A DNA stretch of 64,000 nt from Labia minor (lineage: Eukaryota; Arthropoda; Insecta; Dermaptera; Spongiphoridae). The position numbers were made by a program, and so were the translations under genes. Of the stretch, positions 1 through 64,000 are shown in pieces. How positions within the stretch are numbered: the first letter of the stretch is position 1; the number at the start of each line of letters is the position of its first letter. Where the stretch lies: contig OY720349.1 in assembly GCA_963082975.1 (NCBI GenBank), forward strand, positions 67,268,501 to 67,332,500, written 5' to 3'. Below the pieces are notes generated by a model. That model was not told the origin of the DNA, ran no database searches, and worked only from the letters and a program-made list of their open reading frames with translations.

Positions 1-179
1 TCAAATTTTATATATAGTTTTTTATATATGTTTATTTATTCACAAAAAATTAATTGACATAATTATCAATTTAATAAAATAAAATAGTATTATTAATAGT
101 ATTAAATTATAGCCGTAATTCTCTAGGAGGATATAGTTACACAATGAACTTTAAATATTTATATATGTATATATTTTTA

Positions 180-266
180 CGATGATTTTTTTCCGAGGAC
201 CGCGGACCCCCAGTAAAGGCTTCGCGGACCCCCAGGGGTCCGCGGACCACAGTTTAAGAACCACTG
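180..266. mobile_element. hAT-type transposon terminus
   Basis: The stretch ends at 266 with a sequence whose reverse complement begins CAGTGGTTCTTAAACTGTGG, a typical hAT terminal inverted repeat. Just inside it are repeated, partly palindromic GC-rich blocks (CCGCGGACCCCC and its inverse) that stand out from the AT-rich surroundings. The opposite end is not seen, so the element is either cut by the window start or decayed. No transposase sequence is recognisable. Confidence 0.6.
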
Positions 267-1843
267 ACTTAGAATATTATAATTATTTATATTATTTATC
301 ATTGTAATTAATTATTGTATTTAGTTTGTTTTCATATTTTTGACCCACAAATGACTTTAAATCATAACGACTCTGAAGACGACATATTTGTACAGAGGAA
401 CAAATATCAGCTTTATATTGGCTATAAAAATAAGCTTTATCAAGACAAGATTTCATCTAATTTTAAAAAAAAAAATAGTGAAAATATTTTATAGTTATTT
501 TTAAATTGTATTAGTTTGTTATATTATATAAAACTTAAATAAAGCTTTGTTTAAATTTATTTAATAATTTTATTTATTTTAATGAATAATTTTATTTATA
601 TTTATGAATCATTTTCTTTATATTAATAGATAACCCTGTAATTTGAAGTCTTACAAAATATATTTATATACAATTAATAAATTAATTAAATTTTAAAATT
701 AGAAAAACATCCGATATAACGAATTGATAACGAAAAGATAAGATTCAATACATTTGTTCGAAGATTCTTCTTCGAAACTGTACCCACGACGCAACAGTGC
801 TTTTAACCTGACCGATTTATATTAGTATTATTATAGAAAAAAATCATTTATTTAATTGTATAGTTATAGAAGTATATGAAGAAGGTATATATACACTTTT
901 AAGAAAGTTGATTTTAAGAATTAATTTCCAAAAACCACAACTGTATATCTCTAATCTAAAATAAGTTAACAAAAAAAAACAAACAAAGTAAAATCCATTT
1001 TTAATACAAGTTAAAAAAAATGTATTATCAATCTGGATCATTATACTTCTTTTTTTTAATAAATGACGCACAAATAAAAAAGAAATGATTTAATACAATA
1101 AAAGTCAGTTCGAATTAACCTGAATTAAATATTGATTTCAATAGAATTCTATTGAATGCCGAGAATTTTCTGATCAAAGAAATTCATTTTCATTCATACA
1201 TTTTATTTTATTGATCACGAATAATCAAAGAAAAGTAAAATGTGAATAAATCAATTTCACTCCTTTCATACAATCGTAAGAGTAAGACTCGATGAAAACT
1301 TTTATTTTAAACCAATATAAGAAATATAATAAATATTTATTTAATTTGTTAAAGAAATAAATAATTGGATAAGAATAAAAATATTACACGCATATAAATG
1401 TTGTGATCTTGAGGGAAGGGACTTAGAGAATGAATGATCTAGCTCAGGATTTCCTAACCATTTTTTTACGATGATCTCTTTTAAACTTTCTTCTCGTTAT
1501 TTTGATGGACACTAAAAGTAGGTACATATATTAATAAAGTTTTACATGAAGTTTAATATGAACATTTAATAGAATAATTTTTAAAAATTTACAACTAGTT
1601 AAACATTTTTAAACACTATTTGCATTTAACAAAACTTACAATTCAATATTTTATAAATTTAATAATTTCATAAATGATTAATAGACATTCCTAACTGAAA
1701 AATTTATTGTGACGGTTGAAGCATGTTTTTTGATAATGTTTTTATTATCATGTTCTAATTTTGATTAATAATTTCATACTTTTTCCATATTATATAAAAA
1801 TTATTGGAAAATATTAATTTACAAAAAAAATTAACTCAATGAA
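267..1843. other. AT-rich stretch without a recognised gene
   Basis: Low-complexity A+T-rich DNA with stops in all frames. The short open frames have no recognisable domain. Nothing beyond simple A/T runs could be supported. Confidence 0.6.
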
Positions 1844-2056
1844 AATAAGTTGACCTGTGGCCAGGTGCAGAACCGACCGACGGTTTGAAATAAATTAATT
1901 TCCAGCTACAGAAACAATTTCAAATAATTTAAATGCTAAAAATACTTTTTTCTGTTAAGAAAATGGATGATTCGTGGAGATATGTAAAAATCTCCACATG
2001 TGAAATTTGGTGTGAAAACAATACCTCCCTTAACCCTTTCGTCGGTCGATTAAAAA
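1844..2056 (-). mobile_element. HINE-like element copy 1, internally deleted
   Basis: The left side carries the AAGTTGACCTGTGGCCAGG stem-loop end and the CCGACCGACGG subterminal repeat. The right side ends with a slightly changed CGTCGGTCGATTAAAAA. About 420 bp of the middle present in full copies, including the GTCY run and the paired TGACGTCA sites, is missing. The GTGGAGAT/ATCTCCAC hairpin near the terminal end is kept. Confidence 0.8.
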
Positions 2057-2540
2057 CTATTTAGTTAAATTTTGTTTTATTAAGACTGAAAATTTAAAAT
2101 AAATATTCCAATGGGAAATTACTTAAAAAATACTTTAAAACATGGAAGATTATATAAATATAAAAAAGTGTATTAAATAGATCTTTAATAAATATAATAT
2201 TACTACTATGCAGGATCCGTTAACAATTATTTGTATTTATTTTTTTTTTATTTAGTTTTTATTTTGTAAAAAAAAATGAAAAACGTTTTTTATAGCAATT
2301 AACAGAGGAGGAAGAGGATGGACCCCATTGGGAATCTCTAATCTAGGCCCTTTCAATCTATATATCTATATAAACAAATATCTATTTTTATATTTACAAA
2401 GTAAAAAATATTATTTATAATAAATTTTTTTTAAGTATGTTAGTTTAGTTAACTAAATCCTTCAAATTCTAAAATTAATTAATTTATTATTCATTTTAAA
2501 CACTTTGTTATTAGATTAAATAGATCATAATATCCCTTTA
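2057..2540. other. AT-rich spacer
   Basis: No gene seen. Poly-A and poly-T runs only. Confidence 0.5.
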
Positions 2541-2602
2541 TTATGAACCACAACCCTTCAATCCCCACCCTCTCTCACGTCTTTTCCCACATTATTCACC
2601 CA
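2541..2602 (-). repeat. Inverted 5' arm of a LINE-A insertion
   Basis: This 62-bp stretch is the reverse complement, with a few mismatches, of 2799-2862 inside the LINE fragment that follows directly. The inner 31 bp or so match perfectly. An inverted 5' segment joined to a sense 3' segment is the usual signature of twin priming during non-LTR retrotransposition. Confidence 0.7.
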
Positions 2603-2941
2603 CCGGGGAATGGAGGAGACTGCATAAGGAGAAATTGCATGACCTCTATGCATCTCCACATATAGAAAGAATTATAAAATCGAGAAGGCTGCAATGGGCA
2701 GGGCATGTGGCTAGAATGGGAGAGGAAAGAATGGCGAAAAATATATTGGTGGGGAGACCGAGTGGGAAACACCCGTTTGGAAGATCAAGGATGCGCGATG
2801 GGTGAATAATGTGGGAAAAGACGTGAGAGAGATGGGAGAGGGTTGTGGCTGATAATGGGGATATTTGGAGATATGTGGTTGCTGCGGCCAAGAACTTTCG
2901 AGTTCCGTAGAGCCACCGAGATAGATAGATTAGATTAAATA
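2603..2941 (+). pseudogene. LINE-A reverse transcriptase 3' end (5'-truncated)
   Basis: Translation gives the C-terminal tail of an arthropod-type endonuclease/reverse-transcriptase LINE. A TGEWRRLH stretch is followed by the diagnostic RRLQWAGHVARMGEERMAKN block and, after stops, the terminal AAKNFRVP-stop at about 2887-2910. It ends in a short GATA-like tail. Stops in the frame after the GRSRMR block show it is dead. The same family recurs at 12.2, 19.7, 49.0, 54.9 and 62.2 kb. I call the family LINE-A here because its clade cannot be fixed from the tail alone. Confidence 0.85.
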
Positions 2942-3345
2942 ATAATGAATAATTTGAACCTTTGCTCTTAAAAATTAAAGTGAAGTTACAGAACAGAGTA
3001 GTAAAAAATATCAAATATTTATATGCATTATATTACGATTCAAGGCCCCTTCAAAATAAAATATTTTAAATATGTACCTATATCTTATCTTATTATGCTA
3101 GCTAAAATTGTATATATGTATTTATCTATATATATTGGTTCTCAAAAACCGCTCTAACGATTTTTTTCAAATTCACACTAGATATAGTATTTATAAAGAA
3201 AAATTAAGTTTTATTGATGATATCTCTTGAAACATACAGCTTCATTATTAATTTCTTAATTGAAAATTATATATGGAAAACGTCAAAATTTTTAATACTG
3301 CCTGCTAAGACAGTAAAAAAATGACAATTTTTTATCTAAATACAT

Positions 3346-3412
3346 ATAGTCCAGCGGTTGGACTGATGTTTTAACGAGTGGATTTCGTCGGTTCGAAACT
3401 CGCCGGGTGAAT
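3346..3412 (+). repeat. tRNA-derived SINE head or tRNA relic
   Basis: An A-box-like block at about 3349-3365 (GTCCAGCGGTTGGACTG) and a perfect B-box core GGTTCGAAACTC at 3390-3401 have the spacing of an internal Pol III promoter. The acceptor ends do not pair, so this is not an intact tRNA. The AT-rich sequence after it could be a SINE body, but no second copy was found in the window. Confidence 0.5.
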
Positions 3413-3810
3413 CGTTATTTAAAAATGAAAATAATGATTTTGTTATTTTTTTTTCTTTTTATCTATTGTTTACTTTTTAATAAATTACTATTCTATATTT
3501 ATTTATTCATTGTTCTTTTATTAATAAAGTTTTAGATAGTTTTATAAGTTTTAATATTTTTTCAATAAAATATTATTCAATATATTTATTAATATTATTT
3601 TATTTATTATTATTGAGTACCCGAAGTTCCATTCATTTTAATCAGATTGATGCAATGATGCAACAGTTAATAATTGTAATATTGTAATAAATTTCTATCT
3701 TGAAAATTGTTACATATTATTCAGGATATTTTAAAAACTATTTCTTTCTTTAATTAATATTCATTTTTTCTATAAGTCAGATATATTTCCAAATATTAAA
3801 TAATTTTTGA

Positions 3811-4290
3811 AGTGAAAACTTCTTTAGCGGCGTTGAGCACTTTTGCGGGATGGGGAAAAAGTATAGAACTCGCGTGATCGTGACCAACACCATGAAACCA
3901 TCTGCTTTCAAATTTCTTATAACAGAGCGCGAAATTTGAATTGTCATTAGAACTGTTTTATAAATTATCTCTAACATATAAATATATATTTATTATGTAA
4001 AGTTCATTTCATATATACATATATAATCAAAATTATACGAAATGAACTTCACATAATAAATATATATTTTATGTTAGAGATAAGAATTATAAAACAGTTC
4101 GTATTGCAATATTTTAAACAAAGTTGTGTATTTATATATATATAAATATAAGTTACAAATTTGTTTAAAATATATGTTTAAAATAATATATAAGTTATAT
4201 ATATATACATGCATATGAAATTCATCTTTCTCGTGAAATAGCGCGAATTTCGTCTGTTTTAAAATTTCTTACGCAGAAGTTTTCACTTCT
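3811..4290. mobile_element. MITE with GAAGTGAAAACTTC inverted ends and internal hairpins
   Basis: GAAGTGAAAACTTC near 3810 and its inverse near 4275-4290 bound the unit. Inside, about 3955-4012 and 4040-4098 form a long, nearly perfect inverted repeat. A second 13-bp stem (TATTTTAAACAAA and its complement) lies near 4110-4180. There is no coding capacity. The superfamily is not recognised. Confidence 0.55.
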
Positions 4291-7200
4291 GTCGGCCAGT
4301 CCCACGACTGCCAATTTTGCTTTTTTAATTCCGAAAAGCTGCAAAGCACGTTTTTTTGTCTTTAGTTTGTTTTATAACCACTTGGGGCGCTAAACAGTTT
4401 TTCAAAAAAACACTATAGAAAAAAAATATATGTACCTATATATTATATATTTATGTATTATTGAGGAGCACAAGTTCATTAATTTTAATCAGATTGATGC
4501 AAATGTGTAACATTTAATAATTGTAATAAATAATTAAAGAATTGTGTATCAATATTTTTTAAAGGGTAGAGCGAGAGCTCGGTGTCCCAGGTATTAATAT
4601 TACCAGCCAAATCCAATAATAATGAATCATTTTTTTTAACTTAAGTACCGAGCCGAGGCTCGGGGTCCCGGTACTATGTATTAATAGTTATAACAGATTC
4701 AAACATATATTTACGTATGTTTATATGTACATAAAAATATCAAGATTAAAAATAGAAATATATAGATAGGTCTTTGGTGAAAAAAAAATTTAAAAAATCA
4801 AAATTCCAATAAAAAACAGTATGATCAACATTATATATTCTAGTCTAATTACAATAGAAAAAAACTGAAAATAAATTGCCATTGTTTCAGATTAGGAACC
4901 ACATTTATTTAAAGACCAGTGTTCCCTTCAGATCTTATTAATAATTTTTGCCAATACATTTCTTCTAATATTATGAGAATATATAATATATGATACATAT
5001 ATAAATATATGATGATTCTGCTTAAATCGGTCAGCTTTATATTATTTTTAGACTTTTCCAAATCGTATAACTCAATACATCCTGAAAAACTTTTTTAAAT
5101 TTTAATTTAACTTGAGATAACTGATTATTTATAAAAATATGTTTTTTTTTATATTTTTATATTCAACAATTATGTCCTTATATCCTTCAGCCATTAAGTC
5201 CCATTAAGGTCTCAGGGATAAGCGGATAAGGATATGTTGACACAAGTGGAATGAGAGCATTTATGGATGGAAGGTTTACTCTGAAAATTAAAAAATACTT
5301 ACTAAAAGGAGACTATATTGAAAAATAAATGGCCATTTTTCCAAAACTTTTGTTTTTCTTTTGTAGGCTAAGAACTTATCGGAACACCCTCGTACCCTCG
5401 TATTTTTTCACAAAAAATGTTTTGAAAATTCGAAGCTTTATTTTAAATGAATAAATTATTTAATTTTTCTTTTCTCATCCATGGGATGATATGAAATTCG
5501 GTGTTTGGAGCACCCATTGGCTAGTAGCCTGTTAGAGAAGCAGTTTAGTTTCTCTCGTGAAATGTCCAGCAGGTGTCTGTCGACTTAAGGGGGTTAAATA
5601 AATGGAAACATTGTTTTATAAGTATGTATTGTAAATGTACTCCCCCCCCCCCCTATTTGTTTGTTAATAAATTTAAATAATTATGCTATATTATTTACCT
5701 ACTCAATATTAAAATTGATTGCTAAATACGAACCTTTGTTTCAATTTTGTCATTAAATGATCTAAACTATAATTTTTGGCAATTGTTCATTTATTTAATT
5801 TATACAAATATTATAAATGCTCGATATACTTATTAATTAATAATTAATTATACTTAATTATATTAAAATTACATTTCCATAATATTTCAAGTTACGGGTA
5901 TAGAATTATTCAAGCTTACCTCGTTACAATTATCAAATAAAACAAATTGTATGTATATGAAACAAAAATAAATAATTATCAATAATATCTAATAAACATC
6001 AATTTGAAATGTGATCCTTAAAATTGGATAATAAATTGCAACTACTTGTTGCATTAAAAATCCAATTCATCATTCTATTTGATTGATTTCATTGCTAATG
6101 AAATAATTTAATTGATTTTTAGCCCATTCCTTTGTTTGTATTATTTATTTATTTATTTTATTAATATATAAATATTTGCTTTTGAAAATATAGAATAATT
6201 ATTAGTTTTTCTCTGAAGAGTACTATTATATTAATTAATAAATTAATAGTATAAGTAAATAAATAGTGTATAAAAGTTTTTTTCATATTAATTAGGAAAT
6301 TTTTATCATTAATTATATTTAAAAAGCACTTCTTTGTTATTATTTATAAGAAGAGAAAAATTATAATTTATTAACTATTATTCTGCTTGTTGTGTATTGT
6401 AAGGAAGGCATAGTCCAAGAATTGGGGAGATCGAAAACCCCAAAAACAAAATACTTTATCTCAATACGCACTTTGATTTTCTCCATTTTCTTCGGAAATT
6501 TCATAACTTTTTTCAATCACAAACAAGCAAATATATGTAAATATTCTGAAACTTTGCAACTCATAATCCAGAAAATTTAAAAGATAAGAAAATAAAAATT
6601 TTCTCAAAAACCTTGTATTTATCATAAGACCAAAAACTTTTTGAATAAACATAAAAAGCAATAAAATATATAATAACTACAATAAATAAATAAGGTAATT
6701 TACCACTAGACATTCTATAAGCATTATAAGTTATTAATTTTATTTTAAATTAATATTATTTTTTTAATATTTTCTGCTTTGAGTTTTATTCATATAAATG
6801 AATGAATAGGTAAAGTAAAATATTAATATTTTTTTATAACTTTCATCAAGAAATGATTTATTCAAAGATATTAATTTACCGATACCCTCTAAATTTTCTT
6901 CAAGTTGCATGCGATAAAAAAACTTTTAACATTTACGAAAATTTTCAAACGATTAAAGAGACAGCGACAACATCTAAATACTTTGCGTCTCGTAGTTCTA
7001 CTTTAATAGAAGTGTAGGCTGGATTTGTTGAAGTAAACTTTAGGGAGAGGTAACAAATGACTCAGGGGAACATTTTCACTTTTATTTTTTTATTTTCAAA
7101 TTTATTACTATGAATAAAATGCTACAAAAAATAAATCGAAAAATAAATAAACCCAGATAAAATATTATTAATTAATCTATTTAGAAAAAAAATGAACTAT

Positions 7201-7485
7201 TATTTTGCAAAGAAAAATAAATGAGTAATTTAAAATATTTAGTAAATATAAGTTCATAAACATTAGATAGATATTATAAATTTGTTATTTTTAAATTTGA
7301 TTATATTGGAAATAGTGCTATTAGTTTAATCATATAAGATTCCTGATTATTCTTTAAATCAGAAAAATTGGGCGCATAAACTAAAGCCACAAAGAATATT
7401 TTTTGTTTAAATAAATACAAAATACAACTTTTAATTCCAATTTACATAGATTATTCAAAGATATTAAAAAAAAAACAGGGAGATG
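4291..7485. other. AT-rich region with small structured patches
   Basis: No gene is recognised. Two related GC-rich palindromic patches (CGAGAGCTCGGTGTCCC near 4570 and CGAGGCTCGGGGTCCCGGTAC near 4655) lie 83 bp apart. A run of about 14 C residues lies near 5641-5653. The open frames around 6392-6661 have skewed composition and no known domain. Confidence 0.5.
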
Positions 7486-7615
7486 AAATAGAGAGATTAA
7501 ATTTAAAGTTGATGAAAAATCGATTTCAATTTGTCATAAGAGCGAACAGACTGACAGACAGAGAAACAGACATAAAGTGAAGTTGATAAAAGCGTTATAA
7601 ATTTATAAGAATTTC
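7486..7615 (-). repeat. Repeat family X, copy 1
   Basis: Matches, in reverse, copies at 37655, 47340 and 59628. The shared core reads GAAAAATCGAT then a CATAAGAGCGAACAG block, a GACA-rich run, AAGTGAAGTTGATAAAAGCG and a GTTATAAAT end. It is non-coding and its class is unknown. Confidence 0.65.
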
Positions 7616-7947
7616 AAAATTTCAAATCTATTTTTTTCAATATTTTTCTCCCTTAAGTTAATCCTTATTTAATCAATTAAATAAAATTGAAACATTTTGG
7701 TGTTTAAAATGGAATTTGTTTTACTAAAAGTGCTTCATACTATGATTTTGATTCTAAGTTGATTCTTTAACGACTTAAATTCTAAGCTTGTTTCAGTAGA
7801 GACTATCAAAGGGTTGTTGCCATTGAGGTGTTAAATCGAGGATTCCTGATCCTTTCATTGTATCACTCTTGTCTCACTGAACACATCATGCGCGATCGTT
7901 TTATCTTATCTCTTCAGAATAAAAAAAAAGTTATTATCTTTTGTTCC

Positions 7948-8000
7948 ATGATGATTATTATTATTTCTATAATTATTATTATTATTATTATTATTATTTA
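7948..8000 (+). repeat. (ATT)n microsatellite
   Basis: Near-pure ATT trinucleotide run. It explains the isoleucine-rich open frame over it, which is not a gene. Confidence 0.9.
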
Positions 8001-8131
8001 TAAAACCATATTGTTTATTACTAGGGAGAATAATTAGAAAATATTATTTACTATTTCAACTATATTATATTATTATCATAAAACATGTACATTTAGAAAT
8101 TGGTAAAGAATTTCATCAATTTAATTTGGAG

Positions 8132-8864
8132 CAGTGGCGTACCTAGGGGGGTGCGGTGGGTGCGGTCCGCACCGGGCGGCACTTATCTTGGGGCGGCATT
8201 TTTTATATTTAGTTATAGTTGTAAAAAGCAACTTATTCATTTCATATTTATTTTTTTTCTTTCTTGAATAATAAATGATTATTATGATTATTATAAGTTT
8301 ACTATTTGATTTATATAAATTATGATTAACTATATGATTTCGAATATTATTCCTCGGTGTATATAAATTCATTTTAGTGTAAATTTTGAATTCTAATTCC
8401 AAGAACAGGATAATAATTTTATTTTATTGTATTCATTAAAATTCGTTGAATTCGTAAACGCATCTTTACGATTTTGTTCGGCAATTTTTCCTAACTAAAA
8501 TTTTTTGATATCAGTTTATAAATGTCATTTCTTTTGAAAAGTTTATATGATTACTTTGAAGTGATATACCAATATTTATTTAAATCATAGATTTTTCTTT
8601 TGAAAAGCAGGGCCGGCGGAAAAAATATTTTACGATTTTTCTAGTATGAAAGCTAGAAGAGCAAATATTATATTAATATGTTTACAAGTGCATACAAATA
8701 TGTGTAAAAAAATTTACTCTATGTATTAATTAATATTGATTAAATAACTTAATAATTTATTTATGTGCATTAATTTATAAATACCACTATTTGATTGACT
8801 TATAATAAAAAGGGCGGCAAACTGGAGATCGCCCCGGGCGGCAAAAGTTCTAGGTACGCCACTG
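8132..8864. mobile_element. hAT-type MITE with perfect 8-bp target duplication
   Basis: The ends are perfect 15-bp inverted repeats, CAGTGGCGTACCTAG at 8132 and its complement ending at 8864. The 8-bp direct repeat ATTTGGAG flanks the unit on both sides (8124-8131 and 8865-8872), as hAT transposases produce. Inside each end is a GGGCGGCA block. At 733 bp with no transposase domain, it is a non-autonomous copy. Confidence 0.9.
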
Positions 8865-8872
8865 ATTTGGAG

Positions 8873-10570
8873 TATTACTGGCTTAAGACTTGAAAGTACT
8901 TTTTTAGCTTAAACCAAGCAAAAATTATGAGAAGAGAAACCTTATTGAGATGCATTAGATGAAATGTCTCTACAGACTTAGATTGAAAAATGAATTAAAC
9001 TGCTTGTTTATTTTCAAAAATTAAAATTAAAATTTGATGTCCACAATAACTAAAAAATGAGAATTTAATTTAATTGAAATTAAAACTTCATTAACAATAT
9101 CCGAAAATAAAATAATAATTTTATTCAAATGACTATTATAATAATTGTTAAAACATTTTATTTAGTTTTAGATGAAAATAATTTATAAATATAAAAAAGT
9201 GTTGAATCTTACATATGATCTACTAGAAAATGGAAATTAATCTAGTATATGTTAAGTTTTGGAAAAAATCAATGAAAATTAGATATTTATTTTTAATTTT
9301 AATTGAAATATGATAATATTTATATGGATATGAGAATATGAAAAGTAATTTTTAATATTACACTTGAAAAAAAATGAGGTGAGTTTCCTTTCAAACTACA
9401 CCCTCTGAATAACAAAGTTATTTATACTTTAAATTTTAAGATCTCAAGATAAAGATTGAGAGGATCGTTTGTACTGATTATACAAAAACTTTACTCCGCT
9501 TAGAAGGCTACGGACTGTCCTTTGACTGTCCATAGAAAATACAAACGTCAGAGGTTTTCAATAAATTTTAATTTTAATTTTAATTTAGAAAATTTAAGTC
9601 CATTTTGAAAATATTAAAAATTAGTCAAGTTCTGTTTGTTTATATAAAAAAATTAATTTAAATTAATTATTTTAAAAGTATAAAAGTATTACCTATTACT
9701 TACTCTCTTAAAAGATATGTATAAAGATATTTTATTTAATTATGATTTTAATTTATCGAATTTTTCTTTATTAAACTCACTTAATAATTCTTTATTGATT
9801 TTTTCATTTTCTTACCTGCTTATAATTTATGATTTTCAAAAGAATTCAATATAAATACTTATTTAGTTTATATCTCTTGTTTAAGTTGAAAATAAAAATT
9901 TTATAAACTTATTCGTATACATATGACGACGCTCAAGGCGATGAAATCGAAAGACTAAGAAAATTCAAATTTACTTAATTTCAAAAGATTTCTCGATAAC
10001 AATATTCTAGAAATGGAGAATATATAAATAACTTTTATAAGAAATCAAGTGTAAAAGAAAGTAAATAATAGCATTGAGATTATCTGAAATATGTAGAAAT
10101 AAAGTTAAAAATCATAACTCTTGACAAGGAACGCAACTTTGATTAATACATTTTTATATAAAACAAACATGATTGGCAAATGTTTCACAATTGCTTATTC
10201 ACAATATATTTGCTCTCCTCTTCTTTAAAAAAATCTGATAATTCAGAGTTGATAAAATAAAAAAAACCCTTCTTTATTTATGTTTAGATACAATTAGAAA
10301 ATATACAAATTTCTATGTCCATGTGGAGCAACTCTTAAATTCTTAAATCTTAAATTCTTTGTGCAGCAACAACATTGCAACAACTGTCTAGCTGCATTCA
10401 ATTCCTATATATTATGTCCTTCCTGTCTTAATTAACAAGAATCATTTCCGAATCATTTTCTTTATTTTTCGAGGCCAGATTCAAGCTTAGTGCTCGTCTC
10501 ATTGGAATACACCTTATTCTTTTTCCCCTCAGTCATGGACCACGCCTCACCTATATAAATTAACAACAAT
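8873..10570. other. AT-rich stretch without a recognised gene
   Basis: Long A/T-rich sequence, stops in all frames. A slightly GC-richer patch at 10320-10560 has no recognisable feature. Confidence 0.55.
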
Positions 10571-11205
10571 TTACCGACCGACGATAGTAAGGGAGGTATT
10601 GTTGTCACACCAAATTTCACATGTGGAGATTTTTACATATCTCCACGAATCATGCATTTTCTTAACAGAAAAAAATATTTTTAGCATCATGTCTGTCTGT
10701 CCGTCCGTATAGATGTGTACAGCCTGAACGGCTCAACGGATTTTGATAAAATTTGGTATATTTACTTAATACTTCATGTATGATGGATGGATCAACTTTT
10801 GGTGCAAATCCGGAAACCGGAAAAGGTAGTATTAGCGATCGATGATAGGAAGGGAAGGGTTATTTTCACAACAAATTTCACATGAGGAGATTTTTTTATA
10901 TATCACCACGAATCATGCACTTTGTATTGGTTTTATCCTCGAGAAAAATCATCTTTATTAGTTTTTTCTTAATTTAAAATTATATGACGTCATCCAGCCT
11001 TTCATGACGTCACAGCCTGGTCTTACATATATATATTATAAATAAAATAAAATTAAAAATGTTTATATTTATTATTTATGTATCCATATCTGTTTTTTAT
11101 CGCATTAATAGATACATATTAAAATTATTTGAAATTGTTTCTGTAGCTGGAAAATAATTTACTTCAAACCGTCGGTCGGTTCGGACATGGCTACAGGTCA
11201 ACTTA
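10571..11205 (+). mobile_element. HINE-like element copy 2, full length
   Basis: Starts TTTACCGACCGACGATAG at 10571. The offset inverted match CCGTCGGTCGGT lies at 11169-11180, about 25 bp before the other end. That end is a short stem-loop region (here GGACATGGCTACAGGTCAAC, with CAGGTC intact). A GTCY tetranucleotide run lies at 10691-10708. TGACGTCA palindromes start at 10985 and 11005. An asymmetric inverted repeat, GTCY run and terminal stem-loop together match the published layout of Helentron-derived HINE/DINE-1 elements. There is no coding sequence. Confidence 0.8.
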
Positions 11206-11233
11206 TTTTTATTTACTAATAAATTACTGAAAA

Positions 11234-11385
11234 AGCTTTCCGTTCCGCTCGCCCCTCTCCTTTCCCCTCCACCGCCTGGCCATCTCCTGCTTGACGGCCG
11301 GCCTCGAGCGCATTCAGTGCTCTGTGGTTCCCATCCATTCCCATCACTGCGCAGTCTAAGACTCATCGAAATCATCCCTCAAATC
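11234..11385. other. Small GC-rich island of unknown origin
   Basis: About 150 bp with roughly 60 percent G+C inside very AT-rich DNA, containing several CpGs. On the minus strand it can be read without stops as an Arg/Gly-rich peptide, but compositional bias alone can do that. There are no repeat copies in the window. It could be a host exon fragment, a captured segment in a transposon, or foreign DNA. No family was recognised. Confidence 0.45.
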
Positions 11386-11909
11386 ATTCTCTAATTAAGA
11401 ATGAATTATAAATTTATTTATTTTTATTAATTAAAAGGGAGACTTTGTTAGTCAACTTAAAAAAAAAAATATTTTAATAAAAATTTTATAAAATGCATTT
11501 TTATTGTTATATAAATATACTTAAATATATATTTATAAATTTTTAAAAAAAAATCCTTGAAAAAGTATTAAGATTAAATATTCTATAAATTTGATTTAAT
11601 ATTTCATTAATACAATTTTATTAAAAGTTAAATGAAAAATAAATGAAATATTTAAAGATTAAAAAATTATAATGTATATAAATGTATATTTAATCTTCTT
11701 AAAATTTATTGGAATTTTTTTTAAGTGAAAATCATCTTTAAGATGTTGGTATTATTTTCCGAAATCTTCTTACATTTTTAATAATTATTTACTAGATAGT
11801 TGATTCTTATGTATCATTAAAAATCTGAAATAATTAATATGTCTATGATCTTTAATTTCAAAATTAATATAAAAAAATAAATATAAAAAAATATATTCAT
11901 ATATATATA
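11386..11909. other. AT-rich spacer
   Basis: No gene seen; poly-A/T and TA runs leading into the Helitron insertion site. Confidence 0.5.
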
Positions 11910-12763
11910 TCTTCTATATATATAAAGGAGAGTGTTTGTATGTATGTATGTATGTAATTTGTTTACTTTTTTGCTGTCATAGAAACAAACAAAAAAGAAA
12001 TTTCCTACTTAACCGACACTTGATAATTTAGAATTATGAACATCAAAAAATAAGAAACGATTTCTATGAAATTACATCACAATATTCTTATATACCTCTA
12101 TGGTAACATAGGCTATAGATTTTATTAATATCTAATCAATAACCGCAGAATTTAATTTTTTAAAGTTTATATAGTTCTCCGTGTTGTTCATTCAAATTGA
12201 ATGTAATCACGAAGGATAATAATATTTGAGAAGAATTTAAATCGAAGTTGCAATCGGGAAACGCCTGTTATCATGCAGTAAAGAGGCTTATCTCATCAAA
12301 ATTATTATAAAAGAGAATGAAAATTAAAATATATAAAACAATTATTTTGTCTGTTGTATTATATGGGTGTGAGACATGGTCTAAGATCTTAGGAGATGAG
12401 AGTGGATTCAGAGTATTTGAGAATAGGATTCTTCCCAGCATTTATGGGCCAAAGATGAGGACACCAGGGAATGACGTAAAAAAGATGGAACAAAGGCTCA
12501 GGATTGTAGCTGCCAAGAACTTTCGAGTAGATAGATATAACATATTCAATAAAAATATATATAATTAATTTACTAATTAAATTAAAATATATTTTAAATA
12601 ATCACACAATAAGAAATGAATGTTTTATGTTATACATTGATTGAAACAAAATGGATGAAAACCTTTTACTACTCTTAACCAAATACTATGTACCACTCGG
12701 GGGTACAGGGGGCGGAGCCCCCGTCTAGATGTGATGAGCGACGAAGGAGCTCTGAGCAGCTAG
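11910..12763 (+). mobile_element. Non-autonomous Helitron with captured LINE fragment
   Basis: Begins with TC in TCTTCTATATATATAAAGG and ends with CTAG at 12760-12763. It sits between A (11909) and T (12764), the Helitron target. A 6-bp-stem hairpin GGGGGCGGAGCCCCC at 12708-12722 precedes the end, as in canonical Helitrons. The last 70 bp or so are nearly identical to the end of the Helitron at 61554-62750. There is no Rep/helicase, so it is non-autonomous. Its core holds LINE-A reverse-transcriptase sequence. Confidence 0.85.
12199..12536 (+). pseudogene. LINE-A reverse transcriptase fragment inside Helitron
   Basis: Encodes the thumb and tail region of the LINE-A reverse transcriptase: IKIYKTIILSVVLYGCETWS, then a RVFENRILPSIYGPK block. 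It joins directly to the terminal AAKNFRV by an internal deletion that removes the RWAGHVARM block. An 83-residue frame at 12317-12568 survives but lacks all catalytic motifs. The fragment starts at nearly the same 5' point as the one at 19678, hinting at a shared history. Confidence 0.8.
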
Positions 12764-13989
12764 TATATATATAAATTTAAATTTAAATATTTTGTGTATT
12801 ATTTCTAATCTCATTAATCTCGCACTTTCAAATTTCTTTTCACTTAACAACTGTTTACTAATAATTTTGTACTATTATTATTTTATGAGGATTTCTATTC
12901 AAATTATTCATTAATGTTGAAAATTCATATTTGTGTTTTTATTTTATTGAAAAGATTCTCTTATATTATTTTTTTATATTTTATTTAACAAATTTTGTAA
13001 AATTTAATGAATAACTTCCCAGTACAGTTTTATTTTATCTCAATTTATGCTAATTGTTCTTAACCGATGCTTTGTGCAAATGCTTCGCGAAATTATAATA
13101 AAAAATTTGTAATATGAAAACAAATCTATTAAATATATGTATTTCAATCGGTTTGTAGTTATATATATGATCATATCAAAGAAGATTGTTTGAAATGTAA
13201 ATTTATATATATAAAATTATATTGAATTCAATTTAATAAAGTTATTATTATTTGAAAAGTGGGAAAAGTGGGAAATAGTGTATATATGTTTTTCATTTGA
13301 TTGCCAATCCCACACAGGGGACAAAATAAAATTATTAAAGAAAATAGACCTAATGACAAAAATAAAACAATATCTTTTGAATCCTATTAATCTTATTAAT
13401 TTATTTTTTTATTTTTTTTTCATTTCCTTGATATAAATAACTAATCCTACTTAATTTCTTATTTATCTAGGCGTAAAAGATAGAGCAACAATTCAAGTGT
13501 TCGATTCAATTCAATTCAATTTAAATTTATTTATTTTTAAATTTTATAATCTAATATGCTATTTTTTACTTCTATTTTTCATGTTTCAATCTTTGTTCGT
13601 GTTATTGAATTTGGATTTGAATTCTTGATTATCTTCTTCATCTCTGACGTTATGATGATGAATTGATCTACATACAGCTCACCAAATGTAAGTAACCATC
13701 GTTATTTATTTAGCATGGCACATTTTCAAATAGGTATAAAGTTTATTAATTTCAAAATGTGTGAAAATGTAATATTTAAAATAAAAATTAACATAATAAA
13801 AAGTATAATTGAATTTACTTTTGTTTTTTTTTGTTTTGATATGATAGTCATTAGGAGAGTTTCTAGAGAATATATTAAGGTATATTAAAGAATTTAGTGA
13901 GGGCGAGACATTTCTCAAGAATGACCATTGATAAAGGAGGCTGAAGAGAGAAAGGTATTTAGAATTGATAGGTTTCGATGCTTTATACT
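12764..13989. other. AT-rich stretch without a recognised gene
   Basis: No repeats or domains recognised. A short G run lies near 13991. Confidence 0.5.
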
Positions 13990-15180
13990 GTGGGGGGGGG
14001 ATAACCTTTGGTATATGTAGTACTTATATTTTGTTGTTAAGGATTTCCAGGAGGTTGCCTTCTACTTAAACCGGGGAATGCAAGCTCTCATCTTAAAAAT
14101 CAATATATTATATTAGAATTATTAAATAAAAAAGTGTGGATAAATAAAACAAGTGCTAAGGGTTGGATTGCATGAACTGCATGAATTGCATGTCAGGTCT
14201 GAATTCTGCCTTTTTGTATTGCTGAGAGTGAAGTTGATATGGAACGAATGAACAGACATTCGGGAAGGTCATTCATGGGAATAGCCTGAACAGGAACAAA
14301 TTGTTGATTACCTTTTGAGCGTAGGGTATTTTCGTTTAGCATGGGCGATCCACCCTTATTGGTAGAGATCATGCATCCCTTTAGGGTCTATTTCAGGTTG
14401 CCCCGAATGTGGCTCTCTCAGCTAATTCAAAGAGGCTTACAGACCAATCGCCTTATTATTAGTTGATTTAATAAGGCGAACTTTCTTTTTCATTCCTTTT
14501 TCCAAATTCCAAAAGGCGAGACTTTGAAGGGCTAATTTATGGGGAAAGGAGAAGGCCCAATTAAATATTCAATGTTTTTTTTATTTAATTAATAAATTTA
14601 AAAAAAAAAATTGAATATCGCGATTATTTTCTTAAATGTTTTATTTTCTTTTTGAAACAATCAATAATAATAGAACTTAATCTTTTATATCTTTTAAAGT
14701 TTTTACTAATTTGTCCGAGAGAATTAATTATACCCACTAAAAAACCCTCTCTGACTGGTGACGGGAACGTCTTTCGACATTCATCATCACCAGTCAAGGA
14801 TCGTCTTCAGCCTACCTAAGGTGAGAGCTTCTCTTGCTTCTATTCCCTGAACGACGCAGAGGACCAATAACTCTATACTCAGAGAGGTCCGCGCGAAACA
14901 GCTATTTTTTATTGAGTTGTAAATTGCAATTCAATCTTAATTATCTTTTGTATAAACCTTTCAGTGGTTCAAACCCTGATTTTTCTAAATAATTTTCAAA
15001 TTGTTAATGTACTCGTTCAGTACATACGTTTTTTATTAAATTTCTTTATAATTAAAATTTTTATTTTATAACAAATTAGTCTTTCTGTTTTAATCCAATT
15101 ATTCCCTTGCTTACACGAAACTGCAAATCAAACGAACTGCCCCCTTCGGTAAGAGAGGGTGGAAGTTCCGATATTATAAA
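13990..15180. other. GC-elevated unique island; possible host exon or promoter
   Basis: This is the longest stretch in the window with clearly higher G+C that matches none of the local repeats. It holds a 9-bp perfect stem (GACTGGTGA at 14753 with its complement at 14787), then a donor-like CTAAG/GTGAGA at about 14820. A second imperfect hairpin (GAACT...AGTTC) spans 15134-15168. There is no convincing long reading frame. A non-coding exon, 5' leader or regulatory element is plausible, but this is inference. Confidence 0.35.
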
Positions 15181-15327
15181 ATTATTCTTTATAAACACGA
15201 TCAAATTTAAATATTGTATTAAGCACGAGTTGGACCTTCCTTCGCGAAATTCAACCAGCCTTAACAGTATTTAAAGTTATTTATAAAAAAAACTGTTTTT
15301 TTCTCAAAACTATTTATTAATAATATT

Positions 15328-15941
15328 AATAAGTTGACCTGTGGCCAGGTCCGAACCGACCGACGGTTTGAAATAAATAAATTTCCAGCTACAGAAACAA
15401 TTTCAAATAATTTTAATATATCTATTAATGTAATAAAAAACAAATATGGATATAACATAAATATTTTTAATTTTATTTTATTTATAATATATATGTAAGA
15501 CCAGGCTGTGACGTCATGAATGGCTGGATGACGTCATATAATTTTAATTAAGAAAAAACTAATAAAAATGATTTTTCTCGAGAATAAAATCAATACAAAG
15601 TGAATGATTCGTGATGATATGTAAAAAATCTCCTTATGTGATTTGGTGTGAAAATAACCCTTCCCTTCCTATCGACAATCACTAATACTCCGGTTTCCGG
15701 ATTTGCACCAAAAGTTGATCCATCCATCATACTGATGCATTAAGTAAATATACCAAATTTCATCAAAATCCGTTGAGCCGTTCAGGCTGTACACATCTAT
15801 ACGGACGGACGGACAGACATCATGCTAAAAATACTCTTTTCTGTTAAGAAAATGCATGATTCGTGGAGATATGTAAAAATCTCCACTTGTGAAATTTGGT
15901 GTGAAAACAATACCTCCCTTACTATCGTCGGTCGGTAAAAA
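15328..15941 (-). mobile_element. HINE-like element copy 3, full length
   Basis: Minus orientation. The AAGTTGACCTGTGGCCAGGT stem-loop end is at the left, CCGACCGACGG just inside it, and the CGTCGGTCGGTAAAAA end at the right. TGACGTCA sites start at 15509 and 15529, and a GGAC/GACA run lies at about 15800-15823. The internal ATAGGAAGGG module near 15655-15675 is a diverged direct copy of the terminal module. Confidence 0.85.
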
Positions 15942-18338
15942 TTTAAATTAATAATTAATTAAATAATAATTTTCTTTATAAATAATATGACATTTAGAGA
16001 ATTAAAATGCTTGAAATTATTATTAATATGAATAACCTTTAATATTGTTTTTGTTTTTTTCAATTACTCTTATTAAAATTAGTTTGCTAGAAAAGAATAG
16101 ATCGAAAGATCGCTTTTTCTGATTAAAAGACTATAAAAAATGAAATTCAAAAAAAAAATCTCATAGAAATTTCGAGTTGAGAATATAAATTATATAATAC
16201 TTGCTCCTTCAATAATATCTCATATGGTATATTTGAATGAAAATTGGATATTTATTATTTACATTTTACGTAGATAGGATAAAAACATGTTAAAGAAATA
16301 TTTACAAGAAACTATTTTCTTAAAATAGTAGAAATAATGAGATGAAAAGCAGAATACCATGATATCTAATATACAGATATAGTTATAATATATATATATC
16401 CTATGGCCTATAATACTTTTTATATGATAATTTGAAAGATAAGAGACTTGACCAATTAAAATTATGTAATATTTCTTAATAATATCAACTTGCTTGTATT
16501 TTTTTTTTAATTTTAATAATGTCAAAGTACATAAAAGGTTAAAATAATTAAAAAAAATTAGTGTTAGTTCTTATATATATATATATATATAAGATATTAT
16601 TTCTTTGAAATTAAATAAATGAATTGTTCATAATAAATGAAGTGTATTAAAGATATGATATTTGACTAAATTATATTTGAGATATACATAGATAGATAAT
16701 TAAAATCAATGAAAATTAAAACCTAACAGTGTTAGGCTAACACCAATTTTTAATGTTTTCAATATAAATATTTCACTCTTTTCTAAGAGTAGCATCCTCC
16801 ATTGAATACTTTTGTTATTCCTAATCAACGTCATTTACATCCTCTTTTCTTTATATACCTATATATATATATATTTTAAATTAAATTAAATTTTTCTCTC
16901 AATATTTTTTAATTTATAAATATTATAATTCCAAAAATGGAAGAACATAGAGTTCATGCAATTTCATATTATTTAATTCAATTAAATTATTTTAAATTTT
17001 TAAACATAGACACATAATTAATAAAAATGAAATTTCAAATGGACTGAATTTAAATGAAAGTATATTAAGTAAAACTTACCTATTAATTGCGTGCGCTGGT
17101 TAACTTAATAGAACAAGACTGTTCTCTTTTTTGTTGGTAATCAATGGCTACCTAGAAATAAATTTACATAATTAATACATTATACATAATAGATTTTGTT
17201 TTTATTTTATTTCCCCCCTGTATATTTTATTTCCAAAACAATACATAGAAATATTGATTTTTTTATTTATATATCCATAGCTTGGGGTGCGTTATGTTTG
17301 CCATTTAAATTGATACGATTCCAACTTCATTAATCTAATTGTTTGAGTGAAAATGAAAGTGACAAGCAAAAATGAGAGTGAGAATATTCATTTTCAATTG
17401 ACATGGATTCACTCGATTTATATTGGGTGATATATTGATCTCAACAACATTTTATCTTTCTTCCCTTCCTCTTAAAGAAACCATAACATTAAATTATAAA
17501 GAGAAAAAAAAAAACATTTTATTTACTTTGATATGAATTTATTATATTTTTTTATTATATTTTATAATTGAATATAAAGAACAAATAATAATTATTAAAA
17601 ATTAAAAATTAATATATATATATATATATATTGAAAATGAATTAATTTTAAGTTATTCGAGAACAGAACAGTACAAAATAAAATAAACCACAAATTCTGG
17701 AAATAATTTTTAATCTTTTATTTATTTCCTATTAGTGATAATTTCGTAAAAATTTTAATTGAATTTTAATTATAAATAAAAAATCACAAATGTGAGACTT
17801 AAGAATGAAAAATTACAATAAAAAGAAATTAAAAGAAAATGTATATCCATTCTTATAAAAAAACAATTTGAGAATTTTTTTTTTGTCCTTCCACTTCCAT
17901 TCCCCCTCCAATCAGTAGGAACTTTACGAGAATCCATTTTAGATGGATTTTCTTGTTACATATTCTCTCTAAATGAGAATTAGCTGACCTATGAGGTTTT
18001 AATCTGCGGTGTTACCCTTTTAGGCGAGGATTTAGATTTAGAGGAATGCGAAATTACAATCCTTTTCCCGTTTTGTCACATAATTTAAACTTTAAATCAA
18101 TCTAATCTTATCAAAAAAATCTATTAAAGAATATTTTTTTTATTTTTCATTCTATCTCTTCTTTTCCCATTATCCGTTTTCTCATCCCTCCATTTAGTCG
18201 GGTCTTTCTGGGAATTCTTTTTGAATGAATTTTCTCGATACAGCTTTGAGATAGATAAAAGTTTATTAAATTTTAAAAAATCAAGGGAGAATTTATGAAG
18301 TTAATATATAAATAACTTTTTAATGTTAGATTTGAGAC
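15942..18338. other. AT-rich stretch without a recognised gene
   Basis: Contains TA-dinucleotide runs near 16575, 16860 and 17610. Short open frames (for example 16259-16525 on the minus strand) are Ile/Tyr/Lys-rich products of base composition. No domain or RNA gene was recognised. Confidence 0.5.
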
Positions 18339-18975
18339 TTGAATGAGGTAGTTATACATCTTGCTTGGTGTCATCACATCTGTTCCATCTGGTTTTTTAG
18401 CGTCCCATTTTTTATGGTTTGCCTTCAAATTATGGTCAGAAGCTCATCATTCGAGTCGCTGAATCGTTTCCTTGGTGGATCAGGCTTCTTACCAAGAAAA
18501 TCACGACAGATTTCCAAAGAAATAAGGTTATGCTCAATATGGATTTGCTTAATCAGGTCCCATACTGATGTCTTGTAACCTCCTAAGCGTGAACGAAGAG
18601 CATTGTTGTAACCTTCCAATGCATTGTTTGTTCGAGGCAAACCCATCAAAGAGGCATCGTAGATGTTCCAATGCTCCAATGTCGAATTCGGGGTCAAAAA
18701 GCCAGTCAAAAATTGTTCACCTAGCCAAGTGCGCTCGAAGTAAGGAAAAAGATCACGAAGTTTTGCCCTGTTGGTCGTCCAGCTAATGCTTGGTAGGCTA
18801 CAATGACTTTTGATGGTGGTACCAAAACCAAAGCTGCAAGAGTTCGTAAATGAATGGAGTTGTCAGGATTATCTATATCATTATAGAGCTTCCAAACTTC
18901 TGGTATTGATTTGATGTTTCTATCAATGCATTGAGCAAAATGAAAAAGACAACCTCTGATGATAGTAAATTTCAC
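18339..18975 (-). pseudogene. Mutator-like (MULE) transposase fragment, frameshifted
   Basis: Two overlapping minus-strand pieces read as the C-terminal half of a MULE-type transposase. The upstream piece (18975-18721) begins with the CLFHFAQ block and continues through NPDNSIHLRTLAALVLVPP. The downstream piece (18709-18425) carries PRTNNALEGYNNALRSRLGG, the conserved region after the catalytic domain. A frameshift separates them near 18715, and the N-terminal DNA-binding region and first catalytic residues are absent. I place it in the MULE superfamily by pattern; the family within it is unknown. Confidence 0.75.
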
Positions 18976-19677
18976 AAATTACGTTGTATATTCCCTGGTG
19001 AAATATACGGTGCAAATGGTGTATTTTGTATTTGGAATCATTAAGCTATTAAAACGTATGCTAATAAACGGAATTTGAGTAAATTCCCTTTATTTTACAT
19101 ACGAATTTGACACCCCTATTTTTTTGGAAAAATCACGTGTGTGGGCCCTATGTATGTATTTTTTGACCTACTTTTGGTCCAGGCCCGATTACCTCCTTGG
19201 GAGGTCGTGTCTCAGGCAACTGGGTGTCATGCTCACTTTGTGATTTAATTTTCAAAGTCACAATTAAAATTAATACAAAAATTAAAAAATTTGTTTTTAG
19301 TGATTTTTTCTTTTAGGGATTTTTTCAGTCAGCGATATTTTTATTTTGGATTTATTCTTTTAGGCATATTTGCATTTAGGGATTTTTACACGATTTCTTT
19401 CAAAAAAATAAGCACTTTTTATTTTTGTTAAAATTTTTTTAAAATAAAATAAACTTACTTATTATACTTTAAGAATTCTTTTTTTTTTCAAATAAAAAGA
19501 ATGATTATATTTTTTCTTTTCTATTTGTAATATAGTAATTTAAATTTTTTTCTCTTCTGGTTGCGCCACTGGCTAAGACAATATATTTAGTAGAACAGAG
19601 GAAAAGTATGAAGACACAAAATCTTAACATACAAAACGTAGAATTTGAAAAAAGATAGAAAGATTTTAATATTTAGA
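18976..19677. other. AT-rich stretch next to the MULE fragment
   Basis: A moderately GC-richer patch (19130-19250) and repeated TTTTAGGGATTTTT-like phrases near 19300-19390. No gene or family recognised. Confidence 0.4.
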
Positions 19678-19962
19678 TTCTGTAATCATGAAGGATAATA
19701 ATATTCGAGAAGAATTTAAATCGAGGTATCAATCGGGAAACGCCTGTTATCATGCAGTAAAGTGGCTTATCTCGTCAAATTTATTATCAAAGGTATTCAA
19801 AATTAGAATATATAAAACAATTATTTTACCTGCTGTATTAGACCGATTAGGAAACGTCCGCTTGGAAGACCAAGGACAGGGTGGGCGGACAATGTAGCAA
19901 GGTACATAAGAGAGTTGGGAGAAAATATGAGTTGGATGGGTGAAGCTCAGACTAGGGACACA
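19678..19962 (+). pseudogene. LINE-A fragment interrupted by a HINE
   Basis: Shares with 12199-12536 the segment from the AAGGATAATAATAT start through the IYKTIILPAVL block. After an internal deletion it jumps to the GRPRTGWADNV-like region and runs to GCTCAGACTAGGGACAC. There the HINE at 19963 begins. Related copies at 55008 and 62660 show that the LINE normally continues past this point, so the HINE (or its insertion) ended it. Confidence 0.75.
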
Positions 19963-20602
19963 TTTTTACCGACCGACGATAGTAAGGGAGGTATTGTTTT
20001 CACACCAAATTTCACATGTGGAGATTTTTACATATCTCCACGAATCATGCATTTTCTTAACAGAAAAAAGTATTTTTACCATGATGTCTGTCCGTCCGTC
20101 CGTCTGTCCGTCCGTCCGTATAGATGTGTACAGCCTGAACCGCTGAACGGATTTTGATGAAAGTTGGTATATTTACTTAATGCATCAGTATGATGAATTG
20201 ATCAATTTTGACGCAAATCCGGAAACCGGAAGTGGTAGTATTAGCGATCGACGATAGGAAGGGAAGGGTTATGTTCACACCAAATTTCACATGAGGAGAT
20301 TTTTTACATATCACCACGAAACATGCACTTTGTATTGGTTTTATCCTCTAGAAAAATCATCTTTATTAGTTTTTTGTCAATTTAAAATTATGTGACGTCA
20401 TCCAACCATTCATGACGTCACAACCTGTTCTTACATATATATTATAAATAAAATAAAATTAAAAATATTTATGTTATATTTATATCTGTTTTTATCGCAT
20501 TAATAGATACATATTAAAATTATTTGAAATTGTTTCTGTAGCTGGAAATTAATTTAGTTCAAACCGTCGGTCGGTTCGGACATGGCCACAGGTCAACATA
20601 TT
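19963..20602 (+). mobile_element. HINE-like element copy 4, full length
   Basis: TTTTTACCGACCGACGATAG start and CCGTCGGTCGG offset repeat near 20563-20575, followed by a weakened stem-loop end. It has the longest GTCY run of the family in this window (20086-20119). TGACGTCA sites start at 20393 and 20413. It is inserted at the edge of LINE-A sequence. Confidence 0.85.
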
Positions 20603-22540
20603 ATAAAACATTATACAATTTGGGAAAATTTATTTTGATATATTAATTTTAATATAAATAAAGGATATTCGATTAATTCGACAAATAAATAAATAAATTT
20701 CAATTCTTCTTAGACGAAATAAAAAAATAATAACAATAAGTAAATTATATATAATATGTATTTTATTAAAATAATTATCTTTCAGTAAATATTAATTTAT
20801 ATTTACGATTTCAAAGATTTGGAGTCAAATCTCTTTCCACCGAATCATTTCATCAGGTTTGTAAACAAAAATAGCGACTCCGGGCTAAATCAGGAAAAAG
20901 GTGATACTATTGATGGATGTCAAACAAAATCAAAAAGACCCAGCTGTTTCGACAGGAGTCAGCTGATAGTTGCCTGCTGACAGGTGCAGTGTTGCGATTT
21001 CATTTAAGAGATAGGAAATTCAAAAAGTCACTCTGACTTATTAACCTGCCCTCGTACTTATTCTTATAAAAGAAAATCGTTCTAATGTAATATAGTATAT
21101 ATAAAATGTATAATTATGGTTATTTTATTAGTCTAGTTTAATCATTTCAAATTAATCATTTAATAATTAATATGAAGTAGGTTATTTTGCATTTTCTTTT
21201 TAGAGGTACTTTTAAAGGTATTTATTTTATCAGAAAAAATATTTTCATTTCCTCTATTTTTTCCACACATTCCTTCTAATCTAATTCAATGCAATTGTAA
21301 TCTAACTGGAATTTAAAGGTCAGCGATTCTCTTGTGAACATTTTGCAACAAGTACTACTGATATTAGTAACTTTTTTTACCATGCAAATAAATAATTAAT
21401 AATTATTAATTTTTTTTTTAAATAAAAATGATATATAATTAAATAATACAAACAAATTTTTACAATTAACCTTTAAGAAATATTAATATTAATATAATAA
21501 TGATCAATTGATATTATCTCAAAAACTTTTGAAAAGTCAAATGGTAAACAACGCTTTAAGATCAGTTTAATTGCACAAGAAGTGAAATTTATTTAATCTA
21601 TATGAATTTTTGAAGTTTTTAATTATTCTCAAATATAATAATGATAAATAACTATTATAAATATTTTTCGTCAAATTATTTTTCAGATTATATAGAATTA
21701 TTTGTCCACCCTTCGTTTAATTATTTCAAAAGTTACGAAGCAAGAATTTTCTAAAAGCATATTTAATTATTCATGTTTATTGGCCCCCGGGGAGTTGAAA
21801 AAGGAAGGTCAAGGATTTTGTATCGTCCCGTGTGTTCCGGTTATGACTTCCGGTCTCTTGACTCGGAAAAGCTAATCTCAACAAAAATAGAGAGAGAAAG
21901 AGAAAGAGAAAGAGAGAGAGAGACCAATAAGAATTATGAGATAGAATGAAAATTTTTTTTCACTAAAAGAATTAAAATTTAAACATTAAAAAATAAGGAT
22001 TTTATAAGAAAAAATATCAGCATATTATGTATATTTCTCTTTATGAAGTTAATCCTCCTATTTGAAAGTTATTAAAATATAATAACATTATAATATATTT
22101 TAAAAAAAGGTCATACATACATCATACAGTCTATCGAATGATACATACAGAGTATTGATTTAACTCAAAGCGCTAATATATATAAAATATGAAAATTAAT
22201 GTATAATAAAATGGCGAAGACTGTCCAAGGCCCAAATAGCAGACCCCGAAAGGGATTATTGCTAGGAAATAAATGAAGAAAGATTTAATTAAATTTAAAA
22301 GAATTAAAAGAATTGAAAGAATGACCCCTGTACTCCCGATGTAAAACATAGAAATTTGTTGAAAGTCTGTATGCGAAAGGTTTTAATTCATTTTAATTAA
22401 ATCAGTATATTTTTTATTTCATTTGGATTTTCGTTTTAATATATATAATAATTTTTCGAAATAGCCACTGAACCGAATATCACCGAATCTGAGCGAAATT
22501 TACCGAGCGTTACGTCCAGTGACGATTGGATATTATATAT
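20603..22540. other. AT-rich region with a small E-box cluster
   Basis: No gene recognised. A GC-richer patch at 20810-21060 contains CAGCTG at 20941 and 20960 and CAGGTG at 20981. Another GC-richer patch is at 21780-21885. A GA-rich microsatellite runs through about 21888-21923. Confidence 0.45.
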
Positions 22541-22728
22541 TACCACGTTTTTCTTAGCTTGCTTTCTTGTTTATCTGTTCGCGTCAAATCTTGCAATCGA
22601 AATTTCGACCACTTCCAGTCATCCAATCGCTCTGAAACTTTTCAGAGTTATGTATTCTGGATGACAATACAATAAAATAACACATTCGTAGCTTGCAAGT
22701 GTTTAATTAGAGCATAATTAATGAATAT
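22541..22728 (+). repeat. Dispersed repeat pair, copy 1
   Basis: Near-identical, in the same direction, to 23847-24052. The shared core runs from TACCACGTTTTTCTTAGC through a CATCCAATCGCTCTGAAAC block to AGCATAATTAATGAATAT. Non-coding. It could be a MITE or the LTRs of a small element, since the copies are 1.3 kb apart. Confidence 0.7.
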
Positions 22729-23846
22729 TTGTATTTTGTTAACTTAAAAAGGAGAAACAATAATAATACAACAAAAGGCCCTTTCCAAAACTTACCTTTC
22801 TCAATACATAATACAAAAGAAGAAAACAACAAAAGGGACTTTGTCAAAACATTAAAAATAAATAATACAGATGTCCATAGTCCGCTTGTTTAAAAAAATA
22901 TTCAAGAGTTGATTCTAGTATGTATTAAATATATTCAATATATTAAATATTAAATATATTATTTTTGATCTAAACGAATAGAGAATGGATTTTACATAAA
23001 ATTTGTAATCATTTCACAAATTAATAATATAATAAATGACACATTGTGAATTGACGATAAAAATAAATATATTTCATTAGATCTTATTTTATTATACTAG
23101 CAAAAATTGTATAAATATATTTTTAATTTTCTTTCGAAATTAATTAAAAAATTTTAAAATATTTTAAATATAAAAAATATTGATACAATATCTAATACAA
23201 AAACGAGACGGGATGCAAATATAATACATTAATTAATAATAATAATCAAAATATTAAAATCCGTTTAAATAAGAAGTTTGAAAAAATGTTCAGGTCGCTC
23301 CCCTCCAACTAAATGACAGTCCTGATCGTATGTTCCATGCTGCGAATTAAATTTGGATTAAGCATCATAAATTCTAAAATAATAATTAAATAAATTTCAA
23401 ATAACGATTAGATATTTATTAAATGAATTACTAATAAATAATATTCAATCTAATGAAATAAAGAATCTCTATATATTATATACACGGTAAATGTATTAGA
23501 AAAAATAAAAAGCCATTTTTTTTTTATGAAGAATTTTGATTTTTTTAAATTATAATTTCTGACTTTTGATTGATTACATTTAAAATCATTTTAAAGTTAT
23601 AATTTCGTCTTTACAAAGAGAGATAAAAAATTAATAAAATCAAAATATTGAAAAAATATAATAGGGAGGTAGAAAAAAGGTTCAAACTCCCCTCTTCTTA
23701 TTTTTACTTAACGGGTCTTCTGATTGGTTGCCTGTTTCGACACACCTTTTTTCGACTTAAACGCCACCCTCAATTTCCTTCAGCTATCATTTGCTCTCTG
23801 CATCTCACCAAGTCATCATTAGCACTCTTGCTAACTGAGTGTATTT

Positions 23847-24052
23847 TACCACGTTTTTCTTAGCTTGCTTTCTTGTTTGTTTGTTTGTTTATTTATCTGT
23901 TCGGGTCAAATCTTGCAATCGAAATTTCGACCACTTCCAGTCATCCAATCGCTCTGAAACTTTTCAGAGTAATGTATTCTGGATGACAATACAATAATAC
24001 AATAATAATTCGTAGCTTGCAAGTGTTTAATTAGAGCATAATTAATGAATAT
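23847..24052 (+). repeat. Dispersed repeat pair, copy 2
   Basis: Second copy of the 22541 unit, with an expanded GTTT tetranucleotide run near its start and a small ACAATA duplication. The sequence between the copies has no retroelement domain that I can recognise. Confidence 0.7.
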
Positions 24053-24410
24053 AATTTTGTATGGGAAAATCAAAACAAAAAGTGTAAATATTTAAATTTG
24101 AAAAAAACCGTTAAAAACCCGTTAAAAGAATAATATAATATGTATAATATTTAAAATGTAAATAAATTTGAAAGAAGGTATATTAATGTTTTGTACTGTA
24201 ATTTAGAAAACAAAATTTAAATTTATGATGAGTTTTAGGCAATAAAGAATTAAAATATGACAAATTTAAAAATTTCTCTTTATAATTCAATTTAAATTTA
24301 TTACTTTCAGGATAATAGTATTTCATGACTATTAAAGTCAATCAAAAAACTTAAAAGTAGTATAGGTCAAGTGAAATCGATTGCAATATATGAAGACTAA
24401 AAAGTAGAAA

Positions 24411-25265
24411 ATAATACTTTATATAAAAAAAAAACTTTTTTAAAAAACCACGTTTTTAACGCACTAAAAAGAAGAAAATAATTTTTCTGAAACCCCATAG
24501 GTACTGACATTACAAACAAGAGATATGATTTGAAGAAAATTTTCTATAACGTAAAACGTGGGGCGCAAATAATAATAAATTTTTTAAATGCAATATAATT
24601 TCTTTGATTAATTTATTTCAATATCCATGGATTTATATTTTAAGTTTTATATTTTTTACCAGACTTTTTGTAAAAGGGAATATTATTAGCAATCCAACAG
24701 AATACTTTTATTAATGTAAATTTTTTTTGGAAAATTAATTCCTTAATATTAAATAAACATCTTCAATTTACACTTTAGAAATTTTATTAACATAAATATT
24801 AAATATTTGCTAGAAGTTTTGCAGTAGCAAAATTTAGTTTTAGATTTCTTCAAGTTAAATTTCTTATATTATTTACCAGAATATTGTTAGGATGTCATTT
24901 TTTATCAGAATTTTTTAAAAGTGAATATTATTAGTAATCTAAAGGTAATCTTTTCATAAATTAAATTTACCTCTTTTAAAAATTTCGATAAGTTATAAGC
25001 TTTACTTTTTGAAGCTAATTAAAATATGAATTCATTTATCCTATTAATTTGTACCTAATAACATTTATTTATAAATTTTTATACGATACAGAATATTTTA
25101 GCCATAGTTGCGCCCCACGTTTTACGTTATAGAAAATTTTCTTCAAATCATATCTCTTGTTTGTAATGTCAGTACCTATGGGGTTTCAGAAAAATTATTT
25201 TCTTCTTTTTAGTGCGTTAAAAACGTGGTTTTTTAAAAAAGTTTTTTTTTTATATAAAGTATTAT
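24411..25265. mobile_element. Element with perfect 158-bp terminal inverted repeats
   Basis: The arms 24411-24568 and 25108-25265 are, as far as I can read, perfect reverse complements. They hold a CCACGTTTTTAACGCAC block and end inward at GTGGGGCGCAA. The roughly 540-bp interior is AT-rich and non-coding. Diverged relatives of the arm (CACTAAAAAGAATAAAAT then a GGGCGC box) occur at 38407, 47150, 61113 and 62766. Identical arms imply a young insertion or gene conversion. The superfamily is not identified. Confidence 0.8.
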
Positions 25266-28054
25266 ATATAATAAAATTAGCTTTGAAAAATTTTTAAAAT
25301 CTTGTACTGTGACGCCAAGGTGAATGATAAAGTTAATTAATTTCAAAAAAGTTTGTGAAACGCTTATATAAGATATTTATATATATATAGATTCAATAAT
25401 TCAAAAGTAAAATAAATAAATCACATTTTTAGTAAGTTATATATATAAATGCTCAGATAGAGAATTCGACTTCTAGTCATTCAATCTTAATGTTTGTTTA
25501 AAAATTTAAGTTGATCTATATATTTTTAAGTCTACTTAATCGATTATCAAAATTGAGGAAAAAAAGTTCAAACCTGCTTAATCATGATCTCTCTCTGTAG
25601 TTTTATATATAAATATACAAAAAAAGGGGCTTTAAAAAAATGAAGATGAGATTAAATACGGTAAAACTGTTATTCCATCACGAGTTGTTGTTTGCTACTG
25701 GTTTAACTTTCTATCAACACTCACTATTAAATAAACCTTATAATATTTTCAATCATAATAAATTATGTAGTACAACAAACATGATTGTTTTCTATTTATA
25801 TTATATCTAAGAGCGTTTAAATAAAATAAAATAATTCTAGGATCTAATATATTATTCTTATTTATGTTTATTTTAAATGTATTTTTGTATTAAATTACAT
25901 CACGTCAATTTGAATAGGTTAGGTAATATGTATGTTGGGGTGAGGAAAATGTTTCTCATGCTGGTGTAACTTCCGAAAAGTGTAGCCTATATAGAAAAAA
26001 ATAAATTGAATGTTTAACCACGAAATCATAATTATTTAATATTTATTTTTTCAAGATTATTTTGAATGTATAAAAAAATAAAATTCTCAACACAAAAAAC
26101 AAAGAAAGTCTTGTTGCATATAAAAACCAATTAAAAATTAAATGATGAAAAGCAATTCAAATAATAAAGAGATACAAATTTTGGTGAAAATATAAAAAAC
26201 ATCTGATAACGAATTTTTTAAATATCACTGAATAATAAATATTTAAATAATCCAATCTCAGATCCCACTCAAATAAATGTCTAAGGAGCATAAGGTATTA
26301 TTAGATGAATAAAAACCAATCAGTTTAGTCAAATTTTTGATAATAAAGAAAAATTGATAATGAATTAACAAATTACAAACTTTTGTTGGTAGGGATATAT
26401 TTAAAAATACAATTAAAATCCACAATAAATTGTTTGTTAAAAATTTAATTAAAAATCAAACCAATTTTATCTTATTTGCTAAAATCAATTAGATTGCTGT
26501 CGTTTATAAAATTATTAAATTCAGTCATTAAATTAATTTTGAGTAATTTTTCCTTTTTACCCCATTTTATTTCAAATTAAAGACTAATCAATTGTGTTTC
26601 AATCAGTTTTAAAAAGTTTGCTTTCTTGTTTTCAATATCACTTTTACGTAGGACAATTGTATTATTTTTTTGAGTTATCAAAATATTTAGGTTTTAAAAA
26701 AAATATTAATTGTTTAATTAAAGGAATTTATTATAAAATGATTTCATGTCTGTCAATCCTTAATGTTTTTGTATAAGTTATAATAATACCATATTTTTGA
26801 AAAATCTCATATACTTAATCATTAGTAAATAAAATAAATCAAAACTTTACAAGTTGAAATTGAAAAAATTTATTAGAAAAATATAAAGACTTTTAAAAAT
26901 AGTTAAATTTTTTCTTATCCCTAAATAATTTTTAATAGTAACTACGAATATTACGTATAATAATTAATATGTAAATAATATATTCATACATAAAAAATTA
27001 AATTATTTTAATATAAATAGTTCAACATCAAATATAGGGTTAAAAAAATAGAATACCTTCCTGTCACTTCTTATGCACCCTTCCGACAAAATGAGTTTGT
27101 TTGTATTCTACCCATTTTTTAAATAAGCCAAAGTTATTAAATATTTTTTAAAATTAAATTAAATAAATAAATTTCTAAATATTTTTTCTTTGGTTTAAAA
27201 ATAGATGAGAGAAACTTCGAACTGTCTTAATATTTAACACATGATTTTTAACATTCATAAACCACATTAGGAAAGTAAAAAAATCTGGAGCAGAGGGTTA
27301 TTCCTGGGAATTCCCGGGAAAATTCTTCAATTTTTATTTCCCGTTTCCCGGGAAAAAACGAAACATTTCCCGAGGAAAAAAAAAAAATTATTTTCCATGC
27401 TGATTGTGATTCCGATACCGAAATCTTTGTTTCTTAACTGAAATAGTCGTAATAAATATAAAATATGTACAAGTGTACATACATTTTCTTTTGTTAGAAT
27501 GTTTTTCCTTTTCTTTCTTTCTCTCCCTTTAATTTTTCTTTATAATTTTTCTATTTTTTGAGTTTTTTTACAATGAACTATGGCAGATGGCAGTTGCCAT
27601 TTCTAAATTATTTTGTATTTAACTTTTTTTTGTATATCTATATAGTTATATGTCATCACGTGTAATAGAAATTGGTATAACTTATAACTGTTAATCAACC
27701 TTAAGACTTAAAATTCGATTTCACAAGCTTGGGTCTGTTTTAATTGCCATACCTGACCCCTTGGTAAGGTTTCTATATAAAATGGCTCTTTAACAGGTAA
27801 CAATAATAAAATACACTATTGCACTTGACCATTTGGAAAGTTAGTAATTCTCCTCATACTCTTGAAATTAACCCCTCTTCATCAACTATCCATTAACTTA
27901 AATTAATATAAATAAGCTGTTGTTGAGAGCGAGTAAGGTAAAGACATAATTATATTTTATGATAAATAAATAAATATTATGATTTCGACCTGATATTTTA
28001 ATTAATGTTCCTCATTTTTAAAATTATCTAAATTGTATCGTATTTGATTAATTT
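25266..28054. other. AT-rich stretch without a recognised gene
   Basis: No domain seen. A palindromic patch of two TTCCCGGGAA sites (27311-27320 and about 27345-27354), of a type common in decayed DNA transposons, is the only structured signal. A TATATAAA with no supporting gene lies near 27773. Confidence 0.45.
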
Positions 28055-28207
28055 CTCCTAACTTCGTGTTACGCGTCGTGAGCCGATCTCTCAATTTCAA
28101 TACAAGCAAATAATGATCCGAATCACAATCTGCCCCTCTATAAACTCTGACATCCAGAATGTTTGACTGGCGTCTTTGGTCTACCAGAACATAATCAATT
28201 TGATTAC
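28055..28207 (-). pseudogene. LINE endonuclease domain fragment
   Basis: The minus strand translates to NQIDYVLVD, then RRQSNILDVRVYRGAD, then CDSDHYLLVLKLRDRL. This is the end of the apurinic-like (EEP) endonuclease domain of a LINE, including its SDH catalytic block. Only about 48 residues remain. It could be the 5' part of the LINE-A family, but no connecting sequence is present. Confidence 0.8.
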
Positions 28208-28858
28208 ATTACATTACATTCATTTAATGATATTCAACTAAATAAAAAAACCAGCAAAATTGTATATTGTTTCCAGAGGAAATTCGACACTTCAGGTCCG
28301 TTTCAAGTAACTTAATTTTATATTTAGTCTTATGCGAGAATTTCTTCTAATTTCATGACAACGTTAACACCCTTATCCTAAATTTAAAAATTAATCATGT
28401 CTTTTTTTCTTCTTCAGTCATTTAAGTGAAAAGAAGGATTTTTGTTACATTTGATACTTGAAATCAATTAAATAATATTATCTCGTGAAATTGAATTCTT
28501 TGCTAAAGTGGAATGTTTTGATTTGATTTAAAAAGAAAAAATGTGAAGAAAAAAACCTGAAAAGAAAACAAATAATAACAACGAGAATTCGATACAAATT
28601 TCCAAATATTGAGTCTGGTAAAAAGTTCAATGCCTTTTTCATGTCACCAACAATATTTTAAGAAAATATGCAAACTATGAAAAAAAAGGTAATGAAAACA
28701 ATTGGGGTAATCCCACATGTTGGTATAGTACTATAAAATAAAATATAAACAATTCTAGATGTAATATTATAAAGTTGGGATAGAAATTTACGCTGAATCT
28801 TTTATCATTAATTCAATTCAAATTTCATTTTCCAAAAAAAAAAAAAAAAAATCACATC

Positions 28859-28930
28859 GGGCTCGTCCGGGATTTGAACCCGGGACCTCTCGCACCCAAA
28901 GCGAGAATCATACCCCTAGACCAACGAGCC
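28859..28930 (-). tRNA. tRNA-Pro: tRNA-Pro (anticodon UGG)
   Basis: A 72-nt gene with a complete cloverleaf: GGCTCGT acceptor strand pairing with ACGAGCC, anticodon loop TTTGGGT with anticodon TGG, and B box GGTTCAAATCC. It decodes proline CCA and, by wobble, other CCN codons. A run of about 19 T residues downstream serves as Pol III terminator. It is identical to the other three copies in the window. Confidence 0.97.
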
Positions 28931-29015
28931 GTGATATTAATTATTATCTATCACAAGTTTCCGGAGAGGAGAAGCGAAAAGAGAGAGCAATTGCACTGGC
29001 CTTGAATTTCTTTAC

Positions 29016-29053
29016 CTTGTTGCTTCCGTTCTCGGTTGTAATCCTGTACGTTC
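29016..29053 (-). other. Exon-like 38-nt segment (duplicon A)
   Basis: On the minus strand a pyrimidine-rich tract ends TTATATTCTAG, followed by 38 nt and then GTAAAG, so it is bounded like a short exon. One frame reads TYRITTENGSNK and stays open through the putative donor for 35 codons in all. Copy C is identical over the 38 nt and copy B keeps the frame. Whether it is transcribed is unknown. Confidence 0.3.
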
Positions 29054-29618
29054 CTAGAATATAAGCAAAAAAAATATTAGTTAAGGGTCAAAAGGAACCT
29101 CTTAGAAAGGACAAAAAGAGAAAAGTGAAATGAAATAAAGGGAACTGGCCAAATTTTCGCCAATAATAGTTTAAATTTTAAATTTATTATAGTTATTCAA
29201 TTCAATTTTGAACAAACAATTAATTACTTTACAAAACACAGAATTTAGGCTACAGAAAAAAGTAAATTGAATTTGAGAATTTAAATATGATACATGGTTA
29301 ATGTTGGTTTGTGTGTCACAAAAGGGGTCACAGATAAAAAGAGGAGGTGTAATAAAAACTAATAAAGAAGAAAATTATTGAATTAAAGTTAAATGTGAAA
29401 TTAAAACTGAACTGATTTTGTCGCCAGCAATAGTTCAAATAAGGTAATTGAGAAAATTGAAGTCTGGGAATGAGACAATGGACGTCGTTATAACGACAAT
29501 TGTAAAGTGCCCGATAAAAATTCAATTTTATAATAATAAGATATCCAATTTATAATCATATAAAAAAATTGATAATATAAAAGGCCGATAATTTAAATTT
29601 AAACTTAAAATAGACAAA

Positions 29619-30190
29619 AATAAGTTGACCTGTGGCGAGGTCCGAACCGACCGACGGTTTGAAGTAAATTAATTTCCAGCTATAGAAACAATTTCAAATA
29701 ATTTTAATATACCTATTAATGTAATAAAAAACAAATATGGATATAACATAAATATTTTTAATTTTATTTTATTTATAATATATATGTAAGACCAGGCTGT
29801 GACGTCATGAATGGCTGGATGACGTCATATAATTTTAAATCAAGAAAAAACTAATAAATATGATTTTTCTCGAGGATATATAAAACAATCTCCTCATGTG
29901 AAATTTGGTGTGAAAATAACCCTTCCCTTCCTATCGTCGATCGCTAATACTACCACTTCCGGTTTCTGGAATTGCACCAAAAGTTGATCAATTCATCCCA
30001 CTGATGCATTAAGTAAATATACCAAATTTCATCAAAATCGGTTGAGCCGTTCAGGCTGTACACATCTATACGGACGGACAGACATCATGCTAAAAATACT
30101 TTTTTCTGTTAAGAAAATGCATGATTCGTGGTGATATGTGAAATTTGGTGTGAAAACAATACCTCCCTTACTATCGTCGGTCGGTAAAAA
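29619..30190 (-). mobile_element. HINE-like element copy 5
   Basis: Minus orientation. The stem-loop end at the left has one change (GACCTGTGGCGAGGTC), with CCGACCGACGG inside it and CGTCGGTCGGTAAAAA at the right. TGACGTCA sites start at 29800 and 29820, and a short GGAC/GACA run lies near 30070. It is slightly shorter than full copies, with small deletions in the hairpin region near 30130 and near the internal module. Confidence 0.85.
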
Positions 30191-30779
30191 TGGTTTAATT
30201 TTATACGGCAAAAAATGTAGAATTCAAAAATTAAAAAATATTATCATATAAATATTGGAACTTATAAAAAATCAAACCTCTTTTGTTTTATTGCTTTACA
30301 TATACTTTAACCATTTTTACATTTCAATAAATTGGGTAACTTATTATAAAATTGTTTACCGGGTCCTTCCAGTCTTCAAAAAAAAATCTGAAAGTCATAT
30401 TCATTTCATCATTTTATATCATTTGAATATTTCCTAGAAAATATTGCTGGTTACACATTCCAACAAGATAAAATTGATTCGTTTTAATTTAATAATTTAC
30501 CTTATTTTTATTTGATTTTTCTTAATATTTATTACTACTATTTTTATAATTGTTCTTTTTCATTTATTGGATCACAGTAATTTTATTCAATTTCCATTTG
30601 TTTTCTGCACTTATGTCCCCCGCCCTTTCAAATACCATCTTTTTTAGTATAATTATGAAATTATTTAAGATTTATTAAAAAACTGAAATTAAATATTATT
30701 CATTATTGATTTTAAACTGAAAATATATAAAATCAAAAGAGTGAAATCTTCAAAATTTCCTAAAAAATGTTTGTGCTAC

Positions 30780-31060
30780 TCGCGATTACTATGTATGAAG
30801 GTCATTCAATAAGTTAAGAGACTATAGTTCAAAAACGATTATTTCATTCTTACAAAATTCAGGGTATTTTTCAACATAATTACCCCCACAATTATGCACT
30901 TGTCCCATCTTTCTTGCAGCTTCCTAAGCTGACCCGTGGTAAGTTTAAAAAATTGGTTTGGGAGGCGTTTCCTAAGGAAGAAACGATACGAGTAAATACA
31001 AGTACTTATTCGATAGTTTTCTTTCGATACCAAGTACTTTTGGAACCAATTCTTTGAATG
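30780..31060 (-). pseudogene. Mariner-type transposase C-terminal remnant
   Basis: The minus strand reads LRKLQERWDKCIIVGV, followed after a frame slip by a YVEKYPEF-like tail. It resembles the C terminus of mariner-type transposases. It is followed by the outward sequence GTCTCTTAACTTATTGAATG, a plausible element end near 30800. No catalytic residues remain and the rest of the element is absent. Confidence 0.5.
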
Positions 31061-31260
31061 TATATAAGAATATCCTGATGTAATTTTATAGAAATCGGTT
31101 CAACCAATTTTGAATCCATAACGTCACAATTTTCCGGACAGACAGACAGACATGAGAAATTCTAAAGTCACTCTTGGTTTCTAGGGGTCATGAAACGCGA
31201 AGATATGCAAAAAAATTTGAAATTCTGAGCAATGTGCAGACAAAAACCTTTTTTATCTAC
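31061..31260. repeat. Dispersed repeat fragment
   Basis: Includes a GACAGACAGACAGACATGAG run and an AATTCTGAGCAATGTGCAGA phrase that recurs near 61818. Such phrases are typical of non-coding tails of arthropod transposons. The family is not named. Confidence 0.45.
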
Positions 31261-32604
31261 ATATTTTATTTGAAAGAGTGGGCTCTTGATTGTACATTTT
31301 GATTAATGACTGAATACACTGAATATCTATGACTAATAGCTACTAATTATTAAAATCTGTGAATTTGTCAAATCAATAAATTTATAAATTTAATTTTGAA
31401 TATTATTTAACACTAATGTGTCAAGTATTGTTTTGGACATGATTCAACTTTTTAATTAAATGTGTATATAAATAAATAAATTGCAACTCTTGAAAAAGAA
31501 GAGATATTAATCTTTTCAATATTTTGTCCTACAATCGTATGGATCCCGCTTAGAAAAAATGGACTCATTTCTCATCCAACATTTTTTTTCTCTTTTTTTC
31601 TTTGATGAAAAAAACACAGCGAAGATAGGAAAGAGAAAATAAGAAGGGCGAAGTGAGCGAAGGGTGATTCTTATATGTTGCTGTTATTTACCTTTTGAAA
31701 AACAACCCCACTAAGAGAGTTTAACCCCAACCAAACTCGACCGACCATGTTTGCAGTTTCATCAAAAAGTAAAAATAGATCCACATTTTCTTTTCTTTTT
31801 TCAGTTATAATAAAAGAAAAATATGTTTTTAAAAAATTTTATTTTAATATTTTCTTTACGAATTATATATATATATTTATGTTGGTTTAGGTTTCCGTGA
31901 ATGTTATTGTTATTATTACTGTCAGATTTATATATCAGGGATATAACAATAAAACAATCTAACACAAAAATACGTGATAAATCTTATAGAGTATTAATAT
32001 AATATAAGATATATATATATATTTATTATTGATATATACGTACATATATTAGTAGATCTTTCAAGAAATTGAATGAACTTAAATTTGTCACCTGTTGGAT
32101 CGCGAAATATAATACATATGTGTGTAAGTATTAGGGTAAATACTAACTGTCAGAAAATATGAAGGATTATACGTAGTAGATTAATAAAGATAAGTGGAAA
32201 AAAAAATAAAAATATACACACACAAAATAAATAAAAAATAAACAGAAACGTTTATGCATTTATAATTTTCTTAAGAAAATAAATGTATATATTCTTCACA
32301 CTTAGTTTTATAAAACTTAAAAACTAAAGATAAAACAATTTAATCAAACGTAATCTTATTTTTATTAACAATAATATTTTTTTATTTATTTACTTTTTAT
32401 TATTCAATTGATAATTTAACATAACATTTATAGGTTAATAATGTGTTATTATATTAAATTATAAACCCACTCTTGATTTAAAACAAAACAAAATAGTTTT
32501 TCGATAATCTCTAACAAAAATAATATTTATGAATTTATATAAACTAAGATTTCAATCGTGTAATATTATTATTTTCGAGTTAAGGTAGAGAGAGGTTGTC
32601 CATG
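31261..32604. other. AT-rich stretch without a recognised gene
   Basis: No gene recognised; TA runs near 31865 and 32010. Confidence 0.5.
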
Positions 32605-32995
32605 ACTATAGTCGAGGATGTAAGAGTTGGTGTATGAGGGGTGGCGGGGCTACCCCCTCCTCTTAGAGTGATTTCCCCTCCACCACAGTCTCTACTCTCT
32701 CAAACGTTCCAGGCAGTGGCGGATTAAAGGTCCAGAGCGCCCTAGGCAATGACTTTATCGGCGCCCCTGTATCGGCCAAAAATGCCCATCATAATACTAT
32801 AAATTTTAAAAATTCTGAGCTCGCGCGCCCCTTGTAACTACACGCCCCTAGGCACGTGCCTAGTTTGTCTTACGGATAATCCGCCTCTGGTTCCGGGTGA
32901 TAAAAAAGTAATTTTGACAAAGATTTTTATTTTATTTATTTTTTTATTTTTGGGGGACGGCTCATGCACCAACTCTTACCTCCTCGACTATAGTG
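32605..32995. mobile_element. MITE with ACTATAGTCGAGGA inverted ends
   Basis: The left end ACTATAGTCGAGGATGTAAG and the inverse of the right end agree over about 34 bp with few changes. The roughly 390-bp unit is interrupted by a 176-bp hAT MITE, so its original length was about 210 bp. No clear target duplication is visible. Confidence 0.65.
32714..32889. mobile_element. Short hAT MITE nested in another MITE
   Basis: Ends CAGTGGCGGATTA and the inverse of CAGAGGCGGATTATCC. The flanking 8-bp direct repeats GTTCCAGG (32706-32713) and GTTCCGGG (32890-32897) differ at one base. An 8-bp duplication with CAG...CTG ends is diagnostic of hAT. Confidence 0.85.
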
Positions 32996-34039
32996 GGCGA
33001 GAATAAAATCAGAGAATTTGAAAATATAATCAATATATTTATATATATTTATATATATATATATATATTTCTTTTTCCACTCTAATCTAGGTAACTCCAA
33101 AAAAGCGTTTTCAACCCTCTTTAGAATTTATAACGATATTTCTGGATCTCTCATAAAAGTTATAATTAAGACTCATATGAGTGAGAAAAGGTGGTAAAAC
33201 GATCGTTGATTAAACTAAAGACAAAGAAGACAGATAATATAAATTAGCTAATTAAAGGAGAAATAAAACTTTGAATGAGGTTGTTCATGAGGAATGTGTT
33301 TGTTTCCTCCACATTCTTATGATTCCACAAAGATAAAAAGATAACATAACATGGATAAATTGGAGAGATGGATAAAATAAAAATCAAAAAATATTTTTTT
33401 TTTTGTAACTTGAATGGGAAGTAAAGTTAATTATTGATTTTATAATAATGTAGTTAATATTAATTTATATATTTTGTAAGAATATCTGAAAACGATACCT
33501 CCCTTATTATCGACGGTCGGTAAAAAGAATTATTTTTAAAAATTAGAAAAATAAAGAAAATAAACTAAAACCAATCATAGACTAGAAAATAAATCATTAA
33601 ACATAAAAACAGGATATAAGATTTAGAAAAATTAACGTGAAATAGAAATAAATGGGCACCAAATTTATTAAAAATACGAATTAGAAATATGTTCTATAAG
33701 AAATAAAAAGGGAAAGATAAAATCAAAAATATTACATGTTTAAAATGTTACGTATTACGTTATTACAAGAGAAGAAATTAAAGTAAATGAAAAAAGATAA
33801 GCATATTGTATAAGAAAAAAATAAAATTTGAAAGCATAATGTGAAAAGCAGAATAGGAAAAAAAACGTTTTGGATTTTAATTTAAATGTAAAATAAATAT
33901 ATTAAAATATATAATAGAAAAGACAAATTCCCCAAACTGCTTGCAAACATCCAAGTGCTCTTGAACGCTCTCTCATCAACCCTACCCTAAATGGTTCACT
34001 TTGAGCCACATTGACGATAGAATTCAAAATAAGAAAATA
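32996..34039. other. AT-rich stretch with a HINE end fragment
   Basis: No gene. Contains a TA run near 33040-33068, A-rich DNA and the short HINE terminus at 33486-33526. Confidence 0.5.
33486..33526 (-). mobile_element. HINE terminal fragment (copy 9)
   Basis: Only the terminal 40 bp or so of the family remain: a CCTCCCTTATTATCG module and the CGGTCGGTAAAAA end. Confidence 0.7.
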
Positions 34040-35222
34040 AGCTGGAGTGTCTTCACTCACCTATCTCGCAAATTTTAATTGGATTAATTAACATATATTA
34101 TATTTAAATTAAATTTATTTAATTAAATTATAAATTAAAATTAATAAATAATATTTATTAAACCAGTGCGTGTTTGGCTCTTTGTTGATGGCACCACGAC
34201 ACGTGTTGGCACGTGAGATTTGCAGTGTTAAAAAATTAATTTATACAATTTTTAATCATGCGAAAAACTATCAAATATATATCTTTATTTTTACCGACCG
34301 ACGATAGTAAGGGAGGTATTGTTTTCACACCAAATTTCACATGTGGAGATTTTTACATATCTCCACGAATCATGCATTTTCTTAACAGAAAAAAGTATTT
34401 TTAGCATGATGTCTCTCCGTCCGTCTGTCAGTCTGTCCGTCCGTATAGATGTGTACAGCCTGAACGGCTCAACCGATTTTGATGAAATTTGGTATATTTA
34501 CTTAATGCATCAGTGGGATGAATTGATCAACTTTTGGTGCAAATCCGGAAACCGGAAGTGGTAGTATTAGCGATCGACGATAGGAAGGGAAGGGTTATTT
34601 TCACACCAAATTTCACATGAGGAGATTTTTTTATATATAACCACGAATCGTGCACTTTGTATTGGTTTTATCCTCGGGAAAATCATATTTATTAGTTTTT
34701 TCTTGATTTAAAATTATATGACGTCATCCAGCCATTCATGACGTCACAGCCTGGTCTTGCATATATATTATAAATAAAATAAAATTAAAAATGTTTATAT
34801 TTATTATTTATGTATCCATATCTGTTTTTTATTACATTAATAGATATATTAAAATTATTTGAAATTGTTTCTCTAGCTGGAAATTAATTTACTTCAAACC
34901 GTCGGTCGGTTCGGACCTGTTTAGAGGGAAAAAAATGAAAACGTGGTAATTAATGGTCTTCTTCCGAATGAGCTACATTTCTCAAATGTTGATAGAAAAC
35001 TACGAATTTTGAATAATGCCCGTGTACCAAATTTCATTATTCTAGCTCAAACCGTTTTTGCGTAATTTTTGTCTACATACACACATACACACACATACAG
35101 CCATTTTTCTCAACCTTATTGTTAGTGAAAATGACCCAGGATCCTTAAAAGGTATAAAAACATCAAAATTTTGACTTTGAAAATTTTCGTGATCGCAATA
35201 CTATCTCTGGCGAGATAGTAAA
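34040..35222 (+). repeat. Repeat family Y, copy 1, split by a HINE
   Basis: 34040-34287 and 34921-35222 together match the uninterrupted copy at 42628-43032. The family starts AGCTGGAGTGTCT then CTATCTCGCAAAT. Its right end is a hairpin, CTATCTC-TGGC-GAGATAG, at about 35201-35218. The interior has a CACACATA-type microsatellite. Non-coding; a rolling-circle or MITE origin is possible. Confidence 0.75.
34288..34920 (+). mobile_element. HINE-like element copy 6, inside repeat Y
   Basis: TTTTACCGACCGACGATAG start, long interrupted GTCY run (about 34411-34444), TGACGTCA sites starting at 34719 and 34739, and the offset CCGTCGGTCGGT at 34899-34910. The terminal stem-loop is cut short at GGACCTG, after which repeat Y resumes. 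The uninterrupted Y at 42866 shows the local layout without the element. Confidence 0.88.
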
Positions 35223-36779
35223 AATACCCGAAAATTTTACATTAAAATAATAAAAAATAAAATTGTTTTGATAAATTAACTTAATATATTTTAAAATTAA
35301 GATTGTCATCAAAAGGAAATTTGGTCCTTAATATAATAATGTCAATTTTATGTACAATTTGAATATTTTACAAGTTAATATTTTGTCTATTTCAGCGATA
35401 ATTAACTCTTAATTATATTAATTTATTCGATGGATATGTGTATTAGAGATTTTTTGATTAAAAAAAATGAAAGATTAATCATTATAAGATTTTTATCTAA
35501 ATTATTTATGACTTTAGTTAATCTTGTATTATATTATATATTATATATATGTAATAGGTATATTTGAAAAGAGGGTATGTGAGAGAAAATTAATATAATA
35601 AATAATTATTTTTTACCCTTTAACTTTTCTAAGAATTTTTGAAAAAATTAAAATGAATTTCTTTAGGCAAATAAATATATTGATAAAAATTTATATGTAT
35701 TATATATTAGTATTAATGTAACCAGAATGAATGAATGAATGTGCAGTGAAATGTGAAAGTGGAATTCAAGAGAGTTGCAGTGTTCTTGAGAATGTAATTC
35801 TATTATATCGCTAATTTTTCGCTTAGTTGACCCTTGGAGCCCTATGCGTGTGTAATTATACATTCACAGGCCGACGAAGGGATAAATAAAGACCCTTTCA
35901 CTCTGACGTATATGAGAGTATACTTGTATATATTTATATATATAATCGATAGATTTTTTTTTTAATTCAACCTTAAATAATTAACCAGTCTATGATAAAT
36001 TTCACTACTGAATCAATAAATTGTAGAATGAATGCCTTATAATCATAAACTAAAAATTATATCAATTTAACTTTCACGCATCCCATCCTTTTCAAATAAA
36101 AATTTAAGATTTTTTAAAGCGATATTTTACTATTGTGATAAATATTTTCTCATAAACATATATAAATTATGGGTGAATCGATTTCATTTCAAGTCATATC
36201 AATAAAAGATCAAAATTCAATTACCCGTTCATAAAAAAATAAATTATAATCTAAATAGAATAAAATAGTTGGATATTAGATCAAAAGAAGGGACTATCAT
36301 AGAAAAATAAAATAAAAATCTATAAATCTTATAGATTAACTCTTCATTTAATGTGAAATTTGACAGGATAATTAATGACGGAAAATTATGAATGTGAGAT
36401 TAAAATAAATTAAATAGCATCGATTTAATATAAATAAATAAATAAATTTGAAAAAGAAAGTCAAGGTTAAAAATGAATAAACTATAATATTTGAGTTGTT
36501 TATTATAATATTCTAAGGAGGAGATGATAGTAATCTGCATTTAAACACTGTTATTCGATAGTCTCTAGCTTTACTCATATATATATATATATATATATGT
36601 ATAAATAAAATGTTATATGTAAATATAAATATAATTATAAATATGTAATGTGTATATATATGATTAGAAGAAAAATAAAAATAAAATAAAAATATGATGA
36701 TTGGAAAGAAAAAGTACCTGCCTTCATAGTCTGTGTAATAAATTATAAATTCTAAGACTATTATTGTATAAATATCGAT
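35223..36779. other. AT-rich stretch without a recognised gene
   Basis: TA and AAT runs only; no domain recognised. Confidence 0.5.
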
Positions 36780-36967
36780 ATATCCTACACATTGGCGTTA
36801 TAGTATTATAATATAAAATAAAAGATGAACAATAGGCCATTGGGAGATAATAAATTGTCCTTTGTAGATGTAATATTATAAAAATGGGATAGAAATTTAC
36901 GCTGAATCTTTTATCATTAATTCAATTCCAACTTCATTTTCCAAAAAAAAAAAAAAAAAATCACATC

Positions 36968-37039
36968 GGGCTCGTCCGGGATTTGAACCCGGGACCTCTC
37001 GCACCCAAAGCGAGAATCATACCCCTAGACCAACGAGCC
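36968..37039 (-). tRNA. tRNA-Pro: tRNA-Pro (anticodon UGG)
   Basis: Identical 72-nt copy with intact A and B boxes and anticodon TGG, followed by a long T run on its own strand. Likely functional. Confidence 0.97.
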
Positions 37040-37115
37040 GTGATATTAATTATTATTTATCACAAATTTCCGGAGAGAAGCGAAAAATGAGAGCAAATGC
37101 AGTGGCCTTGAATTT

Positions 37116-37245
37116 CTTTATTACTATATTCTATTAATATTATTTATTATATCTTTTAATTATAATCCTCTTAATGGTTTTTTTTTCTATTATATAAATT
37201 AATTGTCATTTCTATCAGTGAAATTGAAAATTTATTGGAGGTTAC
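37116..37245 (-). other. 130-bp intron-like insertion in duplicon B
   Basis: On the minus strand it begins GTAACC and ends ATAAAG, splitting CAAG from AAATTC, which are joined by GTAAAG in copies A and C. GT-AG borders make it look like an intron gain, or A and C look like loss alleles. An ordinary AT-rich insertion at a GTAA is just as possible. Confidence 0.35.
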
Positions 37246-37283
37246 CTTGTTTCTTCCGTTGTCGGTTGTAATTCGGTACGGAC
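37246..37283 (-). other. Exon-like 38-nt segment (duplicon B)
   Basis: Same bounds as in A and C (CTAG before, GTAA after). The frame reads YRITTDNGRNK, with E to D and S to R changes and no stop. Several differences without a stop could mean mild constraint or chance. Confidence 0.3.
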
Positions 37284-37654
37284 CTAGAATATAAGCAAAA
37301 AAAATATTAGTTAGATATATTGAATGGGGGATGGGTCAAAAGGGACCATTTAGAAAGGACAAATGAAGAAAAAGTCAAATGAAAGAAAAAAGGGAAAACA
37401 AACTTTCGCCAGTAATAGTTTAAATTTATTAAAGTCATTCAATAAAATTTTGAACAAATAATCCCTTAACAAAAACGTAATTTATTCCCCAGAAAAAAAG
37501 AAAATTAGAAATGTGAATTTAAATACGATACAATGTTAATATTGGTTGGTATGATACAAAAGGAGGGCCCAGGTAAAAAGGGGAGGTTTAATAAAAACTA
37601 ATAAAGAGGAATACCAAAATGAATTTAATTCAAATTTGACCTTGCATATAAATA

Positions 37655-37960
37655 TTTATAACGTTTTTCTTAAATTCACTTGTCGTCTGTTTCTCTGTCT
37701 CTATGTCTGTCTGTTCGCTCTTTTGACAAATTGAAATCGATTTTTCGTCATCTTAATATTGAGATAGACTTTTGAAAATTTTTTATAAATATTTCAATCG
37801 ATCCCTAGAAGGTATAGGAGAATTATAATTAATTAATTGTAATTAATTAGCGATTAATTATTTTTAATAAATAACTCCTTTTATATTGCTCTGATTAATT
37901 TTTTTTTCAACGGATTCTAAAGCATAAATATTGATTTCAGGATAGATTTTCATTTTGAAT
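37655..37960 (+). repeat. Repeat family X, copy 2
   Basis: Starts ATAACGTTTTTCTTAAATTC, then a CTGTCTGTTCGCTC-type run, AAATCGATTTTTCGTC, and a CCCTAGAAGGTATAGGAG block. It is collinear with the copy at 59628. Confidence 0.7.
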
Positions 37961-38144
37961 GTAATATTTTATAGCATTAAAATTAATGATGAATTCTTAT
38001 TAATCATTTGTAACGGCAATGAAGAGGGTTTATTCCCCCTCAAATGGCATAAAGAAAAGATCCTTTTATATATACATATATGTCGCCAAGTGAAAAAAAA
38101 ACAACAAAGCATTGATGGACCTTTTTGTTGAAGACAATATGAGG

Positions 38145-38485
38145 ATATTATATATATATATATATATACATTTATAAAATCTTATATTAATAAAAATTAT
38201 TTATTTATTAATATAATATAATAATTATTATTCAATAATAACATTTACTTAACATAAATACATAAAATCAATTTTAGAAGATTAATATATTTTTTTGTTT
38301 TATTCAATTTGTGAAAATTTTCGTATAACTTCATTTTTTCTATTTCTCTTGTTATATTAAGTAAATTTATCAAATTAAAATTGCACTAAAAAAATAAAAT
38401 ATTATAAATATAAAACAATTTTATAAAATAACGTTTTTCCAATGGACTAAAAAGAATAAAATAATTTTTCTATAACCCTGTAAAA
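38145..38485 (+). repeat. Family T arm with AT-rich leader
   Basis: The leader (TTATAAAATCTTATATTAAT onward) and the GACTAAAAAGAATAAAATAA arm match 60935-61150. The arm is a diverged relative of the 158-bp inverted repeat at 24411. No inverted partner is found nearby. Confidence 0.55.
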
Positions 38486-39028
38486 ATAAGTATAAAAAGA
38501 CAATAAATTTCACAGGTAAAAAGGACGCCCTGACTTGTTTGACTTGGGAAAATGAAATGGATAGTTCAATAAAATGCATTAAAAATAATATAGAGGAAAT
38601 TAGAGTAAAATGAATATAGAATTGACCATGTGTTTTGTCAGCAAGATTATATAGAAAATAGGCAAACTATAAAATTATGAGTGGGTAAGAATATCGAACT
38701 TCGTTAATGAAAATTGGAAGCGACCCGGCAAACAATAATACAATAATAATGAATCCAAATTTAAATGATAAAGGATTAAAATAATAAAACAATTGAGGAT
38801 GGTTTAAATATAACAAATGAACAATTTAATAAAAAATAAAGCAAATTAATAATAAGTAAAAAAGGGTACGAACAATTAATTAGACTACGACACGCTCGAA
38901 CAAATATATTATTACTAATAATATAGATAAAATAAATATTGTTATAATAAAGAATACAATATATATATAAAGTAAAACCCGGAACCCGGAACGTCTTTAC
39001 AAATAATAATAAAAAAAAAAAAAAAAAT

Positions 39029-39100
39029 GGGCTCGTCCGGGATTTGAACCCGGGACCTCTCGCACCCAAAGCGAGAATCATACCCCTAGACCAACGAGCC
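39029..39100 (-). tRNA. tRNA-Pro: tRNA-Pro (anticodon UGG), isolated copy
   Basis: Identical 72-nt gene directly followed by a long T run (39011-39027 on the plus strand as A). Its flanks do not match the three duplicons, so it moved or was copied with only the tRNA and T run. A 131-residue antisense-style frame over it is an artefact. Confidence 0.97.
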
Positions 39101-42100
39101 ACTATACAAGTAAAAATCAAAGTTTCAAAAATGGAGAAGCATCGATAGAGAAAGAACTTGAATATTATCACTTTGTTTGAATAATATCCAATAAAAATGA
39201 ATATTCATTATTATTATTCTCAGGATTAATGAACGATAGAAATTCCTTATAACTGAACTATAATTTCTTTTATATAAAATTTAAGCCCTACACACAATAA
39301 GCCCTATATATTTTAGTGATCTAAGAAAATAATCCCTGCTCTAATCATTATATTATATTATTTCTTACATATAATTTCTTATAAATTTTGTTTATAAAAT
39401 CAATATAAATTAATAAATATTATATATCAATTTAATGTAACTATATACGAGTAAACATAAAAATGTATTTGAGATTTTATCCTATTTTATATATAAAATC
39501 TTTTTTTTTACATTTTAAACTTATTGGTTTAATCAATTTAATTACTATAGTCTACTATTTTATATTATATTATCTATATTCTCCCTGAAGAAGTTAAATA
39601 TTTTTGAAAATATACATACATGTTATTTCTTTTATTTATTAATATATTTAAATTTCAATATTAGTTTATAAAAAATTTCATCATCAATAACCCATATAGC
39701 TAACATTTTACATAGCCAATATATAACTAGTCTATTGATTTTCTAATGGAATTATATGTAGGTATGTATTTCAAATATAAAAAATTCTGACTAAATTAAA
39801 CTTTAAATTTGCAAAGACAGCAACAGGCTTGACAGACAATATTTTACTGTGAATTTAGGATCAAGTACTATATGTTATATTATGCTCGATAATAAACAAA
39901 ATTTAATTATTTTATTCCATTTTATTTCCTCAGAAGCAATTACATACGAAAGTGAATCTTTAAAATAAATAAAAAAAACTCCATTAATGATATACAATTT
40001 TAATTTTAAATTATTCCATTTTGGTATACAAATTATCTATTACTTGAAGAAATATTAATCTTTTCCATTTTTTTATTATTTTATTTATAATTATATTATT
40101 CGCTATAATATTATTTAATATTTAATATTTAATATTTGAAATTCCCTATCTAATATAAGTTAAAAGATTTTTATTCAACACAACAAATTATTAATATACG
40201 GAAATAATGAATTCGCATTTCTTTTCTTTGTCTAGGCGAAAATATTTAATCTAGAATTAAACGATTTCTCTGAATCAGCATAAATATTCGCCTAATACTA
40301 CTCCTTCATAAGATCGTATATATAATCATAAATTTCATAAAATAATATTTTAGATATAATTTTGTAAGATGTTAGCAAAAAAAAATTTCCTGTATAATTT
40401 TTGTTTATATACATATTTTAAAAAAATTTTAATAATACCATTTCTTAGCATTTTTTTAGAATAGTGTTCTCATGCCAAATTGAAAAAATATCAATTTATG
40501 CATCCACAAAGGATTTCATAATTTTTAAATTCAAATTTAGTAATTTTTCGAAATATTATGTCCATTGATTCTTGAAATTAGACAAGTATTTAAATTTTTA
40601 TTATCATTAACTCTCTATAATCTCTTTTGATTATTTTTTATTCTCAAATACATATCTCTACTCTTCTTATTATATAATGATTTATTTATAATAATTTAAT
40701 CTAAGATTTTCCTTTCTATCTATTTTTATTAATTTTCATTAGCTTTTTCTTAAAATATATGAATTCGAACAGATTTTCTTCATATTGTAATTTCTCTATT
40801 TTCTTATTCTGTATTAAATATTTAAGATTCTTCATACAACCATGTTTTAGTTTTTTGATTATATATTCTCCAAATTATTGAATAATAATTATTGAATTTT
40901 AAAATTTATTATTTTAATATTCATTAATAATTTTGTGATAACTATTGTATAATTTATATTAAAAAAATCTTTATTCGAAAAACATTCAAAGTTATTTTGA
41001 TTAAGGAGTAAGAAATGTTTTTATAAAGAAAAATATAAAATCTTTGAATTTTTATGTAACTTTTAATTTATTATTTTTGATATTCATATAATATTTAATT
41101 TATGTAAAAAATATAATAGTTATTTTGGGAATTAGCCTTTGGGAAAGGTTTATGTTGAGTTTCCAATATACTTTCGTTTGTTCAAATATATTTTTAATAT
41201 TAATTTTATTTTTTAATTTAATATAAAATCATTTTCTTAGGTATGATTTCATATTAAATACATATAAAGACGATATAGGTAATATATTAAATAAACACAG
41301 TAGTGGATATATACATATATCGTACATATGGTATGATATATATAAATTAGAAGAGATTACAAAATAAATTTGACAATTAATTAAGGTTATAATGGTAATT
41401 GATCATATAATTCAAACTAATTATTAACATGATCATCTCACCCACACATTTTCAATTTAGTTGAAATGACGGTGTAGAGTCTATTGTAAATATTATTCCA
41501 ACCCTTGGGTGTTAGCTGATGTCAAAAGTGACGCTCTATTGGCTATTCTATTGGCTCAATGGGTGTGCATTATTTGAAATCCAGCCCGTTTGACTTATCA
41601 AAATTATCGGAATGCCACCAGGGAGGCTCTTTCAACTTAATCAAAACATCTCAAAAGAGCTGAACGGATTTTCAACTTTCACTTCAAATGAATAAGAAAA
41701 AATAAATCGCACTATTGTCATTCGATCAACGGATTTCAATGATTTTCAATTTTTCAATTTTATATAATATAAGAAAAAAACATATAATAAAGTGGCCAAT
41801 TTATAACATACATATATTATTATAGACCAATAACATTTAGATTATCAACGAATAATATACTTAATCTTATAATTTTATTCCATTTTAAATTATTTATATT
41901 AATTATTATATTTTAAAAATCAATTTAAATTATAAATTTTTTTAATACTTGAAATAATCAATTTGGTGAGGTTGAAAACTATCAATCTCACAAGTTTACA
42001 AGCGAAGTACTATTATATCAATGAGATTCATTTAATATGATATTTATCACAAGCTCGAAAAATTATATGTATCTTTCTAACTTGGATTAATATAAATTTC

Positions 42101-42627
42101 TTTGAGATAATAGATTTGAACAAAATATTAGATATATTCAATTAAAATTCCAATTAAACTACTACAATTTGTTAATTAAAAAAATAGTAAAATTAAAAAA
42201 AAAAAAATCAAAAGTGACAATTTTCTAAATCTTTCTTCTTTTCTAAAATGTCTACTAGAATATTTTTATAAATATAAACGTAAATGTCTGTTTTATATGA
42301 AAATACAATACGAGTAGTTTCCAGATAAATTACTAGAGTTAATAATTTATTTATTTAGTGAAATATTATTATTAGATTTCACAGAATAAATTTTCGATAG
42401 GATTGTTTGTTTTATAACTTCTATATTTGTAATATAATTTGAAACGTATATACATATTATATATTATAGTTAGATAAATTATATAGTATATTTAAAATTA
42501 AAATAGTTAATATTTATTGCTAAATTATTAAATTTTGTTGATTTGTGCTAAACATAATTCAATCTCGAAAAATTTATGATACATCTATATTCATATTTTT
42601 TATCATGTAATATACTTATCTAAATAT
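39101..42627. other. 3.5 kb AT-rich stretch without a recognised gene
   Basis: The longest unannotated stretch. Mostly very AT-rich. A GC-richer patch at about 41440-41690 holds two inverted CCAAT boxes (41538-41542 and 41550-41554) but no reading frame. Confidence 0.5.
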
Positions 42628-43032
42628 TAGCTGGAGTGTCTCCACTCGACTATCTCGCAAATTTGAGAATTGGATTAAATAACATAATATATTATATTTA
42701 AATTAAATTTAATTAATTATAAATTATAAATTAAAATTAATTTGTGTTGATGGCACCACGTGTTGTTTCTGGTACTTTCAGCTATTCAATCAAGCTGAAA
42801 TTCTATATATAGCAGTTTTATACAATTTTTAATCATATGAAAAATTATACATATATCTTTATTTTTACGGTCACTTTAGAGGAAAAAAAATCAAAACGTT
42901 GTAGGTAATGACCCTCTTCCAGTTGAGCTACAATTCTCTAAAGTTGATAGATAACTACGAATTTTGAATAATGCCCATTTACCAAATTTAATGATTCTAG
43001 CTCAAACCGTTTTTGCGTAATCTTGTCTACAT
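42628..43032 (+). repeat. Repeat family Y, copy 2, uninterrupted
   Basis: Matches both flanks of the HINE at 34288. At the equivalent site it reads CTTTATTTTTACGGTCACTT with no HINE. It ends at a CACACA run that merges with the GA microsatellite ahead of the piggyBac remnant, so the Y right end is missing. Confidence 0.75.
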
Positions 43033-43075
43033 ACACACACACAGAGAGAGAGAGAGAGAGACAGAGAGAGATGAT
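43033..43075 (+). repeat. CA/GA microsatellite
   Basis: CACACA followed by an AGAGAG run. Replication slippage or recombination here joins repeat Y to the piggyBac remnant. Confidence 0.85.
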
Positions 43076-44491
43076 GGTGAAGAATGCGACTATTTTTTGA
43101 AATTTTTTGACGAAGAACTAATGAAACATATTGCAGACGAGACTAATAAATATTACAATTATTGTGAGTATACTGGTAGGAAAAAATCGAAGAAATGGAT
43201 TAACACAACCGTAGGTGAATTATATAGATTCTTCGAATTGGTGATGCTAATGCCACATGTAAATAAACACTCAATAAAGGACTACTGGTCCAAAGATGAG
43301 ATGATACAAACCTATTTTTTTTATTAAATTTATGAGTAGAGATTGGTTCGTTCAGCTACTTCGATATTTGCACTTTTTCGATAATACAAATCATATTATA
43401 TATAATGACAAATTTTGGAAGATTAAATTTATATTTGATAATCTTACAACAAAATTTTCAAATTTCTTCCACTCTTTCCAAAAAATGGTTATCGACGAGT
43501 CATTATTATTGTTCAAAGGCAGACTTGACTTGAAGCAAAACATCCCCTACAAAAAGACACCGATTTGGAATAAAAACTTTTGTATTATGTGATTGCTAAA
43601 CGGGAATGGTTTTAGACTTACTAGCGTACACAGGAGCTGCAACAGACATAGTGCGTGATAATTTATTAGGTTTTAGTGATAGTGTTATAAAAAAATCTGA
43701 TGGCTAAATACGAAAATAGAGGGCATATTTTATATACAGAGAATCGGTATACAAGCCCTAATTTGGCCATGTATCTTCACAACAAAAACACTTGATTTTG
43801 CGGTACAGTAAAACGGAACCGGAAAAATTTTCCTAAGTTTCCACTAAAAGTACCACGTGGAACTTGCGTTTTGAAACCCAGCAACAATATCTTAGCGATT
43901 CCATGGAGATGTTTTTATGGTGATTGCGATACATAAAGGGCAATTGAAAACAAGAGAAAATAATCAAGGACAGAATAGAGTGAAACCAGACTGCGTTATT
44001 GACTACACTCAAAATATGAGGATGGTAGATAAAGTGGATATGCAAATTGTTGCAACTGTGGAGTGTGTTACGAAATCCATCAAGTTGTATAAGAAATTAT
44101 TTTTCCATTTGATGAATCTAAGTCTACTCATTAGTTATAACTTATATTTAGTTAAGACTGGGAACAATAAATTGGTGCTGAAAGACTTTTCGCAAAATAT
44201 TATTCGGCAACTGATTCGTCGGTATGAAGTACTCACTGCAAGGCGACCCGGAAGGCAACGCAGTGATAATTTTGATCGATTGACTGCAGTTAATTTTATG
44301 GAAAGACATTCCCATCATATATTTGCCATCAACTGGTAAACGACAGAGGCTAAAAGAATTGTCATGTCTGCGCAAACGCCCAACTTTGGGAACAAAAACG
44401 CACAGCGATGACAATTTGGTGTCCAGAGTGCAAAGTGCCTCTTTGTATAGGGGAGTGTTATAAGAACTACCACTCCAGGAAAAAATTCTGA
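43070..44491 (+). pseudogene. piggyBac-like transposase, broken
   Basis: Three frame pieces cover most of a piggyBac transposase (DDE_Tnp_1_7). The first (to 43327) has the EELMKHIADETNKY and WINTTVGELYRFF region. The second (43332-43592) has the KMVIDESLLLFKGR motif with the first catalytic Asp. The third, at about 43680-44340 with stops and a frame change, includes ENRYTSPNLAMYL, KPDCVIDYTQNMRMVDKVD with another catalytic Asp, and the KLYKKLFFHL helix. A C-terminal cysteine-rich zinc-binding tail (WCPECK then CIGECYKNYH) ends at 44491. The N terminus is lost into the microsatellite. Several frameshifts and stops make it inactive. Confidence 0.92.
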
Positions 44492-44847
44492 TTTGTTTAT
44501 ATGTGTATATACATATATATTTCGTAAACCTAAAAATTATGACTACACTTATTTATTTATATTCAAATAATTTTTGAATTGATATTACCATATTTTTTCA
44601 TTTTTTTTTATTTTTCTTGATTTTTTTTCATGAAATTTACTTTTTCATGGTTATTTAGAAGGATTAGTGATTTTTTTTTATATTTATATGTAATTTTACA
44701 ATATTATTAATATTGACATTATTAATTTTTTATAAAATTTTCAATTTTATGATAATTTATAAAGATTTTTTGAGTATGAACATGCATTTTTACTTCCTGA
44801 GAAACCAAAAACATCAAAAGTTTTTATTTCAGATATCGTAATTTTTT

Positions 44848-44897
44848 CCGTTCAGCGGGATCGACATTGTGAAATATACCCGTTCCGAAAGGGTTAA
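44848..44897 (+). mobile_element. piggyBac right terminal repeat with TTAA
   Basis: CCCGTTCCGAAAGGG abuts TTAA at 44894-44897. Read outward-in it is CCCTTTCGGAACGGG, a typical piggyBac terminus, 0.4 kb after the transposase stop. The matching left end was not found. Confidence 0.75.
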
Positions 44898-45249
44898 GTG
44901 AAATTCAATAATTTTCTTCTTTATTAATTTTTATTATACCTAGTCTTTTTATTCCTGTCCCTTTTGTGACAGACCAACCAACATTAACGTTGTATCGCAT
45001 TTAAATTCACATTTTCTATTTTTCTTTTTACCTGGAGCCTAAGTTCTGTGTTTTGTAAAGTAAAATAATTGAAGACCTTAGAGCGAAACAATTGTTTGTT
45101 CAAAATTTTGTTAAATGACTTTTCTAAATTTTATTGCTGACGAAATTTTGGCCAGTTCCCTTTTTTCTTTCATTTCACTTTTCTCTTTTTGTCCTTTCTA
45201 AGTGGTTCCTTTTGACCCTTAACTAATATTTTTTTTGCTTATATTCTAG

Positions 45250-45359
45250 GAACGTACAGGATTACAACCGAGAACGGAAGCAACAAGGTAAAGAAATTCA
45301 AGGCCAGTGCAATTGCTCTCTCTTTTCGCTTCTCCTCTCCGGAAACTTGTGATAAATAA
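45250..45359 (+). other. Exon-like segment with short open frame (duplicon C)
   Basis: TATATTCTAG precedes 45250. The 38-nt core ends at 45287 before GTAAAG. From 45252 a frame of 35 codons (TYRITTENGSNK then VKKFKASAIALSFRF) runs to TAA at 45357, 13 bp before the tRNA. No family recognised. It may be the last exon of a duplicated gene or a chance frame. Confidence 0.3.
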
Positions 45360-45372
45360 TAATTAATATCAC

Positions 45373-45444
45373 GGCTCGTTGGTCTAGGGGTATGATTCTC
45401 GCTTTGGGTGCGAGAGGTCCCGGGTTCAAATCCCGGACGAGCCC
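45373..45444 (+). tRNA. tRNA-Pro: tRNA-Pro (anticodon UGG)
   Basis: Identical 72-nt gene, plus strand, with T-run terminator from about 45452. It belongs to the inverted duplicon. Confidence 0.97.
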
Positions 45445-45640
45445 GATGTGATTTTTTTTTTTTTTGGAAAATGAAATTTGAATTGTATTAATGATAAAAG
45501 ATTCAGCGTAAATTTCTATCCCAACTTTATAATATTACATTTACAAAGGACAATTTATTATCTCCCAATGGCCTATTGTTCATCTTTTATTTCATATTAT
45601 AATACTATAAACGCCAACGTGTGGGATTTATCACACCCAT

Positions 45641-47149
45641 TTATGCATATGCCATACTCTTTCCTTATCAGTCCTATATCGATTTTGTAATTTTTAATGG
45701 AAACTATAAACACACAAAGTTAATTCCTCTTTCTCCAATTTTGTTTTCTTCATTTTTACATTTACAGGTAATTTTTCTTTTATACACATTACATATTTAC
45801 ATATAAATAATATATTATTTATACATTTGAGTATAGTCAGAAAATATCAATTTTGCTTTATTCCAAGACTTGAATTCTCTCCATTACCTTTTTGTGTAGT
45901 TTTCTTATTTTCTAAAAATATTATTGGCGATATGAAAGACCGCAAATTTTTTCCCACTCACAATATTTGGAAATTTTAATCGAATTCTAATTATTATTGT
46001 TGTATTTTTAGCTTTTTTGATTTTTTTACTTTGAGAAAAAATTCTTTACCGATAATCTTCTTGCCAATAATTCTTGTTAATAATATTAATGCATATTTGA
46101 TAATAATAAATTAATTTTCATATATTTAACAAATTTCGGTGAATTTTACTAAAAAATGCCATTAACTTTTTATCAGGCCCAATTCTATATAACTTCTATA
46201 TTACATTAAATTTTTATTATTTTATAATTTAAAGATATTCCAAAAAGAGTACATATTGACAATATATTTAATTTTAAAGATTCTTATTTTTCAATGAGAG
46301 AGAGAGAGAGAATATCTCAGAAAATTTTAACCACTTGATTTTTGTAATCAATCTGTTTTATTATCCGATAAAACTTTTTGTTATATCATATATACATACA
46401 TATATATATATATTATATTTCTATTATGAATAGAATGAATAAATATATTGAAACTAAAAAAAAACATACGCCTGTCATATAAATTTTAAATTTATCTCTC
46501 GAATAATGCCAAACGTTTCACTCTGGATATAGATCTGTGTAGTATTGAACAAGCGGGAAATCCCAAATCTATTATCATTTTCCAACTATTTTGATAAATA
46601 TTTATTTTATATGAAAGTTGTCTAAAAGAAAAGAAAGAGAAATAATTCGCCAGCCAACTTGTCTACTTTATCTCAATTTAATATATAGATGTTGATTTAT
46701 TTCAATTTCAAATTCATTTACATATATAATGAAGAATGACAAGAAATAATGCAAACAGAGATGTGATTTGAGAAAAGTTAAAGAAAGAGATGAATGAATG
46801 AAATTCAAATGATTGAAACTTTATGATAATCTATTCTATTTAATATTGGTAACTTAGAAACTGGTTTATTTCTTATGGTTCATTATATACAATGATGAAT
46901 AGAATCTGTAAATACTTAATTTAAATATTTGAAGGCGAATATTGAGTCTTATTTATTTAGTTAATTCTGTACAGCAATGAAGAAAACTATTGGAATAAAA
47001 TTAAGTAGATCACTAAGAGAATTTCGAATACTTTTCTCACGAAAGCAAGAGAGAGAGAGAGAGAGATGGCCATTTTTCTCTTTACTTAATTGAATGACAA
47101 GAGATTATGAAATATATTCTATTAGAACATAATACAAATATAAAAAAAA
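45641..47149. other. AT-rich stretch without a recognised gene
   Basis: GA microsatellites near 46298 and 47050; otherwise nothing recognised. Confidence 0.5.
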
Positions 47150-47290
47150 AAATTATAAAATAAAGTTTTTTTCATGCACTAAAAAGAATAAAATTATTTT
47201 TCTATAAGCCTGACAAAGTTTATGGATGAATTGCTTCATATACAATGAAAAACGTAGGGCGCATATAATTTTATTTATTTATAGGATACA
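47150..47290 (+). repeat. Family T arm
   Basis: GCACTAAAAAGAATAAAATT, then AAAGTTTATGGATGAATTGC, then an AAAAACGTAGGGCGCA box. Closely like 61113-61205 and, inverted, 62766-62890. Confidence 0.65.
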
Positions 47291-47339
47291 CCAAGTCAAA
47301 TTTTTATAATAATAAAAATATCTTTTAAAACATTTTTAA

Positions 47340-48215
47340 TTAATTTCAAAATCAAAATCAAGCCTGAAATCAATATTTATGGTTTAGAATCGGTTAAAAA
47401 AATATTAATCGGAGCCATACAAAAGGAGTTAGTTACTTGCAAATAAAATAAATCCAAAAAAATGGTTATAATTATATATTAAGAAAATTTTATTATTGAA
47501 GTAATGTTTTTAAAATATATTTATTATAATTATTATATTAATTAAAAATTTATCTTTTAATGTTATAAATTATTTTGAATTATTTTTAAAATGAAAACCA
47601 ACTCAATATTTTTCCGTCAGATGGCGTGAATGGCAATTCAAATATTAAAAGCACTTAATCGCTAATTACATTACAATTAATTAATTATAATTAAATTATA
47701 TTTCTTCCATATCTTCTAGGGGTCCATTGAAATATCTATAAAAAATTTCAAAAGTCTATCTCAATTTAAAGTTGATGAAAAATCGATTTTTATTTGTCAT
47801 AAGAGCAAACAGACAGACAGACAGACATGAAGTGAAGTTGATAATAAGTTAACCTGTGGCCATGCGCAGAACCGACCGACGGTTTGAAATAATACAGAAA
47901 CAATTTCAAATAATTTTAATATATCAATGTATTAATGCAATAAAAAACAGATAGGGATATAACATAAATATTTTTATTTTTATTTTATTTATAATATATA
48001 AGTCAGAGCTGGCTGGGACGTCATCAAGTGCTGGGTGACGTCATATAATTTTAAATTAAGAAAAAACTAATGAAGATGATTTTTCTCGAGGATAAAACCA
48101 ATACAAAGTGCATGATTCGAGGAGATATGTAAAAAATCTCCACATGTGAAATTTGGTGTGAAAACAATACCTTCCCTTCCTATCGTCGGTCGGTAAAAAA
48201 CGTTATAAAAAGCCT
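47340..48215 (-). repeat. Repeat family X, copy 3, split by a HINE
   Basis: Reverse copy of the X unit up to AAGTGAAGTTGATAA at 47842, resumed by AACGTTATAAA at about 48199. The continuous form at 7560-7610 shows what the unbroken site looks like. Confidence 0.7.
47843..48199 (-). mobile_element. HINE-like element copy 7, shortened
   Basis: The stem-loop end is altered (AACCTGTGGCCATGCGC) but CCGACCGACGG is intact, and CGTCGGTCGGTAAAAA closes the right end. The CRE-like pair is GGACGTCA (48016) and TGACGTCA (48036). The GTCY part is missing. The right module blends the internal and terminal modules, as expected from recombination between the two direct modules. Confidence 0.82.
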
Positions 48216-48229
48216 ATGAAAGTGGTAGA

Positions 48230-48260
<31 letters not shown>

Positions 48261-48999
48261 CTAGAATATAAATTTATTAATTAAATAAACGTAGGCAAAA
48301 TATGCTTGCTCAAGATGAAGGTGTAACTACCGAAATGTGCATAAACAGTATTTATTCAACCAAAACAATATATATTCTATTGCTGATTAATAAAGATGAA
48401 ATCTTTCAAATTTAAAATAATTTTTTTAATAAGATAAAATAAATCTAATAAAATTAATTTTTGCTTTAAAATAAAATAAAAAATTAAATAATCTTAATAT
48501 AAAAAATAAAAGATGAGAGAGGAAATATTTAATATGTTAGGTAAGTGATGCGCTCTTCTAATTAAGGGAGTAAAGTGTTGAAATCCTTTAATCTCTTTTA
48601 AGTTCGTAAATAAATATTGAATTTATAAACATTATTACTATTTAAAAATAGATCAAAGTCAAATAATAAGTGGTTATTTATCAAAATCATTCTCATTCTT
48701 CGAAAGGTTGATAGATTTAAATATAGGCACTTGCTTTGGAACATTTAGCCGTACTTTTATCCCAAAAAATTGAATTTTAATGAGAGTAATTTTATAATAA
48801 ATTTATTAAAAAAGAATCTGATAAGGGTGAAACTATGAAAATATGCATAAAAAACATAATTTGAAACTATACAAGGGATTAAAGAATTTAAAATTATTAT
48901 TATTATTATTATTATTATTTAAAGTAAATTTTTTCAGACACTTTGATAAGTTTATAAAAAAATTTTAGTAAAATTTAGATTTATTAGTTGAAGTTTTGT
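48216..48999. other. AT-rich spacer with TA and ATT microsatellites
   Basis: TA run at about 48232-48255 and (ATT)n at about 48892-48919. No gene seen. Confidence 0.55.
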
Positions 49000-49305
49000 A
49001 TTTAATTCTATCCACCAATCGGTCCCCCCATCAATATATTTTTCGCCATTCTTTCGTCTTCCATTCTGACCAGTTGCCCTGCCCATCGCATCCTTCTCGA
49101 TTTTATAACCCTATCTATGTATGTCTGGAGATGAATAGAGATGATGCAATTCCTCGTTATGCAGTCTTCGTCATTTCCCGGTGTCCTCCTTTTTCTTGAG
49201 CCCATAAACCCTGAGAAGAATCCTATTCTCAATTACTCTAAATCTACTCTCATCTCCCAGAGTAACGCCTCACACCCATATAATACAACAGGCAAAATAA
49301 TTGTT
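49000..49305 (-). pseudogene. LINE-A reverse transcriptase fragment
   Basis: The minus strand shows VVLYGCE, a divergent frame, then GSRKRRTPGNDEDCI, then the diagnostic RRMRWAGQLVRMEDERMAKN block. It is truncated at both ends and frame-shifted upstream. It covers the region deleted from the 12.2-kb and 19.7-kb copies. Confidence 0.85.
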
Positions 49306-49364
49306 TGTTTTTTTTATTTATTATCATTTATTAATTTATATTAATTGTCAGTTTAATTTAATTC

Positions 49365-49955
49365 CCTCAAATACCTGGGAGTGATCCTGGCATATCAATG
49401 CAAAGAGCTTAGAAGATATCAATAATAAAATAGGACAGGGGAAAAGACCAATAAAACAACTTAATTCAGTTCTCTGGAATGATGAGTTAACTCGGAACAC
49501 TAAAAAAAACGATTTACCACACAATCATGGAGAGTATAACGAACTATGGTGGCGAGATGTGGGAGATTAATAAGAGTGAATCTGACTGAAGACTACTTGT
49601 GGTGAAGATGGGCTTCTAGCGACGGAGCTGCTTAATATCCAGACTCGACCACGAATTTAAGAAACGATAGAATAAGAGAAAAGATGGGTATAGAGGAAGC
49701 AATCATTAGCAAAATTAAAAATAGAAACCAAGCGATTGCGGTGGTATGGCCATCTGATGAGGATGGATGACAGTCGATGGCCGAAATGGGTTCCTTTTGA
49801 GAAAAGAAAGCGCGGACAACCCCCAAGAACCTGGCATCAGAACGTGCTCAGTGCGATAAATGCCCGGGGACTTTAGGAAGGAGATTGGAATGATGATAGG
49901 ACGAGGTGGAGAGCGGGATGCGATAGGCGAAGTCATCCGTAGAACAAGTCGCAAC
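49365..49955 (+). pseudogene. LINE-B reverse transcriptase C-terminal fragment
   Basis: Starts with KYLGVILAYQC, with several stops afterwards, and ends with RWYGHLMRMDDSRWP then KRKRGQPPRTWHQNV. This is a second LINE family, distinct from LINE-A by its HLMRMDD tail, common in arthropod genomes. Frame breaks make it dead. The palindrome at 49981 follows 25 bp later. Confidence 0.8.
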
Positions 49956-49998
49956 ATACTATATGTATATATATATATATATCTAATCAAAAACATAC

Positions 49999-50220
49999 CT
50001 GTTAAAAAGGGGGCCAAGTTCCTATCGGCTATTTGTTTGCCTAAAAAAGGGTTCAAATCCATCCCAATGCCAAGTTTAGGTACACTTCAAAATCATTCAT
50101 AATCATTTTTTTTATCAACAGCCTGATCCACTGGTAAACATTTGGCATTCCAAAGAATCGCCACCACACCCAGTCCTCCGCCTCCTGCATCCAGGCACGC
50201 CACTTTATTCACGTCAACGG
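49999..50220 (-). pseudogene. Same exon-like fragment, left palindrome arm
   Basis: Mirror copy of 50740-50962 on the minus strand, with the same stops and the same GTATGT donor at its end. The spacer copy at about 50370-50440 keeps only the glycine-rich part. Confidence 0.35.
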
Positions 50221-50739
50221 TCCATCTGGCCGAAATTCACTTTACCATACACCCAACTTAAAATATGGTATAGTTGTTAAAATACGTAGGTACATGGTTT
50301 AAAATATCTAAAATTATAATACTTAGAAATTTGAACTTGGCAGGTTTTCGTGCTGTACAAAACACTCAGTCCCACACCAAGTCCTCCGCCTCCTGCATCC
50401 AGGCACACTACACGCCACTTTATTCACGTCAACGGTTCATCTAGCCGAAAAATTCATTTTACCATATACCCAACTTAAAATATGGTATAGTTGTTAAAAT
50501 ACGTAGGTACTTGGTTTAAAATATCTACAATTTTAATACTTAGAATTAGCAGGTTAATTTATATATTTAAATAATAAATATAATTATACAATTAATCTAG
50601 TGTTACGTACAGTACGAAAACCTGCCAAGTTCAAATTTCTAAGTATTATAATTTTAGATATTTTAAACCATGTACCTACGTATTTTAACAACTATACCAT
50701 ATTTTAAGTTGGGTGTATGGTAAAGTGAATTTCGGCCAG

Positions 50740-50962
50740 ATGGACCGTTGACGTGAATAAAGTGGCGTGCCTGGATGCAGGAGGCGGAGGACTGGGTGTG
50801 GTGGCGATTCTTTGGAATGCCAAATGTTTACCAGTGAATCAGGCTGTTGATAAAAATGATTATGAATGATTTTGAAGTGAACCTAAACTTGGCATTGGGA
50901 TGGATTTGAACCCTTTTTTAGGCAAACAAATAGCCGATAGGAACTTGGCCCCCTTTTTAACA
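50740..50962 (+). pseudogene. Possible coronin-like exon fragment (right palindrome arm)
   Basis: The plus strand reads TVDVNKVACLDAGGGGLGVV, then AILWNAKCLPVNQAVDKN, two stops, then MDLNPFLGKQIADRNLA, and ends CAG before a perfect donor GTATGTTT at 50963. The order of an N-K-x-x-A-x-x-x-x-A-G-G-G-G block, a D-K-N block and an NPF-x-x-x-x-IA block recalls the WD-repeat part of coronins. The match is remembered pattern, not a search. In-frame stops argue for a pseudogene. Confidence 0.35.
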
Positions 50963-51329
50963 GGTATGTTTTTGATTAGATTTCAATACTTTTTTTTTAA
51001 GAAAGCTTCCTATTTTTTCCTTTTTGTGCCGCGCCCGCGTCCATTCTTAGCCTTTGAAGTAATTTTGTGTTTAAAAAAATTGCAAATTTTTTTAAATTAA
51101 AATTATATTTGTTTATAAATTAAATATAATAATTTTATTTGTTCTTTTATTTTATAGTTCTGAATTTCCAACTTGTATTGAATAATAAATAATTAGAACT
51201 ATTAATATTAATTGAAAATTATATAGAAACTGTTAAGTTATAACAATAAAAATAAACAAACTAATTAATTTAAATTATAAAGTAAAATGGTTTAACACTA
51301 TTATATATATTTATAATTTACACCTAACG

Positions 51330-51960
51330 CTACTTGTATAGGTAAAATGTCACTTCCGGTAGTCAGATCATGATGAAATTTGGTATCTGAATTTTTTTCA
51401 TATTTTTAAATCTATATACAAAATATGAAGCAAATATCTCGAAGCAAACTGGTACTTTACTTGAAAGGTAAATGCAACCAGTGTAGGTAAAGTGCCACTT
51501 CCGGTTAACCGATTTTGACGAAATTTTAAAAGAAATCTACAAACTGTGAATAATATCGGTGTACCAAATTTCGAAGTCCTAGCTTGATTAGTTTCTGACA
51601 AAACCAATGAATTCGTTAGAATTCGTTAAAATCGCATTGATATTCGATTATAACAACTCAAGCTTGACCGATTTCTTAAATTTCATAATTTTTTGTTAAC
51701 CTACTTATAACACACGATCTGTATGCCAAATTTCATAGCGCTAGGACAATTGGAAATACCCTAAGAATTTTGTTTTGTTGATCAGTGAATCAGTTCCAAA
51801 ATAAGCTATTTTCACAGGGTCATATTTCAGGATCTACTGAAGCTATAACTATGAAATTTGGAATACTGCTTTAGTTCTAGTATATGACTACGTAGATAAA
51901 ATTTTATCTCTGTACTTGCAATAGGCACTGAGATACAGGGGGGTCAAAAGTGACTCCAAA
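51330..51960. repeat. Unit built on recurring GAAATTTGGTA phrases
   Basis: GTGCCACTTCCGGT or ATGTCACTTCCGGT occurs twice (about 51347 and 51487). GATGAAATTTGGTA-like phrases or their inverse recur near 51375, 51519, 51566, 51690, 51725 and 51870. The same phrase is in the HINE family core. Non-coding transposon-like sequence of unknown class. Confidence 0.5.
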
Positions 51961-53562
51961 CCATTCGTGTAAATATACTTACGGCATGCGCGCGGCTTGC
52001 TGGAACTTGGCCGGCGCACTGCCGTGCGCATAGATATATTGTACTGATATTTTCAATTCAGTCCCTAATTTTAAGTATTTCTGTATTTTATATTTAAGTT
52101 TTTTTTTATTAATGCCAATATCTCTATCCCGTTCTTTTTATGTATTTTAATATTATATAATTTAATAGTTCTAAGAATTTGAAATGTGATCTCACTTAGA
52201 GATATAATTAGTTAATTTATAAAATAAATTATTTAATTAAAATACAACTTTGTAAATAGAATTAGAAAGAGACGGAAGAACTCCCTGTCTGTGTGTGTTT
52301 ATGTGATAGTGTGAGTGAATTTATCGGCGTGTTGATTTTGTTTATAGATATTGTTGTAAAAATTATTCTTTATCGAGACACCAGAGAGAACAGACGTGTT
52401 CTATTTTGCTCAATCAACTTTTATAGAATGTATGCGTTTCTAAATGCTTTTTAACTCTCATTCGTTTCCAAACAAAATATTTAAATATTGGAATTGATCT
52501 CAACCCGTGAAGACACAAGACAACCTGGTTCTTTCGATCCTCACAAAATCTACTCATCTGGACCTCTTGGAAATCATCATTTCCACACCACGACACGGAT
52601 AAGACTATTTCATTCCTTTTGTTTTATTCTAATTTAAGTTCTTGTTACTAATTGATATTATTTCTATTACCATTTGTAAAACTAATTAATATGATATATT
52701 GCTTAAAATAACAAAGATTGTCGCAAGAAGGTTTTCTAGCGTTATTATTTTAATTATAATAAAATTTATTAAAGGTTCACATCTAATAATCTAATCACTC
52801 TCTTCCATTGTACAACTCTTTCTCTATTTCACGCTGGAATCACTGTTATCTGAGTGCTACATCTTTATCTGGACCACAAATTGAAATTACCTCCTTGATT
52901 CACAACCCTCGTCGAATTAGAAGGACGCCATATTTTTTCCCCTCACTTCTCCTACCTTCATTATCTTTTAAAACCTCATTAGTAATTTAAATCATAATTA
53001 CTAATTGATTTGAATATAAAAAATTAATTAATGTATTTATTAATTTATTAAAATCAAAATTAATTATCTTCTAATTAATTCTAAATTTATTAATTTAATT
53101 TAAATTAAATTAAATATTAATTTAAATAAAAAAATTATTTATATTAATTTTTTTAATTGATTCTTTCCCCACCTTTTTTTTACAAACATCACACCCCTCA
53201 TTCTTTCCCCTTCCCCTTTCTCCCTATAAACCCAAGAAAACCTTTACAATATATATAATTTAATTCTTTTTAAAAAATTAAAGACCTAATTGTACTTGCG
53301 AAACTCGTCAATCTGACCATTTTTTAAGGGTTGAACAATTTTTTTTAATTTACTTAATCTTTAAAAAAAAAAAATTAATATCTATCATTGATTGAGAGCG
53401 CTATGATGCAAATATCAGGATATGATTATAAAATTTTAAAGGAATTTCAGAAATGCTCTTGTATCTATATAAAACAAAACTTCAATTTTTAACAAAAGTT
53501 AATGTTCCTTAACAATTATATCGACATGAATATTAAATTAGTAAAATTGAAAAATTATAATA

Positions 53563-53604
<42 letters not shown>

Positions 53605-54530
53605 GGTAATATTGTGAATTATAGATGTATAATTTAATTATAATCCAGTTTCTTTTTGTGCAAATATCTAATTGAATATATCATACATGTATATATTCAG
53701 AATATTAAGAGAACAAAAATAAGCAACTGTGAACAAAATATTAACTATGTATGTAGAAATGTAGAAGCAAAGAGAAAATAAAATTAAAATTAATTATTAT
53801 GTTTATAAACTGATAAAACAAATAAAAAAAATGTTGCCTGATTATGACTACAAAGTATAAACAAACGGCCTCGTTTTCCACCCTTTTTAAACCTGTTCAA
53901 GTTTTCCTTTAAATATAAAAGTTTGAAAAATCATTTAAACAAAAAAGAAAAATAGTCTTTGTAAATAAGTGTAGTGAAAACAAATATTTTAAATATGATC
54001 ACACTTGTCAGTAGTTAAATTCTAAATTTTATATAAAATTAATTTTCTGGACTTGTCTTTCTAAATTTATTTGGCATTAACTTTGGAATAACCAATGCAA
54101 CTATTTTATGGTTTTATTCATTTTTATTAAATGAAAATGAATTGATTAATAAAATTTTTTATTTAGGGATACTTTAATTCATAGTTATCTAAGTATTTTA
54201 GGTAATAATCTACTTAGGGGCATGCATTGTTAATTATAGAATCAGCAACCGTATGATCGGGTCAAAAACTATAAGTTGACTGTAATGAAATTGTTCATTT
54301 ATTGTATGATAATAAAATTTATTGTACTAAAATTTTAAAAAATTTATATATCCAATACATTCATTATTTAAAAGCTTTGATTACTTATATTTATTTATAA
54401 TTTTTTATATAAATATGAAATTTAGTAAAAAATAAATTTACGTAAAATAGATTGTTTTATCCCAAGGGCAATGACAAAATAAATAGGTTGGAGTAGTAAT
54501 AAAAGGGAGGAAGTGGTAATTGAAAATCTT
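51961..54530. other. AT-rich region without a recognised gene
   Basis: GC-richer patches at 52260-52620 and 52790-52985 contain only short frames with no domain. A pure TA microsatellite lies at about 53567-53602. Confidence 0.45.
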
Positions 54531-54534
54531 GCAG

Positions 54535-54575
54535 TATATATAAACCAGGTTATTAAATTTAGGCGCTTCTCAGCC
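54535..54575 (+). promoter_or_regulatory. Candidate core promoter (TATA plus initiator)
   Basis: TATATATAAA at 54535-54544 is followed about 35 bp later by TCAGCC at 54570-54575 in a small GC-richer patch that ends near 54595. No downstream gene is visible, so this is weak. Confidence 0.25.
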
Positions 54576-54924
54576 TCGGCAGTCTACATAGCGAAAAAAA
54601 AATATATATTTAATATAAAAGAATGATATATATATATATATATATATATATTTACTGAAATATTTATTAAATTATTATGAAAATATTCTTAAAGAATTTA
54701 AGTATAAAAGGGATTAAACATAGAAATACTATTTCTACTAATTTGCAAAATGAAAGTGTTTTATAAAACAAAGAAATATATGTATATTAGATAGATTGTA
54801 TTAAACATTTGAATGTACATTATTAAAAATCAATTTTCTTGTAAAATAAACACTTGATCGATGAAGAAATGTTAAGTCTTTGAATACATAAAACATTAAA
54901 AAATAAATAGAAAAGATAAAAATT

Positions 54925-55077
54925 CGGCGGGTCGACAATGTAGGAAGGGTAGAGGACGTGAGAGAGATGGGAAAGGGTAGAGGTTAGATGGTTGTGGCTC
55001 AGGATAGGGACACTTGGAGAAATGTGGTTGCTGCGGCCAAGAACTCTCGAGTTCCGTAGAACCACAGAGAAAGATAG
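54925..55077 (+). pseudogene. LINE-A 3' end
   Basis: Only the last 150 bp: GGTCGACAATGTAGGAAGG through GCTCAGGATAGGGACACTTG to GCGGCCAAGAACTCTCGAG and TTCCGTAG, then a GATA-like tail. The family tail AAKNSRVP-stop is recognisable. It shows the sequence missing beyond 19962. Confidence 0.8.
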
Positions 55078-55111
55078 ATAAAGATAAATATTATTAACTA
55101 TTATAAACGAA

Positions 55112-55638
55112 AATAAGTTGACCTGTGGCCAGGCGCACAACCGACCGACGGTTTGAAGTAAATTAATTTCCAGCTACAGAAACAATTTCCAATAATTTAA
55201 ATGTATCTATTAATGCAATAAAAAACAGATAGGCATAGAACATAAATATTTTTAATTTTATTTTATTTATAATGTATAAAGCTGGCTGTGACGTCATCAA
55301 ATGCTGGGTGACGTCATATAATTTTAAATTAAGAAAAAACTAATAAAGATGATTTTCCCGAGGATAAAACCAATACAAAGAGCATGATTCGTGGAGAAAT
55401 GTAAAAAACCTCTCTGAATTAATGGTACTGATGAATTAAGTAAATATACCAAATTTCATCAAAATCGGTTGAGCCGTTCAGGCTGTACACATCTATACGG
55501 ACAGACGGACAGATATCATGCTAAAAATACTTTTTTCTGTTAACAAAATGCATGATTCGTAGAGATATGTAAAAATCTCCACATGTGAAATTTGGTGTGA
55601 AAACAATTCCTCCCCTTCCTATCATCGTTCGATAAAAA
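55112..55638 (-). mobile_element. HINE-like element copy 8
   Basis: Stem-loop end at left (altered to AGGCGCACAACC), CCGACCGACGG, TGACGTCA sites starting at 55289 and 55309, GGAC/GACA run near 55500, and a mutated right end ATCATCGTTCGATAAAAA. A segment near 55420 containing the internal module is deleted. It lies 34 bp after a LINE-A tail. Confidence 0.85.
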
Positions 55639-56344
55639 GAGCCCTAAATTTTGTTTTATAATCATAAAAAATATTTTCTTTATATGTCACTTGTTTGGTA
55701 ACTTGTGAACTTATATAAATATCATATTTAATTTCTTAAAATACTCTATTAAATTAATTATATTTTAATTGCCTGTTACATAGTTTTTTAGTAATAAAGA
55801 AAGTATAATACATATTAGATATTGAAATTTAAAATTCAAATTTAAGATCGAGGTAAGGTCACATCGGAGGGAAATCTGAACTCGAATTATCATCAAAACT
55901 TCTCGAGTGGCTCCATATTTAAAATTTCAAAATAAAAAAAACTACAATCATTGATTATAAAAAATGATGATGTTTTAACATAATTGTATAGACATTAAAA
56001 AAAAATATTTATTTATTTATTCCCTAAGCCAAGGTTGAATTTATTCATAAAGAGATGCCTTTTAATCTTTCATAAGATATTGATTTGGACCCGATTTCAA
56101 TTATTCCTTTTACTTTCAATGTAAACTTTTTTTAAACTATTATAATATCAAGGTTAAATAATTTTAATAGATGAAATTCTTCGAATGGATTAATTTAACA
56201 AGTAAAAATTCTTTATATATTAAATACTGATTTTTTTTTAAGAATTAACTGATATTATTGAATTATTTTATTAAAAACATACTTGATCGTTGATTAATAT
56301 GAATGTAATATTTTTATACACTAATAACCAAAACACACTATATT
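55639..56344. other. AT-rich spacer
   Basis: No gene or repeat recognised. Confidence 0.5.
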
Positions 56345-56590
56345 CGACTGTAGACAATGGAAGGACTATAGATCCCATACGGAATCTCAAGTCGGATGTA
56401 AGCTAACACCTAAAAACTTGGTCGCGATAATGACAAAGGCTGGAGAGCGATAGCGGATCTCTGCAGAGATCTATTCATTCGCAAGGAGAGTCCTGCCCAC
56501 CCCGAAGTAAGATAGCGGTTCCAGGGTGGGATGAATTAGGGAAAAGAAGGGGTTTTAATCGGTAGGAGTCCGGCACTACCATATTTGGTG
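56345..56590 (+). repeat. Probable LINE 3' untranslated end
   Basis: GC-richer than its surroundings. It ends GGGGTTTTAATCGGTAGGAG then TCCGGCACTACC, the kind of GGTTTTAGTSGGT phrase that closes R1-like LINEs. A related GGGTTTTTAGTGGGACACAC phrase lies in the 3' region of the R1 element at 60776. No reading frame remains. Confidence 0.5.
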
Positions 56591-57975
56591 TCCATGAAAA
56601 AAAAATATATTTTTAGTCTGCTCATATTATGAAGCACTCCCATTTCACTTGAGAAATCAAGTAATCAAAGAGAATATTATTTTTTATTTGGTTTAAAAAA
56701 AAAATTTCAGAAAATAGCCTTTTTGTACATATTAATTTATTTTTCTTAATTATTTGTTATATTTAAAACTTGTTGAGGTTGGAATCCTTGTTCTTAGGAC
56801 TAACCTACTTTAAATAAATATTTAGTATTGTGTTTAAAAAGTAATTGATATATCCAAGATAATAATTGCCTTAAATTGAAAAATAGCAAAAATTGATTTA
56901 TTGAATTTTAAAACTTAAAGAAATATAAAATATTTCATGTATTATAAAATTTTATTTCATATTCGGTTTGTTTAAAAAAGTTTTTTTAGACTGAATTATC
57001 AATTATCAGAAGGTAAAATCGTATCTTCAAAATGTGAAGATATATTAATTTGTCCACCAGATGTTTTTCTTGATTTAATGATATAATAATATTAATTTCT
57101 AAAGTTTTAATATTCGTATAAGTACAATAATCTTAAACATTTGTTTAATATGTTTTTAATATTGCTCTCTATATATAATCATCTAGAATTTATATAAAAA
57201 ACTTTTTATTTTACTTTTTTATTCTTTCCTAATTACACTTTTACTTTTTTTGCCATATAGAAAGATAATTTTTGAATGAAAACTTATGATTTATGAACTA
57301 AAAAAAATCACATGATTTTCTTCTTTCTTAAGACATAAGAAGATAAAAGATAATAAGAAAAGATTAAAAAAGTAATAAAAAATAATAATTGATGATACTA
57401 TAGTGTTGTAATACAACCAAAATTCTTTTGAAAATATATACATTTATTTAAAAACAATTTCGAGCAAATAAGTAACCCCTATTTGTTAAAATCTTTTTTT
57501 TTTCTTTGTTATTTTTCATATGAATGGTGCAAAATTTGAATATATAGATTATATTGTTATTGCTTTTAAATTAATAAAGTTGTTTTCTAGTATATTATGA
57601 ATTTTCCTAAAGTGAGATTAGAATTTAATTAAATTTTATTGGATGAATATTATAAATTTTCAAACAATATATATGTAAATTAAAAATTAGGGTTAGACTT
57701 TACTATAAAAAATAATGTTTCTATAAAAATGTATATATAATTAATTTATAAAAATTAATGGCATTAAATATATTAATTTCTTATAAAGTTTTATTTTAAG
57801 AGCTAGAAAAATGATAAAATTAGCAACAAAAGATAATATATTTACTAGTTGAATATTATAATATTTTATTTAATGAATAATAATTTATATTTTAACTTAA
57901 TGTTTATAAAATTCAATTTTTTTAATATTTATTAATATTTTTTTTTTTATCAATTTTAAGGTATTTTTATTACTA
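56591..57975. other. AT-rich stretch without a recognised gene
   Basis: Nothing beyond A/T runs. Confidence 0.5.
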
Positions 57976-59140
57976 TAAGGTAATGGCACCAATAGATGAC
58001 ATTTTAAGCGCTCTTGCCACTATTTTCTTTTATAAAACTGAAACTATACGTCTCACAAAAAAAATCTTTTGGTTATTATAAAGCTTATCTTACCTTTTAT
58101 CACCAGGATAAATATTTTAAACTTTTATATGAGTTTAATAGGAAATATAATTTTTTTTCAAAGTAATCAAATGGAACCTATAGATGACACCAAAAATTTT
58201 GGTGGAACCTAATGATGACAATTATGGAACCCAAAGATGACATCTACTTTTTTTCACTTCGCTTGCTCTCTTTATCTTCAACTTATTTATTTACAAAGTA
58301 AAACATCTTTCCAACACCTTGTTGCTGATTTAACTTTAGTTATAATAAAAAAATCAGGTTTCATATAATGATACATTAGATATATTTATTGGGATTGATT
58401 TTATTTTTAGCTGATTATTATAATAAAATAAAAAATTGATTTTAAACAAATTTTTTTTTAATTATGCATTTTTAATTATACATTGAGAACAGAGTAATTT
58501 AAAAAAAATTTCAAAAAAATAGTGTATGAAGTTCTGGAACAGAATAAAATTTTCTGACAATGAGAAACACAGCATCACCTTTAGGTTCCTATATCAATTC
58601 AGACATGCAACTTGGTGGAATTATATAAAATTATCTCTTCTTTACAGCTATTAATATAATAGACAATTTTTTTAAAAACCTACTTATAGCTGACATTGCT
58701 GTCATCTATAGGAAAACCAATTTTTAGGGGCACCTATAGATAACACGGTTGATAAAAAAGATACTTTTAAAAATTAGGTGTTTAAATTGAAATGATTTAT
58801 ATCTGTATTAAGTCTATTTTTTATAATGTAGTTATTAAATTCTTGATAAATATGAATATAAAAATATAAAATACTAATTAAGAACATTACTTCCCTTAAG
58901 GTTATCTTTAAGATTTGTTGAAAAAATCAATTGTTGACGATTCGGTCTGCTTTTCATGTTAAAAGAAAAAAAATAGGGCGACTTATTGTATTGTTGTAGG
59001 ATATCTCAGGTGGTGGAAAAACATAACTATCATTTAAAAAAAAAATTTCCGCGTATGTTTTAAAATTTGCTTATTTTTTTAGTTTAAATTCAAAAGTGTC
59101 ATCTATAGGTGTCATGTCATCTATAGGTGCCATTACCTTA
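57976..59140. mobile_element. TA-flanked element with repeated CCTATAGATGACA motif
   Basis: Ends TAAGGTAATGGCACC at 57976 and its inverse at 59140. At least eight copies of a 13-bp motif near CCTATAGATGACA, exact or with a few changes, are scattered inside. Direct copies lie near 57988, 58178, 58207, 58229 and 58732, and inverted copies near 58700, 59097 and 59115. The TA at each edge suits a Tc1/mariner-like target duplication. There is no transposase. Repeated subterminal motifs often bind the transposase. Confidence 0.7.
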
Positions 59141-59627
59141 CATCAATCATGTTTATTCATGCTCAATAACAATCATGAATAGAAATTTATAAATGACATA
59201 TATATTATTTTCTCCATATTTTTTATTTATTATATTTTTTTGCACATTTGATTAAACTTAATTTGATTTTTATATAATTCCATATGATTAATTATTTATT
59301 ATTCCATTAACAAAACAATGATCTTTTTTTTAAATTATTATTAAAGATACTGTGATTGTAATATTTTCTTCCCTATTAAATATACCAATATTAATATATA
59401 AATTATTATATATAACATTTATGCAATATAGTATTTTATGAGCTATATACATATAATTGATTGATATATATTTATATTTATTATTTAAATGTTTATTAAC
59501 ATTTTATTTGTTTCTAATTAAACAAAAGCGCCAACATAATAAATCTATTTGCAAGAGGTATTTATAATATTTATTTCTTATTAATTTTGAAAATTTTAAG
59601 AAATACTTTAAATACATATTTCTTATT
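59141..59627. other. AT-rich spacer
   Basis: No gene seen. Confidence 0.5.
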
Positions 59628-59871
59628 ATATTATAACGTTTTTCTTAACTTCACTTGGCGTTTGTCTCCCTGTCTCTGTGTCTCTCTGTCTGTTCGCTCT
59701 TTTGACAAATTAAAATCGATTTTTTTAATCGAATTTTTATTGAGATAGACTTTTGAAAATTTTTATAGATATCCCTAGAAAGTATAGAAGAAATATAATT
59801 GAATTAAAGTTCATTACTAAAAGTAATTAACTCCTTTTGTATTGCTCCAATTAATTTATTTTCAACGGATT
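59628..59871 (+). repeat. Repeat family X, copy 4, ended by the R1 LINE
   Basis: Collinear with 37655-37915 up to TTTTCAACGGATT, where the LINE begins. Confidence 0.7.
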
Positions 59872-60890
59872 TCTGGTATATGACACTTCCAATGGACCAA
59901 AAGTGAAAAAAGTAATCTCTGGTACCGTCCAGGGTTCCATCCTGATACCAGACCTATGGAATATCATTTATGATGGAATCCTGCGATTGGAAATGTCAGA
60001 TGAGACACATCTAGTTTAGTTGGTTATGCAGATGACATCGCTGCCGTTATCATAGCCCGCAACACTGAGGACGGTCAAAGAAAACTAAACCAAGTAATGC
60101 TGAGAACCAAATTATGCCTGGAGAACCATGGGCTAAACTTGGTTACAGAAAAAACAGAAATAATATCGCTGACTCGGAAGCACATCCCACTTGAGGTAAG
60201 CTTCAATGTGCTTGGCTGCTTGGCTCCAACATTGTAACCAAAGACGAGGTTAAGTATCTTGGCGGTGACAATTATTAGCAGCTCTATCCCCCATAGATCT
60301 GCTCATTGTTGAGCGAATACTCATCAAAGGGAAAAATACAACAGTGGATAGGGCAGAACTGAGGAAAAACATCATGAAATTTTTGCAAAGGCGGAGGAAT
60401 CAGTCGCTCGCTTAAAGAAAGGTGGACAGCGGCATTGATTCCAAACGTAGGCCCTTGGTATGAAAGGAAGCACGGAGAGGTGAATTATTATATCACTCAG
60501 ATGCTCTCCGGCCATGGATACTTTAAGAGGTATTTACACAAAATGGGGAAGGCTGATAGTCCCTGTTGTATATACGATGACGGGGAAATTGACGACACCA
60601 ATCACACGATCTTCGAATGCATACGGTGGAATCGGGAGAGAACAAAAATAGTGGAAAATGTTGGGAAGCTAACAGCTGCTAACATAGTAGCTAGAATGCT
60701 GGCTGATGAGAAGAACACAACCCTGAAGTAATACGTAAGTGGTACCGAGGTGGACGTTGTTTTTCAACCATTAGGTGGGTTTTTAGTGGGACACACATAC
60801 CAAGTTTGTGACGACAACTTGAGATGTGTTGGTCATTTTCCTACCTCACCGCAAAAAAAGGGGGGGGGGGGCAACGACTGTATGCTTTAT
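59872..60890 (+). pseudogene. R1-clade LINE, reverse transcriptase and C-terminal part
   Basis: Starts within the reverse-transcriptase palm: a VSGTVQGSIL block, then GYADDIAAVI with the catalytic YADD, then NHGLNLVTEKTEIISLTRK. An internal deletion and frame breaks follow near 60200-60300. The C-terminal region has IDLLIVERILIKGK, then KHGEVNYYITQMLSGHGYFK, then a CCHC-type knuckle (CC at 60573 onward, H and C in DDTNHTIFEC), in an open frame ending at 60731. A GGGTTTTTAGTGGG 3' UTR and a G run follow. Layout and motifs are those of R1-clade elements, best known from arthropods. A stop before GYADD and other breaks make it inactive. Confidence 0.9.
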
Positions 60891-60904
60891 CCTATATAAA
60901 AATA

Positions 60905-61205
60905 TATCAATGTATATATTTATATATATATATATATACATTTATAAAATCTCATATTAATAAAAATTATTTATTTATAAATATAATATAATAATTATTA
61001 TTCAATAATAGCATTTACTTAAATCATAAAATCAATTTTGGAAGATTAATATATATTTTTTTGTTTTATTCAATTTGTAGATTTTCGTATAATTTCATAT
61101 TTTTTATTTCTCTAAGAATAAAATAATTTTTCTATAACCCTAACAAAGTTTATGGATGAATTGCTTCATATTCAACTAAAAACGTTGGGCGCTTTTAGTT
61201 TTCAT
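60905..61205 (+). repeat. Family T arm with AT-rich leader
   Basis: The leader equals 38150-38330. The arm proper (AAGAATAAAATAATTTTTC, then AAAGTTTATGGATGAATTGC, then GTTGGGCGC) is inverted at 62766-62890, so the two bracket the Helitron. Confidence 0.65.
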
Positions 61206-61248
61206 TTAATTTCTATGCAATTAACTTCCTTTATAGAGCTATAATTCA

Positions 61249-61287
<39 letters not shown>

Positions 61288-61553
61288 ATATACAAACATA
61301 CCACAATAGAACACTTCATTAACAAGTAACACTATTTCTTTTAATATAATCAACCATTTTGGATTTGATAAATAAATTTAATAAAAATTATTTTTTGATA
61401 CATACTTTGATATAAGTATATTACAATGAAAAATAATAAAAGAGTAATTTCTTAGTTCTCAACCTATCAATTTTATTGCATGATAAAAAATTTGTCAGTT
61501 TATGTGTTTAATAAAATTTTTATTATTACAAAAATTTGACTTGATTTTTCATA

Positions 61554-62750
61554 TCTATAATAATAAAAGCAAGTGTAATGTGTCTGTCTGTCTGTCTGTC
61601 TGACCGAGCTCTCCAGCCATATCTATCGCACGCAGGGAACTGGAATTTTTTACACGGAAGCACAAAGGGGCTGGCCACCAGACCTCGAAGCCCGATTTTC
61701 GATTTTTTAATTAGAAAAATTTTAAAAAAATTATAAAAAATAATTAATGAAAAATAGTTTAGTTACCATACTAGATCATAGAGGCGCTGGTGGCGATAAT
61801 TTGGCGGTAATTTAAATTCTGAGCAATGTACAGATAAAAATCTTTTTATATATCTATTGATATTTACAATATCTCAATTGATCTTATTGGCCTTTTAAAC
61901 TTTGAAAACATTCACATTACGGCTATAATTTAATACTATTAAGTTTTAAGATTATGTGAGTAAATTATTTTAATTAAGAAAATTTGATCTCATAATTGGA
62001 TTTTCACGTAAGATTTTAATATATAATATATTTTTTAATATTATTTTTATAGTAGTTTAGTGTTATGCTAATTTCTTTATATTTTATTTTTATTTTGTTT
62101 ACTCTGATTTTTTTTTAAATAAATTAATAACATTTAAAGTAGCATAAAAAAATTAATCGAGGCAGGAAAATTGATGGGGTTTGAAATTAATAGTGATAAG
62201 ACAAAATAATTAGTATCAGAGAGAATAATATTTGCAAAGAATTTAAATCGAGGTTACAATCTGGAAATTATTATCAAAGGGGATCAAAATTATTAAATTA
62301 TTAATTGTATTATATGGGTGGGAGGCATGGTCTACAACCCTGGGAGATGAGAATAGATTCAGAGTATTTGAGAATAGGATTCTTCCCAGCATTTATGGGC
62401 CAAAGAAAGATGAGGACACCGGGGAATAGCGGAGACTGCATAACAAGGAATTGCATGACCTCTATGCATCTCTAGATATAGGTCATAAAATAGAGAAGGC
62501 TGGGATCGGCAGGGCACATGGCTAGAATGGGAGAGGAAAAATATATTGGTGGGGAGTTCGATTGGAAAACGTCTGTGTGGAAGACCAATTGTGAACAGGG
62601 TGGACAATGTAGGAAGGAACGTGAGAGAGATGGGACAGGGTAGGAGTTAGATGGTTATAGCTCAGAATAGGGACACTCGGGGGGGGGGGGTACAGGGGGC
62701 GGAGCCCCCGTCTAGATGCGAAGAGCGACGAAGGAGCTCTGAGCAGCTAG
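61554..62750 (+). mobile_element. Non-autonomous Helitron with captured LINE fragment
   Basis: Starts TCTATAATAATAAAAGCAAG at 61554 after an A, and ends GAGCAGCTAG at 62750 before a T. Hairpin GGGGGCGGAGCCCCC at 62695-62709. The 3' 70 bp or so match the Helitron at 11910, while the 5' ends differ. It contains a GTCT tetranucleotide run near 61580 and LINE-A sequence from about 62150. No Rep/helicase. Confidence 0.85.
62150..62680 (+). pseudogene. LINE-A reverse transcriptase fragment inside Helitron
   Basis: Begins earlier in the enzyme than the other copies: IEAGKLMGFEINSDKTK is from the palm/thumb. It then jumps to VLYGWEAWSTTLGDE, the RVFENRILPSIYGPK block, TPGNSGDCIT, and a stretch matching the RWAGHVARM region in broken frames. 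It stops at GGGACACTCGG, where the Helitron 3' end begins. Confidence 0.8.
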
Positions 62751-62765
62751 TGAATAAATAAAACT

Positions 62766-62890
62766 TAATGCGCCCAACGATTTTTGTTGAATATGAAACA
62801 ATTTATCCATAAACTTTGTCAGGCTTATAGGAAAATTATTTTATTCTTTTTAATCTATTGGAAAAACGTTATTTTATAAAATATTTTTAT
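62766..62890 (-). repeat. Family T arm, inverted
   Basis: GCGCCCAACGATTTTTG, then GCAATTTATCCATAAACT-like sequence, then TTATTTTATTCTTTTTAATC. It is the reverse of 61100-61205 and lies 16 bp after the Helitron end. Confidence 0.65.
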
Positions 62891-64000
62891 ATTTATATTA
62901 TTAAAAAAATTATTTATTTATTATATATTTATTATATTATTATTCCTTTAATTAAAATGAAATTTAAAAGTTAATATTTTTAATAATTATATTATATATA
63001 TATTATATAATATATATAAATATATATTGTATTATATAATATATATAAATATATATTGTATTATTATTATATAATGTTCTAAAAATAATTCAATTTAATT
63101 TATTCTCACAATCATAAAGTATTGTTTATGTTCTAGAAATCAGTTTAATACCAAATGTTATAATTTTTAAACACCTCCTTATTATATTTATTAAAATTGA
63201 TGGATCATTGATTTTAATTTTAATTCCTAATCTATTTTTTTTTTCTTTAATTAATTTTCTGGGTTTTTTTAATATTTTTTTAAATAGATTAACTAAAATA
63301 TAATCAATCAAATAATATTTATATTTTTATCATCATTTCGATTCCAATGCTATTATTTGAAGATTAATGTCATTTATGGTCCTTTGGTTTATGTCTTTTT
63401 TATCAACTTTTATGGGAGAAGTTCGATACAGGTGGTTTTATGGGAGATGAAATTTAATAATAAATTTTATTTTCATTTATCTATTTTTTTTAGATATATA
63501 AGCGTATACTTTTCTATTTCGATAATACCCGCTAAGATAATATGTAATTTCAAGAATATATAAAATAATAAATGACTACTATGAAAATTGTATCAATAAA
63601 TGAGAGATCAATACATGAATATTTAACATAATTAAAAATTAATGAAAAAATTCCAATCAATATATTTATTTATTTGCTATTCAAACTTTATTATTGGTAT
63701 GCCAAATACCTATTAAAATCTTAAATAATATATTATTATAGGGTCTTAAACTTAAAGATCTACAGAAGTGAAGTCATCTCTTCCATTTAACTCGTGTTGT
63801 GAATTTAATTAAATTAAATTCTATGTATTTATAGTAAGAGGCAATGAAATATCTCTAACGTATTTCGTTCATATAATCGAGGTATTTATCAATGTACATA
63901 TATTTAAATAAATAAAAATAATATTTAAAGAAAATAATTATTAGAAACTTTAAAACCTTGTCCAAATAATATTCAATATTTCTGTAAAGAAATTATTCAG
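62891..64000. other. AT-rich end of window without a recognised gene
   Basis: Two adjacent copies of a TATATAATATATATAAATAT-type unit lie near 62990-63060. Open frames at 63126-63311 and 63357-63563 have no domain and biased composition. Confidence 0.5.

Follow-up and report, generated by a model that had tools for sequence, protein, structure and literature searches.

The repeat copies found in the analysed stretch of the Labia minor genome are best explained as non-autonomous Helentrons (HINEs) of the DINE-1 kind, a reading to which we give a probability of about 0.87. The stretch, called the window here, is 64,000 nucleotides long (C6:67268501-67332500) and belongs to a 604-Mb assembly in 71 contigs. 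The assignment had been made in the original prediction and is supported by subTIRs, a 3′ hairpin, a GTCY run, the lack of coding sequence, a T-tract target, clean unoccupied sites and Helentron-type Reps in the same genome. The defining features of HINE and DINE-1 elements were taken from the available parts of Thomas et al. 2014 (PMC4067079) and Yang and Barbash 2008 (PMC2374699). As judged from the literature text searched, in which its exact end and core strings gave 0 matches, the family is a new one of a known kind.

As shown in Table 1, eight copies and one fragment were delimited in the window by BLAST with the 10571 copy and a 40-copy consensus as queries, in agreement with the number first predicted. 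The string ACCGACCGACG with at most 2 mismatches occurred 28 times, some of these being GTCY runs or inner repeats, against 0.87 expected from shuffles (largest 3). The eight copies and the fragment covered 4,247 of the 64,000 bases (6.6%). 3′ ends with at most 3 mismatches numbered 4 in the window against 2.36 expected at genome density (Poisson P 0.21), so the window is not clearly richer in HINEs than the genome, and the statement that the family dominates it did not hold. Across the genome, 22,266 3′ ends (11,175 + 11,091), about 1 per 27 kb, and 31,372 5′ ends (15,668 + 15,704) were counted with at most 3 mismatches, while reversed-pattern controls for both ends gave 0 matches. The copy number in 604 Mb is of the order of 20,000-30,000. 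An explanation of the excess of 5′ over 3′ ends by 3′ truncation was dropped, because the 5′ and 3′ patterns were unequal in length (31 and 38 nt) and some hairpin regions diverge.

Table 1. Copies of the HINE family in the window, parts of the reference copy and unoccupied target sites (window positions).
Feature	Position	Strand	Basis or remark
HINE copy, full length, reference, 635 bp	10571-11205	+	
5′ subTIR ACCGACCGACG, 11 bp	10573-10583	+	mismatch search
GTCY microsatellite	10691-10708	+	
Core CAGCCTGAACGGCTCAACGGATTTTGATAAAATTTGGTAT	10720-10759	+	conserved across 40 copies
Decayed inner repeat of the ~92 bp at the 5′ terminus, 82.6% identical	10832-10923	+	BLAST
3′ subTIR CGTCGGTCGGT, inverted	11170-11180	+	25-27 nt inside 3′ end
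3′ hairpin, mismatched in the 10571 copy	11184-11199	+	folding
Internally deleted HINE copy (1844 copy), lacking consensus 126-553	1838-2060	-	BLAST
HINE copy, full length, perfect 3′ hairpin	15328-15940	-	BLAST, folding
HINE copy, full length	19963-20602	+	BLAST
HINE copy, small internal deletions	29619-30190	-	BLAST
5′-end fragment of HINE	33487-33526	-	BLAST
HINE copy, 3′ end cut within hairpin	34288-34919	+	BLAST
Short-form HINE, ~355 bp	47843-48199	-	BLAST
HINE copy without most of inner repeat	55112-55638	-	BLAST
T5 then ACGG, paralogous unoccupied site for 34288 copy and L028	42862-42866	.	flank comparison
T8, paralogous unoccupied site for L043	42883-42890	-	3′ flank matches 9 bases only

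When the genome was searched at the DNA level for relatives of the 10571 copy, 4,396 candidates came up; 40 of them were scored, at 91-100% identity. Further copies, 39 in all, were fetched with flanks of ~500 bp each (L048 was flank only). Forty copies aligned over 696 columns yielded a 649-letter consensus, short flanks included, from which they diverge by 1.5-6.2%, the sample being biased to close relatives of the query. The ends were analysed in 43 copies, namely 36 fetched copies aligned over the whole query and seven of the eight window copies; L030, L033, L040 and the 34288 copy were omitted.

From the 5′ end the element reads T-run, TTACCGACCGACGATAG..., GTCY run and core CTGAACGGCTCAACGGATTTTGATGAAATTTGG, followed by the decayed repeat of the first ~92 bp, an AT-rich section, CGTCGGTCGGT, the hairpin and AACTTATT. 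The subTIRs, 11 bp long where the rule for HINEs asks for at least 11 bp, lie as they do in HINEs, the 5′ one close to the end and the 3′ one internal. The core CAGCCTGAACGGCTCAACGGATTTTGATAAAATTTGGTAT resembles, we presume, the cores of arthropod DINE-like repeats. A GTCY run of 12-32 nt, a DINE-1 feature, was measured by motif search in 37 of the 43 copies; the search missed the 1844 and 47843 copies (deleted), the 55112 copy (run present, anchor changed), L021, L025 and L036. The layout predicted as common to the window copies thus stood for the ACCGACCGACG end and the offset inverted CGTCGGTCGGT, and fell short for the GTCY run, which is present in six of the eight and absent from 1844 and 47843. 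The 47843 copy lacks ~170 bp (reference positions 91-261), GTCY run and core included.

The consensus hairpin, GACCTG-GCCA-CAGGTC, has a stem of 6 bp and stops 8 nt short of the 3′ end, in the range of about 8-35 nt that characterises HINEs; the predicted GACCTG-TGGC-CAGGTC is this same hairpin on the opposite strand. A terminal stem-loop had been claimed for all copies. It is present in the family, with a perfect GACCTG/CAGGTC stem in the consensus and the 15328 copy, but the stem is weaker in some copies, being imperfect or shorter in 10571, 29619 and 55112, and the 34288 copy is cut inside it. Folding of the consensus 3′ end gave z -3.78, with 0 of 200 shuffles as good. Two of four folded window hairpins gave z -3.15 and -4.47 (equalled by 1 and 0 of 200 shuffles), and the other two, at -1.84 and -1.64, were not clearly better than shuffles.

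The family has no recognisable coding capacity. Three stop-to-stop frames of at least 100 aa overlap the window copies and none of them had a Pfam match; the consensus compared with two Helentron proteins and one retrotransposon protein gave a best E of only 0.29. No tRNA or Rfam family at the gathering cut-off overlapped the window copies, and the core gave 0 matches in IMG/VR viral contigs. Units with paired exact ends numbered 36 in the first 3.7 Mb of C1: 29 were 602-678 nt long, five were 310-372 nt and two were longer (971 and 1,348), while 24 of the 60 exact 3′ ends listed for this region stood without an exact 5′ end to pair with. The family occurs as units of about 640 bp and as a shorter form of 310-372 bp.

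The window carries several other features. Four tRNA-Pro (TGG) genes (28859-28930, 36968-37039, 39029-39100 and 45373-45444) lie on both strands and share flanks of up to 302 nt at 99%, a small duplicated cluster. Just downstream of the unoccupied HINE target, 43001-44339 holds two DDE_Tnp_1_7 fragments identified by domain, which we take to be piggyBac-like. A fold-back element occupies 49974-50988, with 265-nt inverted arms (97%), 232 nt between them and further arms outside. The GC-rich stretch 62684-62760 ends in GAGCAGCTAGT, like the 3′ end of a canonical Helitron (CTRR), and relatives of it, about 88-89% identical, stand beside the C1:85855789 and L077 genes.

Occupied and unoccupied sites were compared by eye from the flanks. 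The unoccupied counterparts of four insertions indicate entry into T-tracts, with ~1-2 T added in three of them. The repeat that holds the 34288 copy has its unoccupied paralogue in the window at 42862-42866 and a further one in L099. Comparison with the 34288 copy and L028 showed that the surrounding bases were not duplicated; the T counts at this site are unclear because the 34288 copy lost its 3′ end and L028 lost host bases (~10 beside the T-tract are missing). L043 is inserted in the same repeat on the other strand; T5+T4 flank the element there, and the unoccupied tract measures T8 in the window and T7 in L099. The L021 insertion has T5+T4 against T7 in its counterpart L016, and L041, which sits within the antisense A6/T6 tract of a second HINE, has T5+T3 against T6. 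These insertions, together with the genome-wide 5-T junctions described below, bear out the expectation that the flanks lie in T-tracts. The duplication test, which counts exact matches only, found a flank match of at least 3 bases after T-run stripping in one of 43 copies against 0.855 in shuffled flanks, so that the consistent target duplication named in advance as contrary evidence was not seen. The other contrary finding, a DDE element bearing the family's ends, was not encountered in the sequences read, which had been chosen for family copies and Helentron genes. An exception missed by the exact test is L014, with a 17-base flank stretch on both sides containing one mismatch. Insertion is thus into a T-rich target, with paralogous empty sites and no non-T duplication; in such tracts a duplication of 1-2 T is indistinguishable from the element's own terminal T's.

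One rival reading is a MITE, a cut-and-paste DDE element with inverted-repeat ends and a TT target duplication. L041 and L021 add exactly 2 T, and L043 adds 1-2 T, as a TT duplication would, and high copy number, small size, inverted repeats and the lack of a recognisable protein are all MITE-like. We nevertheless consider a MITE unlikely, since the 3′ inverted repeat is not terminal, lying 25-27 nt inside the end and followed by a hairpin near the end, and since non-T duplication did not exceed that in shuffles in the 43 copies. Derivation from a canonical Helitron, with 5′ TC, 3′ CTRR and insertion between A and T, would agree with the hairpin near the 3′ end and with the many GLPH-type Reps in the genome (22 of 30 loci read). 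The ends, however, read TTACCG... and ...CAACTTATT, neither TC nor CTRR, subTIRs are present and the target is a T-tract, which makes this derivation very improbable. Tens of thousands of dispersed short copies would also suit a SINE or other retroposon, but we give this next to no credence: no tRNA or other Rfam family was found in the window's copies, the 43 copies show neither a 3′ poly-A tail nor a target duplication of non-T bases, 5′ ends are common genome-wide, and four unoccupied sites are clean and without duplication.

The HINE reading implies that Helentron proteins should be at hand, because an element without its own enzyme must be moved by such a protein. The genome has 104 matches to PF14214 at E 0.001 or better, of which 30 were fetched by that search and a few more by place. 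According to the available part of Thomas et al. 2014 (PMC4067079), GLPH is diagnostic of Helitron-type and GSPH of Helentron-type Reps. The 30 loci divided into 22 with GLPH, four with YWWR...GSPH (L074-L077) and four without the motif; seven loci of the GLPH type (L055-L061) had identical Rep scores. At C5:46740114-46771612, five PF14214 matches, each of 112.5 bits, lie about 5.7-9.8 kb apart, all with stops, which by sequence is a tandem array of putatively decayed Rep genes.

The gene at C1:47868109 (L081/L082, C1:47859500-47873500) has a 2,181-aa open frame reading YERVEFQMRGSPH, with a GSPH motif. Helitron_like_N (85.6 bits) and PIF1 (110.8 bits) scored over the cut-off, and Exo_endo_phos_2 (20.3 of 27.4) and Peptidase_C48 (16.6 of 20.7) below it. 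The C-terminal C48/Ulp1-like tail matched SENP8 structures weakly (E 0.0035); no paper combining Helentron and Ulp1 was found among the matches listed in a literature search. L088 is 46% identical to this protein over 492 residues and has PIF1 and OTU over the cut-off. The GSPH-type Reps of L074-L077 and C1:47868109, together with L088, show that Helentron-type genes are present in the genome.

The search for an autonomous Helentron with the same two ends, proposed in the original prediction, turned up Helentron-type Rep/PIF1 genes, but none had the family's ends among 55 loci (L049-L103), which consist of Rep, helicase or endonuclease matches with flanks, many of them covering only 1.5 kb beside the match and stopping short of the element ends. 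Clear HINE pieces in L049-L096 occurred only in L073 and L081, both read as insertions; the sole likeness in L078 was a 69%-identical AT-rich stretch, and L097-L103 showed no family sequence beyond 22-24-base matches. The C1:47868109 gene had been suggested as a partner by family positions 5-536 lying 1.9 kb upstream of the ORF. It was ruled out, since this upstream copy has no 3′ end and lies inside a repeat with an uninterrupted unit nearby. In addition, a second copy of this Helentron, 98.7% identical over 3,461 bases, fixes the position of its 3′ end, and the sequence there is not that of the HINE family. L096-L098, ~99% alike over their last 302-309 bases, proved to be three copies of another Helentron with a third kind of end, and the HINE 3′ fragment in L073, upstream of a decayed Rep match, is taken as a chance neighbour. 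The family's ends were also absent from the 13 kb surrounding each of two further genes, L077 and C1:85855789 (1,785 and 1,754 aa). Just downstream of the 1,754-aa Rep/helicase frame (C1:85847500-85860500; L083, L084) is a 1,419-aa open frame that by eye resembles a retrotransposon polyprotein. Window positions 24172-25274 and 18334-19279 are 93.6-99.5% identical to sequence flanking the Helentron-type gene of L077-L080 on its 3′ side, and the common pieces include an element with 164-nt inverted repeats, which suggests recently shared mobile DNA.

The closest known systems were compared through the available parts of the respective papers. The Labia minor family is like HINE-Mo of the mite Metaseiulus (Galendromus) occidentalis (PMC4067079) in having a 5′ subTIR within a few nt of the end, a 3′ palindrome set back from the 3′ end by at least ~8 nt, a T-rich target without target-site modification and Helentrons in the same genome. 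Its subTIRs measure 11 bp against 12-15 bp in HINE-Mo, its 3′ subTIR lies 25-27 nt from the 3′ end against about 38-60 in the mite, and it has a GTCY run, a difference for which the mite was compared by description. With Drosophila DINE-1/INE-1 (PMC2374699) it shares subTIRs, a GTCY-rich microsatellite, a conserved core, a 3′ stem-loop and insertion into T-runs; in D. yakuba, 10 of 10 DINE-1 sites were between TT and 8 of 10 at one position in WTTTT. Unlike DINE-1 as described there, the family has an 11-bp subTIR that differs from the 13-bp ones tabulated for Drosophila, an inner repeat that duplicates the 5′ end of the element itself, and a junction preferably after 5 T, in a minority after 2 T. 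A duplicated short (<200 bp) 5′ terminus with one 3′ terminus is described for Helitrons of Fusarium oxysporum, for which self-insertion was proposed (PMC5148889), and a self-nested copy is likewise found in Labia minor (L041). The Fusarium elements are, however, fungal non-canonical Helitrons, whereas the inner 5′ end in Labia minor is decayed and this form stands at high copy.

The position of the junction within the T-tract was strongly uneven. The 5′ T-run of the 43 copies measured 5 in 28, 6 in five, 7 in two, 4 in none, 3 in one, 2 in six and 0 in one. Exact matches genome-wide numbered 12,730 (6,292 + 6,438) for the 5-T junction, 245 (122 + 123) for the 4-T junction and 2,151 (1,047 + 1,104) for the 2-T junction. 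Runs of exactly 4 T outnumber those of exactly 5 T in the window (1,215 and 496, both strands), so base composition does not explain the ratio of 5-T to 4-T junctions. The base preceding 2-T junctions was A in 28 of the 31 rows shown with letters and G in the others, and the 2-T class may reflect either another register or a variant of the end. Since the L021 and L041 sites each gain a total of just 2 T, the host should have supplied three or more of the five T's; the junction would then fall at a preferred position of the tract, as these few sites suggest.

On established Helentron biology, a Helentron Rep/helicase would nick at the 5′ subTIR, the helicase would peel off one strand while rolling-circle copying proceeded from the 5′ end, the 3′ hairpin and inverted subTIR would act as terminator, and the HINE copy would be joined into a T-tract. 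Helentron proteins that could do so are encoded in the genome. Judging by its inner second 5′ end, the 640-bp form may have come from one HINE inserting into another, along the lines proposed for the Fusarium elements. A fuller version, which we hold only tentatively and would not yet bet on, joins a composite unit to a near-fixed register and recurrent self-insertion at A6/T6. A HINE, or just the ~260 bp at its 5′ end that carry the GTCY run and the core, would have been joined before a simpler HINE of ~365 bp, whose own 5′ subTIR decayed afterwards, and the transposase would read T-tracts in a near-fixed way, so that the 5′ junction would follow exactly 5 T's or, less frequently, 2. With such a register the family's own A6/T6 tract would be targeted recurrently and could keep generating composites.

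L041 is a self-nested HINE, and L020 and L039 are joined on one side to another of the family's T-tracts. A gap of 67-68 nt from a 3′ end to an opposite 5′ end was seen for three of the 60 exact 3′ ends in the first 3.7 Mb of C1. Its interpretation as true terminal repeats was dropped, because L041, with the same spacing, is a HINE in the A6/T6 of another HINE. Sites of the outer and inner 5′ segments were mixed in L104 and the 47843 copy (13 outer/4 inner and 11/6), and so do not separate a short form that is the precursor from one that is a deletion product.

These results place a very abundant repeat in a known transposon group and offer thousands of insertion junctions. In an otherwise ordinary HINE family, the more interesting points are the register preferred within the T-tract and an inner 5′ end derived from the element itself. 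How T-tracts are read was left open in the DINE-1 and HINE papers because T-rich targets hide the ends, and 245 4-T junctions against 12,730 5-T junctions make a sharp, testable statement on how Helentrons read them.
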